Assembly (NCBI RefSeq): GCF_900290195.1
Contig: NZ_OLMF01000005.1
Location: 62,001-126,000 of the forward strand
From: Anaerococcus marasmi
GTDB taxonomy: Bacteria; Bacillota; Clostridia; Tissierellales; Peptoniphilaceae
Reading direction: 5' to 3'
DNA: 64,000 nt
The position numbers and the translations under genes were made by a program. Positions 1-64,000 of this stretch are shown piece by piece. How positions within the stretch are numbered: the first letter of the stretch is position 1; every line of letters starts with the position of its first letter. The notes under the pieces were generated by a model, which searched no databases, was not told where the DNA came from, and worked only from the letters and a program-made list of their open reading frames with translations.

Positions 1-135
1 AAGAGTGATTACAATATCTTCCTAGCTGAGGAAGAAAGAAAAGTCAGGCTTATAAGCCCTTATATTATAGAACTAGAGAAGTTCTTTACAGGATTTCTAG
101 AAAGGCAAAGTAATGATATTGATGAACTTGATTAG
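1..135 (+). CDS. C-terminal end of an unidentified gene (partial)
   Basis: The frame is open from the first base of the window to a TAG at 133-135, giving 44 residues that end in DIDELD. The composition is charged and probably helical (LAEEERKVRLI, then IIELEKFFTGF). It runs in the same direction as the RpiR-type regulator that follows and overlaps its start by 23 bp, so the two are probably co-transcribed. I recognise no family from this tail; no function is assigned. Confidence 0.5.
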   Translation, partial: KSDYNIFLAEEERKVRLISPYIIELEKFFTGFLERQSNDIDELD

Positions 136-862
136 GGAAAATTATTCTAAGCTCAATAACAATGACCTTAGAATATATTCTTATATCATTCAAAATAAAA
201 GTGAAGCTAACGAATTAAATATTAATCAAATGGCAGATAAGTTAGGTCTTAGCACAAGTTCCATAATGACTTTTACCAAAAAACTAGGACTTGATGGCTA
301 TAGCGAGCTTAAATATCTTATCAAATGGAGCGAAGAAGATAAGAATTCCGCCTTCGATGATAATGAAATAGAATATACCAAAAACGACATTAATCTAACC
401 ATGACCATGTTGACTTCCTTAAATCTAGATGGCTTATTTGAGAAGTTAGGTGAGGCGAAAGACATCTTTGTTATAGGCAATGGATACACTCAGCTAAATG
501 TAGCAGAAGAGCTTAAGAGAAACTTCTTAAATGTTGGTAAGATTGTAAATATCCTAGACCAGGACTCCGATTATGATAGATACAAGAGCCTTATTAAAGA
601 AGGAGATGTTCTTTTTGTCATATCATTTAGTGGAGAAAATGAAAAATTAATTGATTTTCTAAAATCTATCAAGGAAGATGTAACTATAGCTTCTATTACC
701 AAACTATCTAACAATACCATATCTCACTTATCTGACTACAATGTATCATTTGTAACTCACGAAGTATATGACTTCAATCAAAGGATGAAAATATCACCTA
801 TTTCACAGTTTTATGTTGTGATAGACTTTATAATTCTAAAATACTTATCTTTTCTATCTTAA
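113..862 (+). CDS. MurR/RpiR-family transcriptional regulator
   Basis: This 249-residue protein has the two-part layout of the RpiR family. An N-terminal helix-turn-helix (about residues 25-75, including INQMADKLGLSTSSIMTFTKKLG) should bind DNA. A C-terminal SIS domain (about 105-225, with IFVIGNGYTQLNVAEELKRN and VLFVISFSGENEKLIDFL) normally senses a phosphosugar. The ATG at 113 lies 7 bases after AAAGG, which favours it over an in-frame ATG at 122. The gene overlaps the end of the preceding partial gene. Its ligand and target cannot be read from the sequence. The trehalose PTS genes lie 15 kb away and are not an obvious target. Family assignment is secure; regulon is unknown. Confidence 0.85.
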   Translation: MILMNLIRENYSKLNNNDLRIYSYIIQNKSEANELNINQMADKLGLSTSSIMTFTKKLGLDGYSELKYLIKWSEEDKNSAFDDNEIEYTKNDINLTMTMLTSLNLDGLFEKLGEAKDIFVIGNGYTQLNVAEELKRNFLNVGKIVNILDQDSDYDRYKSLIKEGDVLFVISFSGENEKLIDFLKSIKEDVTIASITKLSNNTISHLSDYNVSFVTHEVYDFNQRMKISPISQFYVVIDFIILKYLSFLS

Positions 863-892
863 AATAAAAAGGGGAAATCCCCAGTCTGAGAT

Positions 893-2353
893 TTACAAAT
901 TGTAATCATCGACTAGGATTTTCCCAATTCTTTTGGCAGATTTCTGTATACATCTAGCATCGTTATTGTCAATATCGGTTCCAGATACCATCATTCCTGT
1001 TATAGAAATATTTCTAAGACAGCCGTATTTTTTGCTCAATGGATTAAGTCTTGGCCAGCTAACAGCTATAAAGTCCCCATCTTTATCTGCCATAATCATT
1101 TCTTTAGACAAAAGGCTTTCGTAGAGAGGAATTTTCTCAGAAACTTTACTTAGATTAGTCTCAATGCCCGAGCAGTTAATTACAATATCGGCATTAGCCG
1201 TCCTATCTCCCTTAAGGAAAAATTTACCATCTGATGTCTTTTCTATAGAGTGGGTATTAGTGATGATGTCAATCTTACCTTCATCGTAGGACTTAAGGAT
1301 CAGCTTCATAGATTCGTAAGGGGTCTTTCCTCCAAGAAAGATTAGGTACTTGTAATACTTATCCATAAAAATCTCCCTATCCTGAGGTCTTAGATTGTTT
1401 ACTATGTCAGCTGCAAAGACCGTAAATTGCATAAAATAATCCTCACAAAAGGCGAGGGCCTGGTCATTTTCATCGATTGCTTTTCTACTTAGATCTAGGC
1501 TATGGTCCTTGTAGGTTTCGTAGGCATATCTTAAGTCAAACCCATTTTCAGAAAAATCTTTCTCAATCCTTTTTATTAAGACATCAAGGTCTATAAATTC
1601 ATTATCGCTAAGGGCCTTTTTAATCCGAGCCTCATCTAGAGAATATTTATCATAAATATTTCCTTCATAAGGAATGTCTACTATCTTGTATTCATTATCA
1701 CCGGTAAAGAAATTGATAGGCTTAGTTAGATTCTTATTATTCATAAGATATCTAAAGACATCTGTTGATGCGGCGGAAGTACCAATTACAGCAATTGATG
1801 AATCATTATCTATATCTTTTAACTTATCCCTAAGAGGGTATGGACTTTCTATATAAGATTCTTCTCCACTAAGCTTATAGGGGTCTTGGTAAAAGCTTGC
1901 TCCACTTGCAAGGAAGATAAAATCATAAGTAGACTTCCTATAACGAGTTTTAAGCTCATAAATTTCCTTGTTATCTAGAATAGATACACCTATATCTGTA
2001 ACTTCTTCATTTATAATATTGACAAAGGGAAGATCAATATAATCTTTCGCCTTATCTTTAAGGAAGGAAGCAAAATAAACCCTAGGAGCCATCTTCTCTA
2101 TAGGATCGACCTTCTTATTATTATCTTTCATCCAATTCTTAAAATCATCCTTGTTTTCTCTTGGATAAATCATCTCGTCACTATCTACGTTGAGAAGTTT
2201 ATCTAGGCTATCATCTTCGTAAGGAAGACCTGCTGGATACTCGCTTGCTTTTTCATATACATCAATTTCTATATTATCACTTTTCTTATTGTCAATTACT
2301 GACTTGAGGAAGCTAAAGCCTGATAAGGCAAACCCTACTATAGCAATTTTCAT
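893..2353 (-). CDS. FAD/NAD(P)-binding oxidoreductase-like protein
   Basis: The 486-residue product begins MKIAIVGFALSGFSFLKS, a beta-alpha-beta dinucleotide-binding start. YPAGLPYEDDSLDKLLNVD follows, which resembles the FAD-NAD(P)-binding family that includes E. coli YdhS. A second nucleotide-binding strand is visible near SSIAVIGTSAASTDVFRYL, and the C-terminal part has DIVINCSGIETNLSK, typical of flavoprotein monooxygenase-like folds. I chose the ATG at 2353 because AAAGGAG stands 5-6 bases before it; a longer frame upstream has no ribosome site. It is transcribed divergently from rpsL. A GGGTAT motif lies about 30 bases upstream. The substrate is unknown. Confidence 0.75.
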   Translation of the reverse strand: MKIAIVGFALSGFSFLKSVIDNKKSDNIEIDVYEKASEYPAGLPYEDDSLDKLLNVDSDEMIYPRENKDDFKNWMKDNNKKVDPIEKMAPRVYFASFLKDKAKDYIDLPFVNIINEEVTDIGVSILDNKEIYELKTRYRKSTYDFIFLASGASFYQDPYKLSGEESYIESPYPLRDKLKDIDNDSSIAVIGTSAASTDVFRYLMNNKNLTKPINFFTGDNEYKIVDIPYEGNIYDKYSLDEARIKKALSDNEFIDLDVLIKRIEKDFSENGFDLRYAYETYKDHSLDLSRKAIDENDQALAFCEDYFMQFTVFAADIVNNLRPQDREIFMDKYYKYLIFLGGKTPYESMKLILKSYDEGKIDIITNTHSIEKTSDGKFFLKGDRTANADIVINCSGIETNLSKVSEKIPLYESLLSKEMIMADKDGDFIAVSWPRLNPLSKKYGCLRNISITGMMVSGTDIDNNDARCIQKSAKRIGKILVDDYNL

Positions 2354-2374
2354 ATAAACTCCTTTCAAACTTTT

Positions 2375-2390
2375 AATATAGATACCCAAA
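2375..2390 (-). promoter_or_regulatory. GGGTAT-type element upstream of the FAD protein gene
   Basis: Read on the minus strand the sequence is TTTTGGGTATCTATATTAA, about 30 bases before the start codon. It is one of seven similar elements in the window, all oriented toward the downstream gene. It may be a -10 region with a conserved GGG before it. No good -35 box is seen. Confidence 0.4.
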
Positions 2391-2414
2391 AGATTAGAAA
2401 TGTAAGTATTTTAC

Positions 2415-2443
2415 TTGACAAAAAAGGATTAGACGTGTAGAAT
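2415..2443 (+). promoter_or_regulatory. Sigma-A promoter of the str operon
   Basis: TTGACA at 2415-2420 and TAGAAT at 2438-2443 are separated by exactly 17 bases. This is a near-consensus housekeeping promoter, as expected for ribosomal protein genes, and it leaves a leader of about 50 bases before rpsL. Confidence 0.85.
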
Positions 2444-2502
2444 ATTGAAGGATTGGCATAGATTGCCAATTATTTAAATTATAAAAGAAAAGGAGGTGCA
2501 TT

Positions 2503-2910
2503 ATGCCTACAATTAATCAACTTGTTAGAAAAGGTAGAAAGAGCGAAAAATCTAAATCAGATACACCAGCTCTAGGTTACAACTACAACACACTTAAAAG
2601 TAGAATTACACCAAACCAATCACCACAAAAACGTGGAGTTTGTACATCTGTAAGAACTGTAACACCTAAAAAGCCAAACTCAGCGCTAAGAAAGATCGCC
2701 AGAGTTAGACTTACAAACGGAGCTGAAGTACTATCTTACATTCCAGGAATTGGACACAATCTTCAAGAACACAGTGTTGTATTGATCAGAGGTGGAAGAG
2801 TAAAGGACCTTCCAGGTGTTAGATACCACATCATTAGAGGTACTCTAGATACAGCAGGAGTAGACGGAAGAAAACAAGGAAGATCTAAATACGGAGCTAA
2901 AAAAGCTTAA
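2503..2910 (+). CDS. rpsL: 30S ribosomal protein S12
   Basis: S12 is part of the decoding centre of the small subunit. The 135-residue protein contains the invariant [11 protein letters not shown] loop and [13 protein letters not shown]. Both lysines linked to streptomycin resistance when altered (E. coli K43 and K88) are retained, so this copy looks wild type for that trait. It has an insert near residues 20-38 compared with E. coli, usual in Gram-positive S12. AAAGGAGG precedes the ATG. It is the first gene of the classical str order rpsL-rpsG-fusA-tuf. Confidence 0.98.
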
Positions 2911-2925
2911 TATTTAGCAAAATAA

Positions 2926-2965
2926 GTGCATAATGTACCTATTTATATACAAGGTATATGTGCAC
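2926..2965 (+). promoter_or_regulatory. Hairpin between rpsL and rpsG
   Basis: GTGCA (2926-2930) pairs with TGCAC (2961-2965), and TACCT (2936-2940) pairs with AGGTA (2952-2956), giving a two-segment hairpin in the 120-base gap between rpsL and rpsG. In E. coli S7 represses the str operon by binding the equivalent spacer. A similar role here is inference. No T-run follows, so it is not a typical terminator. Confidence 0.45.
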
Positions 2966-3030
2966 ACTGACGGCAAGAATTTGTCGAGTACTCAAGATAT
3001 TACACATAATTGGTAAAGGAGGGAAGAAAA

Positions 3031-3501
3031 GTGTCAAGAAAAGGACATATACCAAAAAGAGAGGTAATGCCTGATGCTAAGTACAACGATAGAGTTGTTA
3101 CTAAGCTAATCAATAACGTAATGTTAGATGGTAAGAAAGGCCTTGCTACAAAAATAGTTTATGATGCTTTTGACATCATTGCAGAAGAAACTGGCAACGA
3201 TGCACTAGAAGTATTCTATCAAGCTATGGAAAATATAATGCCAACACTAGAAGTAAAAGCCAGAAGAATTGGTGGTGCCAACTACCAAGTACCAATGGAA
3301 GTTAGACCAGAAAGAAGACAAACACTAGCTCTTAGATGGCTCGTAAACTTCTCAAGAGCTCGTGGTGAAAAAACTATGGTGGAAAGATTATCTAAGGAAA
3401 TCCTAGATGCTTCAAACAACGCTGGTGCAGCTGTAAGAAGAAAAGAAGAAATGCACAGAGCAGCTGAAGCAAACAAAGCTTTCGCACACTATAGATACTA
3501 G
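3031..3501 (+). CDS. rpsG: 30S ribosomal protein S7
   Basis: The 156-residue product has the usual length of S7, the primary binder of the 3' domain of 16S rRNA. It starts [11 protein letters not shown] at a GTG (3031), placed 7 bases after AAAGGAGGG. A longer in-frame extension from a TTG at 3010 would run through that ribosome site and is rejected. Family sequences such as [25 protein letters not shown] are clear. It is second in the str operon. Confidence 0.97.
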
Positions 3502-3515
3502 AAATAGGGGGACAA

Positions 3516-5588
3516 ATGAAAAGAGAAGTCTCATTAAAGGACACCAGAAACATAGGTATCATGGCCCATATAGATGCTGGTAAAACAACTGTAACAGAAA
3601 GAATGTTATATTATACCGGTAAGATCTATAAAATAGGTGATACACATGATGGTACTGCGGTAATGGACTCTATGGACCAAGAAAAGGAACGTGGAATCAC
3701 AATCGGATCTGCAGCTACAACATGTTATTGGAATGATCACAGAATCAACATCATAGATACCCCAGGCCACGTGGACTTTACTGTAGAAGTAGAAAGATCA
3801 CTAAGGGTACTAGATGGTGCTGTTGCACTATTCGACGCTAAAAGCGGTGTAGAACCACAATCAGAAACAGTTTGGAGACAAGCTGATAAGTACGACATCC
3901 CAAGATTTTGCTTCATTAACAAAATGGATGCTACAGGTGCTGACTTCTTCATGGCTGTTGATACAATCAAAGATAAACTAAAAGCAAACGCAGTTCCAAT
4001 AGAAATTCCAATAGGTGCAGAACAACAATTCGAAGGAGTAGTTGATCTTGTAACAATGGAATCTGTAACATACAATACAGAAGACTTAGGTGCTCACCCA
4101 ATAAAGGGTGAAATCCCAGCTGAACTTGTTGAACAAGCAGAAGAATACAGAGCTAACCTACTTGAAGAGCTTTCAGAAATTGATGATAACATCATGATGA
4201 AATACCTTGAAGGAGAAGAAGTTAGTGAAGATGAGATCAATGCTGCAATAAGAAAGGGAACAATCGATAAGAAAATATTCCCATGTCTATGCGGATCAGC
4301 TTACAAGAACAAGGGTGTACAAGCGCTCCTTGATGCAATCGTAGCTTACATGCCAAGTCCAGAAGACGTTCCAGCAATCGATGGTACAGATCCTAAAGAT
4401 GATTCTATCGTACTAGAAAGAAAACCTGGAGATAACGAACCACTATCTGCACTTGCATTTAAGGTTGTAACAGACCCATACGTAGGTAAGCTAATCTATG
4501 TAAGAATCTACTCAGGTACAATTGAATCAGGTTCTTATGTATACAATGCTACAAAAGGCAAGAGAGAAAGAGTTGGACGTATCATGCAAATGCACTCCAA
4601 CAAGCAACAAGAAATAGAGACAGCATTTTCTGGAGATATCGTAGCCCTACTAGGACTAAAAGATACAACAACAGGAGATTCCCTATGTGACCAAGATAAC
4701 CCAATTATCCTTGAAAACATGGAATTCCCAGATCCAGTAATCTCAGTTGCTATCGAGCCAAAAACAAGAGCAAGTCAAGATAAGATGATCGTAGGACTTC
4801 AAAAACTTGCAGAAGAAGACCCAACCTTCCAAACAAGATCAGATGAAGAAACAGGTCAAACAATTATCTCAGGAATGGGTGAGTTACACCTTGAAGTAAT
4901 CGTAGACAGACTCTTAAGAGAATTCAAGGTAGAAGCTAATATCGGTAACCCACAAGTAGCATACAGAGAATCAATCACTAAAGAAGCAGAAGCACAAGGT
5001 AAGTTCGTTAGACAATCCGGTGGTTCAGGACAATACGGTGATGTTATTCTTCAAGTTATGCCAGGTGAAGAAGGTGCAGGAATTACATTCGAATCTAAGA
5101 TTGTCGGTGGTGCAGTACCTAAAGAATACATCAAGCCAGTTGAGGCAGGTGTAAGAGAAGCTGCAGCAAGCGGAATCCTTGGTGGCTACCCAATGGTAGA
5201 TATCCATGTAATCCTAGTAGATGGTTCTTACCACGAAGTCGACTCATCAGAAGTTGCCTTCCACGTTGCAGGAAGCATGGGCTTCAAGAACGCTGTTGAA
5301 AAAGCAGGTCCAGTTCTACTAGAACCACTTGAAAAGGTAGAAATTACAACACCAGATGAATATCTTGGAGATGTAATGGGAGATGTTTCATCAAGAAGAG
5401 GTAAGATTGATGGAATGAACCCTAAAGATGGAATTCACGTACTTGATGCATTTATTCCACTATCAGAAATGTTTGGATATGCGACAGACCTAAGAAGTAA
5501 AACTCAAGGTAGAGCGACATATTCAATGCAATTTGACCACTATGCACAAGTTCCAGAATCAGTTAAAGAACAAGTATTAGATAAATAA
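3516..5588 (+). CDS. fusA: Translation elongation factor G
   Basis: EF-G is the GTPase that drives ribosomal translocation. The 690-residue protein shows the G1 motif AHIDAGKTT (about residues 17-25), the switch region [10 protein letters not shown], the G3 motif DTPGH and the G4 motif NKMD. It then follows the full domain II-V order, with GGSGQYGDV and [14 protein letters not shown] in domains IV-V. Length and motifs are normal, with no sign of an FusB- or TetM-like variant. It starts 14 bases after rpsG behind AGGGGG. Confidence 0.98.
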
Positions 5589-5606
5589 TTAATATAGGAG
5601 AATATA

Positions 5607-6803
5607 ATGAGCAAACAAACATTTGAAAGAAGCAAACCACATATTAATATTGGTACAATCGGCCACGTAGACCACGGTAAAACAACAACAACAGCAGCAA
5701 TCACCCAAGCCCTAAACAAAAAATACGGTACAGGTGAATACGTAGACTACGAACACATCGATAAGGCTCCAGAAGAAAGAGAACGTGGAATCACAATCAA
5801 CACTTCTGTAGTAGAATACGAAACAGCAAACAGACACTATGCCCACATCGACGCTCCAGGCCACGCTGACTACGTTAAAAACATGATCACAGGTGCAGCA
5901 CAAATGGATGGTGCTATCATCGTAGTATCTGCAGCTGACGGTCCAATGCCACAAACAAGAGAACACATCCTACTAGCTAGACAAGTAGGCGTTCCAAAAA
6001 TCGCAGTATTCCTAAACAAAGAAGACCAAGTAGACGATCCAGAACTAATCGAACTAGTAGAAATGGAAATCAGAGACCTACTTTCAGAATACGACTTCGA
6101 CGGAGACAACGCTCCAGTAGTAGTAGGATCTGCTCTTAAATCACTAGAAGAAGGTGGAGAAGGCCCATGGTCAGATAAAATCCTTGAACTAATGGAACAA
6201 GTAGACGAATACTTCGACATCCCAGAAAGAGACAACGACCAACCATTCCTAATGCCAGTAGAAGACGTAATGACAATCTCAGGACGTGGAACAGTAGCAA
6301 CAGGAAGAGTTGAAAGAGGAACACTAAAAGTTGGTGATACAGTAGAAATCGTAGGACTAACAGAAGCTACAAAAGAAACAGTAGTAACTGGAGTAGAAAT
6401 GTTCCACAAATCCCTAGACCAAGCAGAATCTGGAGATAACGTAGGACTCCTACTAAGAGGAATCACAAGAGATCAAATCTCAAGAGGACAAGTACTAGCA
6501 AAACCAGGTAGTGTAAACCCACACACAGAATTCGAAGGCCAAGTATACGTACTAACAAAAGAAGAAGGTGGACGTCACACACCATTCTTCAGTGGATACA
6601 GACCACAATTCTTCTTTAGAACAACAGACGTAACAGGAGATATCGAACTAGAAGAAGGCGTAGAAATGGTAATGCCAGGAGACAACGCAACATTCAAGAT
6701 CACACTCCAAAAACCAATCGCTCTAGAAGAAGGACTAAGATTCGCTGTACGTGAAGGCGGAAGAACAGTTGCATCTGGAGTTGTTACAAAAATAATTAAA
6801 TAG
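5607..6803 (+). CDS. tuf: Translation elongation factor Tu
   Basis: EF-Tu delivers aminoacyl-tRNA to the ribosome. The 398-residue product has [10 protein letters not shown] (P-loop), [13 protein letters not shown] (switch I), DAPGH and NKED motifs and the usual three domains. Codon choice is strikingly uniform (GAA, ACA, AGA, GTA and CTA dominate), more so than in neighbouring genes, consistent with very high expression. It closes the str operon. Two repeat units and a terminator follow. Confidence 0.98.
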
Positions 6804-6807
6804 TCCC

Positions 6808-7040
6808 AACATGTAAGGGTGGAAAATGCGAAAGCATTTTTCATTTTCGAGACGAAGCGTAGCTGAGTCCGAAAAACTAAGCGAAAAGGTCATGAAATGA
6901 CCTTTGAGAGGATAACATATTAGGGTGAAAAATGCGAAAGCATTTTTCATTTTCGAGACGAAGTCCTCAATGAGCCGGACGGGCTGATGCTGAGTCCGAA
7001 AAACTAAGATAAAAGGTCACGAAGTGCCCTTCGAGAGGAT
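6808..7040 (+). repeat. Two tandem copies of a hairpin-containing repeat after tuf
   Basis: Copy 1 covers about 6808-6912 and copy 2 about 6913-7040. Both read AAATGCGAAAGCATTTTTC, a hairpin with a GAAA loop, then TTTTCGAGACGAAG, GCTGAGTCCGAAAAACTAAG and AAAAGGTCA, and end GAGAGGAT. The second hairpin, AAAGGTCAT-GAA-ATGACCTTT in copy 1, is kept in copy 2 with changed bases and one mismatch. Copy 2 carries an insertion of about 20 bases. The unit looks like a structured, transcribed repeat rather than coding DNA. Confidence 0.7.
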
Positions 7041-7064
7041 ACTCTCTCTAATAAAATAAAAAAC

Positions 7065-7093
7065 AAAGGCAAGCTTTCGGGCTTGTCTTTTTC
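7065..7093 (+). terminator. Rho-independent terminator of the str operon
   Basis: GGCAAGC pairs with GCTTGTC (one G-U pair) around a short loop, followed by TTTTT. It lies after the tuf repeats. Confidence 0.8.
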
Positions 7094-7547
7094 TGTGGAT
7101 ACTTTCCTTATGACTTTAGCTACAAAAGTTATAACATTCAAACTTATTTTAAATCCTAGTTAAATCTTCAAATCTATCTTAAATTTCACTTTTCATAACC
7201 AACATTTTTTATTTTTTTATAGGATAAATTTTCTCCATAAATCTTTTCTATAAATAGGTCTATTTTCTCCTATATTAAATATAGAAGCAAAGTTTTCAAT
7301 AAGTCTTGTAAATTATCAAAGGTTATCTTCCGAGAAAAAACGCAATAATTCTGTGATGATTTTTTACATAAAATCTTCAAAATGTAGAGTAATAAAGCAA
7401 AAATATTCAAATTATTTAATAAAATTAGAAAGATAATTTAAAAATAAACTTATGAAAAATAATTATAGAATAAAAATATATATGAAAACCTTTTAAATAA
7501 CAGTAATAAGCACTTGGTAACAATTTCACTTGATTACTTTAATATGC
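7094..7547. other. AT-rich gap before the opp operon
   Basis: About 450 bases of very AT-rich DNA. I see no convincing gene, tRNA or hairpin here. Only the far end carries the opp promoter. Confidence 0.5.
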
Positions 7548-7576
7548 TTGCAATTTATTGTGATGTAGTATATAAT
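7548..7576 (+). promoter_or_regulatory. Sigma-A promoter of the opp operon
   Basis: TTGCAA (7548-7553) and TATAAT (7571-7576) are 17 bases apart, about 23 bases upstream of the oppB start. AAGGAGGAG follows at 7587-7595. Confidence 0.8.
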
Positions 7577-7598
7577 TATACACAACAAGGAGGAGAAA

Positions 7599-8528
7599 AT
7601 GTTTAAGTACATAATTAAAAGAATCTTACAAGCTGTGGCAGTTTTGCTTCTTGTAACTTGTATAACTTTTTTCCTGATGAAATTAGTTCCAGGATCACCA
7701 TTTGCAAGTGAAAAAATGCAATCACCAGAAGTACTAGAAGCTTTGAACAAAAAGTACGGCTTGGATGAACCTTATTTGGTTCAACTTAAGAAATTCATAG
7801 TAAATGCAGCTAAGGGAGAGTTTGGAGTATCTTTGAAGATGCAAAAAGACAGACCTGTTATTGATATTATAAAGGAGATGCTCCCAATTAGTGTAAAGCT
7901 TGGACTTATCGCTCTCTTGTGGGCGACTCTTGTAGGAGTTCCTTTGGGATCTCTAGCAGCCTATCATAGGGACGAGGGTCTGGATTCCTTCCTAAGAGTT
8001 CTAACTACTATAGGAATATCTGCACCAGGTTTTGTTGTAGCGACTCTTTTACTTTTGCTCTTTGGAGTAAAGCTAAAAGTCCTACCTACCATGGGTCTTG
8101 AAAGCCCGAAATCCTATATAATGCCTTGCTTTTCTCTAGGATTTTATCCTATGTGTTATATAGCAAGACTTTCAAGATCTTCTATGCTAGATGCTATTGG
8201 TCAATATTATATAAGGACTGCTAGAGCTAAGGGAGTTTCAGAAAGAAAAGTTTTGTTTAAGCATGCTTTAAAGAATGCTTTTATACCAGTTCTTACCTAT
8301 CTAGGACCTCTCACAGCTGGAATTATTACAGGTTCTATGGTAGTCGAGTCAGTGTTTTCTGTCCAAGGACTTGGTAGATATTTTATAAACTCAGTTCTTA
8401 ATAGAGACTATCCAATAATCATGGCGACAACTTTGTTTTTTGCCTTTATGGTAATAGTTATGAATCTCGTAGTAGATATACTCTATACCTTCATTGATCC
8501 AAGGATAGATTTGAGTAAGGGAGAATAA
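7599..8528 (+). CDS. oppB: Oligopeptide/dipeptide ABC transporter permease (OppB-like)
   Basis: This 309-residue integral membrane protein starts MFKYIIKRILQAVAVLLLVTC, the conserved first helix of OppB/DppB permeases. It has a GLIALLWATLVGVPLGSLAA segment and the cytoplasmic coupling loop YYIRTARAKGVSERKVLFKHA, the EAA-type motif that contacts the ATPase. About six membrane helices are visible. It opens a five-gene operon in the order B-C-D-F-A, with only one base between it and oppC. Substrate class (oligopeptide versus dipeptide or nickel) cannot be settled from the permease; the binding protein favours oligopeptides. Confidence 0.93.
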   Translation: MFKYIIKRILQAVAVLLLVTCITFFLMKLVPGSPFASEKMQSPEVLEALNKKYGLDEPYLVQLKKFIVNAAKGEFGVSLKMQKDRPVIDIIKEMLPISVKLGLIALLWATLVGVPLGSLAAYHRDEGLDSFLRVLTTIGISAPGFVVATLLLLLFGVKLKVLPTMGLESPKSYIMPCFSLGFYPMCYIARLSRSSMLDAIGQYYIRTARAKGVSERKVLFKHALKNAFIPVLTYLGPLTAGIITGSMVVESVFSVQGLGRYFINSVLNRDYPIIMATTLFFAFMVIVMNLVVDILYTFIDPRIDLSKGE

Positions 8529-8529
8529 T

Positions 8530-9555
8530 ATGGATAATATTTTATCTTTAAATAAAAAATTAAAATTAGAAGACTTTGACTTAAGCTCAGATGATTTCGA
8601 GCTGGCAAGTGATAGCCAAAAGGAAAATTTTATAAGTAAAGCTCCATCAACTTCCTACTTTCAAGATGCGAAGAGGAGACTAAAGGCAAACAAGGTAGCT
8701 ATGGTTTCCCTAGGATTTCTAATAATCATATTTATCTTCGCCTTCCTAGGACCACTCTTTGTCGAAGGAGATTATACGACTCAGTTTAGGGGAGATGAAA
8801 ACCTCTTTCCTTGTTTAAAATATCCTTTCGGTACAGACAAGCTAGGTAGAAATATAATGGTTCGTACTATGTATGGAACAAGAGTTTCTCTCATAGTTGG
8901 AGTCTTTGCATCTCTGATAGTTTTAATCATAGGTACGATTTACGGTTCGATTTCAGGATATTTTGGAGGAAAAGTAGATGCGGTAATGATGAGAATCCTA
9001 GATTTAATTTATTCTATACCAGATGTGTTGGTAGTAATATTATTATCTATAGGAATATCTCAACCCCTTAAATCATATGTTAACTCATCTACGTCGGAGT
9101 TTGCCAATAAGGTCGGAGTCTTAGGACCAGCCCTCATATCGATATTTATTGCCTTTGCCCTACTCTACTGGGTAGGAATGGCAAGAATTATAAGAGGACA
9201 AGTGCTAATGCTTAAGAAACAAGAGTTCGTAACAGCAGTTGAAGCCCTGGGCGGATCTAAGAGAAGGATAATAAGAAGGCACCTTTTTCCAAACTGTATA
9301 GGACAGGTCATAGTAATGACAGCCATGCAAATACCTTCTGCGATTTTCCTTGAGTCATTCTTATCATTCTTAGGAATAGGAGTTTCAGCTCCGATGACTT
9401 CTCTTGGAGCCCTTGCAGCGGATGCCTTGGGAGGAATCTACTCCTATGCTTATAGGCTAATCATTCCATCATTGATATTATCCCTTATGATTTTATCATT
9501 GAACTTGTTCGCAGATGGACTGAGAGATGCCCTAGATCCAAGGCTTAAAAAGTAG
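8530..9555 (+). CDS. oppC: Oligopeptide/dipeptide ABC transporter permease (OppC-like)
   Basis: The 341-residue partner permease has a long cytoplasmic N-terminus of about 65 residues, then a first helix (VAMVSLGFLIIIFIFAFLGP). An extracytoplasmic stretch with YPFGTDKLGRNIMVRTMYGTR, typical of OppC/DppC, follows. The EAA loop is VTAVEALGGSKRRIIRRHLFP. The extended N-terminal tail is longer than in many family members. It pairs with OppB to form the channel. Confidence 0.93.
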   Translation: MDNILSLNKKLKLEDFDLSSDDFELASDSQKENFISKAPSTSYFQDAKRRLKANKVAMVSLGFLIIIFIFAFLGPLFVEGDYTTQFRGDENLFPCLKYPFGTDKLGRNIMVRTMYGTRVSLIVGVFASLIVLIIGTIYGSISGYFGGKVDAVMMRILDLIYSIPDVLVVILLSIGISQPLKSYVNSSTSEFANKVGVLGPALISIFIAFALLYWVGMARIIRGQVLMLKKQEFVTAVEALGGSKRRIIRRHLFPNCIGQVIVMTAMQIPSAIFLESFLSFLGIGVSAPMTSLGALAADALGGIYSYAYRLIIPSLILSLMILSLNLFADGLRDALDPRLKK

Positions 9556-9561
9556 GTTATT

Positions 9562-10560
9562 ATGGAAAATTTAGATAAAGAAATGTTAAAAATTGAAGAC
9601 TTAAGTATATCTTTCTACACTCCAGTAGGAGAAGTCAAGGCGGTAGATTCTATAAACTACACCCTCCATGAGAATGAAATCATGGGGATCGTTGGAGAGT
9701 CGGGATCTGGTAAATCAGTAGAAAGTTATGGGATTATGGGACTTTTGCAAAGTCCAGGCAAGGTCAAAAATGGGAAGATTCTTTACAAGGGAGAAAATGT
9801 CCTAGATTATGATAAGAAACAAATGTCATCTTTTAGGGGAGCTAAGTGCTCCATGATCTTCCAAAATCCGATGACTTGTCTTAACCCAGTCTATACTATA
9901 GGCAACCAGCTAATGGAAGCTGTCTTAGTTCACAAGGACAAAAGCAAGAAAGAAGCCTATGATTTGGCAGTCGAAATGCTAGATCTTGTAGGAATATCCA
10001 ATCCAGAAAGGCGAATGAAGCAATATCCTCACGAGCTTTCTGGAGGTATGAGACAGAGAGTTATGATAGGTATGGGGCTGATTTGTAAGCCCGATATCTT
10101 AATAGCTGATGAGCCAACTACAGCCCTAGATGTTACAATCCAGGCTCAGATTCTTGAACTTATAAAAGATATACAAGAAAAAAATAAGATGAGCGTAATT
10201 TTTATCACTCACAACCTGGCTGTAGTTGCTCAAATATGTGACACAGTTAGTGTAATGTATGCTGGAAGAATTGTAGAGCAGGGAAGTGTAGACGATATAT
10301 TCTATAGACCAAGCCATCCTTACACCAAGGGCCTTCTTAAATCTATGCCAAGGATAGACCTAGGTGATAAGACTAGGCTTGAAAGTATCAAGGGAGTTCC
10401 GGTAGATATGCTAAATCCACCTGAAGGATGTGGATTTTCTACTAGATGTGAGTCATGTATGAATATTTGTCTAAGAAAAGAACCTCCGACGATTGAATTA
10501 GGAGATGGACACAGGTCCAAGTGCTTCCTTCATGTAAAGGAGCTTTTAAATGCAAGATGA
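9562..10560 (+). CDS. oppD: Oligopeptide ABC transporter ATP-binding protein (OppD-like)
   Basis: The 332-residue ATPase carries Walker A GESGSGKSV, the signature LSGGMRQRVMIG, Walker B ILIADEPTTALD and the switch His in FITHNLA. The C-terminal oligopeptide-transporter extension has PPEGCGFSTRCESC with its cysteines. Its last 11 bases overlap oppF, implying translational coupling. Confidence 0.95.
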   Translation: MENLDKEMLKIEDLSISFYTPVGEVKAVDSINYTLHENEIMGIVGESGSGKSVESYGIMGLLQSPGKVKNGKILYKGENVLDYDKKQMSSFRGAKCSMIFQNPMTCLNPVYTIGNQLMEAVLVHKDKSKKEAYDLAVEMLDLVGISNPERRMKQYPHELSGGMRQRVMIGMGLICKPDILIADEPTTALDVTIQAQILELIKDIQEKNKMSVIFITHNLAVVAQICDTVSVMYAGRIVEQGSVDDIFYRPSHPYTKGLLKSMPRIDLGDKTRLESIKGVPVDMLNPPEGCGFSTRCESCMNICLRKEPPTIELGDGHRSKCFLHVKELLNAR

Positions 10561-11533
10561 GAAATTATTGATAGTAAATAATCTAGTAAAACACTTTACA
10601 GTTTCTACAAGTTTTAACAATACGGCGAAAGTCCACGCAGTAGATGATGTGTCGTTTTTTATAAACAAGGGAGAGACCCTGGGAATTGTAGGAGAGTCTG
10701 GTTGTGGTAAGACGAGTCTGGGAAGGACAATTCTTAGACTACACGAACCAAGTAGCGGACAGATTATCTATGACGGTGAGACGATTTTTGATAGTGATAA
10801 AGGCATTAAGGCTGATATGTATAAGTTTAGGAGGAAAATGCAAATAATCTTCCAAGACCCATCAGCTTCCCTAGATCCAAGGATGACAGTGGCTGAGATT
10901 GTTGGTGAGGCACTAGATATCCATGGACTTTACAAAAAAAACAGGAGGGAGAGAATCAATGAACTGTTAAGGAAGGTAGGACTAAATGAGGAGCATTCCA
11001 ATAGATATCCTCACGAGTTTTCGGGAGGCCAGCAGCAAAGGATTGGAATTGCAAGAGCCCTTGCGGTAGAACCAGAATTTATAGTATGTGATGAGCCTAT
11101 AAGTGCCCTTGACGTATCGATCCAAGCACAAATTGTAAACATGCTCCAAGACATGCAAAAAGACAGCGGGCTTACATATATGTTCATAGCCCATGACCTA
11201 TCAGTAGTAAAACATATTTCAGATAGGATAGGAGTAATGTATTTGGGCAAGATGGTAGAGCTTGTAGATAGCGAAAGACTATACGAAAACCCTCTTCATC
11301 CCTACACCCAGTCTCTTCTTACAGCAATTCCAATACCAGATCCACAAAAGACAAGATCTATGGAAAGGATTAAGCTAAAAGGAGAGGTCCCATCAGCAAT
11401 CAATCCACCAAAAGGATGTAGATTCCACGAAAGATGCTTGTATGCTACAGATATTTGTAAGAGTAAAGAACCTGAATTTAAAGAATATGAAAGTGGACAC
11501 TTCGCAAGTTGCCATAATATAGGAGAATTTTAA
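10550..11533 (+). CDS. oppF: Oligopeptide ABC transporter ATP-binding protein (OppF-like)
   Basis: The second ATPase (327 residues) has Walker A GESGCGKTS, signature FSGGQQQRIGIA, Walker B FIVCDEPISALD and the C-terminal PPKGCRFHERCLYATDIC motif. It should form a heterodimer with OppD. The binding-protein gene starts one base after its stop codon. Confidence 0.95.
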   Translation: MQDEKLLIVNNLVKHFTVSTSFNNTAKVHAVDDVSFFINKGETLGIVGESGCGKTSLGRTILRLHEPSSGQIIYDGETIFDSDKGIKADMYKFRRKMQIIFQDPSASLDPRMTVAEIVGEALDIHGLYKKNRRERINELLRKVGLNEEHSNRYPHEFSGGQQQRIGIARALAVEPEFIVCDEPISALDVSIQAQIVNMLQDMQKDSGLTYMFIAHDLSVVKHISDRIGVMYLGKMVELVDSERLYENPLHPYTQSLLTAIPIPDPQKTRSMERIKLKGEVPSAINPPKGCRFHERCLYATDICKSKEPEFKEYESGHFASCHNIGEF

Positions 11534-11534
11534 A

Positions 11535-13196
11535 ATGAAAGCAAAGAGTAAATTATTAATAGGCTTACTGAGTTTGTCAATGATATTTTCTGCCTGCGGT
11601 GGAAATAATGATAAGGCAAACGAAGGAGATGGAAACAATCAAGCAGTAGTAAATGAGGAAGAAGGCAAGAAGGACGGAGTCCTAGATATCAATATAGCAA
11701 GTGAGCCTGAATCAATAGATCCAGCCCTCAACACTTCAGTTGATGGAGCTATAATGATATCCCACCTATTCGAATCCCTAATCAGATGGGACGACGATGG
11801 GGAAGGTAATGCAGTCCTTAAACCTGGTATAGCAGAAAGTTGGGAAGTATCAGATGACGGATTGACTTGGACCTTCAAATTAAGGGATGCCAAGTGGTCT
11901 GATGGAAAAGATATTACAGCAGATGACTTCGTATATTCTTGGAACAGACTAGTAGACCCTGCAACAGGAGCAGACTATGAGTATATGCTAGATATGGTAA
12001 AGGGCTATGATGAGAAAAAACTCGATATCTCTGCGCCAGATCCAAAAACATTTGTAGTTAATCTAAGCGTAAAATGTCCATACTTCGAAGAAATATGTGC
12101 CTTTCCTGCAGTAATGCCAGTAAGAAAAGACATTATCGAAGCTAACAAGACTTGGACAAATAGCCCAGAAACATTAGTATCAAATGGAGCTTACAAGCTA
12201 GAAAAATGGGACCACAACTCTACTTTATCTATGGTCAAAAACCCAGAATACTATGATCGAGACTCAGTTAAGGCAGAAAAGTTAGCCTTCCATCTCCAAG
12301 ATGACCAAAACGCAATCTATGCTTCTTATAGGTCAGGAGACTTAGACTTTATTAACTCAGTTCCACAAGAAGAAATCCAAAAACTTCTAGATACAAAAGA
12401 ACTTAAGATCAAACCATATGTAGGAACATACTTCGTATGCTTCAATACTGAAAAAGAACCATTCAACGATCCAAGAGTTAGAAAGGCCTTCTCTCTAGCC
12501 ATAGATAGAAACTTCATCGTAAACCAAGTTACAGGTCAAGGCCAAGAGCCTGCTACAGCCTACGTTCCATCAGGAGTATATGATGCTAAGGGAGCTGAAG
12601 GAGATGACTTTAGGACTGTTGGTGGAGATTATTACTCTATAAATGACGAAGATTACGAAAAAAATATCGAAGAAGCTAAAAAACTAATGGAAGAAGCAGG
12701 CTACAAAGACGGCGAAGGCTTCCCACAAATCGATTACTTGTACAACACTGATGAAAACCACAAGGCTATAGCAGAAGCCCTACAAAATATGTGGCAAGAA
12801 AAACTAGGTGTACAAGTTAACCTACAAAACCAAGACTGGAATGTATTCCTCAAAGAAAGAAAAGAAGGAAACTACAACATAGCAAGACACGGTTGGATAG
12901 CAGATTATAACGATCCAATGAGCTTTATAGATATGTGGCTAACAGGCGGTGGAAATAACGACGCCCAATACAAGAACGAAGAGTTCGACAAGTACGTAAA
13001 AGCAGCCAAAGCAACATCAGATCCAGACGAAAGAATGGAAAATATGCACAAAGCCGAAGATATTCTTATAGGAGAAGATAACGTAGTTGCACCACTATAC
13101 TTCTACAACAACTCTTATATGGTAAAACCAAACATCCAAGGCCTATACTACACACCACTAGGATACTTCTTCTACAAAGGTGCAGAAGGATTCTAA
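11535..13196 (+). CDS. oppA: Oligopeptide-binding lipoprotein (OppA-like)
   Basis: The 553-residue protein has a lipoprotein signal peptide (hydrophobic core LLIGLLSLSMIF, lipobox FSAC, Cys21), so it is anchored outside the membrane. The body is a family 5 solute-binding protein: EPESIDPALNTS near the start, then LVSNGAYKLEKW and DPRVRKAFSLAIDR. It captures peptides for OppBCDF. Being last in the operon it lies next to the terminator, which may help keep its message level high. Length is normal for OppA. Confidence 0.95.
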   Translation: MKAKSKLLIGLLSLSMIFSACGGNNDKANEGDGNNQAVVNEEEGKKDGVLDINIASEPESIDPALNTSVDGAIMISHLFESLIRWDDDGEGNAVLKPGIAESWEVSDDGLTWTFKLRDAKWSDGKDITADDFVYSWNRLVDPATGADYEYMLDMVKGYDEKKLDISAPDPKTFVVNLSVKCPYFEEICAFPAVMPVRKDIIEANKTWTNSPETLVSNGAYKLEKWDHNSTLSMVKNPEYYDRDSVKAEKLAFHLQDDQNAIYASYRSGDLDFINSVPQEEIQKLLDTKELKIKPYVGTYFVCFNTEKEPFNDPRVRKAFSLAIDRNFIVNQVTGQGQEPATAYVPSGVYDAKGAEGDDFRTVGGDYYSINDEDYEKNIEEAKKLMEEAGYKDGEGFPQIDYLYNTDENHKAIAEALQNMWQEKLGVQVNLQNQDWNVFLKERKEGNYNIARHGWIADYNDPMSFIDMWLTGGGNNDAQYKNEEFDKYVKAAKATSDPDERMENMHKAEDILIGEDNVVAPLYFYNNSYMVKPNIQGLYYTPLGYFFYKGAEGF

Positions 13197-13216
13197 GATA
13201 AACAGTTTTCCCTCCA

Positions 13217-13253
13217 AAAACTGCCCTGCAGGTTAATCCCACAGGGCAGTTTT
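13217..13253. terminator. Bidirectional terminator between oppA and the DMT gene
   Basis: AAAACTGCCCTG (13217-13228) and CAGGGCAGTTTT (13242-13253) form a perfect 12-bp stem. A-runs and T-runs on the two sides suit both converging genes. Confidence 0.9.
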
Positions 13254-13265
13254 ACTTTGCGAATT

Positions 13266-14219
13266 TTATTCATTAGTTTTTTCTTTTTCTTCTTTCTTAT
13301 TTCCGAATATGAAAGAAAGCTTAGTTTCTGAAATTATAATCGCTATAAAGATCATCACGAAACCAATGATTGAATTAACAGTTAGTTTTTCTATTCCTAG
13401 CATTACCGGAATTAGAATACCAAAGACTGATTCAAAACCTAGGATAATTGCTGCAGATGATTCGTCTGTATACTTTTGACCTACATTTTGTAGAAGTAGG
13501 GCAACTGTTGTACAGAAAATCGCAAGATAAGCAAGCTCTAGGTATGGTCCATTGCCATTAACTACGATATTTGAGTTATCTTCCATAGTAAATGTCACAA
13601 TTGCCGCAATAATGGCAGCAGAGGTGAACTGGAAGATTGTCATGAGTATTGGATCTTTCCCTTCAGATAAGACACTTACAGCTACGATGTGGGCCGCAAA
13701 TAGGAAACCACTTAGTAGGGCAAGGCCGTCTCCAAGAAGCATTTCCTTATCGGCATCGAATATTGATGTTCCTGGTTCTACTCCAGATTTGGATATAAAA
13801 TAAATACCGATTACTGCGATAATCGCTGCAATAATGTTAAACTTATCTGGTCTAACCTTAGTTACAGCCCAGGCTAGGAAAGGAACTATTACACAATATG
13901 ATGCTGAAAGGAAGGCGCTCCTACCAGGATCTGCGTAAGTTACTCCTAAAGTCTGTGAGGAATAAGCCATAAAGAGGAAGATTCCTATAATAAGGCCAAT
14001 CTTAATGTCGTGCTTACTAGCTTCTCTAATTTTCTTGTTAAATATTATAGCAAGAATTATTGCTGACAAACCGAACCTCACCATCAATATAAAGTTTGGG
14101 TTAAAGGTATCGGACGATTGCTTTACTACTGTTAGGGAAGAACCCCAAAGTATGGCCGTAATTAAAAGGCCTAACTTGGCCAGTAGGTCAACCTTCTTGC
14201 TTTTCTTTTGTTTTTCCAT
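13266..14219 (-). CDS. DMT/EamA-family membrane transporter
   Basis: The 317-residue protein has about ten hydrophobic segments in two EamA repeats (residues about 12-145 and 165-305), with LLITAILWGSSLTVVKQ at the start and the GFESVFGILIPVMLG signature in the second half. The family exports metabolites or amino acids, and no substrate can be named. The ATG follows AAGGAGAC. It converges on the opp operon and shares its terminator. Confidence 0.88.
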   Translation of the reverse strand: MEKQKKSKKVDLLAKLGLLITAILWGSSLTVVKQSSDTFNPNFILMVRFGLSAIILAIIFNKKIREASKHDIKIGLIIGIFLFMAYSSQTLGVTYADPGRSAFLSASYCVIVPFLAWAVTKVRPDKFNIIAAIIAVIGIYFISKSGVEPGTSIFDADKEMLLGDGLALLSGFLFAAHIVAVSVLSEGKDPILMTIFQFTSAAIIAAIVTFTMEDNSNIVVNGNGPYLELAYLAIFCTTVALLLQNVGQKYTDESSAAIILGFESVFGILIPVMLGIEKLTVNSIIGFVMIFIAIIISETKLSFIFGNKKEEKEKTNE

Positions 14220-14254
14220 TTTGTCTCCTTCGTATTTTAGTTCGGATTATCATT

Positions 14255-14275
14255 GACCCTATATATATACCCGAA
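14255..14275 (-). promoter_or_regulatory. GGGTATA-type element upstream of the DMT gene
   Basis: On the minus strand the sequence is CGGGTATATATATAGGG, about 50 bases before the start codon. It belongs to the set of seven similar upstream elements in this window. Confidence 0.4.
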
Positions 14276-14441
14276 TATTTGAATTTTGCATAAAAAATCT
14301 CAAGATAAATTGAAAAATCTTCAAAACTTACCATAATTTTGCATAAAAGATAGAAGTAGATATAAAAAATAATTAACTTTTAAAAAGTATTTATGTTTGA
14401 ATAATAAACTAAAAAAAGTATCATGGTAAAGTGGAGGAATT

Positions 14442-15686
14442 ATGAATAAAAAAATTATAAGAATAATGTTAGCCTATGTAGGAGTAATCACAGGAGCAGG
14501 ACTCGCATCAGGCCAAGAGCTTATGCAGTATTTTGTATCAATGGGTATTCCTGGCATAGTCGGAGCAGTAGTACTCGCGTTTTTACATATGTTAATAGGA
14601 GGACTCCTACTTCAACTTGGTAGCCATTATCTAGCAAATGACCATTCGGAAGTTTTTGATGAGATTACCAATAAGGTCATAAGTAAATTTATGGACTTAT
14701 CCTTGATATTTACTTGCTTTGTAATAGGTTTTGTGATGATTGCAGGAGCTGGTTCAAACTTAAACCAGGCCTTTGGTACACCTAACTGGTTGGGAGCTGT
14801 GATCTGTGCCCTATTAATTATAGTTGTAGGTATGCTAGATTTTGAGAGGGTTAGTCAGATTATAGGATCTTTTACTCCTTTAATCTTAGTCTTTACCCTA
14901 ATCGCTTCGATCTATACCTTTACCCATCACACACCTGACTGGAAAAGCCTTGACCTTGTTGCAAGGAGTCTACCAAGCAACTTCTCAAGCGTTACTCTTT
15001 CCCTATTCAACTATTTTGGTATGTCGATAATGACAGCTGTCTCTATGGCCCTAGTTTTGGGTGGAGATGAACTTAATACAGGAGAAGCTGGTATAGGAGG
15101 CCTTATTGGAGGTCTTCTAGTTGGAATATTGGGTATACTTATTGTTCTTACTTTGTTTATTAGGTTAAACGAAGTAAAAGATCTAGATATACCAATGCTC
15201 TATGTAATAGAAGATATAAGTCCAATCCTTGGAACTGTCATGGCACTTGTCATATTTGGCATGATATTTAATACAGGAATTTCTCTTTTCTATGCCTTGG
15301 CTCGTAGGTTTTCTGGGGGTGAGGAGAAGAAGTTTAAAATCCTTCTTGTAACTATAACACTTGCTGGATTTATCCTAAGCTTTGGCGGCTTCAAAAAGCT
15401 TGTATCAGTATTTTATCCAATCATAGGTTATGCTGGAATTATCATGCTTGTTATTTTACTTTTCGCTTATCATAAGGAAAGAACTGCTATCAAGTACGAA
15501 AACATAAGAAGATTTGCCATCAATCATTATATGAGAAAAAAACTCGATGAAGATATGGAATATACCAAAGAAGATAAGGAAAAACTTAAAAGACTGATAG
15601 AAAGAAGCCATATAGAAAATAAGGATATGATAGAAAAATCTGAAGAAGCCGTTCAAGAAATCTTGGACGAAGAAAATGAAGAATAA
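14442..15686 (+). CDS. YkvI-family membrane protein
   Basis: The 414-residue protein resembles the uncharacterised B. subtilis YkvI family, distant relatives of the APC/NSS transporters. It starts IIRIMLAYVGVITGAGLASGQ, where the glycine-rich break in helix 1 (GAGLASGQE) is the diagnostic feature, and has about ten to eleven helices. The last 70 residues are cytoplasmic and highly charged, rich in Lys and Glu. Promoter not identified; GTGGAGG precedes the ATG. A transporter role is inferred from the fold only. Confidence 0.8.
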   Translation: MNKKIIRIMLAYVGVITGAGLASGQELMQYFVSMGIPGIVGAVVLAFLHMLIGGLLLQLGSHYLANDHSEVFDEITNKVISKFMDLSLIFTCFVIGFVMIAGAGSNLNQAFGTPNWLGAVICALLIIVVGMLDFERVSQIIGSFTPLILVFTLIASIYTFTHHTPDWKSLDLVARSLPSNFSSVTLSLFNYFGMSIMTAVSMALVLGGDELNTGEAGIGGLIGGLLVGILGILIVLTLFIRLNEVKDLDIPMLYVIEDISPILGTVMALVIFGMIFNTGISLFYALARRFSGGEEKKFKILLVTITLAGFILSFGGFKKLVSVFYPIIGYAGIIMLVILLFAYHKERTAIKYENIRRFAINHYMRKKLDEDMEYTKEDKEKLKRLIERSHIENKDMIEKSEEAVQEILDEENEE

Positions 15687-15705
15687 GAGATATTAATTTG
15701 AATAT

Positions 15706-15743
15706 AGAGGAAGCTATAATAGAAGGTAGCCTCCTCTTTTTTT
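15706..15743 (+). terminator. Terminator after the ykvI-like gene
   Basis: AGAGGAAGCTA pairs imperfectly with TAGCCTCCTCT, followed by seven or more T residues. Confidence 0.75.
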
Positions 15744-15850
15744 GATTAGTAATTTTTTAATCGATTATATTTATTTGCTTTATCTACGATTAATAAACGA
15801 TTTAAAATAAGTTTCTAATTTGCATGTAGGGCTAAATTATTTCGACAAAA

Positions 15851-15870
15851 TTGGGTATAAGTATTATATA
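15851..15870 (+). promoter_or_regulatory. GGGTATA-type element upstream of the trehalose operon
   Basis: TTGGGTATAAGTATTATA lies about 33 bases before the PTS start. It is one of the recurrent elements. A weak TTCGAC box lies upstream at 15841, but its spacing to GGGTATA is short. Confidence 0.4.
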
Positions 15871-15890
15871 AAATATTATAAGGAGGACTT

Positions 15891-17336
15891 ATGGGAAAAT
15901 ATACAGATGATGCGAAGCTTTTGCATCAATATATTGGAGGAGATAGCAATATCTCGTCAGTTACGCATTGTGTTACCAGGATGCGTTTTGTACTAAATGA
16001 TCCTAAGAAGGCCGATGTAGAAAAAATCGAAGATTTACCTTCTGTTAAGGGATCTTTCACCCAGGCTGGCCAATTCCAGGTTATTATTGGAAATGATGTA
16101 GATGAGTTTTATAATGACTTTATGGCTATATCACATGCCACAGAAAAGAGTAAGGATGAGGTGAAAAAGGATGCTGTGAAAAATCAGAACGTCCTCCAAA
16201 GGGTATCTTCAGTCCTTGCAGAAATCTTCGCGCCTTTGATTCCTGCAATTATCGTAGGTGGTTTGCTCTTAGGTTTTAGAAATATTCTAGGAGAGATGCC
16301 TTTTGATAGTCTTGGAGGAAAGACTATTGTAGAGACTTCTGTCTTTTGGAATGGAGTAAATGACTTCTTGTGGCTTATATGTGAAGCGATCTTCCATTAC
16401 TTGCCAGTAGGAATTACTTGGTCAATCACAAGGAAGATGGGTACAACCCAAATTCTAGGAATTGTCCTAGGTATTTGTTTGATTTCACCTAACCTACTTG
16501 CCAACGCTTATTCAATAGCTGGCGGAGGAGAGATTCCTGTTTGGGACTTTGGATTTTTCACTATAGAAAGAATAGGCTACCAGGCCCAAGTAATCCCAGC
16601 CATGCTTGCAGGATTTCTCTTAGTTTATCTTGAAAGATTCTTTAAAAGGATTATCCCTCAAGCAATATCAATGATTTTTGTTCCCCTATTTTCACTAATA
16701 CCAACAGTACTTTTAGCTCACCTAGTCTTAGGTCCTATTGGTTGGAAGATAGGCTCACTAATATCTGCTGGAGTATATAATGGATTGACATCAGCCTTTA
16801 ACTGGCTATTTGCTGCAGTATTTGGCTTCTTCTATGCACCACTTGTTATTACAGGACTTCACCATATGACAAATGCAATCGACCTACAGCTTGCAAATGA
16901 CTTCGGTGGAACAATCCTTTGGCCAATGATTGCCCTATCAAACATTGCCCAAGCCTCAGCAGTAGTAGCTATAATCTACCTACACAGAAAGGATGAGAAG
17001 GAAAAACAAATTTCAGTTCCAGCAGCAATTTCTGCCTATCTTGGAGTTACAGAACCTGCCCTTTTTGGTATCAATATCAAATACGGCTTCCCTTTTATAG
17101 CGGGAATGATTGGGTCTGCCCTTGCAGCGGTATTTTCTGTATCAACTTCAACCATGGCCTACAATATCGGTATAGGAGGACTTCCTGGAATACTTTCAAT
17201 CATGGGAGGATCTAGGTTAAACTTCGCCATAGCCATGGCTATTGCTATAGTTGTGCCTGTAATACTCACTGTGGTATTTGAAAAGAAGAATATGTTTCAT
17301 AACAAGATAGAATTTAAGACACCAAGTTTTAGTTAG
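15891..17336 (+). CDS. treP: PTS system trehalose-type EIIBC component
   Basis: The 481-residue permease takes up a sugar while phosphorylating it. The N-terminal EIIB domain (about residues 1-80) has the phosphorylated cysteine in THCVTRMRF (Cys27). A membrane EIIC domain with about ten helices follows (residues 105-470), including the conserved GVTEPALFGIN. There is no EIIA domain, as in B. subtilis TreP, so another cell EIIA of the glucose type must supply phosphate. Trehalose specificity is inferred from the adjacent phosphotrehalase gene, 8 bases downstream. AAGGAGG precedes the ATG. Confidence 0.88.
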   Translation: MGKYTDDAKLLHQYIGGDSNISSVTHCVTRMRFVLNDPKKADVEKIEDLPSVKGSFTQAGQFQVIIGNDVDEFYNDFMAISHATEKSKDEVKKDAVKNQNVLQRVSSVLAEIFAPLIPAIIVGGLLLGFRNILGEMPFDSLGGKTIVETSVFWNGVNDFLWLICEAIFHYLPVGITWSITRKMGTTQILGIVLGICLISPNLLANAYSIAGGGEIPVWDFGFFTIERIGYQAQVIPAMLAGFLLVYLERFFKRIIPQAISMIFVPLFSLIPTVLLAHLVLGPIGWKIGSLISAGVYNGLTSAFNWLFAAVFGFFYAPLVITGLHHMTNAIDLQLANDFGGTILWPMIALSNIAQASAVVAIIYLHRKDEKEKQISVPAAISAYLGVTEPALFGINIKYGFPFIAGMIGSALAAVFSVSTSTMAYNIGIGGLPGILSIMGGSRLNFAIAMAIAIVVPVILTVVFEKKNMFHNKIEFKTPSFS

Positions 17337-17344
17337 GAGGTTAA

Positions 17345-19006
17345 ATGAATCTAGGAAAACAAGTAATCTACCAGGCCTATCCCAGAAGCTTTAAGGATAC
17401 GTCAGGAAATGGCATAGGAGATCTTAAGGGAATTAGCGAAAAGGTAGATTATCTAAGAAAGCTTGGAGTAGATATGGTTTGGCTTAATCCTTTCTTTATC
17501 TCTCCACAAAACGATAATGGCTATGACATAGCAGATTATTACCATGTGGACCCTGCCTTTGGGACTGATGAGGACCTTGATAATCTCATCGCAGAGTTTG
17601 ACAAGGCAAATATCAAATTAATGTTTGATATGGTCCTAAACCACACATCGACAGAGCATGAGTGGTTCAAGAAGGCCCTAGCTGGAGATGAAAAATATCA
17701 GAATTTCTATTATATAAGAGAAGGAAAAGATGGCAACTACCCTACAAATTGGCAGTCCAAATTTGGAGGTCCTGCCTGGAATGAGTTTGGAGATAGTGGA
17801 AAATACTATCTCTGCCTCTACGATAAGACCCAGGCCGACCTTAATTGGCACAATCCTGACCTTAGAGAAGAGCTTTACAAGATCGTAAACTATTGGATTG
17901 ATAAGGGAATCGGAGGATTTAGATTTGACGTCTTAAATGTAATAGGGAAAAGCCAAATCTTAGAAGATTCTTCAGGAGATATCAGCGAGGAGAAAAAGCT
18001 CTACACAGATACTCCTATAGTTCATAGGTGGATAAGAGAGCTTAACAAACATACTTTCGGGAAGAATCCCGAGATAATTACAGTAGGAGAGATGAGCTCG
18101 ACTGATATAGAGAATTCTTCTATGTACTCAGCAGCCCAAGGCGATGAGCTTTCCATGATCTTTAGTTTCCACCATCTTAAGGTGGACTACAAGGATGGGG
18201 ACAAGTGGACTGACATGGACTTTGATTTTATGAAATTAAAGGAAATCCTAAACAAATGGCAGAAGGGACTCCAAGAAGGGGGAGGTTGGAATGCTCTTTT
18301 CTGGAACAATCACGACCAGCCAAGGGCCAACAATAGATTTGGAGATGTTAAAAATTATCCAAAAGAAACAGCTACTATGCTTGCCCAAACCATCCACATG
18401 ATGAGAGGAACCCCTTATATCTACCAGGGAGAAGAAATCGGTATGACAGATCCTGAATTTTCTTCAATTGATGACTACAAGGATATCGAAAGCATCAATG
18501 CCTACAAGGCCTTATTAGAAAAGGGTAAAAGTAGTGACGAAGCTCTAAATATTATCAAGAAAAAATCTAGAGACAATTCCAGAACTCCTATGCAATGGGA
18601 CGGATCGGAAAATGCAGGTTTTACGACAGGGACTCCTTGGATAGGAGTAAATGATAATTATGAAGATATAAATGCAGAAAATGCCCTAGAGGATAAGGAT
18701 TCAATATTCTATTATTACAAGAAACTAATAGAACTTAGAAAAGAAGAGCCTATAATCTCCGATGGACTCTACTTCCCAATCCTTGAAGATGATCCTCATA
18801 TTTTAGCCTACATCAGAGAATATGAGGGAGAAGTTTTAATAAATATGAATAACTTCTCAGATGAATTTGTTAAGGTAGATTTAGAAGAAATCTTAGAGTA
18901 TTACGATAAGTTTGAATATCTCTTAGGAAACTATGGAGATAGAAAAGTAGACAAAGAAATAGAACTAGCTCCTTACGAGAGCCTCGCTCTTATCAAGAGA
19001 GTATAA
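17345..19006 (+). CDS. treA: Alpha,alpha-phosphotrehalase (GH13)
   Basis: The enzyme hydrolyses trehalose 6-phosphate, the PTS product, to glucose and glucose 6-phosphate in the cytoplasm. The 553-residue sequence shows all GH13 regions: DMVLNH (region I, Asp95), GFRFDVLN with the nucleophile Asp195, TVGEMSS with the acid/base Glu249, and NNHDQPR with Asp324. Features such as FNFHHLKVDY-like FSFHHLKVDY and GGGWNALFW match B. subtilis TreA closely. No TreR-type regulator is next to it. Oligo-1,6-glucosidase is the alternative but fits the context less well. Confidence 0.92.
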   Translation: MNLGKQVIYQAYPRSFKDTSGNGIGDLKGISEKVDYLRKLGVDMVWLNPFFISPQNDNGYDIADYYHVDPAFGTDEDLDNLIAEFDKANIKLMFDMVLNHTSTEHEWFKKALAGDEKYQNFYYIREGKDGNYPTNWQSKFGGPAWNEFGDSGKYYLCLYDKTQADLNWHNPDLREELYKIVNYWIDKGIGGFRFDVLNVIGKSQILEDSSGDISEEKKLYTDTPIVHRWIRELNKHTFGKNPEIITVGEMSSTDIENSSMYSAAQGDELSMIFSFHHLKVDYKDGDKWTDMDFDFMKLKEILNKWQKGLQEGGGWNALFWNNHDQPRANNRFGDVKNYPKETATMLAQTIHMMRGTPYIYQGEEIGMTDPEFSSIDDYKDIESINAYKALLEKGKSSDEALNIIKKKSRDNSRTPMQWDGSENAGFTTGTPWIGVNDNYEDINAENALEDKDSIFYYYKKLIELRKEEPIISDGLYFPILEDDPHILAYIREYEGEVLINMNNFSDEFVKVDLEEILEYYDKFEYLLGNYGDRKVDKEIELAPYESLALIKRV

Positions 19007-19009
19007 GAA

Positions 19010-19160
19010 GGGACTGTTGCAGAATGAATAAATCGTACCAATATCATTAGAAGAACCTCCACGGAAATTTTGCTTCCATCAGCCGGCAGGCACCACTGAA
19101 AATTTCCTAAGAGAACCTTCTAACGATGGTACGATGATTATTCATAGTTTTGCAACAGCC
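19010..19160. repeat. MITE-like palindromic element, copy A
   Basis: Starts GGGACTGTTGCAGAATGAAT and ends with the complement of GGCTGTTGCAAAACTATGAA. The two halves pair over about 60 bases with scattered mismatches. It is the inverse-orientation relative of the element at 35837-36031, sharing CCTGCCGGCTGATGGA in its centre, but with two internal segments missing. It lies between convergent genes, so it may also end transcription. Confidence 0.8.
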
Positions 19161-19186
19161 ACTTGCTCTGTATATTATTTTTTAGA

Positions 19187-21898
19187 TTATTCTTGAGATA
19201 AAGCCTTTACTGGATCTTTTTTGGCTGCAATACTTGATGGGATAATTCCTGCAATTAGTGTTAGTCCTACGGAAATTATTACCAGTATTAATCCTGCCTT
19301 GGCAGGGAGGAAGGCTCTGATTTCTTCTATCCCACTCATATTTTGGATTAGCTTTGATAGGGGGATATTTATAAGCATGGTAGCTCCGATTCCTATTAGC
19401 CCTGACAAGAGACCTATTATAAAGGTTTCTGATAGGAAGACTTTTCTTATATCCTTCTTGCTCGCTCCGATTGATCTTAAGATTCCAATCTCTTTTACTC
19501 TTTCAAGAACGGAAATATAGGTAATTATTCCGATCATTATAGATGATACCACAAGACTTACTCCAACAAAGGCTATCAAAAGATAGGAAATGGCGGAGAT
19601 TATTTGGGTAATTGATGAGGAGATTAGGCCGATATAGTCTGTGTAGGCAATCTTCTCATTTTCACTCTTACCCTCGTTATATTCTTTGATGAAGTCCTTG
19701 ATTTTGTCTCTATTTTCAAAGTTTTCTACATAGATTGAGATATTTGATGGAGCATCTTTGGATACTAGGCCGAACTTTTCTAGGTTCTTGCTATAAGTCG
19801 CATCTCTTAGGAACTCATCGTAAATGTCGAGATAGAGATTTTTGTCGTTTTTGTCAAGGGCGTAGTCTATTAGAGCCCTATTGTTATTTTTATTGTTTTG
19901 ATTTTCTGTAAGAGCCATAGGATTCTTACTTTGGATTTCTTTGGTTTTTTCACTTAGCTCATCCATAAGCTCAGGTTTATTTCTCATTAGATAGGTGTTT
20001 ACCTTCATTTCTTCCTTAGTGTCGAGATTTTCTAGGAAAGATTTACCTATATTTTGTTTCTCCTCAGGGCTTGATGCCTTGAAAGGAAGGTTGTTTAGGA
20101 TGTTTTTGTCTTTGTTCGCAAGTTGGGCCTTGGCTATTTCTGAATCTTCTACATGCTTTATAAGAAGGTCTGTTAAATCCCTGGAATAGGCTAGGGGAGA
20201 GTCTATGATTTGATTGTCATCATTGGTCTTTTTCCTTGCTATTCCTACGATTTTGGCACTTATTGCCTTATCGATTAGATCCTTTTTCTTAGCTTCATCC
20301 TCACTTATATCTATGAAGCTATCGCCAGACTTTTCATAATAATCTGATCCTGTAAGGATCTTGTACTCATGACCTATGATATCTTTTGGGCTAAGTCTTG
20401 CTTCTTTTAGATCGATTTTTTCCTTATTATCAAGCTTAGATAAGATATCCTTGTAGTCCTTGCTAGGTAAAAGTCCAATTTCGTAGAGTCTTTGGGTCAT
20501 GATTTCGTTGTTGTAATCTGTAAAAAGAACTAGGTCTGTGGCTTCCTTTGGCCAGCTTCCTTCTATTATTTCATAGTCATCTGTGATCATCTTTGAAACT
20601 TTACCGTCGTCTCCACTTATTAGCTCGGAGAAGTTCTTGTTTGAGGATTGGGGTTTTAGGAGATTTGCCATAAAATTATCCTCCCTTTCCTCAAATTCTG
20701 ATCCGTCTGTATTAATCAAATCTCCATTTGGGTCTTTGGTGAAGATATCAAAGTTTGTATCGTAAGAATAGGTCACAAAATTGCCGCCGATTTCGTCAGA
20801 TAGTTTCTTCTTATTATCTTCCATATATTTTTTGAAGGGAGTGAGGTTGTTTTCGCTGTAGGATGCGGAAAGTTCGCTTCTTCTTTTAAGAATCATATTG
20901 TTTGAGATTACATCTTTAGTTGAATTCGCCTTATCTTCCTTTTCTGGAGGAGTTAAGATATTTTCTAGATTTAATGACTCCTTCTGGATCTGTATAGGGT
21001 AGGACTTTAGAGCATTTCTCTGACTTTCTGCTATAAAGTCATCTGCTCCCTTTGATATTGAAATTATTAGGGCAATTCCTATAATACCTATCGATCCCGC
21101 AAAGGCAGTAAGTATTGTCCTTGCCTTTTTGGTCAAGAGATTGTTGAAGGAGAGGTTAAGGGCTTGTTTTAATCCAAGATTTAATCTTTTCGTTTTAAAG
21201 CTTTCCTCATCTACTTTTTCCTCATAGGGGTCTGAATCATCTAAGATTACCCCGTCACGGATTTTGACAATCCTTGTAGAATATTTTTCGGCAAGTTCTG
21301 GGTTGTGGGTTACCATTATAACCAGCCTGTCCTTAGCTATTTCCTTTAACAGATCCATAATTTGCTTGGATGTATTGGTATCTAGAGCTCCTGTTGGCTC
21401 ATCAGCAAGGACGATTTCTGGATTGTTTACCAAGGCACGAGCTATGGCAACTCTTTGCATCTGTCCGCCAGATAGTTCGGCTGGTTTCTTGTAGATATGA
21501 TCTTTAAGTCCTACCTTATCAAGGGCTTCTATGGCTCGCCTCTTCCTATCTTCCTTCTTCACTCCAGAAAGGGTTAGGGCAAGCTCAACATTTGAAAGGA
21601 TCGTTTGGTGGCTTATTAGATTGTAAGATTGGAAGATAAATCCAACCGAAACATTTCTATAATAATCCCAATCAGAATCCTTGAAGTTTTTGGTAGACTT
21701 ACCATCTATCAGGAGATCACCTGAAGTATATTTATCTAGACCTCCTATTATATTAAGCAGGGTAGTCTTTCCACCACCGCTTCTTCCTAAGATTGAGACG
21801 AATTCGTTTTTCCTAAAGGAAATCGAAACTTCGTCTAAGGCCTTCTGTTCGAAGTCGCCTGTTTTGTATATTTTTGTGATATTTTTAAGTTCTAACAT
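19187..21898 (-). CDS. MacB-like ABC transporter: ATPase fused to FtsX-type permease with a large external domain
   Basis: The 903-residue protein joins an N-terminal ATPase to a permease. The ATPase spans residues 1-225 (Walker A GRSGGGKTT, signature LSGGQMQRVA, Walker B IVLADEPTGALD). The first membrane helix lies at about 252-280 (ILTAFAGSIGIIGIALII). A very large external region of roughly 480 residues comes next. The last three helices lie at about 770-900 and form the FtsX domain. Such proteins act by mechanotransmission, for example in antibiotic or lipoprotein export, rather than by substrate channelling. The external region is about twice the length usual in MacB and contains little that I recognise. 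AGAGGAAAT precedes the ATG. A GGGTATA element lies 27 bases upstream. Confidence 0.88.
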   Translation of the reverse strand: MLELKNITKIYKTGDFEQKALDEVSISFRKNEFVSILGRSGGGKTTLLNIIGGLDKYTSGDLLIDGKSTKNFKDSDWDYYRNVSVGFIFQSYNLISHQTILSNVELALTLSGVKKEDRKRRAIEALDKVGLKDHIYKKPAELSGGQMQRVAIARALVNNPEIVLADEPTGALDTNTSKQIMDLLKEIAKDRLVIMVTHNPELAEKYSTRIVKIRDGVILDDSDPYEEKVDEESFKTKRLNLGLKQALNLSFNNLLTKKARTILTAFAGSIGIIGIALIISISKGADDFIAESQRNALKSYPIQIQKESLNLENILTPPEKEDKANSTKDVISNNMILKRRSELSASYSENNLTPFKKYMEDNKKKLSDEIGGNFVTYSYDTNFDIFTKDPNGDLINTDGSEFEEREDNFMANLLKPQSSNKNFSELISGDDGKVSKMITDDYEIIEGSWPKEATDLVLFTDYNNEIMTQRLYEIGLLPSKDYKDILSKLDNKEKIDLKEARLSPKDIIGHEYKILTGSDYYEKSGDSFIDISEDEAKKKDLIDKAISAKIVGIARKKTNDDNQIIDSPLAYSRDLTDLLIKHVEDSEIAKAQLANKDKNILNNLPFKASSPEEKQNIGKSFLENLDTKEEMKVNTYLMRNKPELMDELSEKTKEIQSKNPMALTENQNNKNNNRALIDYALDKNDKNLYLDIYDEFLRDATYSKNLEKFGLVSKDAPSNISIYVENFENRDKIKDFIKEYNEGKSENEKIAYTDYIGLISSSITQIISAISYLLIAFVGVSLVVSSIMIGIITYISVLERVKEIGILRSIGASKKDIRKVFLSETFIIGLLSGLIGIGATMLINIPLSKLIQNMSGIEEIRAFLPAKAGLILVIISVGLTLIAGIIPSSIAAKKDPVKALSQE

Positions 21899-21919
21899 AT
21901 TTCCTCTTTTCTATAGCAA

Positions 21920-21934
21920 TATTTATACCCTAAT
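21920..21934 (-). promoter_or_regulatory. GGGTATA-type element upstream of the ABC gene
   Basis: On the minus strand the sequence is TTAGGGTATAAATATTGC, ending about 25 bases before the start codon. It is a member of the recurrent set. Confidence 0.4.
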
Positions 21935-21977
21935 TGTAAAGGCTATCAAATTAATGTACACTAAGTATTGAAAGATT

Positions 21978-23000
21978 ATGATAGATACTAGTGAATTATT
22001 TATATATAAAGAAAATTCAATAGAAAAAATAAGGGGAAGTCTCCCTATTTATAAGAAGTTAGGCATTAACATCTTGTCCATAGATATGGATGAATTTATA
22101 AATGATGATTATTTAAGGGAGATTTTTTTCCTAAATGAATTCTTGAACAAGCGAGGATTTTCCCTTATGCTTAGGATAGATTTATTAATCTTATCCAAAA
22201 ATCTCCTAGATTCTAAAGTAGACGATCTAACTTGGAAAAACACCAAGGTCAAAAGGGCTGGACTATCATTCTTGAACTTCCTTGTCAAAAGAGGCATATC
22301 TGCCTTTGACTTTTTGAATTTATCAGCTATGGTCGATGATAGAAATTTCTTAGAAGATATAAGAGAAATTAATAAAAACGTCCGCCACTTAAATAAAAAT
22401 GTGCTTACTACAGGCCTAATAGATAAGCCTGAGATTATCAAGTACTTATCTTCTAAGGCTAAGACTGACTTTTCTTTCATCCAAGCTAGGATAGATTATC
22501 TTAAGATAGAAGATTTAAATTCTTTTTATAAAAGTGGCCCAATTTTTGCTAAGACTTGGGATAATTTTTCAAACAAATTCTCAAAAAACTTTGCTTACTT
22601 TAGCATAAGTCAGAAAATTTCTAATATTTTGGCCCTCAAAGGAGCGGTTTATTTGGAAAGCGATGATATAGATTTTGAAATGGAGGGACCACTTTATAAG
22701 CTTACTTCCTATATAGAAAATCTTTCTAGGATAAGAGAAGAAAACAAGTCTTTGACAAGGGGAGATTTCCTTGAGATTTTTAAGAAAGATAAGGACATCT
22801 TTGCTTATATTAGAAGATATGAAAATGAGAAGTCCCTTGTAATCAATAATCTAAGTCAAAAGGAATTTCTCCTTCCTATTTCTATGTATCTGGCAGATTA
22901 CTCTTCCTATAAGCTAGCCTTGGGAAACTATGGTCAAAGAAGTTTGGTCGCAAATCTTTTAGTAAGACCCTTTGAAACATTGATTTTTATAAAAAAATAA
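21978..23000 (+). CDS. GH13-like protein lacking the catalytic residues (probable pseudoenzyme)
   Basis: The 340-residue sequence aligns by eye with the phosphotrehalase of this window along its length. YKKLGINILSID matches YLRKLGVDMVWL; DLTWKNTKVKRAGLSFLNFL matches DLNWHNPDLREELYKIVNYW; LGNYGQRS matches LGNYGDRK near the end. Every catalytic landmark is changed. Region I Asp/Asn/His become Arg66, Leu70 and Ile71; the nucleophile Asp195 corresponds to Leu113; the acid/base Glu249 corresponds to Leu147; NHDQPR is missing. It is about 210 residues shorter than a GH13 glucosidase. The frame is intact and has a start ATG, though the ribosome site is weak, so I read it as a maintained non-enzymatic protein rather than a decayed gene. 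Role unknown. Confidence 0.7.
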   Translation: MIDTSELFIYKENSIEKIRGSLPIYKKLGINILSIDMDEFINDDYLREIFFLNEFLNKRGFSLMLRIDLLILSKNLLDSKVDDLTWKNTKVKRAGLSFLNFLVKRGISAFDFLNLSAMVDDRNFLEDIREINKNVRHLNKNVLTTGLIDKPEIIKYLSSKAKTDFSFIQARIDYLKIEDLNSFYKSGPIFAKTWDNFSNKFSKNFAYFSISQKISNILALKGAVYLESDDIDFEMEGPLYKLTSYIENLSRIREENKSLTRGDFLEIFKKDKDIFAYIRRYENEKSLVINNLSQKEFLLPISMYLADYSSYKLALGNYGQRSLVANLLVRPFETLIFIKK

Positions 23001-23003
23001 TAT

Positions 23004-23031
23004 TTTACAATTCCTAGAAAAATGATATTAT
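23004..23031 (+). promoter_or_regulatory. Probable promoter of the symporter gene
   Basis: TTTACA (23004-23009) and TATTAT (23026-23031) with a 16-base spacer lie about 30 bases before the ATG. Confidence 0.65.
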
Positions 23032-23059
23032 ATATAGTAAATAAAATATAGGAGGAATT

Positions 23060-24346
23060 ATGAAATTTATTTCATTGATAATTACGATAGCCCTATTTTT
23101 CCTCTTAGGTAAAATGAAAGAAAAAAATGTTTCTTTTGCTAAGAGAGTAATTTTGGCAGCTATCTTGGGTCTAGCCTTGGGATATTTCTTTGCTGGATCA
23201 ACTGAATATGTGGCAATTTTTGGAAAAGTTTTTATAAGATTGTTATCAGCAATGGTTATACCGCTCTTATTTGCTACCATTATAAGAACAACTCTAAACA
23301 CAGGATCTTTGGGTAAGCTTAGAAGTGTAGGACTTAAGTCTGTGGGCATATTAAGTCTACACAATGTCTTGGGTTCAACAATTGGTCTAATCCTTGCCGT
23401 AGCCTTTTCTATAGGTAAGGGTGCGAATATTCCTTTGCCAGAAGCAAGCGAAGTTAAAGAAGTACCTACTGTAGCAGAGACAATTACGAACTTTTTCCCA
23501 TCCAATATAATATCAAATGCAGGAGATGGAATGGTAATACCTGTAATAGTATTTTCTATCCTAGTTGCAATAGCTGCTCTTAAGCTAGTTGACAAGGGAG
23601 AAGGAGAGAAAGTTACAGCCTTCAAGGACTTTATAAATTCATTTGCAGAAATAATTTATCAGCTTACAAGCATGATTACAAGCCTTACACCTTTTGCTGT
23701 CCTATCTTTAATGGCAGAAGCTGTATCAAGGATTGACTATGAAGCTGTTAAGCCACTTCTACTAATACTAGTCTTAAGCTATGTAGCAAGTGCCTTCCAC
23801 TCATTTATTACTACAGGAGCTCTTGTTTCAATATTTGCTAAGGTTAATCCTGTTAAGTACTTCAAAAACGCTTGGCCTGCTCAAGTAGTTGGTTTTACTA
23901 CTCAATCATCAATGGGCTCTCTTCCAGTAAATATGGAAAATCTAGAAAAGACTCAAGGAGTATCAGATGATATAGCTTCCTTCGTAGCTCCACTTGGAGC
24001 AACCATGGGTATGCCTGGTTGTGCTGGATTTTGGCCAGTGATGAATGCTGTCCTTACTATCAATGTTATGGGACTTGATTTTGGAGGATTCGACTATGTT
24101 AAGCTAGTACTAATAGCCCTTCTAGTTTCTCTAGGAACTGTCGGTGTACCAGGTACAGCTACAATAGCAACTACTGCAGTTTTTGCAGCTATGGGACTTC
24201 CTTTAGAAATGGTAGTTCTTCTAGCACCAATTTCTTCTCTAGCAGATATGGGAAGGACATCTACAAATGTTGTTGCAGCCAACTCTTCTGCCCTAATAGT
24301 TGCAGCAAGTGAAGGAAAGCTAAATAGAGAAGTATTTAATAGCTAA
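23060..24346 (+). CDS. Dicarboxylate/amino acid:cation symporter, TcyP (cystine)-like
   Basis: The 428-residue DAACS-family protein has about eight helices plus two re-entrant hairpins. Conserved segments include GKVFIRLLSAMVIPLLFATII, TTQSSMGSLPVN (hairpin 1) and the late-helix sequences near VGVPGTATIATTAVF and ADMGRTSTNVVAAN. The early stretch KEKNVSFAKRV recalls the L-cystine permease TcyP of B. subtilis, so cystine is the likeliest cargo, with dicarboxylates or glutamate as alternatives. It is single-gene, flanked by its own promoter and terminator. Confidence 0.82.
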   Translation: MKFISLIITIALFFLLGKMKEKNVSFAKRVILAAILGLALGYFFAGSTEYVAIFGKVFIRLLSAMVIPLLFATIIRTTLNTGSLGKLRSVGLKSVGILSLHNVLGSTIGLILAVAFSIGKGANIPLPEASEVKEVPTVAETITNFFPSNIISNAGDGMVIPVIVFSILVAIAALKLVDKGEGEKVTAFKDFINSFAEIIYQLTSMITSLTPFAVLSLMAEAVSRIDYEAVKPLLLILVLSYVASAFHSFITTGALVSIFAKVNPVKYFKNAWPAQVVGFTTQSSMGSLPVNMENLEKTQGVSDDIASFVAPLGATMGMPGCAGFWPVMNAVLTINVMGLDFGGFDYVKLVLIALLVSLGTVGVPGTATIATTAVFAAMGLPLEMVVLLAPISSLADMGRTSTNVVAANSSALIVAASEGKLNREVFNS

Positions 24347-24389
24347 AAATATTACTGGAAATAGTTTAGAAGATAAGTACATCTTTTAA

Positions 24390-24414
24390 GGCCCGGCAGC
24401 TGCTGGGTCTTTTA
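24390..24414 (+). terminator. Terminator after the symporter gene
   Basis: GCCCGGCAG and CTGCTGGGT pair with a G-U, followed by CTTTTATT. Confidence 0.7.
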
Positions 24415-24488
24415 TTGTAAAAACTTTTAATGCTTGTAGAATATAATTTGAGAGATGAAAGCTTATAAAAATAGAAATAGAGGATAAA

Positions 24489-25175
24489 ATGACAGACAAA
24501 AAGGAAAAATACATACCCCAAGTACATTCAAAACTTAGAAAATCATTTATCACAGTTCCAAAAGAAATCTATAAGGCCAGTGGTATTATGATTTTTGAAA
24601 AAAGAATCAAGTCACTCTTGTTTACCACAGACCTTGCCATAATAAGAAACTCAAATGCGGATTCTATCATGGCAGTTTACCCTTACACTCCACAAAACTC
24701 TATCTCCCAAGCAATCCTTGACGTATCAAACGTCCCATGCTTTATCGGAGTTGGAGGAGGTACGACCCAAGGACTAAGGTCTAAATACATTGCGATTGAG
24801 GCAGAACTTGCTGGAGCCTATGGTGTTGTAGTAAACTCGCCTATGCCAAATGAGGATATCAAATCCATATCGGATTTTGTTGATATACCTGTGATCGCAT
24901 CGGTTGTAAGCTTTGAAAATGACTATATGGGAAAAATTGCAGCAGGTGCTGAAATCCTAAACGTATCAGGAGGAAAATACACAGCAGACCTAGTACGTGA
25001 GATTAGAAAAAATGTTGGAGATAAGTTCCCGATTATAGCTACAGGAGGAAAGACTGGCGAGCAAATTCTAGAAACTATTAAGGCAGGAGCCAATGCAATC
25101 TCCTACACTCCACCTTCAAGTTCAGAAGTCTTTGGCTCTATGATGGATACTTATAGAAACGAGGACCTACATTGA
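24489..25175 (+). CDS. TIM-barrel, ribulose-phosphate-binding-like protein of unknown function
   Basis: The 228-residue protein has the strand-turn rhythm of a TIM barrel. Phosphate-binding-like signatures sit at the end: PIIATGGKTGEQI followed by AGANAISYTPPSS, similar in style to HisA/TrpC-type barrels. GVGGGTTQGLRSKY lies in the middle. I do not recognise a named enzyme. It overlaps the P1-family peptidase gene by 4 bases, so the two are translationally coupled and probably share a pathway, perhaps processing of a small peptide or amide. Function remains open. Confidence 0.65.
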   Translation: MTDKKEKYIPQVHSKLRKSFITVPKEIYKASGIMIFEKRIKSLLFTTDLAIIRNSNADSIMAVYPYTPQNSISQAILDVSNVPCFIGVGGGTTQGLRSKYIAIEAELAGAYGVVVNSPMPNEDIKSISDFVDIPVIASVVSFENDYMGKIAAGAEILNVSGGKYTADLVREIRKNVGDKFPIIATGGKTGEQILETIKAGANAISYTPPSSSEVFGSMMDTYRNEDLH

Positions 25176-26101
25176 CTTATCAAGGATTTTTAACAGATGT
25201 TGGTGGGATCAAGCTAGGTCATGCGAGTGACTTTAAAGGAGGGACAGGCCTTAGTGTGATAATCCCAGATTCAGGAAATACAGCTGCCGTAGAAGTTAGA
25301 GGATCTGCTCCAGGAACAAGGGAAACGGACCTACTTAGTCCAATCAATCAAGTAAGCGAAGTAAATGGCATAATTCTTTCAGGTGGATCTGCCTATGGAC
25401 TTGATGCGGCAAGTGGCTTAATGGAAGCTTTAGAAGAAGACGGAAGAGGGTTTGACGTAGGATGCGGTATTGTCCCAATTGTAAGCCAGGCAGTCCTATT
25501 TGATATGGCCTACAAGGATCCTTCTGCAAGACCAGATGCTAAAATGGCAAAGCTTGCCTATAAGAATGCCACTTACGATAATAGGGAAGAAGGAATAATA
25601 GGAGCAGGAACAGGTGCAACTGTAGGAAAGGGGCTTGGCATGGATAAGGCCATGAAGTCAGGACTCGGTCAAGCTTCTATGAAATTAGGAAAGCTAGTTG
25701 TATCTGCCATAGTTTGTGTAAATGCCTTTGGAGATATATTTGATTATGAGAAAGGAACTCAAATTGCAGGTCCTAAGGTAGAAGGTAAGATCTTAAATAC
25801 AATGGATAATATTGAAAGAATTGCCAAAAGCTTTTCTGAAGTCGAAGGGAAAAATACAACAATAGGACTTGTTGCGACAAATGCGACATTCGATAAGACA
25901 AAGCTTACAAAGATTTGTCAGATGAGCCACGACGCTTATGCTAGATCAATTAACCCAGTCCATACCATGTTTGATGGTGATACAATATTTGCCCTAGCTA
26001 CTAACAAAATAGCAGCTGATGTAAATATAGTTGGGGCCCTTTCGGCTAAAGTTATGTCGCAAGCTATAGCCAATGCGATTTATAGGTCAAATGACCTCTA
26101 A
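25172..26101 (+). CDS. P1-family (DmpA/BapA-type) aminopeptidase
   Basis: The 309-residue protein starts at a TTG within the overlap TTGA and begins TYQGFLTDVGGIKLGHASD, the family N-terminus. Further hallmarks are VRGSAPGTRETDLL and GIILSGGSAYGLDAA. KNTTIGLVATN is where this autoprocessing Ntn-type family places its nucleophile; here the candidate residue is Thr rather than Ser, which is inference. Known members release N-terminal D- or beta-amino acids or act on small amides. Native substrate is unknown. It is coupled to the TIM-barrel gene upstream. Confidence 0.85.
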   Translation: MTYQGFLTDVGGIKLGHASDFKGGTGLSVIIPDSGNTAAVEVRGSAPGTRETDLLSPINQVSEVNGIILSGGSAYGLDAASGLMEALEEDGRGFDVGCGIVPIVSQAVLFDMAYKDPSARPDAKMAKLAYKNATYDNREEGIIGAGTGATVGKGLGMDKAMKSGLGQASMKLGKLVVSAIVCVNAFGDIFDYEKGTQIAGPKVEGKILNTMDNIERIAKSFSEVEGKNTTIGLVATNATFDKTKLTKICQMSHDAYARSINPVHTMFDGDTIFALATNKIAADVNIVGALSAKVMSQAIANAIYRSNDL

Positions 26102-26131
26102 TCTTAATAGCTATAATCTATAAGAAAAATC

Positions 26132-26160
26132 TTGACAAAAGAGATTGCCTATAGTATTAT
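26132..26160 (+). promoter_or_regulatory. Sigma-A promoter of rpsF-ssb-rpsR
   Basis: TTGACA (26132-26137) and TATTAT (26155-26160) are spaced by 17 bases. Confidence 0.85.
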
Positions 26161-26228
26161 ACATAGGTAATAATTCTCTACTCCGTAAGAAATTAACGGG
26201 GTCAAGACCATAGGGAGGTGAAAGATAC
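26161..26228 (+). promoter_or_regulatory. rpsF leader, possible S6:S18 autoregulatory RNA
   Basis: The 68-base leader folds with GGT near its start pairing to ACC near its end, and an inner CCGT/ACGG helix (ACTCCGTAAG...TAACGGGGT). Leaders of rpsF in many bacteria carry an S6:S18-binding element with an exposed CCG; the CCG here fits that idea. The proposal rests on position and this motif only. Confidence 0.5.
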
Positions 26229-26513
26229 ATGAATAAATACGAAGCAGTATTGATTTTCAAAGCTGATATGGCGGATAGTGAAAGAGAAAGCCTACTTGAC
26301 AGATTTAAAGATATCATTGCTCAAGACGGTGAAGTAACTAGCGTTGATGACTGGGGAAAAAGAAAACTAGCTTACGAAATTAATGATCTTAAAGAAGGTT
26401 ATTATTACATCGTAGACTTCGATTCTAAGCCAGAACATATCAAAGAATTTGAAAGAAGACTAAGACTTTCAGACTTTGTAATCAGATACATGGTTATCAG
26501 AAAAGAGGACTAA
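26229..26513 (+). CDS. rpsF: 30S ribosomal protein S6
   Basis: The 94-residue protein starts NKYEAVLIFKADM and contains DDWGKRKLAYEINDLKEGYY, both standard in S6. S6 binds 16S rRNA together with S18, whose gene is third in this operon. GGGAGGTG precedes the ATG. Length is normal. Confidence 0.97.
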   Translation: MNKYEAVLIFKADMADSERESLLDRFKDIIAQDGEVTSVDDWGKRKLAYEINDLKEGYYYIVDFDSKPEHIKEFERRLRLSDFVIRYMVIRKED

Positions 26514-26516
26514 TCA

Positions 26517-27050
26517 ATGAATAAAGTTATCCTTATCGGAAGACTCGTAAGAGATCCTGAGTTGAGATATACTCAATCTCAAAGAGCCGTATGTACTTTT
26601 ACATTGGCAGTAGATAAGAGACTTAGCAGAGAGAAGAAGAACGAAATGGAAGCTCAAAATCGTCCTACAGCAGATTTTCTAAGAATTACCGTTTGGGGAA
26701 TTCCAGGAGAAAATGCCAGCAAATACCTCAGAAAAGGAAGTCAATGCGCAGTAGATGGTAGAATCGAAACAGGTTCCTACCAGGATAGAGAAACAGGTAA
26801 AACTGTCTATACAACTGATGTTGTAGCGGATAATGTTGAATTTATTGGATCAAGATCTGATAATCAATCTTCAAGTTTCAATAACAACAGCTACGACAAT
26901 CAAGATACCTATAGAAATGACTATTCACAAACAAACAACTATCAACAAAACAGGGGAAATAATAACAATAACCAAGCTTTTGATGGTGGAGATGATTTCT
27001 TTGATGATGATTTTACTGAGATTGAGGATGATGGAAGGATTCCATTCTAA
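26517..27050 (+). CDS. ssb: Single-stranded DNA-binding protein
   Basis: The 177-residue protein has an OB-fold (residues 1-115: NKVILIGRLVRDPELRYTQS, FLRITVWG) that coats single-stranded DNA. An Asn/Gln-rich flexible linker follows, and the acidic tail ends DDGRIPF. That tip, which recruits partner proteins, normally reads DDDIPF; the Arg is a mild deviation. It sits between rpsF and rpsR, the classical arrangement. Confidence 0.96.
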   Translation: MNKVILIGRLVRDPELRYTQSQRAVCTFTLAVDKRLSREKKNEMEAQNRPTADFLRITVWGIPGENASKYLRKGSQCAVDGRIETGSYQDRETGKTVYTTDVVADNVEFIGSRSDNQSSSFNNNSYDNQDTYRNDYSQTNNYQQNRGNNNNNQAFDGGDDFFDDDFTEIEDDGRIPF

Positions 27051-27068
27051 TATAAGAAAGGATTTATG

Positions 27069-27296
27069 ATGGCAGGAAGAAGATTCAGACCAAGAAAAAA
27101 GGTAGATCCATTTGTAAAAGATCCATCAAAAGTTATCGATTATAAAGATATTGAAACTTTAAAAAGATTCATTACAGATAGAGGTAAGATTCTACCTAGA
27201 AGAGTAACAGGTCTTAATGCAAAACATCAAAGAGAAGTAACACGTGCTATTAAAAGAGCTCGTCAAGTTGCATTATTACCATACGAAGAAAACTAA
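27069..27296 (+). CDS. rpsR: 30S ribosomal protein S18
   Basis: The 75-residue product ([15 protein letters not shown]...[11 protein letters not shown]) is S18. Two adjacent ATG codons occur at 27066 and 27069. AAAGGA ends only 3 bases before the first and 6 before the second, so I prefer 27069. The sequence lacks the zinc-binding cysteines seen in some S18 paralogues, so it is the C-minus type. Confidence 0.95.
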
Positions 27297-27339
27297 GTAA
27301 ATAGATAATATATAGATAAATTTCAATAAGCAATATTAA

Positions 27340-27494
27340 GGGGACTGTTGCGGAGTGAATTTATAGTTTCACTGTTAGCCCCATCCATGAGAAAATCGAT
27401 CAAGCGGGGCGATCTCGCCCAATTAGCTTGATGGTTTTTTAAGGGATGGAGTTAGCGAAGGCTATATCTTCTTTCTTCGCTCTGTCCTCTTTTT
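27340..27494. repeat. Palindromic hairpin element, copy B, followed by a T-run
   Basis: It begins GGGGACTGTTGCGGAGTGAAT, matching the end of element A, but its centre is different. CCATCC...ATCAAGC pairs with GCTTGAT...GGATGG, with GGGCGAGATCGCCC-like bases at the tip, and the outer arms end in GTCCTC followed by TTTTTATTTT. It probably terminates the rpsF operon and may be a diverged relative of the MITE-like family. Confidence 0.65.
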
Positions 27495-27571
27495 ATTTTG
27501 TTGGTGATTTTTATAATAAAACTTGAAAATTTACCAATATATATTAAAATTATTATGAATAGGAGGAAATT

Positions 27572-29536
27572 ATGTTCGTAGAAATTTTGGCCTTGATTGT
27601 GGCGATCCTCGCAGTATTATTTATGGGATTTACAATCAAATCAAAAATTATGCCTGTATCTGCAGGTAATAAGAGAATGACAGAAATTGCTTCTCATATT
27701 AAAGACGGCGCTATGACTTTCATAAGCCGTGAATATAAGTACATCGCAATATTTGTCGTAGTTGTATCAGTCCTAATAGCAATCTTCTTAAATATTAAGA
27801 TTATGATTTGCTATATTTTAGGATCAGTATTTTCAATGCTAGCAGGCTACATCGGTATGAGGGTTTCAACAGAAGCTAATGCTAGATGTGCTAATATGGC
27901 TCTTGAAGATGGAACAAATGGTGCTTTAAAGGTAGCATTTTCTGGTGGATCAGTAATGGGTTTTGCCGTTACAGGTCTTGGATTTTTAGGTATTATGATA
28001 ACTTACCTTGTGTATAGAGACCCAGCTATCCTAATGGGATATTCCCTAGGTGCTTCATCAGTAGCTCTTTTTGCAAGAGTTGGTGGTGGTATCTATACAA
28101 AGGCAGCTGACCTTGGAGCTGACCTTGTAGGTAAGGTTGAAGCAGGAATTCCAGAAGATGACCCAAGAAACCCAGCAGTTATCGCTGATAATGTAGGAGA
28201 TAACGTAGGAGACGTGGCAGGTATGGGTGCTGACCTTTTCGAGTCTTACTCAGGAGCAATCATCTCTGCGGTAACACTAGGTATTATAGCAAGCGGCGAT
28301 AGCGGAATGAAGTTTACCTTCTTCCTAGTTGCTATAGGAATTTTAGCTAGTATCTTCTCAAGCATTATGTTCTTGACTAAAAAGCACACCAACCCACAAA
28401 AATCTCTAATGAATACAATCTATGTTTCAGGAGGAATTGTTCTTGTTGCAAGCTTGATTCTTTCATTCTTTTATTTTAAGAGTCTAAATGCAGCTTTGGC
28501 TATCATAGTTGGTATTGTGGTAGGAATACTCGTAGGTCTTCTTACAGAATATTACACATCTGATAAGTATAAATATGTTAGAAACATCGCGGATGAATCT
28601 AAAACTGGTGTTGCCACAAACATTATCGCAGGACTTTCAACAGGTATGCTTTCAACAGTATTCCCAATTGTCCTAATTGCTTTGGGAATTATGGTTGCTT
28701 ACTGGGCTAATGGAGTATTTGGTATAGCGCTTTCTGCTGTAGGTATGCTTTCAACAACAGCAACAACTGTTACAGTTGACGCTTATGGACCAATCACAGA
28801 CAACGCTGGTGGAATTGCTGAAATGAGCTATCTTCCAGAAGGAGTTAGAGACATCACAGATGAGCTAGACTCAATTGGTAATACAACTGCCGCAATTGGT
28901 AAAGGATTTGCAATTGGATCAGCTGCCCTAACAGCACTTTCATTATTTGTAACATACTCAGAAACACTAGATCTTGGTGCAATTTCAATTCTTGATGCCA
29001 AGGTTGTTGCAGGAATGTTTATAGGAGCTATGCTTCCATTCCTATTTACAGCACTTACTATGAATTCAGTTGGTAAGGCTGCTACAGAAATGATCGAAGA
29101 AGTTAGAAGCCAATTTAGATCAGATGATAGAATCCTAAAGGGTGAAGTTGAACCAAACTATGCAAGATGTATTGATATTTCAACTACAGCTTCTCTTAAG
29201 GAAATGATCCTTCCAGGAGTTCTTGCAATAATCGTTCCAATCTTTGTAGGAAAAGTATTAGGACCATATGCCCTAGGAGGACTATTAGCAGGAGCCCTAG
29301 TTACTGGAGTACTAATGGCAATCTTTATGTCAAACTCTGGTGGAGCTTGGGATAATGCTAAAAAATATATCGAAACACTCCCAGGAGAAGATGGAAAAGG
29401 ATCAGATGCTCACAAGGCATCAGTTGTTGGAGATACTGTAGGTGACCCATTCAAGGATACATCAGGTCCATCTCTAAACATCCTTATCAAACTTATGACT
29501 GTAGTATCAGTTGTATGCGCAAACTTATTTATTTAA
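27572..29536 (+). CDS. hppA: Membrane-bound pyrophosphate-driven ion pump, K+-dependent type
   Basis: The 654-residue, roughly 16-helix enzyme couples pyrophosphate hydrolysis to ion export. The substrate loop [25 protein letters not shown] and the C-terminal [16 protein letters not shown] bear the Mg-PPi aspartates. [15 protein letters not shown] (about residue 436) has Ala at the position that is Lys in K+-independent enzymes, so it should need potassium. Whether it moves protons or sodium cannot be read reliably; the Thermotoga sodium pump has a similar layout. Monocistronic, behind TAGGAGG. Confidence 0.93.
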
Positions 29537-29543
29537 GAAAATA

Positions 29544-29572
29544 TTTGACAAATCATCCATGACCTTGTAAAA
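29544..29572 (+). promoter_or_regulatory. Sigma-A promoter of the argG T-box operon
   Basis: TTGACA (29544-29549) and TAAAAT (29567-29572) have a 17-base spacer, placed just before the T-box leader. Confidence 0.85.
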
Positions 29573-29589
29573 TGTAATCAATCAATAGA

Positions 29590-29846
29590 TTTAGTTAGAA
29601 AATGTGTTGAAGAGAAGAGTAATTAATTTGAAGCTTCAAGCGAATCCCGATTGGTGCGAGGGGATAAGCAGACGGTTAATGAAAAGAACCTCAGAGCATA
29701 TAGGTCGATACAAGGAGACCTATACGGGGACTCCCGTTACAGAGTTAGAGTATGTTAGTACTTGATGAGGTCTATCTTGTGAAGGATAGATAAATATGGG
29801 TGGTATCACGAGCTTTCGTCCCTTTTGGGATGAGGGCTCTTTTTTG
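29590..29846 (+). promoter_or_regulatory. T-box riboswitch upstream of argG
   Basis: The leader has the ATCCCGATTGGTGCGAGGGGAT distal stem I loop in split form (29644-29664), a T-box sequence GGGTGGTATCACGAG (29798-29812) and a terminator. The specifier region reads TGAAAAGAACC. The codon AGA (29685-29687, Arg) fits the operon, while AAG (Lys) is the other reading. Uncharged tRNA should pair with the UGGU of the T-box and open transcription of argGH and the transporter. Confidence 0.9.
29810..29846 (+). terminator. T-box terminator stem
   Basis: GAGCTTTCGTCCC pairs with GGGATGAGGGCTC through several G-U pairs, followed by seven T residues. It overlaps the T-box sequence, as expected for alternate folding. 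Confidence 0.88.
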
Positions 29847-29909
29847 TTACCAGAAGAGTCTTAGGCACGTATAGCTAATATTGATTAATAAAAATTAAGG
29901 AGATTAAAA

Positions 29910-31142
29910 ATGAAACAAAACGAATATCAAATGTTAAAAGAAGCGAAAAAAGTTATACTTGCCTACTCAGGTGGGCTAGACACATCAGTCCTTACGACTT
30001 GGTTGCTGGAAAAGGGTGTAGGCGAAGTGGTTTGTGTATCAGTCGACTTAGGTCAGGTGGGAGATTCAGATAAGCTAAAAGAAAAGGCCCTAGGTCAAGG
30101 AGCTAGCAAGTTTTACAATGTCAATGTAGAAGATGAATTTATAGAAGAGTATGCCTACAAGTCCCTTCTCGCTGGAGCCAAATACGAAAACTTGTACCTA
30201 CTAGGAACTGCCATAGCTAGGCCACTTATAGCCAAGGTCTTAGTAGATATCTACGAAAAAGAAGGAGCAGATCTAATAGTACACGGTTGTACAGGAAAGG
30301 GAAATGACCAAATAAGATTTGAGCTTTCTATAGCAGCTCTAGATCCTAAGATTAAGGTCCTTGCTCCTTGGAGATTTTGGGATATCAAGGGTCGTAGCGA
30401 AGAAGAAGCCTATGCAGCAAGCCACGGCATCAAGCTAGATTTCACTAAGGAAGAAGACTACTCCATGGATGAGAATATCTGGCACCTATCCCACGAAGGT
30501 CTCGACCTAGAAAATCCAGAAAATGAAGCAGACCTTGACAAAATCCTCCATTGGATCACTCCGCCAGAAAAAGCTCCTGATAAGGCTGAAATTGTAGAAA
30601 TATCCTTTGAAAAAGGAAAACCTACTGCATTAAATGGTAAGAAACTTAAGGGAAGCGATATGGTTAAGGCCTTAAATAAAATCGCTGGAAGTCACGGAAT
30701 AGGAATCGATGATATGGTAGAAAGCAGGGTTGTTGGAATGAAGAGCAGGGGAGTATACGAAAACCCAGCAGCTAGTCTCCTATACTTCGCCTTGGAGAAA
30801 CTCCAATCAGTAACAATACATCCAGAAGCCCTAGCCTACAAGCAAAAGATGAGCCTTGATTATGCAAGTCTTGTCTATGAAGGAAAATGGATGACCCCAC
30901 TTAAGGAAGCTATGGACCTATTTATGGAAAAGGTAAATGAAAATACAAGCGGAAGTGTTAAGGTAAAACTATACAAGGGAAATATGTATCCTGCAGGAAT
31001 TTTTGCAGATAAGGCTTTATTTGATGAAGAACTTGCAACCTTCGAAGAAGATGATGTTTATAGCCAAGAAGATGCAACCGGCTTTATCAACCTCTTTGGT
31101 CTATCCACAAAGACTTATGCAGCAGTAATGAAAGAAGATTAG
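29910..31142 (+). CDS. argG: Argininosuccinate synthase
   Basis: The enzyme joins citrulline and aspartate using ATP. The 410-residue protein has the PP-loop VILAYSGGLDTSVL, the HGCTGKGNDQIRFE segment and GRSEEEAYA. Length is normal. It is the first gene after the T-box, 9 bases before argH. No argF or other early arginine genes are in the window, so citrulline may come from outside or from arginine deiminase reactions; that is inference. Confidence 0.96.
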   Translation: MKQNEYQMLKEAKKVILAYSGGLDTSVLTTWLLEKGVGEVVCVSVDLGQVGDSDKLKEKALGQGASKFYNVNVEDEFIEEYAYKSLLAGAKYENLYLLGTAIARPLIAKVLVDIYEKEGADLIVHGCTGKGNDQIRFELSIAALDPKIKVLAPWRFWDIKGRSEEEAYAASHGIKLDFTKEEDYSMDENIWHLSHEGLDLENPENEADLDKILHWITPPEKAPDKAEIVEISFEKGKPTALNGKKLKGSDMVKALNKIAGSHGIGIDDMVESRVVGMKSRGVYENPAASLLYFALEKLQSVTIHPEALAYKQKMSLDYASLVYEGKWMTPLKEAMDLFMEKVNENTSGSVKVKLYKGNMYPAGIFADKALFDEELATFEEDDVYSQEDATGFINLFGLSTKTYAAVMKED

Positions 31143-31151
31143 GAGAAATAA

Positions 31152-32525
31152 ATGAAGTTATGGAGCGGAATGCTTTCAGGTGAGTTGGATAAGCTTGCAG
31201 AAGAATTTAACGATTCGATAAAAATCGATAAAAGACTAGTATATTGTGATATAGAAGGATCTATCGCCCATGTAGAAATGCTCGGCAAAAACAATATAAT
31301 CTCAAATGAAGAAAAAGAAAAAATCATCACAGGTCTTTCTTTAATCTATAAGAATCTTAAAGAAGGCAAGGAAGAAGTCAACGAATCCTACGAGGATATC
31401 CATACCTTTGTTGAAGCAAGGCTTATCGAAGAGATCGGTCCTGTCGGTAAGAAAATGCACACAGCAAGGTCAAGGAACGATCAGGTTACAACAGATTTTA
31501 AACTTTATCTAAGAGATGAGTGTGAAAATATCCTAGAAGATATCAAGGATTATCTGGCATCTCTTATAAAACTTGCTGAGAAAAACACCAAGACCATAAT
31601 GCCAGGCTATACCCACCTTCAGGCAGCCCAAGCCGTAACTTTCGCCCACCACCTCATGGCTTACGCTATGATGGGATTAAGAGATATAGAAAGAATAAAG
31701 TTCTTTAGGCAAAGGATGAACGAGCTTCCACTGGGAGCTTGTGCCCTAGCGGGTACTACCTATGATATAGATAGGGACTTTGTCAAAGATAAGCTAGGAT
31801 TTACATCTCTTATGCAAAACTCCATGGATGCAGTAAGCGATAGGGATTATGTGATTGAATTATCTTCGATTATATCCCTTATATCTATCCACCTATCTAG
31901 ACTTTCAGAAGAGCTAATAATATTTTCCTCCCAACCTTACTCATTTGTAAGAATCGACGATAAATATTCTACAGGCTCTTCCATTATGCCCCAGAAGAAA
32001 AATCCTGATATGGCTGAGCTTATAAGGGCTAAAGCAGCAAGACTTATTGCAAATACAAATCAGTCAATGGTTATGATGAAGGGCCTTCCTCTTGCTTATT
32101 CTAAGGATATGCAGGAAGATAAGGAAGGAATATTTGAAAGTATAGATACCATTAGGGCTATGCTTAAAATAATGGCAGGACAGATAGAAAGCCTTAAGGT
32201 CAACAAGGAGAAGATGCTAGCTGCCTCTAAGGAGGGCTATCTTAACGCAACTGACGTAGCGGATTATCTCGTTGGGAAGAATCTCTCCTTTAGGGATGCC
32301 CACCATATATCAGCAAGGCTTGTAAAATACGCCATGGAAAAAAATCTGTGCTTGGAAGATCTTCCCCTAGAAATTTATAAAAATGAATCGGACTTATTTG
32401 AAGAAGATATCTACCAAGCTATAGATTTATACACATCGGTAAACAAGAGAGATTCCCTAGGTGGACCTAGTGAGAAAGAAGTTCTAAGGCAGATCGCCTA
32501 TGTAAAGGAAAAATTAGAAAGGTAA
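31152..32525 (+). CDS. argH: Argininosuccinate lyase
   Basis: The 457-residue enzyme releases arginine and fumarate from argininosuccinate. It has LWSGMLSGELDKLAEEFN at the start and HTARSRNDQV. The fumarase-superfamily signature GSSIMPQKKNPD holds the catalytic serine loop. It follows argG by 9 bases and precedes the transporter by 3, so the four genes form one unit. Confidence 0.96.
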   Translation: MKLWSGMLSGELDKLAEEFNDSIKIDKRLVYCDIEGSIAHVEMLGKNNIISNEEKEKIITGLSLIYKNLKEGKEEVNESYEDIHTFVEARLIEEIGPVGKKMHTARSRNDQVTTDFKLYLRDECENILEDIKDYLASLIKLAEKNTKTIMPGYTHLQAAQAVTFAHHLMAYAMMGLRDIERIKFFRQRMNELPLGACALAGTTYDIDRDFVKDKLGFTSLMQNSMDAVSDRDYVIELSSIISLISIHLSRLSEELIIFSSQPYSFVRIDDKYSTGSSIMPQKKNPDMAELIRAKAARLIANTNQSMVMMKGLPLAYSKDMQEDKEGIFESIDTIRAMLKIMAGQIESLKVNKEKMLAASKEGYLNATDVADYLVGKNLSFRDAHHISARLVKYAMEKNLCLEDLPLEIYKNESDLFEEDIYQAIDLYTSVNKRDSLGGPSEKEVLRQIAYVKEKLER

Positions 32526-32528
32526 GTT

Positions 32529-34001
32529 ATGAAAAACAAAAAATATGGACTACTGGCTATGCTTTTGGCTCTACTTGTACTTATACCAACAAAAGCATTT
32601 GCAGAAGAAAAAATAGTAGATGATGGAGTGATAGACTTAGGTACAAGCGCAGACTTCCCTCCTTATGAATACTATGAAGGAGACGAGATCGTAGGAATTG
32701 ACCCTGATATAGTTAAGGCAATAGCCGATGAGTTAGGCCTTGAGGTTAAACTTCACGACATGGACTTTAATAATATCATAGCAAGTATCCAATCAGGTAA
32801 GGTCGACGGAGGAGCAGCAGGATTTACAGTAACTGAAGAAAGAAAGAAATCTGTAAACTTTACCGAACCCTTTGCCAAGACTAGCCAAATTATAGTAAAG
32901 AGAAAAGACTCTGATATAGAAGAAATCGAAGATTTGGAAGGGAAAAAACTAGGAACCCAACTGGGATCTATCGGAGACACCATAGCAAAAGACGATTTCA
33001 GAGAAGAAAATGTATCTTCCTTTAATAAGGTCCCAGATGCTATCCTCTCCCTTCAAAGTAAGAAAATAGACGCTGTAATCTTAGATAAGCAAAGTGCAGA
33101 AAACTTCGTAAATGCTAACAAAGATCTAGAAATAGTAGATACACCATATCTTGAAGAAGAATATGCCATAGCAGTTAATAAAGATAATCCTGTCCTTCTA
33201 GAAAAAATGAACGAAGCTATCGCAAAGCTTAAAGAAGAGGGAGAAATTGACAAAATAATGGCCAAATACCAAGGTCCTTTTGAAGTTGAAGAAAGTAAGG
33301 GACTTATTGGCAGATTCAAATCAACAATTATCGATAATGGATCTTATAAATATCTATTAGACGGCCTAAAAATAACAGCGAAAGTAACAGTATGCGCCCT
33401 AATCCTTTCCTTTGTCTTAGGACTTATTATTGCCCTAGTTAGGTCTGCAAAGATTGACATTGGAGATGAACTAAGAGGGATTCCAAAATTCCTACTTGCT
33501 CTATTAGATAAAATATTCGCAATATTTGTATCAATAATCCGTGGAACACCTTCCACAATCCAACTTTTGATAATGTTTAATGTAATCCTAGTAAACCTAG
33601 ATAACTTAGTTCTAGTAGCTATAATTTCCTTTGCCTTAAACTCATCAGCCTACATGGCGGAGCTATTTAGGGGAGGAATTAACTCAGTTAACAAGGGAGA
33701 AAAAGAAGCAGCAAGAAGTCTTGGCCTATCCAACCTACAAATGATGAAAAAGGTAGTAATGCCACAAGCTGTCAAAAACTCTTTGCCAGCCTTAGGTAAC
33801 GAAGTTATAACCCTATTTAAGGAAACATCAATAGCAGGCTTTATAGGACTTGCTGATCTTACAAGGGGTGCATCAATCGTAATAAGTCAAACCTTTGATG
33901 CAGCAACAGCCTACTTCTCCGCAGCTATAATCTATCTTGTCATAGTCCTAGTTATGGAGAAAATATTCAAAGAACTAGAGAAAGGATTCCTATATGCTTA
34001 A
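32529..34001 (+). CDS. Amino-acid ABC transporter, binding domain fused to permease
   Basis: The 490-residue protein begins with a signal sequence ([18 protein letters not shown]). A family 3 solute-binding domain follows (about residues 30-258; [26 protein letters not shown]). The permease domain spans about 280-485 with the EAA loop [23 protein letters not shown]. The fused format tethers the binder to its channel, as in GlnP-type systems. Its place behind argGH and the Arg-type T-box suggests arginine, citrulline or a related amino acid. The end overlaps the ATPase gene by 8 bases. Confidence 0.9.
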
Positions 34002-34719
34002 AGTAAAAAATGTAGAAAAATCATTCGATGAATTGAAAGTCCTAAACGGTATCGACTTAGATGTCGACAAAAAGGACGTAATATCAATCATAGGCCCATC
34101 TGGTTCTGGAAAGTCAACCTTCCTTCGTTGCCTTAACCTTCTAGAAAAACCAGATTCGGGAGATATTTACTTCGAAGAGAAGAAAATCAACGATAATAAT
34201 GTAGATATAAACAAACTCAGGGAAGAGATAGGAATGGTATTTCAAAACTTCAACCTATTTTCCAATATGTCTATCATCGATAACCTTACCCTCGCTCCAG
34301 TAATGAGAGGGAAGATGAACAAGAAAGAGGCAGAAGATGAGGCCATGAAGCTTTTAGAAAGAATAGGTCTTTCAAGCAAAAAAGACGTTTATCCAGTAAG
34401 CCTATCTGGTGGACAGAAGCAAAGGGTAGCTATAGCAAGGGCTCTTATGATGAAGCCAAAGCTCATGCTCTTTGATGAACCAACAAGCGCTCTCGATCCA
34501 GAAATGGTAGGAGAGGTCCTAGAACTTATGAAAGAGCTTGCTCACGACGGGATGACCATGGTTGTAGTAACTCACGAGATGGGCTTTGCTAGAGAAGTAT
34601 CAAACAAAGTAATCTTTATGGACAAGGGAGAGGTCGTAGAGACATCAGAAAATCCAGAAGACTTCTTCCAAAATCCGAAAGAAGAACGTAGCAAACAATT
34701 TTTGTCCATGGTTTTATAA
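33994..34719 (+). CDS. Amino-acid ABC transporter ATP-binding protein
   Basis: The 241-residue ATPase has Walker [10 protein letters not shown], the Q-loop VFQNFNLF, signature [10 protein letters not shown] and Walker [20 protein letters not shown]. This closely matches the GlnQ/ArtM class. It energises the fused binding-permease protein whose gene overlaps it and is the last gene of the T-box operon. Confidence 0.94.
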
Positions 34720-34725
34720 AAAAAC

Positions 34726-34754
34726 TTGACAAAAGGAAAAAATAAGTGTATTAT
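34726..34754 (+). promoter_or_regulatory. Sigma-A promoter of tRNA-Leu
   Basis: TTGACA (34726-34731), 17 bases, then TATTAT (34749-34754), about 18 bases before the mature tRNA. Confidence 0.85.
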
Positions 34755-34771
34755 ATAAAAGTAATACACGA

Positions 34772-34862
34772 GCGGGATTGGCGGAATTGGCAGACGCGCA
34801 AGACTAAGGATCTTGTGACCGGTTTTAAGGTCGTGGAAGTTCAAGTCTTCTATCCCGCACCA
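34772..34862 (+). tRNA. tRNA-Leu (AAG)
   Basis: The acceptor GCGGGAT pairs with ATCCCGC, and CCA is encoded at 34860-34862. A long variable arm (GACC...GGTC) marks a class II tRNA. The anticodon arm CAAGA-CTAAGGA-TCTTG puts AAG at the anticodon, with G37 as expected for CUN-reading leucine tRNAs. A34 is uncommon in bacteria outside tRNA-Arg(ACG). Confidence 0.93.
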
Positions 34863-34866
34863 AATC

Positions 34867-34893
34867 AGCACCTTATAAGTGAGGTGCTTTTTG
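34867..34893 (+). terminator. Terminator of tRNA-Leu
   Basis: AGCACCT and AGGTGCT form a 7-bp stem followed by TTTTTG. Confidence 0.85.
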
Positions 34894-34908
34894 TTTACCC
34901 TTTAATCC

Positions 34909-34936
34909 TTGATTTTAAGGATTATTAAAATATAAT
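34909..34936 (+). promoter_or_regulatory. Promoter of a candidate small RNA
   Basis: TTGATT (34909-34914), a 16-base spacer and a perfect TATAAT (34931-34936). No coding region follows. Confidence 0.7.
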
Positions 34937-34942
34937 AATCTT

Positions 34943-35057
34943 AAGAGAAGCGACCTCTTAACAAAGCCACAAAGCTCTCAAACTTTGTGATATTAGTGAA
35001 TATCAATAGTTCCCAAATGGGCATACAAAAAGCAGGGGCTCAGTCCTGCTTTTTGTT
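34943..35057 (+). ncRNA. Candidate small RNA made of serial hairpins
   Basis: Between its own promoter and a strong terminator lie about 115 bases with no open frame. They hold four short hairpins: AAGAG/CTCTT, CACAAAG/CTTTGTG, GATATT-AGTG-AATATC and CCC-AAAT-GGG. The terminator is AAAAAGCAGG/CCTGCTTTTT (35027-35054). It does not match 6S, SRP or tmRNA as I know them. Directly after it comes a group II intron. Confidence 0.6.
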
Positions 35058-35062
35058 TTTAT

Positions 35063-35643
35063 GTATGACGGGCATGTTCTAATGCTGGGGTGAAATTCCC
35101 TACAGAGCGTAGTTACCAACGAATCTAATAGCGATCCCGAAGTTTTAGGTGGCGACATCTAGGAGAGAAGAACGGGTAGCGAAATCGTGGTTTGACGAAC
35201 AGGAACAGAATATAAGGCGTAGCAGGCGGGCAAGCTAGCTAAAGATAGCAAAGACCCAAAAGGTAACCGTAAACCCAAAGCGTAAATTCTGCGAGTAAAC
35301 GATGAAAGTATTAGGACTTATCCCGTGAGGTCTCATAGACGACACAGTAGTAACAACGAACTATGAGAAGTCAGCAGACTCCATAGTAGTGAAGAAGTTT
35401 CTGTAATGGAAATGGAGCGAAGGGAGGAACGATATTTATTGTAATATTTGAAAAGGATAGACTATGACTTGATGGAATACAAGGAATGACGTATTCATTT
35501 CTCAAGGTTCGGATACAAAAAGAATAAAGTTAAATAGAAACATCAGTAATAAATAATATGATACAAGAAAATATTGAACCGCCGTATGCCGAACGGCACG
35601 TACGGGTGGTGTGAGAGGGGCTATAACTTAGCCCCTACTCGAT
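35063..35643 (+). mobile_element. ORF-less group IIC intron
   Basis: The 5' end GTATGACGGGCATG corresponds to the GUGUGCCCGGCAUG start of the Oceanobacillus iheyensis IIC intron. Domain V (35577-35619) contains CCGCCGTATGCC-GAAC-GGCACGTACGG with the CGC triad of class IIC and is followed by GTGTGAGAGG. A domain VI hairpin (GGGGCTA/TAGCCCC) then runs to a CGAT end. Domain I-III text such as GGTGGCGACAT and GAAGTCAGCAGA is recognisable. No reverse transcriptase or maturase frame is present in domain IV. It sits 8 bases behind a terminator stem and its T-run, a usual landing site for class C introns. Confidence 0.85.
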
Positions 35644-35836
35644 TGGGTAAATTGTGGTCAAAATTATAATTGACTTTAAAAGATTTATTCAAAAGGCAAT
35701 CATTAACAGAGCCAATAAAAAGGAAATATAAGTTTATTTACTACTTCAAATATCACAAGCATATAATTTAATAATATAGCAAAATAAAATTTAAAATATA
35801 CACTATTTAGTCTATTTTTTAACTAACCAAAAAAAT
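35644..35836. other. AT-rich gap between intron and repeat
   Basis: About 190 bases without a recognisable gene or strong secondary structure. Confidence 0.4.
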
Positions 35837-36031
35837 GGGGCTGTTGCTAGATTATGAATAATTATCGTCCCATCATTAGAAGGTTCCATTAGGAAATTTT
35901 ACTTCTCCTTGCCGGTGGGCATATCAGTGCCTGCCGGCTGATGGAGGCATGTAGCCCGTAGGCTTTGTGATACTTTTCGCGGAGGTTCTTCTAATGATAT
36001 TGGGATGATTTATTCATTCTGCAACAGCCCC
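35837..36031. repeat. MITE-like palindromic element, copy C
   Basis: The ends are perfect inverted repeats: GGGGCTGTTGC at 35837 and GCAACAGCCCC ending at 36031. The arms pair over about 60 bases. CGTCCCATCATTAGAAGGTT in one arm answers AAGAACCTCC...CATCCCAA in the other. Compared with copy A (TACC in both arms) this copy has TCCC in both arms, so pairing is kept. No coding capacity. Confidence 0.85.
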
Positions 36032-36134
36032 ATATCCTCATTGATATTAATGAGGATTGGATTACATCTCCTAAATTGTATATTAAAATGAAATAGTTAA
36101 TATTGTAATAGTAAATTCACACAATATTATGGAC

Positions 36135-36163
36135 TTGACTATAAAATAAAAATAAGGTAAGAT
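36135..36163 (+). promoter_or_regulatory. Promoter of the RiPP precursor gene
   Basis: TTGACT (36135-36140), 17 bases, TAAGAT (36158-36163), about 30 bases before the precursor ATG. Confidence 0.75.
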
Positions 36164-36194
36164 AATAGAAAACATTTTCATGAAAGGAGTCATT

Positions 36195-36278
36195 ATGAAG
36201 TATAAAAGAGTAGATAGAAAATACAAGCCTTCACGTATTAATAATAATTGTAATAATAACTGTTCTGAACCTAAGTAA
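36195..36278 (+). CDS. Short Cys/Asn-rich peptide, probable RiPP precursor
   Basis: A 27-residue frame starts at ATG 36195, 5 bases after AAGGAG. The N-terminal part is basic and aromatic (YKRVDRKYKP), which could serve as a recognition leader. The rest reads SRINNNCNNNCSEPK, with two cysteines three residues apart among six asparagines. A gene for a radical SAM/SPASM enzyme and one for an ABC exporter follow, and a strong promoter precedes it. Cys plus Asn is a known pair for thioether formation in sactipeptides such as ruminococcin C, so CNNNC is a plausible cross-link core. I know no described precursor of this form. Coding status rests on start signals and context. Confidence 0.75.
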   Translation: MKYKRVDRKYKPSRINNNCNNNCSEPK

Positions 36279-36300
36279 AAACAAATAAAAACGAAGTTAA

Positions 36301-36387
36301 AATATTGCCTCACCATTAAAATAATGTTTATATATTATATTTTAAAGATTTAATACATAATTTAAAATGGTGGGGCTAATATTTTAT
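36301..36387 (+). terminator. Attenuator hairpin between precursor and maturase genes
   Basis: AATATTGCCTCACCATT (36301-36317) pairs with AATGGTGGGGCTAATATT (36366-36383) apart from one bulge and one G-U. The AT-rich loop is about 48 bases and TTATT follows. Partial termination here would give more precursor than enzyme message. Confidence 0.65.
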
Positions 36388-36418
36388 TCATGATTTCTTA
36401 TTAGAGAAGGGATTATAT

Positions 36419-37714
36419 ATGGGATTAACAATAAAATGGGATATAACTTATGCATGTAATTTATATTGTAAACATTGTATAAATGGACAATACTTGAATA
36501 AAAACGATAATAGTATTAATATAAATGAATTTAAAAATATAATTAATGACATTAGTGAAAACATAAAAATCGATTATATACATTTTCTAGGTGGTGAACC
36601 TACTGTACGTGATGATTTTTTAGATATATGTACGTTTTTAAATGAAAAAAAGATATCCTTTGGTTTTAATACAAATACATTAAAACTAAATGAAGATTAC
36701 ATTAATAAATTATTCAAACTCAAATTTTTAGATAATATCGTTATTAGTTTAGAAGGCCCTACAAAAGAGACTAACGATGAGATAAGAGGCAAATCAGTAT
36801 TTGACAAAATAGACAAAACATTAGATTATATTAAGAAGATCAATAAAAATAAAAAAATAATTATTAATACAGTTTTGAGCAAGAAAAATTATAAATTAGT
36901 GAACGAATTAATGAGATACTGCATAGATAAAAATGTTACTGAATTAGATTTATTAGATTTGATAGAGTCTGGAAATGCTATGGGATCTGGTTTATCTCTA
37001 AATTTCGAAGAAAAGCTCGAGGCACTAAAGTTGATTGCTTCTAATATGAAAAGTGATTTAAAAGTTGTAACTAAATTTGCTCGTCCATTGATGATAAAAT
37101 ACATAAATAGAAAATTCTCTACGAATTTAGATTATACAAGTCATGGATGTAATGCTGGTTTATCCTTTGTTTATATTAATAATATGGGTGACATTTATTC
37201 TTGTGATAGAGTTAGAAATGAACATATTAATAATAATACAATAAATTTGACTTCTATAAATTTCAATAAAGCATGGAATGATAAAGAATTTTCTAATATT
37301 TTCGAAATGCTTGAATCCAGAAATTATGCTAATATATGGCCATGTTTGGAGTGTGAATTTTTTAAAGATATTTGCTTTCCTTGCCCAATTGATATGCAAG
37401 ACACAGATAAAGTTCAAGAATGTGCAAAAACTATGAGACTTACTTACAAACTTGATTATAGGAATATTAATTTCAAATATGGACCAATTAGAACTGCCTA
37501 TAATGAAAATTCTTATATTATTTACCATGTGTCTTTGGATAAAACTTTTGAATTAGATGAGGACTCATATAAAATATTCAATCTTCTTGAAATTGGAAAA
37601 TATAAAAATCTTGATGATATTTGCTTGGATTTTGAGTCTAAGTTAAAGGTCGATGATATTATAAAGTTTTTAGATTATTTAGAAGATGAAGGGGTAATAG
37701 AGGTAGGAAGTTAA
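36419..37714 (+). CDS. Radical SAM/SPASM peptide maturase with PqqD-like C-terminus
   Basis: The 431-residue enzyme has the radical SAM CxxxCxxC cluster motif (Cys13, Cys17, Cys20 in YACNLYCKHC) and GGEP at 58-61. A SPASM domain follows with Cys244, Cys262 (after GDIYS), Cys309, Cys312, Cys319, Cys322 and Cys335, enough for auxiliary iron-sulfur clusters. Residues about 365-430 (FELDEDSYKIFNLLEIGKYK, then a helix ending EDEGVIEV) resemble a PqqD-type RiPP recognition element that would bind the precursor leader. Such enzymes form thioether or C-C cross-links on ribosomal peptides. It lies 140 bases after the peptide gene and overlaps the exporter gene by one base. Its DNA is more AT-rich than the housekeeping neighbours, consistent with transfer. 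Confidence 0.88.
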   Translation: MGLTIKWDITYACNLYCKHCINGQYLNKNDNSININEFKNIINDISENIKIDYIHFLGGEPTVRDDFLDICTFLNEKKISFGFNTNTLKLNEDYINKLFKLKFLDNIVISLEGPTKETNDEIRGKSVFDKIDKTLDYIKKINKNKKIIINTVLSKKNYKLVNELMRYCIDKNVTELDLLDLIESGNAMGSGLSLNFEEKLEALKLIASNMKSDLKVVTKFARPLMIKYINRKFSTNLDYTSHGCNAGLSFVYINNMGDIYSCDRVRNEHINNNTINLTSINFNKAWNDKEFSNIFEMLESRNYANIWPCLECEFFKDICFPCPIDMQDTDKVQECAKTMRLTYKLDYRNINFKYGPIRTAYNENSYIIYHVSLDKTFELDEDSYKIFNLLEIGKYKNLDDICLDFESKLKVDDIIKFLDYLEDEGVIEVGS

Positions 37715-39339
37715 TGCTAGATAAGTATAAAAAATTAATGTCCTATATAGGTCCTTTTAAGAAAACCAGATTATTTATTTTATTTATATGTTCGCTCGAT
37801 ATTTTATTAGCATCCCTAACACCTTTTTTGATAGGAGAATTGATAAACATTATAAATAACGGAGAAGCGGTAGCTTTGATTATAAAGCAAGGCCTAATTA
37901 CAATTCTTGTCGCTCTATTTTCTGGTATTTTAAATACATATCAAAATTATAAATGGCATTTATTTTCTGTTGAATACCTAAATTACTTCAGGACTCTCTT
38001 ACTAAAAGCGGGACTTAACAAAGACACTAGCTTTTATAAAAATAAGAATGAAGACTATGCAACAAGAATCCTTCAAGACTCTCTTAATATTGCCGAGGAT
38101 ATAAGTATTGGACTTCCTATGCTAATATTAAATGTTTTAAGACTAGCTATTGTAATATTCTTTATGGTCAGGATGAATGCAAAGCTTAGTCTAATTCCTC
38201 TGACTGTGATTCCTATATACATTATAGTATTTCATTTTATAAACAAAGACATTAGGGAAAAATCTAAAAAAGAAAGAGAAGGCTATTCCCTCATATCAAA
38301 AACTGTAAATGAATATTTATCTGGAATATTTGAGATTAAAATAAACAATAAAGAAGAGTTTTTTCTTGAAAAATTTAAAAATAAGATAAAAGAATATACC
38401 AATATTTTGAAGAGAATGAGGCTATTAAGAGCCATATCCTATGGTTTTTCTACAATAATCACAGGAGCATTGCCAGTAGTTACCTTAGTAGTGGGCGGAA
38501 TAATGGTATATAAAGGTAATCTTGAGCTAGGATTTTTATTTTCTTTCTATGCCTATCTAGATTTTTTATACGAGCCAATGAACAACCTAATTGATTGGTA
38601 CACAAATATCAATGTGAGCCTAGGAATGGCTGATAGGATCCTTGACTTCTTAGATTATGAAATGAGAAGCGAAGAAGGAATCAAGGTAAATTCTATAGAA
38701 AAAATACAAGTAAAAGACCTAGATTTTTCATATGGGGACAAAGAAGTATTAAAAAATATTTCTTTTGACTTAAACAAAGGTGACATACTTGCCATTGTCG
38801 GAGAAAGTGGTTCGGGTAAATCCACCCTAGCTAATCTCTTGCTAAAAAATATAGCTTTCAAAGCGGGAAGTATTTTTGTAAATGGAATAGACTTACATGA
38901 AATAGATAAAAAATCTTATTATGATAACCTATCTCTTATAAGCCAGGATGTTTTCATCTTCACTGATACACTAAAGGACAATATTTCCTATGGCGGAAGG
39001 CTAGATAAAAAATCTCATATTTTTAAAGAAGCGAGACTCGAAAAATTAATAAATTCGAGAAAATCATTAGAAAGTCTTATCTCTAATGATGAATTATCGG
39101 GAGGAGAAAAGCAAAGACTTGCCATAGCTAGGGTTCTTTATAAAAATTCTGACCTTATAGTTTTGGATGAGTTTACAGCTGCCCTAGATCAAGAGAATGA
39201 AAAAGAGATTGTGGACACATTCATGAATATGAACAATAAAGATAAGATATATATAATAATAAGCCACAGAAAATATCCTCTAAGCATGGCTAATAAGATT
39301 TTGGACTTAAATAATGGAAGCTTTAAAAAGCTTATCTAA
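37714..39339 (+). CDS. ABC exporter (permease-ATPase) of the RiPP locus
   Basis: The 541-residue half-transporter has about six helices in residues 15-300 and then an ATPase. The ATPase has Walker A GESGSGKST, signature LSGGEKQRLA and Walker B LIVLDEFTAALD, with Phe replacing the usual Pro, and the H-loop ISHRK. There is no N-terminal C39 peptidase domain, so leader removal, if any, needs another protease. The gene starts within the stop of the maturase gene (TAATG), implying coupled translation. It should export the modified peptide; a lipid or drug exporter role is possible but the coupling argues against it. Confidence 0.88.
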   Translation: MLDKYKKLMSYIGPFKKTRLFILFICSLDILLASLTPFLIGELINIINNGEAVALIIKQGLITILVALFSGILNTYQNYKWHLFSVEYLNYFRTLLLKAGLNKDTSFYKNKNEDYATRILQDSLNIAEDISIGLPMLILNVLRLAIVIFFMVRMNAKLSLIPLTVIPIYIIVFHFINKDIREKSKKEREGYSLISKTVNEYLSGIFEIKINNKEEFFLEKFKNKIKEYTNILKRMRLLRAISYGFSTIITGALPVVTLVVGGIMVYKGNLELGFLFSFYAYLDFLYEPMNNLIDWYTNINVSLGMADRILDFLDYEMRSEEGIKVNSIEKIQVKDLDFSYGDKEVLKNISFDLNKGDILAIVGESGSGKSTLANLLLKNIAFKAGSIFVNGIDLHEIDKKSYYDNLSLISQDVFIFTDTLKDNISYGGRLDKKSHIFKEARLEKLINSRKSLESLISNDELSGGEKQRLAIARVLYKNSDLIVLDEFTAALDQENEKEIVDTFMNMNNKDKIYIIISHRKYPLSMANKILDLNNGSFKKLI

Positions 39340-39387
39340 GTTTAGCTTAATATATATCAGATTATAGAACCTAAGTATTTATCTCTT

Positions 39388-39582
39388 ATGTTAGCTAAAG
39401 ATATGAAGTCTAAATTAGATGGGCTTGAAAATTATAGAAGTATAGGCAAGGCTCTTGTTGGTCAATATAAGGGACTTTGGAGATATAGAATAGGTTCTTA
39501 TAGGGTTATTTGCGACATAAGGGATGATGAACTTATTGTTTTAGCGATTGATATTGGACACAGAAAAGAGATATACAAGTAG
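39388..39582 (+). pseudogene. RelE/ParE-family toxin, N-terminally truncated remnant
   Basis: The 64 codons match the C-terminal two thirds of RelE-type toxins: [25 protein letters not shown], split here by description, then [14 protein letters not shown]. The first 25 or so residues are absent and an in-frame stop lies just upstream. There is no ribosome site before the ATG and no antitoxin gene beside it. It is probably dead DNA at the edge of the accessory island. Confidence 0.7.
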
Positions 39583-39659
39583 GAAAAATGCATTTTTTTC
39601 TTTCTAGAGTAGAAAGTGATTCTAACAAAAAAATAAGAAAGACAAAAATATTAACAAAC

Positions 39660-39688
39660 AATCGTACTTTTTTGGTGCGATTTTTTTG
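39660..39688 (+). terminator. Terminator before the ispE operon
   Basis: ATCGTAC and GTGCGAT pair with one G-U around a T-rich loop, followed by TTTTTTTG. Confidence 0.7.
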
Positions 39689-39783
39689 ATATTTTATATT
39701 TACATTTTGTTTGTTTTTTCTACTCTTTACAATTTCCCAATACGAAAACACCCTACTTATGATATAATAAATTAGAGGTAATT

Positions 39784-40620
39784 ATGGAAAGAAAATGTTA
39801 TGCTAAGGTTAATCTTACCCTCGATAGCCTGTCGAAAAGAGATGACGGTTATCACGAAATCGATAGTATTATGGTTAGGATTAATCTGTTTGATAAATTG
39901 ATTATAAAGAAAAATAAAGAGAATAAATTTAATTACGAGACTAATATCCCTAATATCTGCGCCCTTGAGGATAATCTTATCTATAAGGCTTGGAGTCTGC
40001 TAAAGGATAGGGTAGATGAGAATGGAGTCGATGTGACTTTGATTAAAAATATTCCCCTTGCAGCAGGTCTTGCTGGAGGCTCTACTGATTGCGCAGAAAT
40101 GATTAAGGGTCTTGATAAGCTTTGGAATTTAGGTCTTTCTCTAGATGAGAAGATGGCTCTTGGCAAAAAGCTTGGAGCAGATATTCCATTTTTCTTCCTA
40201 GAGTCTAATGCTAGAGCACGTGGAATCGGAGAAATTCTAAGCCCTTTTACCAATAAGCTTAAGATGAAGCTTCTCCTTATAAACGATGGGACAGAGATCT
40301 CCTCTGCCTTTGTCTACAAGAGGCTTAATGATTATGGAGTAATCAATACTTCAGAAATTATAGATAAGCTCCGCAAGGGAGAAAAATCTGCAATCTCTGG
40401 CTTTAGAAATGTGATGGAGGATGTAATATTTGAAAGCTTCCCCCATATCAAGGATATTTGCTCAAGACTTGAGGATAGCGGGGCAGAAAAGGCCTTGGTC
40501 AGTGGATCTGGAGCGAGTGTCTTTGGAGTTTTTACTGATGATAAGAGCCTGGAATTTGCCTATGATAAGCTTAATGGAAAGTATAAGTTCGTAGAGAAAG
40601 TGGAGTTAGTAGATGACTAG
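39784..40620 (+). CDS. ispE: 4-diphosphocytidyl-2-C-methyl-D-erythritol kinase
   Basis: This GHMP-family kinase phosphorylates the MEP-pathway intermediate CDP-ME. The 278-residue protein has the start CYAKVNLTLDSLSKRDDGYHE, the ATP-binding loop PLAAGLAGGSTDCAE and the C-terminal SGSGASVFGVF. A TATAAT (39763-39768) lies 15 bases upstream of the ATG. Its stop overlaps murI by 8 bases. Confidence 0.95.
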   Translation: MERKCYAKVNLTLDSLSKRDDGYHEIDSIMVRINLFDKLIIKKNKENKFNYETNIPNICALEDNLIYKAWSLLKDRVDENGVDVTLIKNIPLAAGLAGGSTDCAEMIKGLDKLWNLGLSLDEKMALGKKLGADIPFFFLESNARARGIGEILSPFTNKLKMKLLLINDGTEISSAFVYKRLNDYGVINTSEIIDKLRKGEKSAISGFRNVMEDVIFESFPHIKDICSRLEDSGAEKALVSGSGASVFGVFTDDKSLEFAYDKLNGKYKFVEKVELVDD

Positions 40621-41365
40621 GATTGGAGTTTTTGATTCAGGTCTAGGGGGACTTACTGTCCTAAGGGAGCTTGCCAAAACTAACAAGAGCCAGTATTTTT
40701 ATTTCGGAGATAGCCTTAGAGTTCCCTATGGGGGAAGGAGCGAAGAAGAACTTAGGAGATTTTCTGTCGATATTGTAGATTTTCTAGAAAAATTTTCTAT
40801 AGACTATTATGTAATAGCCTGCAATACTCTTTCTGTTACTGTGACAGATTTTCTTAGGGAAAAATACAAGAAAAAATTCATTCCCATCACAGATCTTGCC
40901 CTTAGGGCTTGTGAGAAATACCAAGGCAAATTCCTGGTTTTAGGAACTGAGACAACTGTAAACAGTCATTTTTATAAGAAGAATTTAGAAAAAAATCCTA
41001 ATACTACTGTTTATGAAGTCGCTGCTAGTAAGCTTGTAGATTTGATAGAAGATGACAAAAAAGATGATGAAAAGTTAAATGAATATATAGACTCCTATAT
41101 AAAGATTGCCAAGGAGAAGAAAATAGAAAATATCCTCCTAGCCTGCACTCATTATCCAATTATAAGGGATAAAATCGAGAGAAGGCTAGATTATAAGGCA
41201 AATATTATAGATCCAGCAATCTTTTTAAGCGAGAGTCTAGAAAGTGCGAGCGATAATTTGGATATTAATATATTTATGTCCAAGAAAACTCCTGCCACAG
41301 AGAATTTGATACCGAAACTTATAGATTTTCCCTATAAGCTAAATTATTTGAAGGAGAACTTATGA
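40613..41365 (+). CDS. murI: Glutamate racemase
   Basis: The enzyme makes D-glutamate for peptidoglycan. The 250-residue sequence begins TRIGVFDSGLGGLTVLREL and keeps both catalytic cysteines in IACNTLS (about residue 72) and LACTHYP (about 182). It is joined by overlap to ispE upstream and by ATGA to ppx downstream. Confidence 0.95.
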   Translation: MTRIGVFDSGLGGLTVLRELAKTNKSQYFYFGDSLRVPYGGRSEEELRRFSVDIVDFLEKFSIDYYVIACNTLSVTVTDFLREKYKKKFIPITDLALRACEKYQGKFLVLGTETTVNSHFYKKNLEKNPNTTVYEVAASKLVDLIEDDKKDDEKLNEYIDSYIKIAKEKKIENILLACTHYPIIRDKIERRLDYKANIIDPAIFLSESLESASDNLDINIFMSKKTPATENLIPKLIDFPYKLNYLKENL

Positions 41366-42267
41366 TTTATGCAATAATGGATATTGGAAGTAACACAGTT
41401 AGGTTGTCAGTCTACAAACAAGTCGAGGATAAGGCAGTCCATCTTTTTAGCGAGAAAGAGCAAGCCTCTCTTAGAAATTATGTCAAGAAGGGAAATCTTA
41501 CAGATAAGGGTATCGATAGACTTATTGCTACCTTGAGGAGATTTAATTCTATCATTTCAAACTTTGATGATATAGATAGCGTCCATCCTTTCGCTACAGC
41601 AACCATTAGAGATGTAGCCAACAGGTCCGAGATCCTTAAGAGGGTTAAGGATGAATTAGATCTTGAGATAGAGATTCTTTCAGGAGAAGATGAGGCGAGA
41701 CTTTCCTTTATAGGAGCTAGTAAGTCGGTAGATGTCAGTGAGGGTGTTTTGACAGATATCGGCGGAGGTTCATCTGAGGTTGTAATAATAGATCAAGGGA
41801 AGGTAATTAAATCGACCTCCCTTTCTATAGGATCTTTATCAGCCTTCAACGATTATGTAACGGGCTTATTTACTAACAAGAAGGAGAAAAAGGCAATTGA
41901 TAACGCTGTAAAGCTCCTTTTGGCAGAAAACAAGATGTATAGGGAAAAACAAAGTAATCTCTCTGCTGTGGGTGGTTCTGCTAGGGCATCCCTTAAGTTT
42001 TATAATGAGTATTACAATCTTTCAAATTATAATTCTACTATGGATGCCAAGAAGTTTAACAAAATGGTCAAAGAGATTTTGGAGATGGATGATAGAGATA
42101 TCCTGGATAGGATTCTAGAGATAAAACCAGATAGGGTTCATACTTTGATTCCTGGTATGGTTATCTTAAATAGATTAGCAAAATATTTTTATGTAAATGA
42201 AATAAATATCAGCCAAACAGGCGTTAGGGAAGGGTACGTATATAGCAAGTTATTAGAAAGGAAATAA
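41362..42267 (+). CDS. ppx: Exopolyphosphatase / Ppx-GppA phosphatase
   Basis: The 301-residue protein belongs to the ASKHA-fold Ppx/GppA family. It opens with MDIGSNTVRLSVYK, has EILSGEDEARLSF, the phosphate loop DIGGGSSEVV and GGSARA. It is the short form without the C-terminal HD-like domain of E. coli Ppx. Its substrate is polyphosphate or pppGpp. Pairing with ppk1 one base downstream favours polyphosphate. Confidence 0.9.
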   Translation: MIYAIMDIGSNTVRLSVYKQVEDKAVHLFSEKEQASLRNYVKKGNLTDKGIDRLIATLRRFNSIISNFDDIDSVHPFATATIRDVANRSEILKRVKDELDLEIEILSGEDEARLSFIGASKSVDVSEGVLTDIGGGSSEVVIIDQGKVIKSTSLSIGSLSAFNDYVTGLFTNKKEKKAIDNAVKLLLAENKMYREKQSNLSAVGGSARASLKFYNEYYNLSNYNSTMDAKKFNKMVKEILEMDDRDILDRILEIKPDRVHTLIPGMVILNRLAKYFYVNEINISQTGVREGYVYSKLLERK

Positions 42268-42268
42268 T

Positions 42269-44455
42269 ATGAAAGACGTATCTTTTACACAAAACAGGGA
42301 GCTATCATGGCTCAAATTTAACGACAGAGTCTTAGAGGAGGCAGCAGATAAGTCTGTTCCCCTGCTTGAGAGACTCAAGTTTTTATCGATCTTTGATACC
42401 AATCTAGAAGAGTTTTTTATGGTGAGAATTGGTTCTCTTACCGACCTATCAGGCCTATCCAAACAGGCCATAGATTCTAAATCAGGCTTAAGCCCTAAGG
42501 AGCAAATCGACAAGGTCCTAGAGATTTTACCCAAATCCTATGCCAAGAAAGACGAGGTATATTTCGATATTCTAGAAGATCTTAAAGAGGAGGGAGTTAG
42601 GATATCTAAATTATCAGATCTTGATGACAAAGACCTCATATCATGTAAGAATTATTTCGACAGCAAGATTGAGCCTATACTAAATTTTCAATTGATAGAT
42701 AGGACCCATCCTTTTCCTAGACTTGCCAATCTATCTATAGTTATAATCTTTGATTTAATTGCTTCTGATAAGAAAAAAAAGGATAAGATAGGTATTATTT
42801 ACCTTCCAGATAGACTTCCTAGATATTTAAAGTTAGCCGACAATCATTTCGTCTTGCTTGAAGATATTATAGAGACCTTTGCAGGAGAACTTTTCTACAA
42901 GTATAAGATAGAAAAGTCCTACGCCCTTTCCCTAACTAGGAATGCAGATATCAACTTCAACGATGACGACTATGAGGTCGAACAAGACTTTAGGGACTAT
43001 ATGATGGGTAAGCTTAAGAAAAGAAAGAGACTTCATCCTGTAAGGGTGGAAGTCGATAAAGACTTAGATGACGCTTCCATCAAGTTTTTGACCAAGCAGT
43101 TTAATTTAAGCAAAGAATCAATCTTTGTGACGAAGTCTCTCATCCAGTCAGATTTTATCTTTGACCTAATAAGTGACATGCCAAAAGAGTTTAGGGAAAA
43201 TCATAGCTATAGTGAATTTATTCCTCAAAACTCCTACTTTATAGATGAGAAGAAATCTGTTATAAGTCAAATAGAAGAGGGTGATAAGCTACTTTCCTAT
43301 CCTTACGAGTCGATGGACCCTGTAATAAGACTTCTCAATGAAGCAAGTACAGATCCTGAGGTAATATCTATCAAAATCACCTTGTACAGGATAGCAAAGG
43401 AAAGTGAGATTGCCAAAGCCTTGATTAAGGCTAGTGAAAATGGGAAAGATGTCATAGTCTTAATGGAGCTTAGGGCAAGATTTGATGAAGATAACAACAT
43501 TCTTTGGTCATCAAGACTTGAGAAGGCAGGATGTAATGTAGTCTATGGATTCGAAAACTACAAGACCCACTCAAAAGTATGTCTTATCACAAAAGTCGAT
43601 TCGAATAACAAGATTAGCTACATCACTCAAGTTGCAACAGGAAACTACAACGAAAAGACTGCCAAGCTCTATACGGATTTTTCCTTTATGACTAAAGATA
43701 ATGAAATAGGAAAAGATGCCAAAGAAATCTTTGACAACATCCTTATAGGAAACCTTGAGGGAGATTATAAACATTTGATGGTAAGCCCTAAATCTATGCA
43801 AGAAGGATTGGATAAGCTGATAGATGAAGAGATAAGGATCCAAGAAGAAACAGGGGAAGGCTACATTAGGCTAAAGATGAATTCAATCTCTGATAGGAAA
43901 CTTATAGATAAGTTATCTGAAGCGAGCAACAAGGGTGTAAAAATTGATATGATGGTTAGGGGAATTACCTGCATCCTTCCAGGAATCAAAGGAAAGACCG
44001 AAAATATAAGAATCTATCAAGTTGTGGGAAGATTCTTAGAACATCATAGGATCTATCAATTTGGTAAGGGAGAAAAGATAAAGCTATATATCTCATCAGC
44101 TGATTTCATGACAAGAAACATCAGAAATAGAATGGAAGTAGCAGTTCCTATAAATGACGTCACTATCAGAGAAAGAATCCTAGAATTTCTTGATATAATG
44201 TTTGCGGACGATGTCAAAATTAGAGAATTATCTTCCGATGGGAATTACTACAAAGTAGAAAACAAAGAAAATATTATCGCCCAAGATAAGTTAATTGAAA
44301 TTGCAATAAAAAGAAGCCAAGAGAAAAGTATTAGAGAAATTCCTAGAAGCAAAGAAAATACAAAAGGAGACAAAAGAGCTTCTAAGAGCAATAGAAAAAA
44401 TGAGAAATCTTTTGGGTGGAAACTGGGTTACTTCTTGGGGAAATTATTTTCTTAA
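42269..44455 (+). CDS. ppk1: Polyphosphate kinase 1
   Basis: PPK1 polymerises the terminal phosphate of ATP into polyphosphate. The 728-residue enzyme has the N-terminal helical domain (QNRELSWLKFNDRVLEEA) and both conserved histidines: His434 in YKTHSKVCL, equivalent to the phosphorylated residue, and His592/593 in FLEHHRIYQFG. The C-terminal 50 residues are Lys/Ser-rich and add to the usual length. Synthesis and breakdown genes in one operon suggest tight control of the polymer. Confidence 0.95.
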   Translation: MKDVSFTQNRELSWLKFNDRVLEEAADKSVPLLERLKFLSIFDTNLEEFFMVRIGSLTDLSGLSKQAIDSKSGLSPKEQIDKVLEILPKSYAKKDEVYFDILEDLKEEGVRISKLSDLDDKDLISCKNYFDSKIEPILNFQLIDRTHPFPRLANLSIVIIFDLIASDKKKKDKIGIIYLPDRLPRYLKLADNHFVLLEDIIETFAGELFYKYKIEKSYALSLTRNADINFNDDDYEVEQDFRDYMMGKLKKRKRLHPVRVEVDKDLDDASIKFLTKQFNLSKESIFVTKSLIQSDFIFDLISDMPKEFRENHSYSEFIPQNSYFIDEKKSVISQIEEGDKLLSYPYESMDPVIRLLNEASTDPEVISIKITLYRIAKESEIAKALIKASENGKDVIVLMELRARFDEDNNILWSSRLEKAGCNVVYGFENYKTHSKVCLITKVDSNNKISYITQVATGNYNEKTAKLYTDFSFMTKDNEIGKDAKEIFDNILIGNLEGDYKHLMVSPKSMQEGLDKLIDEEIRIQEETGEGYIRLKMNSISDRKLIDKLSEASNKGVKIDMMVRGITCILPGIKGKTENIRIYQVVGRFLEHHRIYQFGKGEKIKLYISSADFMTRNIRNRMEVAVPINDVTIRERILEFLDIMFADDVKIRELSSDGNYYKVENKENIIAQDKLIEIAIKRSQEKSIREIPRSKENTKGDKRASKSNRKNEKSFGWKLGYFLGKLFS

Positions 44456-44485
44456 ATCAAAATTTAAAAAAAGTTCGAAAGTCAA

Positions 44486-44565
44486 ACTGCTATAAAAATT
44501 AGTCATCTTATAGGAAAATCCTTATATACCTAGACAAATGATTTGTTTTTGTAGCAGTCTTTTTA
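44486..44565 (+). terminator. Long-loop terminator after ppk1
   Basis: ACTGCTATAAAAA (44486-44498) pairs with TTTTTGTAGCAGT (44546-44558), followed by CTTTTT. The loop is about 47 bases. Confidence 0.6.
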
Positions 44566-44701
44566 TGAGTAAAACTTTCAAAAATAAATTAAATTTATAA
44601 AATTACAAGGGAATAATTTTTAATTTAGGAAATATCTGAAAAAACTCTTTAAAAGTCTAAAAATACTTGAAATAGGGCTGTATTTTTTTACCTTTACATG
44701 T

Positions 44702-44834
44702 TATAATAAATATAAGAATTTAGCAATCTAAAGTAGGTTTTGTAAATTGAAATATATTTATAAGTCCTGGCGAATGATTGCTTATCCCTTAGACTTTACA
44801 AAAGACAAAATATTGAAATAAATAGAGGAAGGTT
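44702..44834 (+). promoter_or_regulatory. Promoter and structured leader of the carboxypeptidase gene
   Basis: TATAAT stands at 44702-44707 without a clear -35. The 125-base leader contains TTTTGTAAA (44738-44746) paired with TTTACAAAA (44795-44803), and inside it AAGTC/GACTT. I match it to no riboswitch class. The stretch from 44566 to 44701 is AT-rich and shows nothing. Confidence 0.4.
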
Positions 44835-45833
44835 ATGTCTAACAGAGGTATCAGAGAATTAAAGAGAAAAAAGAGAAGACAAGCGAGAAAAAGAAGAAAA
44901 AAGTTCCTACTAACTAGCCTTGCGGCTATAGCCCTAGTGCTTGGAACAAAATTTCTAAAAACCAATGAGGAAGAATTTATAATCCAAAGACCTGCCGAAT
45001 ACAGGCAAGCCCAGGCAGCTGATGATGGAGAAGAAGACAAAGAAAAAAAGATAAATGGAGATAAAATCCACATAGCTACCCAAGCTGGATTTAAGGATAT
45101 AGAAATAGAAGAAGATAAAAAAATTAATGACGATAAGTATGAGGATAGTCTAGTAGAGTTTGTAAGATGCGCCAAGACCCAATACGCCTACCAATATCCA
45201 AATGATTATTCCAAGACAGAAAAGTTCATAAAAGAAGGAGATTATGTCGCCTATTACGGGAGTGAAAATGGTTTTTCAAAAATCAAAATGGACGACAGCT
45301 TTTACTATGTCAATAAATTTGGCCTAGAAAAGTTAAATCCTGAAGAAAACATCAAAGTTGTAAATGGAATAAGCTATGTAAGCGAAGCTTATCCTTTGCC
45401 AAGTGATTTCAATCCAGGAGTGGATAAGACCGCCAAACGTGCCTTTGAGACTATGCGCCAAGATATGGAAAGAGAAGGTCTTAGTATAAAGATAGCATCT
45501 GACTATAGGGACTATGCCCTAGAAGAAAAGATGAAAGAAGCAGGCGAAGTAGATAGTGAAAATCCTGCTACAAGCGAGCACCAATTAGGCCAAGCCTTCG
45601 ACTTTTTTACAGAAGGAAGCAAATATAGTGATAAGTTTGCTACTACCAATGAATACAAGTGGCTTTGTGAAAATGCTTACAAATATGGATTTATAGAAAG
45701 ATACCCAGAGGGTAAAGAAGACTTCACAAATCACAGACCTATGCCATGGCACTTTAGATTTGTCGGTGTAGAAAACGCCAAGGAAATCTATGAAAATGAT
45801 TTAAGTCTTGAAGAGTATTTGAAGATTAACTGA
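44835..45833 (+). CDS. Membrane-anchored VanY-type D-alanyl-D-alanine carboxypeptidase
   Basis: The 332-residue protein has a very basic N-terminus (RKKRRQARKRRKK), one membrane helix (about residues 24-41), a charged spacer, and an SH3-like region (about 110-165). A VanY/LAS metallopeptidase domain (about 175-325) follows. The zinc site is SEHQLGQAFDF (His and Asp) plus PWHFRF (His). The domain trims D-Ala from muropeptides outside the membrane. Nothing nearby resembles a van cluster, so a wall-maintenance role is likelier than resistance. Confidence 0.9.
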   Translation: MSNRGIRELKRKKRRQARKRRKKFLLTSLAAIALVLGTKFLKTNEEEFIIQRPAEYRQAQAADDGEEDKEKKINGDKIHIATQAGFKDIEIEEDKKINDDKYEDSLVEFVRCAKTQYAYQYPNDYSKTEKFIKEGDYVAYYGSENGFSKIKMDDSFYYVNKFGLEKLNPEENIKVVNGISYVSEAYPLPSDFNPGVDKTAKRAFETMRQDMEREGLSIKIASDYRDYALEEKMKEAGEVDSENPATSEHQLGQAFDFFTEGSKYSDKFATTNEYKWLCENAYKYGFIERYPEGKEDFTNHRPMPWHFRFVGVENAKEIYENDLSLEEYLKIN

Positions 45834-45861
45834 TTGTATTTTTTTGGAATTTCGATATAAT
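45834..45861 (+). promoter_or_regulatory. Promoter of ridA
   Basis: TTGTAT (45834-45839), 16 bases, TATAAT (45856-45861), 35 bases before the ATG. Confidence 0.7.
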
Positions 45862-45896
45862 ATAAGTGTAAATTATAATTAAATTAAGGAGTTTAT

Positions 45897-46268
45897 ATGA
45901 AAGCAATTAACACAAATGATGCTCCAAAAGCAGTAGGAGCTTACGTACAAGGTATAGCAACTGATAGTTTAGTATTTACTTCAGGACAACTTCCACTAGA
46001 CCCAAAAACAGGTGAACTAGTTACAGAGATCAAAGCTGCAACTAAGCAAGCTCTAGAAAATGTAGAAAACATCCTAAAAGAAGCAGGATCAAGCAGGGAT
46101 AAGGTTATCAAATGTGTTGTTTACTTAAACGATATCAACAACTTCAAGGCATTTGATGAAGTATATGCAGAATTCTTCAAAGACCACAAACCAGCTAGAT
46201 CAGCATTCGAAGTAGCAAATCTTCCGAAAGACGGTCTACTAGAAATCGAAGCTATCGCAAGCTTATAA
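45897..46268 (+). CDS. ridA: RidA-family enamine/imine deaminase
   Basis: The 123-residue protein hydrolyses reactive 2-aminoacrylate-type imines formed by PLP enzymes. It has DAPKAVGAYVQGI, VFTSGQLPLDPKTGEL and the late CVVYLNDINNFKAFDEVYAE with KPARSAFEVANLP, where Arg is the substrate-binding residue. Length and motifs are normal. Monocistronic between its own promoter and terminator. Confidence 0.94.
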   Translation: MKAINTNDAPKAVGAYVQGIATDSLVFTSGQLPLDPKTGELVTEIKAATKQALENVENILKEAGSSRDKVIKCVVYLNDINNFKAFDEVYAEFFKDHKPARSAFEVANLPKDGLLEIEAIASL

Positions 46269-46276
46269 AACATAAA

Positions 46277-46303
46277 GGCGGCAGTTTAATCTGTCGTTTT
46301 TTT
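46277..46303 (+). terminator. Terminator of ridA
   Basis: CGGCAG pairs with CTGTCG around TTTAAT, followed by seven T residues. Confidence 0.75.
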
Positions 46304-46322
46304 ATATAAAAAAGGAGACCTC

Positions 46323-47507
46323 ATGGAGGATTTTTTAATACAAAATCAGATAGAAAAAGATAAGAAGAAAATAATAGATACAAGAAGGAAACTTCATAGG
46401 ATGGCTGAAGTTTCTGGCAAAGAATTTAAGACTAGTAAGTTCCTAAAAGAAGAAGTAGAAAAGCTAGGACTTGCCATAGTAGAAGTGCCAACAACTGGTT
46501 TTTATGCTGTATTAGATAGTGGAAGACCTGGCAAGATCCTAGGTCTTAGAACTGATATAGATGCCCTACCAATCTGTGAAAACTCCTTTAATTTAACTAG
46601 GGAAAAGTATTCAGTATCAGCTGACAAAGAAGCATCCCATGCTTGTGGTCACGACGGCCATATGACAATCCTTCTAGAGAGTATGAAGATTCTAGTAGAA
46701 AATAAGGACAAAATCAAGGGAAGAATTATCTTTATCTTCGAGGAAGGTGAAGAGACAGGCTGTGGAATTATACCTATGATTAAGGCCCTAGAAAAAGAAA
46801 ATATAGATGCCTTTTACGGAAACCATCTGGCAAGTTTCCTAAAAACAGGAGAGATAGCAATTGGCGAAGGTCCCATTATGGCAGGTTTTATCAGAACTAG
46901 GTTTACAATCAAAGGCCTTGGCGGCCACTCATCAAGACCTGACCTTGCAGTAAGTCCAATCTTTGCCCAAGCTGCAATCATCCAATCCTTAGCATCAAGC
47001 TGGGTCAATAGACTAGATCCAACCAAGACCGTAACCCTAGGTCTATCAACAATACATGGGGGAAGTGCCCACAATGTTATTGCTGATAAGGTAACAATCG
47101 ATGGGACCTTGAGATATTTTGATAGAAAAGAAGTCGAAAAGGCAATGGATCAAATAGATATAGTAGGAAAAAACATTGCTAGAGCCCACGGATGTGAATT
47201 TATCAATGAAACAGGAATCGAACAATACGATCCTGTTATAAATGACCCAGACCTTTCAGCATTAATGGAAGAAAATATTAAAGAATATTTTGGAGATAAT
47301 ATTAAAAGAGATGTAAGATGGTTCGCATCAGAATCCTTTGAGGTCTATAGAAAGCTTGCTCCAAGTCTCTTTGCCCTAGTAGGAATAGCTAATGATGAAA
47401 AGGGAAGTGGGGCAGAGCATCACACACCAGAATTTGACCTAGATGAAGACAGCCTTGATTATGGTATCTTTGCTATGGTCAAGTTTGCGACAAGCTTTCT
47501 AGCTTAA
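46323..47507 (+). CDS. M20-family amidohydrolase (N-acyl-amino acid hydrolase type)
   Basis: The 394-residue metalloenzyme has the metal-binding CGHDGHM, the catalytic EEGEETGCG, the later GGHSSRPDLAVSP of the lid domain and the C-terminal AEHHTPEFDLDE. This is the HipO/IAA-amidohydrolase branch, which removes acyl groups from amino acids or peptides. The usual branch has a Cys metal ligand in that first motif, seen here as ACGHDGH. Substrate not known. Confidence 0.9.
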   Translation: MEDFLIQNQIEKDKKKIIDTRRKLHRMAEVSGKEFKTSKFLKEEVEKLGLAIVEVPTTGFYAVLDSGRPGKILGLRTDIDALPICENSFNLTREKYSVSADKEASHACGHDGHMTILLESMKILVENKDKIKGRIIFIFEEGEETGCGIIPMIKALEKENIDAFYGNHLASFLKTGEIAIGEGPIMAGFIRTRFTIKGLGGHSSRPDLAVSPIFAQAAIIQSLASSWVNRLDPTKTVTLGLSTIHGGSAHNVIADKVTIDGTLRYFDRKEVEKAMDQIDIVGKNIARAHGCEFINETGIEQYDPVINDPDLSALMEENIKEYFGDNIKRDVRWFASESFEVYRKLAPSLFALVGIANDEKGSGAEHHTPEFDLDEDSLDYGIFAMVKFATSFLA

Positions 47508-47528
47508 TTAATTTTTATTTCTTCCTAT

Positions 47529-47545
47529 CTTGGGTATAAATAATA
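47529..47545 (+). promoter_or_regulatory. GGGTATA-type element upstream of the peroxiredoxin
   Basis: CTTGGGTATAAATAATATTA is 30-40 bases before the ATG and is the best match to the recurrent consensus. Confidence 0.45.
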
Positions 47546-47568
47546 TTAGAGAGAAATAGGAGGATAAA

Positions 47569-48021
47569 ATGACAATTCAAGTTAATCAAGAAGCAATAGA
47601 CTTTACACTAAAAGATCAATTCAAAGAAGATGTTAAACTTAGCGAGCTTAAAGGAAAGAAGGTAATTCTTTCTTGGCACCCACTAGCATACACATCAGTT
47701 TGTACTGATCAAATGAGATCTCTTGAAAGAAACTACGATAGAATCCAAGAAAAGGGAGATACAGTAGTTATAGGTCTTTCTGTAGATCCATTCCCAGCTA
47801 AGGCAAAATGGGCAGATATCCTAGACCTAAAAGATCTTAAGATAGTATCAGACTTTTTCCCATACGCCGAAGTAACCAAGGCCTATGGACTCTTCAACGA
47901 AGAAAACGGCGCAAGCAAGCGTGCCAATGTTATAATCGATGAAGAAGGAAAAGTAAAATGGGTTAAGGTATATGGAGGAAGCGAACTTCCTGATATAGAA
48001 GAAGTTATAGACAATTTATAA
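47569..48021 (+). CDS. Peroxiredoxin, single-cysteine type
   Basis: The 150-residue AhpC/TSA-family protein reduces peroxides. The peroxidatic cysteine is in HPLAYTSVC, fitting PxxxTxxC, and is the only cysteine in the sequence, so an external thiol must resolve it. The AhpE/1-Cys class is the nearest fit. TAGGAGG precedes the ATG. Its original terminator now lies beyond the insertion sequence that landed 13 bases after the stop codon. Confidence 0.9.
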   Translation: MTIQVNQEAIDFTLKDQFKEDVKLSELKGKKVILSWHPLAYTSVCTDQMRSLERNYDRIQEKGDTVVIGLSVDPFPAKAKWADILDLKDLKIVSDFFPYAEVTKAYGLFNEENGASKRANVIIDEEGKVKWVKVYGGSELPDIEEVIDNL

Positions 48022-48025
48022 AATA

Positions 48026-48033
48026 TTTAAATC
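48026..48033. repeat. Left 8-bp target-site duplication of the ISL3 element
   Basis: TTTAAATC, identical to 49516-49523. Confidence 0.95.
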
Positions 48034-49515
48034 GGCTCTTTGTCAAATCGTGTTGGTAAATAAAAATCAACCAAATTCTTAATCAGGGATAGAAATTTCT
48101 ATCCCTGGTATTTTAGTTAGTTAATAAATTCCTTGTTATGAATATTCTTGTTCTAAAATTAGCAAAATTTCTGTATCCAAAAGCTATCCTCTTTAAAACC
48201 TTAATAAAATTGTTAATGCCCTCAATTGGTCCATTAGAATAATCATAAATAAATGAGTTCTTGATGAAATCTAGGTAATAATAACAAGTATCTATTGATG
48301 TTCTCATCCTATCACTAACTTTATCCTTGAAGTAATTTAAATGAAATTTAAATGATTCAAAATCCTTCTTCTCAATATCTTCTCTTAAGCATTGATAACA
48401 GTAGTAAGTATTCTTTAAAGCCTTATCAACATCAAGACTAATATCGACAATATCCTCATCAGAAACAAACTTACCAGGAAAATGAACACGCTTAAAAAAA
48501 TGAATAGGATCAAGGAGTTTGTATGGTTTTAAGAAATGTTTCCAATATTTCTTAAGTCTTTTGTATTTAATATTGCTTGTAGAATACTCCTTCATCGTGT
48601 CAATTCTAGTATGGTTAAAAGAGTTTGTAAATAGTTTTACGATATGGAACCTATCAATAATGATTTCTGCATTAACAAACAGTTCTTTAATTAGTGATAT
48701 ATAGGGACTGTACATATCAATACATACAGTCTTAACCTTATCTCTAACATACCTAGGAAAGCATAAGAAGTATCTTTTTAAAAAGTATAGCTGTAGATTC
48801 TCAATAATATCAATTACCTTGTGATTATCTGAATTTAGATATATAAAACTCATAGCTCCTTTGGCATCCTTAGTTGATTTAAATTCATCGAATGATAAAT
48901 GTTCAGGCAAATAAGAAAAGTCCACTTTAAATACATTATCAAGTTTAGCCATGAATCTAGAAACTGTAGTTGTAGATATGTAATTATCAGCAGATATATC
49001 TTTCATAGATAGCTTTTTTGTTAAACTAGAAAGAACATGTCTTTTAACCTGATTAGAAATATTACAATACTTATCGACTATATTAGATTCAAGTAAGAAA
49101 TATTTATTACAAGATTTACAGAACATCTTCTTCTTCTTTAAGTCAATTAAAACAGGATGATCACCTGATCTGGAACATCTTACAGTAGATGATTTAAAGC
49201 CGTATTTAATTAAGTTATGGTTAGAGCCACAATGAGGGCAAACTTGATCAGAATATTCTAATTTAGCTGTTAGAATTGTATATGTTACACCTTTAATGAC
49301 TTTGTGGTATATTCCATCAGAAAAATTAAGATTTTCATCTTTGATATTTAGTAAATTTGTAATAAAATAATTGTTAGACATATTTAATCTCCTTTTTTTG
49401 ATTGTGGTGATTTAATTATAAGGTAAATGATTAAATATGTCTTCTTTTTTTTTACAAAAAAATCGTACTGACAGAAGTATCATTTACTTCTACCAACACG
49501 ATTTATTATAGACCC
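48034..49515 (-). mobile_element. ISL3-family insertion sequence, complete
   Basis: The element is 1482 bp, bounded by imperfect inverted repeats. The left end starts GGCTCTTTGTCAAATCGTGT; the right end, read inward, starts GGGTCTATAATAAATCGTGT, and both continue TGGTA. One transposase gene fills it. Eight-base duplications of TTTAAATC flank it, as usual for ISL3 elements, and indicate a recent, intact insertion. Confidence 0.95.
48113..49381 (-). CDS. ISL3-family transposase
   Basis: The 422-residue protein has an N-terminal zinc-finger pair (CPHCGSN and FCKSCNKYF) and a helix-turn-helix region near KDISADNYISTTTVSRFMAK. The DDE catalytic core is visible as LSFDEFKS, VCIDMYSPY and the late GPIEGINNFIKV with its Glu. 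The frame is intact, so the element is probably active. GGAG stands before the ATG. Confidence 0.93.
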   Translation of the reverse strand: MSNNYFITNLLNIKDENLNFSDGIYHKVIKGVTYTILTAKLEYSDQVCPHCGSNHNLIKYGFKSSTVRCSRSGDHPVLIDLKKKKMFCKSCNKYFLLESNIVDKYCNISNQVKRHVLSSLTKKLSMKDISADNYISTTTVSRFMAKLDNVFKVDFSYLPEHLSFDEFKSTKDAKGAMSFIYLNSDNHKVIDIIENLQLYFLKRYFLCFPRYVRDKVKTVCIDMYSPYISLIKELFVNAEIIIDRFHIVKLFTNSFNHTRIDTMKEYSTSNIKYKRLKKYWKHFLKPYKLLDPIHFFKRVHFPGKFVSDEDIVDISLDVDKALKNTYYCYQCLREDIEKKDFESFKFHLNYFKDKVSDRMRTSIDTCYYYLDFIKNSFIYDYSNGPIEGINNFIKVLKRIAFGYRNFANFRTRIFITRNLLTN

Positions 49516-49523
49516 TTTAAATC
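49516..49523. repeat. Right 8-bp target-site duplication
   Basis: TTTAAATC, an exact copy of 48026-48033. Confidence 0.95.
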
Positions 49524-49547
49524 TCGCTTTTAAGAGCGGGATTTTTT
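49521..49547 (+). terminator. Terminator of the peroxiredoxin gene, displaced by the IS
   Basis: ATCTCGCT pairs with AGCGGGAT (one G-U) and TTTTTT follows. The stem begins inside the duplicated target bases, showing that it originally followed the peroxiredoxin gene. Confidence 0.85.
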
Positions 49548-49582
49548 ATTTGCCCATGTTCGTTAAAAAAATAATAATTAAA

Positions 49583-49598
49583 GATAATGCAAATCATT
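49583..49598 (+). promoter_or_regulatory. Putative metalloregulator box (Zur/Fur-like)
   Basis: GATAATGCAAATCATT contains AATG-N5-CATT and abuts the -35 of the zinc operon. A second dyad, TAAT-GAT-ATTA (49617-49627), overlaps the -10. Zinc-uptake operons are usually repressed by Zur; assigning the box is inference. Confidence 0.5.
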
Positions 49599-49599
49599 C

Positions 49600-49628
49600 T
49601 TGACAACAGATAAAATTAATGATATTAT
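49600..49628 (+). promoter_or_regulatory. Promoter of the zinc uptake operon
   Basis: TTGACA (49600-49605), 17 bases, TATTAT (49623-49628). Confidence 0.85.
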
Positions 49629-49704
49629 AAGCATGTCAGGATAAGTCTACAGATTAACAGAATGATTTACCTACATAAAATATAAATTAAATAAGGAGAT
49701 AAAT

Positions 49705-50409
49705 ATGAAAAAGAAAAATACTATAGCACTAACAGCGATTCTTTCGCTTGGTTTAATACTAGCAGCTTGTGGAAATGACAATGCTAAAGATAAGGAAGCT
49801 AATAACAAGGCACAAGTAGAAGAGAAAGCTGAGACTAAAACAGAAGATAAGTCAAGCAAAGAAAATGATGCAGAAAATAAGGAAGAAAATACTTCTGATC
49901 AAAAGATGGATGAAGTTTCTTTAGCTGATTGGGAAGGAAAATGGAATTCAATGTCTGCTTATCTAGATAAAAACGAGGTCCAAGAAGCCTTTACAGACCT
50001 AGCTAAGAAGGAAAACACTGATGAAGAAAGCGCCAAGAAAGCCTATGTAGAAAAAAGACACAGCGACTTCAATGGTCTAGAGATTGAAGGAAATAAGGTT
50101 AAGTTCTACGATGAATTTCCTGATGAAGGCAAAGAGGCCACAGCAGAAGTTGAATATAAATATGTTGATAAACAGGAAGTAAAACACGGAAATCACATGC
50201 TAGAATGGGATATATTTGAAGCAGTAAGCCCAGATTCTGAGTATAAGTACCTACTTATGATGCCAATCCACGGAGAGGAAAGTTTGACACATTTCCATAT
50301 GAGATATGGTAATGATAAGGATGAACTATTAGGAGAAGAAAAATGGTTCCCAACATTTGTTAAGCCAAACACAACAGACCAACAAATTATGGATGAAATT
50401 ACAGAATAG
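49705..50409 (+). CDS. zinT: ZinT-family zinc-binding lipoprotein
   Basis: The 234-residue protein has a lipoprotein signal (LILAACGND, Cys22), a 45-residue Glu/Lys-rich spacer, then a ZinT domain from about residue 70. DWEGKWNSMSAYLDKNEV opens the domain and the C-terminal MPIHGEESLTHFHMRYG carries the histidines that bind zinc. ZinT passes zinc to the ZnuA binder. In streptococcal AdcA the same domain is fused to the binder, whereas here it is a separate gene just upstream. Confidence 0.92.
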   Translation: MKKKNTIALTAILSLGLILAACGNDNAKDKEANNKAQVEEKAETKTEDKSSKENDAENKEENTSDQKMDEVSLADWEGKWNSMSAYLDKNEVQEAFTDLAKKENTDEESAKKAYVEKRHSDFNGLEIEGNKVKFYDEFPDEGKEATAEVEYKYVDKQEVKHGNHMLEWDIFEAVSPDSEYKYLLMMPIHGEESLTHFHMRYGNDKDELLGEEKWFPTFVKPNTTDQQIMDEITE

Positions 50410-50417
50410 ATTTTGTA

Positions 50418-50447
50418 AGGGGGTGGGCTTAGCTCGTCCCTTTTTTT
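50418..50447 (+). terminator. Internal terminator/attenuator between zinT and znuA
   Basis: GGGTGGGC pairs imperfectly with GCTCGTCCC around TTA, followed by TTTTTTT. It would lower znuABC message relative to zinT. Confidence 0.65.
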
Positions 50448-50459
50448 GTGAGGAGAATA

Positions 50460-51788
50460 ATGAAGAAAATAAATAAATTAATATATCTACTGATTCTTGT
50501 TTTCACTCTGACCTCTTGTAATAAAGCAGAAGAAGATAAGGATAAGCCATTAATCTATACATCCTTTTATCCGATTAATGACTTGACTAATAAAATAGCT
50601 GGAGATACGGCAAATGTTAAATCCTTTATGCCGGAGGGCAAGGAAGCCCACTTATGGGAGCCTTCACCAAAGGATATGAAAAAGCTCGCAAAAGCAGACC
50701 TACTAGTAGTAAATGGAGCGAATATGGAGCCATGGCTTGAAAGTGTAAGGGAAAACCTACCGAATCTAGAAATATTGAAATTATCAGATTCGGTTGATCT
50801 AATCACCTACAAGGGCCAGGCTGCAGTCGGAGATTTCCAATATATGGCAAGACTAGACTTGACCGACAAAACTCAAAAGTTCGACTTTGCCCATACCCAC
50901 GAGGACATGATGAGGGTAGCCTTCATAAAAGATACCGGACTAAGAGGAGAAGACCTTGTTAAAAAGGCCAAGGAAGTAATGAATCAGAAAGGAAATCTAG
51001 TAGCTCAGAAATCTACCATAGAGGTAGAAGAGGGCAAGGTCTATGGTCTCGAGATGGGCCATGAGTCAGGAGAAATCTTCTACAAGATGCCTGAAGCAGG
51101 ATCATGGATTTTCATATCAGATAGGATAAGCGAGGACCTTCTTCCATATTATCTGATGGATGAAAATGGAAATTTACTAAAAGATGATGGCAGAGAAGAG
51201 TCTCTTATGGAAGGCTCATCATCTGGATTCGACAAGATAAGCTATGATCCTCATTCCTGGCTTTCGATTGTAAATGCCAAAAAATATTTAAACGATATCC
51301 AGGATAAATTGATAGAAAAGTATCCGGAAAATGAAAAGATTTACAAGAAGAACAAACTAAAATATGTCGATCAACTTACAGATATAGACGCAGAATATAA
51401 GGAGAAATTTAAAGGCCTTGATCAGAGAGAATTTCTCGTAATCCATTATGCCTACCAATATCTGGCTAGAGATTTCGATTTAATCCAATATCCTCTCCAA
51501 GGACTAACAAGCCTTGAAAGTCCAAGTCTAAAGACTATAAAAAAGGCGGTAGAGTTTGCTAATAGTAAGGGAATAGACACCATATTTTATGAATACGGTA
51601 AAAACCCTAAGGAAGCCAAGGCCTTGGCCGAAGAACTAGGTGGTAAGATCAGCCCACTTGCTTCCATGGAGTTTGTGACTAAGGAGCAAGAAGAAGAGGG
51701 AATGGATTATATTGACCTAATGAGGATGAATCTCGAAAACTTATATGATTCTATGAAAGGAGGAGCTTATGAAGGCAATAGCAATTGA
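50460..51788 (+). CDS. znuA: Zinc ABC transporter substrate-binding lipoprotein with inserted segment
   Basis: The 442-residue protein starts at ATG 50460, 4 bases after AGGAG; a GTG 12 bases upstream is part of the ribosome site. The lipobox is TLTSC. The cluster 9 binding fold shows EAHLWEPSPKD (first His), YDPHSWLS (second His), VIHYAYQYLARDF (third His) and IFYEYGKNPKEAK. Between about residues 112 and 250 an additional stretch (GDFQYMARLDL through MEGSSSGFDK) replaces the short His-rich loop of normal ZnuA. The stop overlaps znuC by 20 bases. Confidence 0.88.
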   Translation: MKKINKLIYLLILVFTLTSCNKAEEDKDKPLIYTSFYPINDLTNKIAGDTANVKSFMPEGKEAHLWEPSPKDMKKLAKADLLVVNGANMEPWLESVRENLPNLEILKLSDSVDLITYKGQAAVGDFQYMARLDLTDKTQKFDFAHTHEDMMRVAFIKDTGLRGEDLVKKAKEVMNQKGNLVAQKSTIEVEEGKVYGLEMGHESGEIFYKMPEAGSWIFISDRISEDLLPYYLMDENGNLLKDDGREESLMEGSSSGFDKISYDPHSWLSIVNAKKYLNDIQDKLIEKYPENEKIYKKNKLKYVDQLTDIDAEYKEKFKGLDQREFLVIHYAYQYLARDFDLIQYPLQGLTSLESPSLKTIKKAVEFANSKGIDTIFYEYGKNPKEAKALAEELGGKISPLASMEFVTKEQEEEGMDYIDLMRMNLENLYDSMKGGAYEGNSN

Positions 51789-52440
51789 AGATTTAAGCTT
51801 TGCTTATAGAAAAGAAAATGTAATTAAATCTTGCAATCTAGAAGTTGAATCTGGAGAACTTGTATTAATCATAGGGGGAAATGGATCAGGAAAATCAACC
51901 CTTGTCAAGCTAATGCTAGGTGAGCTAGAGCCTGATAAGGGAAGTATAAAGATTTTGGGTAAGGATATTGCAAAATACAAGTCCTATAAGAAAATTGGCT
52001 ACGTTCCCCAAGTCAATGTCGTAAACAAAATCGCATTTCCTATAACTTGTATGGAGCTTGTGGCCCTCAACCTATATGAAGACTTTGGCTTTATCAAAAT
52101 ACCTAAGAAAGTTCACTATGATAAGGCAAGGGATATACTCATCAAAATGGGCATGGAGGAATTTATCAATACTCCAGTAAACGAACTATCTGGAGGACTT
52201 GCCCAAAGAGCAATGATTGCCAAGGCTATGATAAATATGCCAGAACTTTTAATCTTAGACGAGCCAACTGCTGGTGTCGATAAGGAAAATAAAGAGATGT
52301 TCTTTAAGACACTAAAGAAACTACAGGAAGATCTGGGTATAACTATAGTTATGATTACCCATGAGCTTAAGGAAATGGAGGATATACAAATGACTAAGAC
52401 CCAGTATAGGATGAATGAAGGGAGATTGAGTTTATGTTAG
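51769..52440 (+). CDS. znuC: Zinc ABC transporter ATP-binding protein
   Basis: The 223-residue ATPase has Walker A GGNGSGKST, signature LSGGLAQRAM and Walker B LLILDEPTAGVD. Its start lies inside znuA and its end overlaps znuB by 7 bases. It powers import of zinc (or manganese) by ZnuB. Confidence 0.93.
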   Translation: MKAIAIEDLSFAYRKENVIKSCNLEVESGELVLIIGGNGSGKSTLVKLMLGELEPDKGSIKILGKDIAKYKSYKKIGYVPQVNVVNKIAFPITCMELVALNLYEDFGFIKIPKKVHYDKARDILIKMGMEEFINTPVNELSGGLAQRAMIAKAMINMPELLILDEPTAGVDKENKEMFFKTLKKLQEDLGITIVMITHELKEMEDIQMTKTQYRMNEGRLSLC

Positions 52441-53234
52441 AATTTGCCTTTATGAGAAAGGCCCTACTTTCGGGATTTCTCTTATCTATAATGATTCCTC
52501 TTATAGGGATTGTAATGGTCAATAGAAAAACTTCAATGATAGGTGATGCCCTATCCCATACGGCCCTTACAGGAGTAGCCATGGGACTAATCTTAGGTTT
52601 TGATCCGCTCTTAGGATCGGCTATTGTATGTGTAATAGCTGCCTTCCTTATAGAATTTATTAGGAAAAAGCTCCCTCAATACGGGGATATGGCAACAGCT
52701 GTTATCATGAGTACAGGACTAGGAATTGCAGCGATTCTTTCAGATTTCGCTCCGGGAGGTAATTCTTTTGAATCTTATCTATTCGGTTCGATTTCATCAG
52801 TTACAAGTGCGGATGTATTAAACACTAGCCTTATTTTTATCTTGGTTCTTGCCCTATGCATAAGTAGATACTCAGCACTTTTGGCAATTTCGATAGATAA
52901 TAATACAGCTAGGCTTGCAGGAGTTAAGGTAAAGATAATAGATATGATATTTACTTTCCTATCTGCTGTAACAATTGCCCTTGCGGTTAAAATTATAGGA
53001 GCCTTGATGGTTACAAGCCTAATAGTTCTTCCAGTAGCAACTAGTTTGATTATATCTAGATCTTATAAGCAAACTTTCTTTGTAACTATAATTCTTGGAA
53101 TAATATATATGATGGCAGGAATCATTCTTTCCTTTCATTTCGATATCAAACCAGGAGGAGCTATTGTAGTAAATGCAGTTATTGGAATGTTAATTTTTGC
53201 CTTGTATAAGAAAATGAGAAAAACTAAAGCATAA
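52434..53234 (+). CDS. znuB: Zinc ABC transporter permease
   Basis: The 266-residue ABC-3 family permease has about eight helices, the early motif RKTSMIGDALSHTALTGVAM and the later NNTARLAGVKVKIIDM plus GALMVTSLIVLPVATS. It completes the zinc uptake set with ZnuA and ZnuC. Confidence 0.93.
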   Translation: MLEFAFMRKALLSGFLLSIMIPLIGIVMVNRKTSMIGDALSHTALTGVAMGLILGFDPLLGSAIVCVIAAFLIEFIRKKLPQYGDMATAVIMSTGLGIAAILSDFAPGGNSFESYLFGSISSVTSADVLNTSLIFILVLALCISRYSALLAISIDNNTARLAGVKVKIIDMIFTFLSAVTIALAVKIIGALMVTSLIVLPVATSLIISRSYKQTFFVTIILGIIYMMAGIILSFHFDIKPGGAIVVNAVIGMLIFALYKKMRKTKA

Positions 53235-53240
53235 AGACAT

Positions 53241-53269
53241 AACTAGCGGATTTATTTCTGCTAGTTTTT
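53241..53269 (+). terminator. Terminator of the zinc operon
   Basis: AACTAGC and GCTAGTT pair around a 12-base loop, followed by TTTATTT. Confidence 0.75.
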
Positions 53270-53284
53270 ATTTGTAAAAGAAAT

Positions 53285-53300
53285 TATGGGTATAAATAGG
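53285..53300 (+). promoter_or_regulatory. GGGTATA-type element upstream of the aldehyde dehydrogenase
   Basis: TATGGGTATAAATAGGAT lies 37-45 bases before the ATG and belongs to the recurrent set. Confidence 0.4.
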
Positions 53301-53332
53301 ATAAGGATTAGACTTAATATAAGGAGAATTAA

Positions 53333-54703
53333 ATGACTGATTTAAACAGAATTATTGATAGACAAAGAGAATATTTCTATGGAGGCCTCACTAAGACAGA
53401 AGACTTCAGAAGGAAAAAACTTGAAAGACTAAGAGATTTAATAGATTTATGCGAAGAAAATATCCTCCATGCCCTAGATCTAGATTTGGGAAAGGCGAAT
53501 TTCGAAGCCTATGTAAGTGAAATATCCTTTGCCAAGGAAGAGATAAATTTCGCCCTAGATAATCTCAGTGATTGGATGAAACCAGTTAGAGAAAAGACTC
53601 CCCTTACTGCCATGCCTGGGAAGTCTTATAGCCTATATGAGCCTTTGGGAGTAACTCTCATCATAGCTCCATGGAATTATCCTTTCCTTCTGGCAATCGA
53701 TCCTCTAATAGGAGCTATTGCTTCAGGAAATACCGTAATTCTTAAGACATCTTCTAAGACCAAGGAGACTTCTAAACTTATCAGATCTATGCTAAATGAT
53801 TACTTCGAGGAAGAATTTATATATGTTGTAGATAATGATGAGGTAAGCCATAAAGAATTACTCGAAGGAAAATACGACCACATCTTCTACACTGGAGGTA
53901 AAAGTGTCGGAAAGCATATTATGAAAAAGGCCAGCGAAAACCTCACAAAAGTTACGTTAGAACTCGGTGGAAAAAGCCCTTGTATTGTAGATAGAACAGC
54001 AGATCTCGATAATGCAGCTAGGTCCATCATGTGGGGTAAGACTCTAAATGCTGGACAGACTTGTGTAGCACCAGATTATATCCTAGTTGATTTAGCTGTT
54101 AAAGAAGAGTTCATAGGAAAATTAAAAGAGGCTATGATAGACTTTTACGGCCTAGATCCTCTAACATCCAAGGATTACGGAAGAATCATCAATGAAGACC
54201 ATCTCGACAGGCTCCTAGGACTTCTCGAAGGAGAAGATATAATAGCAGGAGGCACCTACGATAGGGAAAATCTCAAGCTTATGCCTACAATTGTAGATGG
54301 AATAGACTTTGATAGCAAGCTTATGGAAGATGAAATATTCGGTCCGATTATTCCAATTTTGACCTATGATGATATAAACCCAATCCTTTACAAGATTAAG
54401 ACCATGCCAAAACCACTTGCCTTCTATCTTTTCTCAGAAGATGAGAGACTTATAGAAAAGATTATGTATAATATGGAGTTCGGTAATGGCTGTGTCAATG
54501 ATTGTATAATTGAGATTGCAAGCCCTTATCTAGAATTTGGTGGAGTAGGAGAAAGCGGTATGGGAGGATATCACGGTTACAATAGCTTTGTGAATTTCTC
54601 CAACAAAAAAAGCATAATGGAAACTCCATCAAGTATGAAGCCAAATATAAAATACCCTCCTTATGAAGATGGGAAATTAAACTTTGTTAAAAAAGTGCTT
54701 TAA
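53333..54703 (+). CDS. Aldehyde dehydrogenase (class 3-like)
   Basis: The 456-residue NAD(P)-dependent enzyme oxidises aldehydes. LIIAPWNYPFLLAIDPLIGA marks the cofactor pocket, TLELGGKSP holds the general-base Glu and NAGQTCVAPDY the nucleophilic Cys. EIFGPIIPIL and SGMGGYHG near the end are standard. The short length and lack of an N-terminal extension fit class 3 enzymes such as AldH. Substrate unknown. Confidence 0.92.
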   Translation: MTDLNRIIDRQREYFYGGLTKTEDFRRKKLERLRDLIDLCEENILHALDLDLGKANFEAYVSEISFAKEEINFALDNLSDWMKPVREKTPLTAMPGKSYSLYEPLGVTLIIAPWNYPFLLAIDPLIGAIASGNTVILKTSSKTKETSKLIRSMLNDYFEEEFIYVVDNDEVSHKELLEGKYDHIFYTGGKSVGKHIMKKASENLTKVTLELGGKSPCIVDRTADLDNAARSIMWGKTLNAGQTCVAPDYILVDLAVKEEFIGKLKEAMIDFYGLDPLTSKDYGRIINEDHLDRLLGLLEGEDIIAGGTYDRENLKLMPTIVDGIDFDSKLMEDEIFGPIIPILTYDDINPILYKIKTMPKPLAFYLFSEDERLIEKIMYNMEFGNGCVNDCIIEIASPYLEFGGVGESGMGGYHGYNSFVNFSNKKSIMETPSSMKPNIKYPPYEDGKLNFVKKVL

Positions 54704-54815
54704 TTACAATAATATGAGATAATATAAGCCCACTAGTCGTATGCAAAGGAAACAAATTTTTCTTAGAATACCTCTAATATGAGATATTTATCTTAATAAA
54801 ATTTTTGGACGAAAA

Positions 54816-54846
54816 AACCAGGCCTATAAAAAGGTCTGGTTAATTT
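54816..54846. terminator. Bidirectional terminator between aldehyde dehydrogenase and flavodiiron genes
   Basis: AACCAGGCC pairs with GGTCTGGTT (one G-U) around TATAAAAA, flanked by A- and T-rich runs. Confidence 0.85.
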
Positions 54847-54864
54847 AATTAATTAATTACTTAT

Positions 54865-56082
54865 TTATTTATTCTTGCTATCCATATCAGCCTTGATAGC
54901 TTTAGCAAGTTCTTCGATTTGATCAACCTGTTCCATTTTGACACCAGAGTTGATTTTTACATCTTCTCCTACATAGTCAAGTTTTGCACTAGATAGGATT
55001 TCCTTAGAAATCTCTAGACTTCTACCGCCCCAAGACCAGTTGTTTAGGAAGGATACAGACTTGTTTGTAAAGCCTGTTCCGACAAGCTCTCTTAGGAAGG
55101 CATCCATCTTGTAGTAAAGTCCTGAGTTGTAGTTGATTGGTGCAAATACTGAGTGAGAGAATCTGTGGCAGTCGCTAATTGGATAAGAAACATCCCAGTC
55201 AGCAACGTCATAAATCTTGATATTTTCTACGCCGAGTTCTGCAAGTTTGACTGCAAGGATGTCGGCTGCTTCTTCAGTATCTCCATACATTGATGCATAA
55301 ACAATAACTACTCCGTCTTCTTCTGCTGTGAAGGTTGACCAGTGGTTGTATTTGTCCATGATGAAGTTGATTGATTCTTCATCCTTATATACTGGTCCGT
55401 GAAGAGGAAGGATAGTATTTATTGGAAGTCCGTCGATTTTCTTGAAGGCATTTTGAACCATCTTGCCAAACTTACCTACTATATTGATATAGTATCTTCT
55501 AGCTTGTTCTAGCCAATCACCCTTGTGGATTACCTTAGCTGCATCGATATTTCCTTCGATTACGTTAAAGGAACCAAAGGCATCTGCTGAGAAGAGGAGG
55601 CCTTCTGTTGTTTCGTAAGTCATCATAACTTCTGGCCAGTGAACCATAGGGGTGAAGACAAATTTTAGATTTCTCTTACCAAGATTTAACTCATCTCCAT
55701 CTTTGACTTCGTAGTATCTGTCCTTGAACTCATCATTGTAGAATTGTTCATAAAGTTTAAATGTCTTTGCATTTCCAACAAGCTTAGCATTTGGCCACTC
55801 TCTCATACAAAAATCGATGTTTCTGCAGTGGTCTGGCTCCATGTGTTCGATTACTATATAGTCAAGGTCTTCTCCATCAAGACTTGCCTTGATATTATCT
55901 ATATATCTTCTAGTGAAGGCAGCATCGACAGAGTCCATCAAAACATTTTTCTCATCTTTTATAACATATGAGTTGTAGCAAACGCCGTTTGTTAGTTCAA
56001 ACATATTTTCGAATCTGTCAATTCTTCTATCGTTAACTCCAACCCAATAGATATTGTCTAGTACTTCAATAATATTATGCAT
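54865..56082 (-). CDS. Flavodiiron protein (oxygen/NO reductase, FprA type)
   Basis: The 405-residue protein has a metallo-beta-lactamase-like domain with all diiron ligands (HMEPDH, then His in MVHWPEVM, Asp in FSADAFGSF and His in LPLHGPVY). A C-terminal flavodoxin domain follows (VVIVYASMYGDTEEAADIL). Such enzymes reduce oxygen or nitric oxide to harmless products in anaerobes, usually with electrons from rubredoxin; no rubredoxin gene is next to it. AAGGAG precedes the ATG. Confidence 0.95.
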   Translation of the reverse strand: MHNIIEVLDNIYWVGVNDRRIDRFENMFELTNGVCYNSYVIKDEKNVLMDSVDAAFTRRYIDNIKASLDGEDLDYIVIEHMEPDHCRNIDFCMREWPNAKLVGNAKTFKLYEQFYNDEFKDRYYEVKDGDELNLGKRNLKFVFTPMVHWPEVMMTYETTEGLLFSADAFGSFNVIEGNIDAAKVIHKGDWLEQARRYYINIVGKFGKMVQNAFKKIDGLPINTILPLHGPVYKDEESINFIMDKYNHWSTFTAEEDGVVIVYASMYGDTEEAADILAVKLAELGVENIKIYDVADWDVSYPISDCHRFSHSVFAPINYNSGLYYKMDAFLRELVGTGFTNKSVSFLNNWSWGGRSLEISKEILSSAKLDYVGEDVKINSGVKMEQVDQIEELAKAIKADMDSKNK

Positions 56083-56233
56083 TCTAACTCCTTTGATAAT
56101 TTATTGTTAATTAAATTATACCGGATATTTAAGAAAAATAAATTATATATAAATGATTATTGTTATCAGCAATAATCCAAAAAAAATAATATTTTATAAT
56201 TTAACAAGAAAGTATGTTAGAAATAATTTATTT

Positions 56234-56250
56234 GGGTATATATATTATGA
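56234..56250 (+). promoter_or_regulatory. GGGTATA-type element and start of a long leader
   Basis: TTTGGGTATATATATTATGA lies 170 bases before the acyl-CoA dehydrogenase start. If it is the promoter, the message has a leader of about 155 bases. Confidence 0.4.
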
Positions 56251-56254
56251 AAAC

Positions 56255-56412
56255 AATTACATGAGTTTTAGGATGACACGTCTTATCTACTATGAAACTA
56301 TCTAACGGATCTTACGAAAGATGAAATATAGTTTTATGATGCCTAATCTAAGGTTTTATGGATGGTAGGACGAACACTTATGTAATTTATTATGAATTTA
56401 AAAGGAGATATA
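56255..56412 (+). other. Structured 5' leader of the acyl-CoA dehydrogenase gene
   Basis: AAACTAT (56295-56301) pairs with ATAGTTT (56328-56334). Inside it ATCTT-ACGA-AAGAT (56309-56322) is a perfect 5-bp hairpin. The remainder, CCTAATCTAAGG and GGATGGTAGGACGAAC, may form further pairs. I could not match it to a known riboswitch. Confidence 0.35.
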
Positions 56413-58098
56413 ATGGGATACAATTTACCAAAAGATTTAGAAGAATTTAGAAAAGTAGTAAGAGATTTTGCTGAAGAAAAGATTAGACCAATTGCTTTTC
56501 ACTTAGACCAAACTAAAGAATTTCCAAAAGAAATCGTAAAGGAAATGGGAGAGATGGGACTAATGGGTATACCATTTCCAGAAGAATACGGTGGAGCAGG
56601 ACTTACTAACCAACACTACGCTATAGCTGTAGAGGAGCTATCTAGAGTAGATGGTGGTGTAGGAGTAATTTGCTCAGCCCATACATCTCTAGGTACTTGG
56701 GGACTTAACGAATTTGGTACAGGAGAGCAAAAGGAAAAATATCTAAGACCTCTTCTAACAGGTAAGTCCATAGGTGGATTCGGACTTACAGAAGAAAACG
56801 CAGGATCTGACTCTGCTGGAACAGAAACTACAGCTGTTCTAAAGGGAGATCACTATGTGTTAAATGGTAAGAAGATTTTCATTACTAACGCTCCAGAAGC
56901 ACAAACTTATCTAGTAACAGCAGTTACAACACCTGGCAAGGGTAACCACGGTATATCAATGTTTATCGTAGACAAGGACTTCGAAGGATTTACCTTCTCT
57001 GAACCTTATGACAAGCTAGGTATCAGATCATCAATTACTGCAGAGCTTCACTTTAAGGATGTTAAGGTTCCAAAAGAAAACCTCCTAGGTGAAGAAGGTA
57101 AGGGCTTCAAATACGCTATGATGATCCTAGACGGTGGTAGAATTGGTATAGCTTCCCAAGCCTTAGGTATAGCTCAAGGAGCATATGAGTCTGCCAAAGA
57201 ATACGGACTTGCTCGTGAACAATTCGGAGAAGCAATCGCAAGAATGCAACACAATGCCTTTACCCTAGCAGATATGGCAACAGAGCTTAAGGCAGCTAGA
57301 CTATTAATCTACGATGCAGCTAAGAAGAAAGACGCCCACGTTCCTTATGGTAAGGATGCTGCAATGGCTAAACTATACGCATCAGATATGGCAGAGAAAC
57401 TTACAAGCAAGGCCCTACAACTTTATGGTGGATCTGGATTTATCAAGGGAGTAGATGTAGAAAGATACTACAGAGACTCTAAGATTACACAAATCTACGA
57501 AGGAACAAACGAAATAATGAGACTAGTAATCTCAGGCTATATCCTTCCAAGACCTGCTAAAAAAGACAAGAAGAAAGAAGCTCCTAAGAAAAAACAATCA
57601 CAAGTAGGAGATAGAAAGCTAGAAATCTTCAAGGGAGATGAAAAAGAAGCTGCTAAGAAATTAGTAGAAGCCCTAAAGAAAGAAGGATTCACATTCGATA
57701 AGAAAGACGTGGACCTAGAAGGACCTATCGAAGAAGCAGACTCAGTAGTAGCTGCTGGTATGGGAATTGGTGAAGAACAAAACCTTGAAATGATAAAAGA
57801 ACTTGCCAAGGAAACAGGCTCAGTACTTTCATCATCAAGACCAGCTTCCCAAGTTAGAGGATATGTTCCTACAAATAGATTTATCGGTCTATCAGGTAAG
57901 AAATTTGCTGGTAAACTATATATCGGTGTAGGTATCTCAGGAGCAATGCAACACTTAAGAGGAATTCCTGAAGCTGGAACAATAGTTGTAATCAACAACG
58001 ACGAAAGCGCAGCATTCTTCGATAACTGTGACTACGGTATAGTAGGAGACTTCCACAAAGTAGTACCAGCCCTAATAGAAGAAATTAAAAACGCATAA
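56413..58098 (+). CDS. Acyl-CoA dehydrogenase fused to an ETF-alpha FAD domain
   Basis: The 561-residue protein is a fusion. Residues 1-380 are a short-chain/butyryl-type acyl-CoA dehydrogenase (GGFGLTEENAGSDSAGTET, the catalytic Glu in QIYEGTNEIMR). After a Lys-rich linker, residues about 400-560 match the C-terminal FAD-binding half of electron-transfer flavoprotein alpha: VLSSSRPAS, then GISGAMQHL, then YGIVGDFHKVVPALIEEI. Electrons from the acyl-CoA could pass directly to the tethered FAD. The ATG at 56413 follows AAAGGAG. No etfB lies within the window. A role in butyrate or amino-acid fermentation is inferred. Confidence 0.9.
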   Translation: MGYNLPKDLEEFRKVVRDFAEEKIRPIAFHLDQTKEFPKEIVKEMGEMGLMGIPFPEEYGGAGLTNQHYAIAVEELSRVDGGVGVICSAHTSLGTWGLNEFGTGEQKEKYLRPLLTGKSIGGFGLTEENAGSDSAGTETTAVLKGDHYVLNGKKIFITNAPEAQTYLVTAVTTPGKGNHGISMFIVDKDFEGFTFSEPYDKLGIRSSITAELHFKDVKVPKENLLGEEGKGFKYAMMILDGGRIGIASQALGIAQGAYESAKEYGLAREQFGEAIARMQHNAFTLADMATELKAARLLIYDAAKKKDAHVPYGKDAAMAKLYASDMAEKLTSKALQLYGGSGFIKGVDVERYYRDSKITQIYEGTNEIMRLVISGYILPRPAKKDKKKEAPKKKQSQVGDRKLEIFKGDEKEAAKKLVEALKKEGFTFDKKDVDLEGPIEEADSVVAAGMGIGEEQNLEMIKELAKETGSVLSSSRPASQVRGYVPTNRFIGLSGKKFAGKLYIGVGISGAMQHLRGIPEAGTIVVINNDESAAFFDNCDYGIVGDFHKVVPALIEEIKNA

Positions 58099-58106
58099 GA
58101 AAATAA

Positions 58107-58382
58107 AGGAGGCCGCAAGGCCTCTCAGAGAGTAGACAAAGTAGCTTTAATTTAATTTATTTTATAGTTAAGTTACCCTTATCTCGACTAGTTAAATGTG
58201 CCTTAATTGGCACATTTAACCCTAAAACTAATGGTTAGGTCATATTTACTATTAGATTTTAGTGTGAGTGAAACGAACGCATGGAGAGATCTCATTAGAT
58301 TTCTCCGCTCACTCCGTTCGGTCGAAATAAGGGTAATTGTGATTTTATCTATAGTCTAGGGAGCCTTCGGGCCTCTTTTTTA
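58107..58382. repeat. Multi-hairpin palindromic repeat with terminal hairpins
   Basis: GAGGCC-GCAA-GGCCTC (58109-58124) is a perfect hairpin after the acyl-CoA dehydrogenase gene. TTACCCTTATCTCGAC (58173-58188) then pairs with GTCGAAATAAGGGTAA (58321-58336) at 15 of 16 positions, enclosing two strong hairpins. These are GTTAAATGTGCC/GGCACATTTAAC (58191-58220, perfect 12 bp) and GGAGAGATCT/AGATTTCTCC. CGAACG/CGTTCG can also pair. The block ends with GGAGCC-TTCG-GGCCTC and TTTTTT, a likely terminator. Confidence 0.7.
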
Positions 58383-58430
58383 TGTGTATTCCCTCAATCA
58401 ATATAATGATATTTCTAATGAAGATTAATT

Positions 58431-58949
58431 TTACTTTTCAATATTTTTACCTATAAACTCTATCAAGGCTTCTATTAAATCATCAGAAGTCTTGTAGATT
58501 CTTGGCTTATCAAACTCATTTCCATCCTTATCTACATAGGCAAGGCCTGTAATAAGCTTGTTGATATAGAGAAAGTCGTTTTGGAAGACGTCTTTTTTGA
58601 TTTCTCTTAGCTTGTCATCCCTATCATTTCCAGTAAGTCTAATATCTGTATAAAGCTCAAAGATTGGGATTCCTCTCTCGAAAGCTATGCCCATCTCTCC
58701 TGCAAGGCCCAAGTCCTTGGTATCCATAAGGGCTATAAGCAAGTCGCTTTCTTTAAGTCTCTTATAATCTGCCAACAAAATATCTGCCCCACTAGCAAAA
58801 CCAGCGGACTTATCGTTGATCTCTAGATTATCTGCTGGATTGTATAGGTCGATTTTTTCCTTAAATTCATTTTCTAAAGCGTCTTGGACCTTTTTTGCTT
58901 GAAGTCTTTGACCTTCAGTAAACAAGTCACATCCTAAATATATTTTCAT
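58431..58949 (-). CDS. Nucleoside 2-deoxyribosyltransferase family protein
   Basis: The 172-residue protein begins MKIYLGCDLFTEGQRLQA and has the family landmarks ADILLADYKRLKESDLLIALMD, with Asp, and AGEMGIAFERGIP, with the catalytic-region Glu. The family swaps bases between deoxyribonucleosides in salvage. I chose the ATG at 58949 because AGGTG lies 6 bases before it; a GTG 9 bases upstream falls in that ribosome site. Confidence 0.85.
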   Translation of the reverse strand: MKIYLGCDLFTEGQRLQAKKVQDALENEFKEKIDLYNPADNLEINDKSAGFASGADILLADYKRLKESDLLIALMDTKDLGLAGEMGIAFERGIPIFELYTDIRLTGNDRDDKLREIKKDVFQNDFLYINKLITGLAYVDKDGNEFDKPRIYKTSDDLIEALIEFIGKNIEK

Positions 58950-58986
58950 AAATTTCACCTCGCTTTAATTATATCAGATAAAAAAA

Positions 58987-59015
58987 TTTACTAAAACACC
59001 TTTATCAAATATAAT
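58987..59015 (+). promoter_or_regulatory. Promoter of nadE
   Basis: TTTACT (58987-58992), 17 bases, TATAAT (59010-59015), with AAGGAGAGG following. Confidence 0.75.
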
Positions 59016-59031
59016 AGAAGGAGAGGTAATT

Positions 59032-60834
59032 ATGAAGAAAAATATTAAAATACTAGCGGCTAACTTCGACCTTGAATTAGGTCAAGTCGATAAAAACTTA
59101 GAAAAAATTAAAAATATAGTCAAAAATGCAGAAAAGGAAGGGGTAAATATCATCTCCTTGCCAGAGCTTAGCCTTACGGGAGCTTCTTTGTATGACTTCT
59201 ACAACGAAGAGGTCCTAATAAAAAGGGTAGAAAAGGCAATACTAGATCTCCTTGATTTCTCCAAGGCTTATGATTTGCTAGTAAGCTTGGGAGCTCCTCT
59301 AAGAAGTGGGGGAAAGCTCTACAATACTATAATTTTCATCAAAAAAGGAGAAATTATAACAAGCTTTGTCAAAGAAGAATTAAAAGATTACGAGAAGATG
59401 ATATTTTCTACAGAAACTCCAAACTATTTTACCCTAGGTTCTTGCGACTTTCCTGCGGATATCATCTCACCAGTAGAAGTCGGAGGGCTTAAAATCGGGG
59501 TAGCTATAGGAGAAGATGAGAAGGCAAATAGTCCGGCTTCGCTTTTCTTTAAGGATAAGGGAGTAGATATTATTCTAAACCCAAACGCCTACGAAAAACA
59601 AGCTTTGTCTATTCATAGGACTGTAGGAGATATTAAATTTCTTTCCAAAAACACAGTTTACGTATCAACTGGGACCGGCAGGGGAGAATCAAGTACGGAT
59701 ACAGTCTTTCAAGGGCTTAACCTCATAGCAGATGATGGAGAGATTATCGCTTGTAAGGAAAATGAGGGAGTCTATTACACCAAGGCCTTCGAAGTAGATG
59801 AAAATAGCCTAAGCTCTTTCAATAATTTTACAGATGAAAAGATAAAGGTAGACAAGTTTCCATATTTACCAAAAAAGGAAGATAGAGATATCTTTGTAAG
59901 GGACGTATTGGAAATCGCATCGTCTGCTCTTCTTACAAGAATGAGAAAAATCGGTGTAGAAGATACCTTCATCGGAGTATCAGGCGGCCTCGATTCTACC
60001 ATGGCCCTTATATTCCTAGATTATGCTTACAAAAAGGCTGGCATATCCAAGGAGAAAATCCATGCTTATACTATGCCTGCTTTTGCGACAAGCAAGAGAA
60101 CTAAGTCCAATGCCTATATCCTATGTGAAGCTTTGGGAATTAAGCTTACTGAGATTGATATATCTGAAGCTGTAAAAGTCCATCTAGCTGATATTGGCCA
60201 CGACCTAGAAAATCAAGATACAGCCTACGAAAATGCCCAAGCGAGAGAGAGAACCCAAGTCCTCCTTGACCTTGCCAATATGTATGGGGGAATTGTGATA
60301 GGTACTGGGGATTTATCTGAATGCATGCAGGGCTTTGCGACCTTTAACGGGGATCATATCAGTAATTACGTCCTAAATGCGACCTTGACTAAGACCCATC
60401 TACGTTTTATTGTAGGTCATATTGCTTCAAATACTGATAATAAAGACTTAGGCAAAGTCCTTAAAGATATAATCGATACACCGATTTCTCCTGAGCTTAA
60501 GAGTGAAGATCGTGACACTATTAGTCAAAAAACAGAAGATATAATAGGCCCTTACGAGCTAATCGACTTTTTTATCTACCATCATTTAAAATACCACAGA
60601 AGACCAAAAGAAATATATGACTTGGCAAGACTTGCCTTTAGGGATGATTATGAAGATGAAGTTATCAAGAAATGGCTTATTTCATATTTCAAGAGATTTT
60701 CAGCATCACAATTTAAGAGGGCAACTGCTGTCGATGGACCAAATATCACAGGCCTTTCAACTTCTCCAAGGCTAGGTTTTAAGATAGCATCTGATATGGA
60801 AAGTGGCTTGTACTTGGATGATCTAAATGAATAA
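59032..60834 (+). CDS. nadE: NAD synthetase with N-terminal nitrilase-like domain lacking its cysteine
   Basis: The 600-residue protein has a nitrilase-type domain (residues 1-270) and an ATP-dependent NAD synthetase domain (about 290-600) with the PP-loop GVSGGLDSTMAL and GTGDLSECMQGF. In glutamine-dependent enzymes the first domain supplies ammonia through a Glu-Lys-Cys triad. Here Glu45 (SLPEL) and Lys114 are present, but the usual ICED motif reads IGED, so the nucleophile is Gly160 (codon GGA). The enzyme should need free ammonia unless another residue compensates. The stop overlaps the next gene by 8 bases. Confidence 0.92.
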   Translation: MKKNIKILAANFDLELGQVDKNLEKIKNIVKNAEKEGVNIISLPELSLTGASLYDFYNEEVLIKRVEKAILDLLDFSKAYDLLVSLGAPLRSGGKLYNTIIFIKKGEIITSFVKEELKDYEKMIFSTETPNYFTLGSCDFPADIISPVEVGGLKIGVAIGEDEKANSPASLFFKDKGVDIILNPNAYEKQALSIHRTVGDIKFLSKNTVYVSTGTGRGESSTDTVFQGLNLIADDGEIIACKENEGVYYTKAFEVDENSLSSFNNFTDEKIKVDKFPYLPKKEDRDIFVRDVLEIASSALLTRMRKIGVEDTFIGVSGGLDSTMALIFLDYAYKKAGISKEKIHAYTMPAFATSKRTKSNAYILCEALGIKLTEIDISEAVKVHLADIGHDLENQDTAYENAQARERTQVLLDLANMYGGIVIGTGDLSECMQGFATFNGDHISNYVLNATLTKTHLRFIVGHIASNTDNKDLGKVLKDIIDTPISPELKSEDRDTISQKTEDIIGPYELIDFFIYHHLKYHRRPKEIYDLARLAFRDDYEDEVIKKWLISYFKRFSASQFKRATAVDGPNITGLSTSPRLGFKIASDMESGLYLDDLNE

Positions 60835-61630
60835 GAAAAAAATAGGCCTAGGACTTTTAGGAGCAGGTCTTGGCCTAGGCTATTACATTGATAGACAGTG
60901 TTTCTATGCCAAGGAAAAGAGGGTGACCCTTTACTCAAAAAAAGCCAAAGAGCCTATTAGAATCACTCAGATATCGGACTTTCATTCCAATGTCCTTGCC
61001 AATCTAGGAGAAGTTCTTAGTAAGATTAAGGATTTCGACCCTCACTTTATTATCCTTACAGGAGATATTATAGATTATGGGACAGAAAGAAAGATAGAAA
61101 GATCAGTATTTTTCTTAAGACACTTGATGAGTCTAGGATTTCCCTGCTACTATATAAGCGGTAACCATGAGGAAGCAGGTCCCAATCTCGATGTTTTTGC
61201 AAGTAAGCTTAAAAAGCTTGGTATTGTATATTTATTTAATGATCAAAGATCTTTTTATGTAGGGGAAAATAAAATAAATCTCTACGGTCTGGGCCACTAT
61301 GCTAGATTTTATGAAAAATATAAGCCCGAAAATGATTCTATTAATATTATCTTAAGCCATCTATCAAGGGATGTTAGGGCAGAGGGGACAAGGGACTTTG
61401 ACTTTATCTTCTCAGGTCACACCCATGGTGGGCAAGTAAGGCTTCCTCTAATTGGAGCTCTCATTAGTCCTGGCGAGGGCTTTCTTCCAGATTATGATTC
61501 GGGAGTATTTTACTATAAAAATGGTATAATATATGTCGATAGTGGGCTAGGAAATACCTTCCTGCCATTGAGATTCTTAAATCCAATAGGATTTTCCAAT
61601 ATTACTATCGCAAATGGGCCTGTAGTTTAG
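60827..61630 (+). CDS. Membrane-anchored metallophosphoesterase
   Basis: The 267-residue calcineurin-type enzyme has an N-terminal hydrophobic anchor (IGLGLLGAGLGLGYYI) and the full metal-site series ISDFHSN, LTGDIIDYG, SGNHEE, LSHLSRD and SGHTHGGQ. It resembles the YkuE/YaeI group of surface phosphodiesterases with unclear substrates. The last 15 bases of the gene form the 5' end of the following tRNA. Confidence 0.88.
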   Translation: MNKKKIGLGLLGAGLGLGYYIDRQCFYAKEKRVTLYSKKAKEPIRITQISDFHSNVLANLGEVLSKIKDFDPHFIILTGDIIDYGTERKIERSVFFLRHLMSLGFPCYYISGNHEEAGPNLDVFASKLKKLGIVYLFNDQRSFYVGENKINLYGLGHYARFYEKYKPENDSINIILSHLSRDVRAEGTRDFDFIFSGHTHGGQVRLPLIGALISPGEGFLPDYDSGVFYYKNGIIYVDSGLGNTFLPLRFLNPIGFSNITIANGPVV

Positions 61631-61689
61631 TGGCAGAACAAGGGTGTCCGAAGCCAAAGATGGGGGTTCGATTCCCTCCAGGCCTGCCA
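61616..61689 (+). tRNA. tRNA-Arg-like (anticodon CCG) with a defective anticodon stem
   Basis: The acceptor GGGCCTG pairs with CAGGCCT, beginning with a G-U, and CCA is encoded. T8, A14, G18G19, A21, T33, the GTTT/GAAC D stem and the T arm GGGGG-TTCGATT-CCCTC are canonical. The anticodon arm reads AGGGT-GTCCGAA-GCCAA, where only three of five pairs form. Anticodon CCG would read CGG. It overlaps the end of the phosphoesterase gene by 15 bases and may be a degenerate or special tRNA. Confidence 0.65.
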
Positions 61690-61693
61690 TTTT

Positions 61694-61720
61694 AGTTCGA
61701 TTCGTCGAACTTTTTTTCTT
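61694..61720 (+). terminator. Terminator after the tRNA
   Basis: AGTTCGA-TTCG-TCGAACT is a perfect 7-bp stem with a TTCG loop, followed by a T-run. Confidence 0.9.
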
Positions 61721-61772
61721 TATAAAGTAAAACTATCTTATAATCTCTGCCTTAGTGAATAGCTGTAAAACA

Positions 61773-61800
61773 TTGCTAAATTTTCATTAAAGTATATAAT
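61773..61800 (+). promoter_or_regulatory. Promoter of the RmlD-like gene
   Basis: TTGCTA (61773-61778), 16 bases, TATAAT (61795-61800), 38 bases before the ATG. Confidence 0.7.
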
Positions 61801-61838
61801 AATACAATAGAAACATTAAAAATAGAAAAGAGGTTCTT

Positions 61839-62702
61839 ATGAAACTTGGAGTAAGAGATAAGATTTGGATAACAGGATCTCACGGTAGACTCGGCTCTAC
61901 CATCTACAGATACCTAGATCCAATCGATGCAGAAATAGTTGCAACAGACAAAAATGAAGTCGATATTACAAATCAAAAGGAAGTTTCTACATTCATAGAA
62001 AGACTTAGGCCAACCATAATCGTAAATGCCTCAGGTCTATCCAAGAAGAATGAATGTGAGAAAAATCCTGACGAGGCTTATCTTTTAAATGCTATTGGTG
62101 CCAAAAATATAGCTATAGCAGCCAACCGTCACCAGACTAAAATAGTTCAACTATCGACAGGAGATGTCTTCGACGGTAATACAATCAATCCCTTCAAGGA
62201 AATAGATACGCCAAGACCTAACACAGTCTATGGTAAGAGTAAGTTTTTAGGAGAAGAATTCGTAAGAAACTTCTCAAACTACTACTTTATAATCAGAGTA
62301 TCTAGACTATATTCTAGGGAAAATGCCTTTGTAGAAAATATAATAGACCAAGCAAAAACAGGCAAGATTATAATGCCAAAAGACAGGTTCTCATCACCAA
62401 CACCAGCCTTTGAGCTAAGTAAGTTCCTAATAGAATTAATTAAAACAAGTAATTTCGGCACCTACCATGCTTCATGCGAAGGCTATTGCTCTCACAAGGA
62501 ATTTGCCCAAGAAGTAATGAACTATATGGGACTAGAGGCGGAAATCGAGGAAGTAATCGATGAAAGTAAAGTTGACATGGTGCCAAGCTTTAGAGGAATT
62601 AGAAATTACTACCTAGATATAACAGGTGGATACAGGTTTAATGATTGGAAATCTGCTCTGCACGAATACATTGACAAGGAGGGACTGAATGGAAAAAAAT
62701 AA
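61839..62702 (+). CDS. RmlD-like NAD(P)-dependent sugar-nucleotide reductase
   Basis: The 287-residue short-chain dehydrogenase has the nucleotide-binding ITGSHGRLGSTIY, LSTGDVFDG and the catalytic Tyr-Lys in TVYGKSKFLGE. Overall order matches dTDP-4-dehydrorhamnose reductase, but no other rhamnose genes (rmlA-C) are nearby, so the true substrate is uncertain. The end overlaps the symporter gene by 14 bases, an unusual partner for an RmlD homologue. Confidence 0.82.
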   Translation: MKLGVRDKIWITGSHGRLGSTIYRYLDPIDAEIVATDKNEVDITNQKEVSTFIERLRPTIIVNASGLSKKNECEKNPDEAYLLNAIGAKNIAIAANRHQTKIVQLSTGDVFDGNTINPFKEIDTPRPNTVYGKSKFLGEEFVRNFSNYYFIIRVSRLYSRENAFVENIIDQAKTGKIIMPKDRFSSPTPAFELSKFLIELIKTSNFGTYHASCEGYCSHKEFAQEVMNYMGLEAEIEEVIDESKVDMVPSFRGIRNYYLDITGGYRFNDWKSALHEYIDKEGLNGKK

Positions 62703-63966
62703 GAAAAAGAAACTAGGACTCTCCCAACAAATATTTATAGCCTTAATTGCAGGACTTGTAGTTGGAATCCTAATCCACTACTTCATGCCAGCGGGCCATT
62801 TCCGTGATGATGTCCTAGTAGAAGGAATATTTTACACCATAGGACAAGTCTTTATCAGACTTATGCAAATGCTAGTAGTTCCACTAGTATTCTTCTCTAT
62901 AGCGGACGGCTGTAGAAACTTAGGAGATACGGAAACCCTAGGTAAGGTCGGAGTAAGAATTGTATTATTCTATATATGTACAACAGCTCTTGCAATATTT
63001 TTATCCCTAATGCTTGCAAGAGTAATTAACCCAGGTAAGGGGATGAATATGAGTCTAGGAGCTAATGAGTTTGAAGTAGAGGGGGGAGAAGAATTCTCCC
63101 TATCAAAAACTATCCTAAACTTTGTGCCAACCAACCCAATAGGAGCCCTAGCTAATGGAGAAATGATTCAAATAATTATATTTGCGGTTATAGTAGGTCT
63201 ACTCATAGCTTCTATGGAAGATAGGCTAATCACATTGGGAAATGTCGTGACAGAGATGAACGATCTTATGATGGGAATGACCATGTGGGTAATGAAGCTT
63301 GCCCCAATTGGAGTATTCTTCCTAATATCAAGGACCTTCGCATCTCTTGGATATGATGTAATAATCTCCATGCTATCCTACATGGCGACTGTACTAGGTG
63401 GACTTCTCGTACAACTTATACTTGTCTACATGCTCTTACTTACAGTATTTACAAGAGTAAATCCAATAAACTTCCTTAAGAAGTTTGCTCCAGTAATGAC
63501 CTTCGCCTTCTCTACTGCATCAAGTAACGCTACAGTTCCAGTAAATATCAAAACCCTAGAAGAAATGGGAGTAGATAGAAAAATATCTTCCTTTACCATT
63601 CCCCTAGGAGCGACCATCAACATGGACGGAACTGCAATCATGCAGGGAGTTGCGGTAGTATTTATTGCAAACGCCTATAACATCGACCTAACAGCAGCAG
63701 ACTTTGCTACAGTAATACTTACAGCGACAATAGCATCAGTAGGAACAGCAGGAATCCCATCTGTCGGTCTGATCACCCTATCCATGGTCCTCCAATCAGT
63801 AGGCCTTCCAGTAGAGGGAATAGCAATGATCATGGGAATCGACAGAATCCTAGACATGGCAAGATCTGCCATAAACATCTCAGGAGATGCCACTGGAACA
63901 ATAATAGTAGCAAACTCAGTAGGATCCTTTGATAAGGAAAAATATATTAGAAAAGTTGAAAAATAA
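62689..63966 (+). CDS. Dicarboxylate/amino acid:cation symporter (GltP/GltT type)
   Basis: The 425-residue DAACS protein has the order of the GltPh fold. FIRLMQMLVVPLVFFSI is in helix 3, FAFSTASSNATVPVN is the re-entrant hairpin 1, and NMDGTA is in helix 7. AGIPSVGLITLSMVL forms hairpin 2, and the substrate-binding helix 8 is MGIDRILDMARSAINISGD. The Arg/Asp pattern fits glutamate, aspartate or C4-dicarboxylates. It is clearly different from the TcyP-like symporter at 23 kb. It starts inside the RmlD-like gene. Confidence 0.93.
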   Translation: MEKNKKKKLGLSQQIFIALIAGLVVGILIHYFMPAGHFRDDVLVEGIFYTIGQVFIRLMQMLVVPLVFFSIADGCRNLGDTETLGKVGVRIVLFYICTTALAIFLSLMLARVINPGKGMNMSLGANEFEVEGGEEFSLSKTILNFVPTNPIGALANGEMIQIIIFAVIVGLLIASMEDRLITLGNVVTEMNDLMMGMTMWVMKLAPIGVFFLISRTFASLGYDVIISMLSYMATVLGGLLVQLILVYMLLLTVFTRVNPINFLKKFAPVMTFAFSTASSNATVPVNIKTLEEMGVDRKISSFTIPLGATINMDGTAIMQGVAVVFIANAYNIDLTAADFATVILTATIASVGTAGIPSVGLITLSMVLQSVGLPVEGIAMIMGIDRILDMARSAINISGDATGTIIVANSVGSFDKEKYIRKVEK

Positions 63967-63972
63967 AAATGA

Positions 63973-64000
63973 ATCGGCAAAAGCTTATCAAAAGCTTGCC
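63973..64000 (+). terminator. Possible terminator cut by the window end
   Basis: GGCAA(AA)GCTT pairs with AAGCTTGCC at the last base of the window. A T-run would lie beyond it. Confidence 0.4.

Follow-up and report, generated by a model that had tools for sequence, protein, structure and literature searches.

A three-gene RiPP cassette with a putative Asn-x-Cys thioether peptide

What does the small radical SAM cassette at 36195-39339 of the window (the whole 64,000-nucleotide stretch of DNA that was analysed) make, and is its product of a known kind? The three genes, all on the + strand, encode a 27-codon precursor, a radical SAM/SPASM maturase and an ABC exporter (Table 1), and the initial annotation had taken them for an apparently undescribed RiPP locus. 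The RiPP reading is well supported by an upstream peptide and an exporter that are both conserved and by a predicted RRE fold, and the cassette is very probably a real RiPP family, although a small and sparsely found one. As to the chemistry, we would give about an even chance to a RiPP in which the radical SAM/SPASM enzyme makes Cys-Asn i,i+2 thioethers and the ABC transporter then exports the product.

Table 1. Features of the cassette and of the DNA just upstream (window positions)
Feature	Position	Strand	Details or basis
Remnant of the right end of an insertion sequence (Mutator/IS256 family), outside the RiPP system itself	36034..36140	+	Copies aligned with flanks
Hybrid promoter	36135..36163	+	-35 TTGACT 36135-36140, -10 TAAGAT 36158-36163
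Shine-Dalgarno AAGGAG	36184..36189	+	Sequence
Precursor peptide gene, 27 aa	36195..36278	+	Leader MKYKRVDRKYKPSRI, core NNNCNNNC (putative division), tail SEPK
Predicted hairpin in the precursor/maturase gap	36298..36389 (approximate)	+	Fold of the gap
Radical SAM/SPASM maturase, 431 aa	36419..37714	+	Profile, alignment and structure matches
C-terminal maturase part, predicted RiPP recognition element (PqqD-like) fold	37466..37711	+	Predicted structure
ABC exporter, 541 aa, without C39 peptidase domain	37714..39339	+	Pfam matches

The arrangement originally described is present: a 27-codon gene with a ribosome site lies ahead of the maturase, and the exporter start overlaps the maturase end at 37714 in the sequence TAATG. 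One could still suppose that the short frame is no real gene, that the maturase acts on another substrate and that CNNNC arose by chance in AT-rich DNA, where Asn codons are common. When five genomes were scanned for a second precursor, the pattern AAYAAYTGYAAYNNNNNNTGY occurred in five places, two being the peptides already described in the window and in its nearest homologue (G024), and read backwards it is just as frequent (five places); as written, it misses the precursors of G089, G145 and G148. We consider a chance frame highly improbable, however, given that small upstream genes with ribosome sites occur in all six loci compared, where the DNA differs and the N-x-C rule is the same. These loci, the window included, come from five genomes in three genera and are the intact close homologues (maturases 41-46% identical); in each, the short gene just upstream of the maturase is rich in Asn and Cys. 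In four of the six, the scanned stretch contains no other frame of 15-140 residues preceded by a ribosome site. G024 has a second upstream frame with a ribosome-site match, an 87-aa transposase remnant, and G148 has one inside the gene upstream. The G024 peptide keeps NNNCNNNC exactly, and its eight codons show two synonymous and zero non-synonymous differences from the window. Outside the six, the diverged relative G789 is without such an upstream peptide and has a Cys-rich candidate of another kind downstream. G767 likewise yielded no upstream peptide, and its maturase is interrupted by a gene that looks, by eye, like a transposase gene.

The search upstream of close homologues thus found the expected short peptide in every intact close locus, while CNNNC, which had been proposed as the defining motif, is kept only in the window and its nearest homologue. 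The rule common to the family is N-x-C. Asn stands at position -2 of 12 of the 13 cysteines in the six peptides (two Cys in 27 residues in the window, two to three in its relatives), the exception being the first Cys of G145. When the non-Cys residues of the last 16 were permuted, 4.65 such cases were expected, and the observed count was seen in 1 in 20,000 shuffles. The -2 offset was picked after inspection, which is allowed for by scoring the best of eight offsets: with all six peptides this equalled the observed -2 score in 0 of 20,000 shuffles, and without G024 and one G089 peptide P was 0.003-0.0035, on a small sample of six peptides from five genomes, some of them related. The residue between Asn and Cys varies (N, G, L or H), and therefore -2 is the fixed position. 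Asn is also common at -1 (8/13), +1 (7/13) and -3 (6/13), so that the window alone cannot show which Asn reacts. The sequence pattern would suggest a Cys-Asn thioether spanning i,i+2, tighter than the i,i+3 link of the streptococcal NxxC peptides, and the thioether reading, sharpened to N-x-C, is plausible.

The streptococcal spacing itself might instead apply here, making the window peptide a two-ring relative of NxxcA, in which NxxcB is reported to link Cys23 to the C-beta of Asn20 (PMC8326336, PMC13361665). Both window Cys have Asn at -3, as this would require. Across the family, however, only the 6 of 13 Cys given above do, a count not clearly above shuffles (P 0.07), and Asn at -3 is absent for the first Cys of G148 and for every Cys in both G089 peptides (five in all), which leaves an i,i+3 link unlikely.

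The maturase agrees with its first description in its cysteines, since C13, C17 and C20 of the CxxxCxxC motif and seven further Cys of the SPASM region are invariant in all six. The Pfam SPASM model gives 20.7 bits for the window against a cut-off of 21.5, 22.0 bits for G148 and 20.1 for G145, and in the structure model the SPASM part has pLDDT <50 in several stretches. For the tail, earlier called PqqD-like, an RRE fold is predicted at the maturase C-terminus. This claim draws mainly on the predicted fold, because the RRE alignment, compared with the G789 RRE by hhalign, reached a probability of only 16% (E 0.0016) and the separate G089 gene had no Pfam PqqD match. Two relatives encode the RRE in a small gene of its own.

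"Apparently undescribed" continues to be a fair label: among the 25 best NCBIfam models listed for the window maturase none reaches its cut-off, the six peptides have no NCBIfam match, and searches of the open-licence literature gave no match either. The nearest named model is the mycofactocin maturase TIGR03962 (117.6 bits, cut-off 265). That enzyme is not known to form thioethers, and this would fit a RiPP with another modification (Asn epimerisation, decarboxylation or something else) whose Cys serve for metal or disulfide; cores such as NNCNGCNGC might indeed bind metal. Disulfides and metal, however, need no strict N-x-C spacing, and the core Cys count varies, so that we hold a product of this type to be rather unlikely. 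The StsB sactipeptide maturase model NF045574 also matches weakly (68.7 bits of the 625 needed), as does the PapB ranthipeptide maturase model NF047865 (53.5 bits, cut-off 340). A sactipeptide-like product would have C-alpha links, or would have each Cys linked outside its own N-x-C unit, and Asn is among the many sactipeptide acceptors reported (PMC8326336). Most sactipeptides described there have N-terminal donor Cys and C-terminal acceptors, although ruminococcin C and streptosactin differ; here there are cores as short as NLCNNC at the extreme C-terminus, and we judge this type of linkage quite unlikely.

The third gene is conserved as well: an exporter is encoded in four of the other loci, with 36-52% identity. 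As first reported, it is without a peptidase: there is no C39 domain among its Pfam matches, and Gly-Gly is absent from the window peptide, so the N-terminal C39 domain and Gly-Gly leader of bacteriocin exporters are both lacking. No leader protease was recognised near the cassette, and therefore either an outside protease would trim the peptide or the whole 27-mer would be exported. Inspection by eye of the ORF list for 30000-46000 recognised no cofactor-pathway genes.

The promoter, originally rated a good one, turns out to be an IS-derived hybrid, in which a terminal inverted repeat of IS256-like type supplies the -35 with its outer end and the -10 lies outside it. Further copies of the 127-base block 36034-36160 occur in the window's genome and in G024. 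A shared regulatory promoter was considered, and this regulon idea was dropped once the copies, aligned with their flanks, proved to consist of the 3' end of a transposase gene (Mutator/IS256 family) and its terminal inverted repeat. The IS end lies about 54 bases from the peptide start codon in the window, and a similar IS end in G024 lies about 274 bases upstream. Downstream of the precursor, the whole gap of the window folds with an MFE of -32.0 vs -16.9 for shuffled sequence (z -4.93), and a comparable hairpin is predicted in all six loci (z -3.69 to -5.45). Tiny precursors may easily be missed by gene annotation, and this hairpin might serve as a search handle for such cassettes.

From these searches the family looks scarce. 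Of the 249 genomes in a search of the order, 5 gave a strong match, the genome of the window being one of them, and one more gave a weak match. In a sample of 329 genomes from a single large family within the class, a set without a positive control, none matched at E 1e-50. The class, phylum and large-family genome sets are samples, and the genome searches scored at most 4-29 first-look candidates per genome, often only part of them, so that relatives may be missed. Two loci of G223 (E about 3e-46 and 4e-45) were not counted; their neighbours are, by eye, other radical SAM plus PqqD-like systems, in a listing of frames that starts at 40-50 aa. Copies of the cassette on mobile elements were sought with tblastn, and the matches on plasmids (14 records, the majority carrying a mycofactocin maturase annotation) and on phages (four unannotated records) were all distant, with identities no higher than about 31%. 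A scan of viral contigs gave seven loci of <=28% identity, and the one inspected (L053) is a different system; a scan of genome contigs with a single protein gave two distant archaeal loci.

If the pieces are put together, the precursor transcript would be in excess over that of the maturase, with the hairpin either partly terminating transcription or protecting the upstream RNA. The C-terminal RRE, judging from its predicted fold, would bind the leader, and the radical SAM cluster would form a carbon radical on the Asn at -2 of each core Cys. An auxiliary SPASM cluster would hold the Cys sulfur, which would then bond to that carbon, giving one thioether (-2 Da) per N-x-C unit and presumably two in the window peptide. 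The acceptor would most likely be C-beta, so that the rings would be 10-membered and of ranthipeptide type. In vitro, PapB works on Cys-Xn-Asp for n of 0-6 (PMC9413430), and a ring of i,i+2 size should therefore be feasible for such an enzyme. The exporter, translated by coupling, would carry the product out. We see a somewhat less than even chance for the full description of a new RiPP family: unusually short precursors (27-35 residues) that a radical SAM/SPASM enzyme furnishes with Asn-x-Cys thioethers spanning i,i+2 in 10-membered rings, in most cases as tandem units; an RRE that is either C-terminal on the enzyme or encoded by its own gene; and leader removal, if any, by an outside protease. 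If the N-x-C rule is true, the repertoire of enzymatic thioethers would gain a tight ring topology, and a three-gene system with a 27-residue peptide would be small enough for rebuilding in one experiment.

Among known systems, SuiB, SkfB and the other solved maturases likewise combine radical SAM, SPASM and RRE parts, and SuiB (5v1q/5v1s) is, of the solved structures, the best match in both sequence and fold, at about 20% identity. They differ in the place of the RRE, which is C-terminal here and N-terminal in 5wgg (residues 1-75), which we take to be CteB. MftC and PqqE have separate MftB and PqqD, and an RRE encoded apart from the maturase is likewise seen in some relatives of the window enzyme. 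SCIFF peptides have six Cys in about 45 residues, in contrast to the two in 27 found here. Triceptides share the i,i+2 crosslinks, with Asn C-beta as a common partner (PMC11002830), but their other partner is an aromatic ring, and the window core has no aromatic residue. A thuricin-like radical SAM locus is reported from Anaerococcus prevotii (PMC4289311). Searches of listings and text passages of the open-licence literature found no Asn-x-Cys peptide family; 22 unexplored radical SAM RiPP pathways are reported in PMC9062424, and the present family may be among them.

Two thioether systems come closer. Ranthipeptides such as freyrasin (PapA/PapB) likewise combine a radical SAM/SPASM maturase with repeats that pair Cys with an acid residue; there, however, Cys comes first and Asp/Glu second, whereas here Asn comes before Cys. 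The streptococcal NxxC RaS-RiPPs (NxxcA/NxxcB) resemble the cassette in their small precursor, single radical SAM enzyme and upstream Asn near Cys, and NxxcA has the C-beta thioether (PMC8326336, PMC13361665). By the published description they are set apart by an Asn at -3, in place of the Asn at -2 of nearly every Cys here, where there are usually two or three N-x-C units.

The initial annotation read this cassette as a RiPP locus, and its three-gene layout is confirmed: on the forward strand a 27-codon peptide gene is followed by a radical SAM enzyme and an exporter, the last two overlapping at TAATG. The enzyme matches Radical_SAM (Pfam, E 1.1e-20) and falls slightly under the Pfam cut-off for SPASM. 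It is below the cut-off for each of the best 25 NCBIfam models listed, the closest among them being mycofactocin maturase (117.6 bits versus a cut-off of 265). The transporter has ABC_membrane and ABC_tran domains, and C39 peptidase is absent from its Pfam matches. By eye, no leader peptidase was recognised among the listed neighbour genes.

Features of the cassette, its surroundings and related loci (L047 is in G767 and L048 in G789, two other genomes; other positions are in the window)
Feature	Position	Strand	Description
Precursor peptide gene	36195-36278	+	27 codons; MKYKRVDRKYKPSRINNNCNNNCSEPK
Radical SAM protein	36419-37714	+	431 residues; Pfam
ABC transporter	37714-39339	+	541 residues; Pfam
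Group II intron pieces	35146-35640		
MITE-like element	35836-36034		~195 bases
RelE/ParE-type toxin frame	39388-39582		64 aa
Upstream peptide, G024			MKFKIVKRHYGNSRLNNNCNNNCGTID
Upstream peptide, G089 first copy			MNTLSFGIIKANNPVGALGNNCNGCNGCLSEPTLR
Upstream peptide, G089 second copy			MNTLTFGKELIRKDFIVIKPTNLCNNC
Upstream peptide, G148			MLSYATLKHNHGQKGAAGNNCNGNNHCKGK
Upstream peptide, G145			MKNEILFYEDVERNYTVYANSLFSCFVNNNCNIVV
Transposase-like gene inside G767 maturase	L047 4354-5556		by eye
Distant maturase with fused PqqD domain, then candidate precursor	L048 4721-6607		Pfam E 2.2e-13 (PqqD); 122 aa, CxxC-rich tail

The window holds 957 start-to-stop frames of 20-45 codons, every start codon counted. 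In eighteen of them the Shine-Dalgarno match extends over five bases or more, and among these only the precursor peptide carries two Cys within its last 16 residues. The enzyme was searched against 101 related genomes and against 130 of the family, 249 of the order, 391 of the class and 398 of the phylum; these sets overlap, and the last two are samples. Close homologues, 41-46% identical to the window enzyme in alignments, came from four genomes only: G024 belongs to the same genus, G145 and G148 to the same family and G089 to the same order. G089 has two copies near each other, both of whose proteins stop ahead of the RRE, the RiPP recognition element. Directly upstream of each of the five lies a short gene that carries a ribosome site and so, with the window, a candidate precursor is present in six of six intact close loci. 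Homologues lacking such a peptide, which the initial annotation had named as evidence against itself, thus do not occur in the close family, and the cassette is very probably a RiPP locus. At four of the six loci the peptide is the sole frame of 15-140 residues with a ribosome site in the scanned stretch; the second such frame in G024 (87 aa) is a transposase remnant, and that in G148 sits within the gene upstream. At an E threshold of 1, no NCBIfam model matched any of the six peptides.

CNNNC, emphasised in the initial annotation, is confined to the window and G024. Among the 13 Cys of the six peptides, Asn stands at -2 of 12, at -1 of eight, at -3 of six and at +1 of seven; the one Cys without Asn at -2 is the first of the G145 peptide. 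When the last 16 positions were permuted with the Cys fixed (20,000 shuffles), 4.65 Asn were expected at -2, and 12 were reached in one shuffle. In a best-of-eight-offsets test no shuffle of 20,000 reached the observed value, with all peptides or without G024; omitting G024 and one G089 peptide gave P 0.003-0.0035. Therefore, as far as a small sample of six sequences can indicate, the family motif is N-x-C and not CNNNC, the middle residue being Asn, Gly, Leu or His. Both window Cys are preceded by three Asn, so this peptide cannot separate -2 from -3; the G089 cores do.

A strong hairpin is predicted between peptide and enzyme genes in all six loci, with a different sequence each time (z -4.93 in the window, -5.33 in G024, -3.89 and -3.69 in G089, -3.84 in G145 and -5.45 in G148, each against 200 dinucleotide shuffles). 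Such a hairpin would fit a precursor made in excess over the enzyme. The promoter described earlier as good does have -35 and -10 sites, but it is a hybrid. TTGACT, its -35 box, coincides with the final six bases of ACAATATTATGGACTTGACT, a Mutator/IS256-family terminal inverted repeat, and the -10, TAAGAT, falls outside it. Five of the six further copies retrieved from the window genome have these 20 bases exactly, and in the alignment the copies diverge immediately past them; a complete transposase adjoins one copy (Transposase_mut, 3.3e-134). Outward -35 boxes at IS256-family ends are described as forming hybrid promoters (PMC7780238). The arrangement is not conserved between the window and G024, since the IS end lies 54 bases from the peptide start codon in the former and ~274 in the latter. 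Promoter-like sites occur in G145 (12/12 matches) and G148 (10/12); the same scan gave a single site (8/12) for the second G089 peptide and none for the first.

Other elements lie in the surroundings and elsewhere in the genome. Two facing IS ends (AGTCAAGTCC...GGACTTGACT) form a very small repeat in the window's genome (L076 1825-1879), apparently a miniature derivative of the cassette-adjacent IS. The MITE-like element, with terminal inverted repeats of ~46 bases (82% alike), has 27 matches in the same genome, of which 19, counting its own copy, are nearly full length; it abuts the IS remnant at 36034 and cuts it off. Rfam places D1-D4-3 at 35146-35314 and D1-D4-1 at 35340-35425 in the intron region, a domain V-like stem was seen by eye near 35580, and no frame in 34928-36083 reaches 60 aa. 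The toxin frame probably lacks its start, as it covers only profile positions 29-89 of 89; no antitoxin partner was recognised by eye.

The gene neighbourhoods, identified by eye, differ (the window cassette is near arginine biosynthesis genes and ispE, that of G024 near a UDP-sugar dehydrogenase), and this, together with the IS remnants beside both loci, suggests that the cassette moved horizontally. The second G089 copy ends in apparent last codons of an exporter gene (L034 10828-10870), which suggests that the cassette was duplicated there, with the RRE and exporter being lost.

Two further loci display other patterns. The G767 maturase gene is disrupted by the transposase-like gene and shows one further interruption; the reading frames of its RRE and exporter remain open, and no peptide passed the short-frame filter in the 491 bases upstream. 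The G789 maturase is more distant (E 5e-70), has a fused RRE and has no upstream peptide of the close-family kind; its downstream candidate is Cys-rich, contains ...DSCRSCDGCRNC... and may, with the maturase, represent another RiPP family. Weak matches at two loci of G223 appear by eye to belong to other systems, and this genome was rejected as a member. No close homologue was found in 329 genomes of one large family of the class, a set without a positive control, and no additional one in the class of G767 (59 genomes) or the order of G789 (20).

As to role, initially proposed to be a signal or bacteriocin, no immunity gene was recognised apart from the exporter, and nothing identified at the loci separates bacteriocin, signal and metal-related roles. 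Uncharacterised radical SAM RiPP families are numerous, with 22 reported in one survey (PMC9062424). The product likely contains a Cys-Asn thioether. Enzymes with this architecture are known to attach the sulfur of Cys to carbon on a second residue: NxxcB joins Cys23 to Asn20 C-beta (PMC8326336; PMC13361665), and reported PapB substrates are Cys-Xn-Asp, with n 0-6 (PMC9413430). Given the conserved Asn at -2, an i,i+2 link would be the simplest reading; at Asn C-beta it would close a 10-membered ring, by ring-atom count. Triceptides are described with the same i,i+2 span, and often with Asn C-beta (PMC11002830), with an aromatic crosslink partner.
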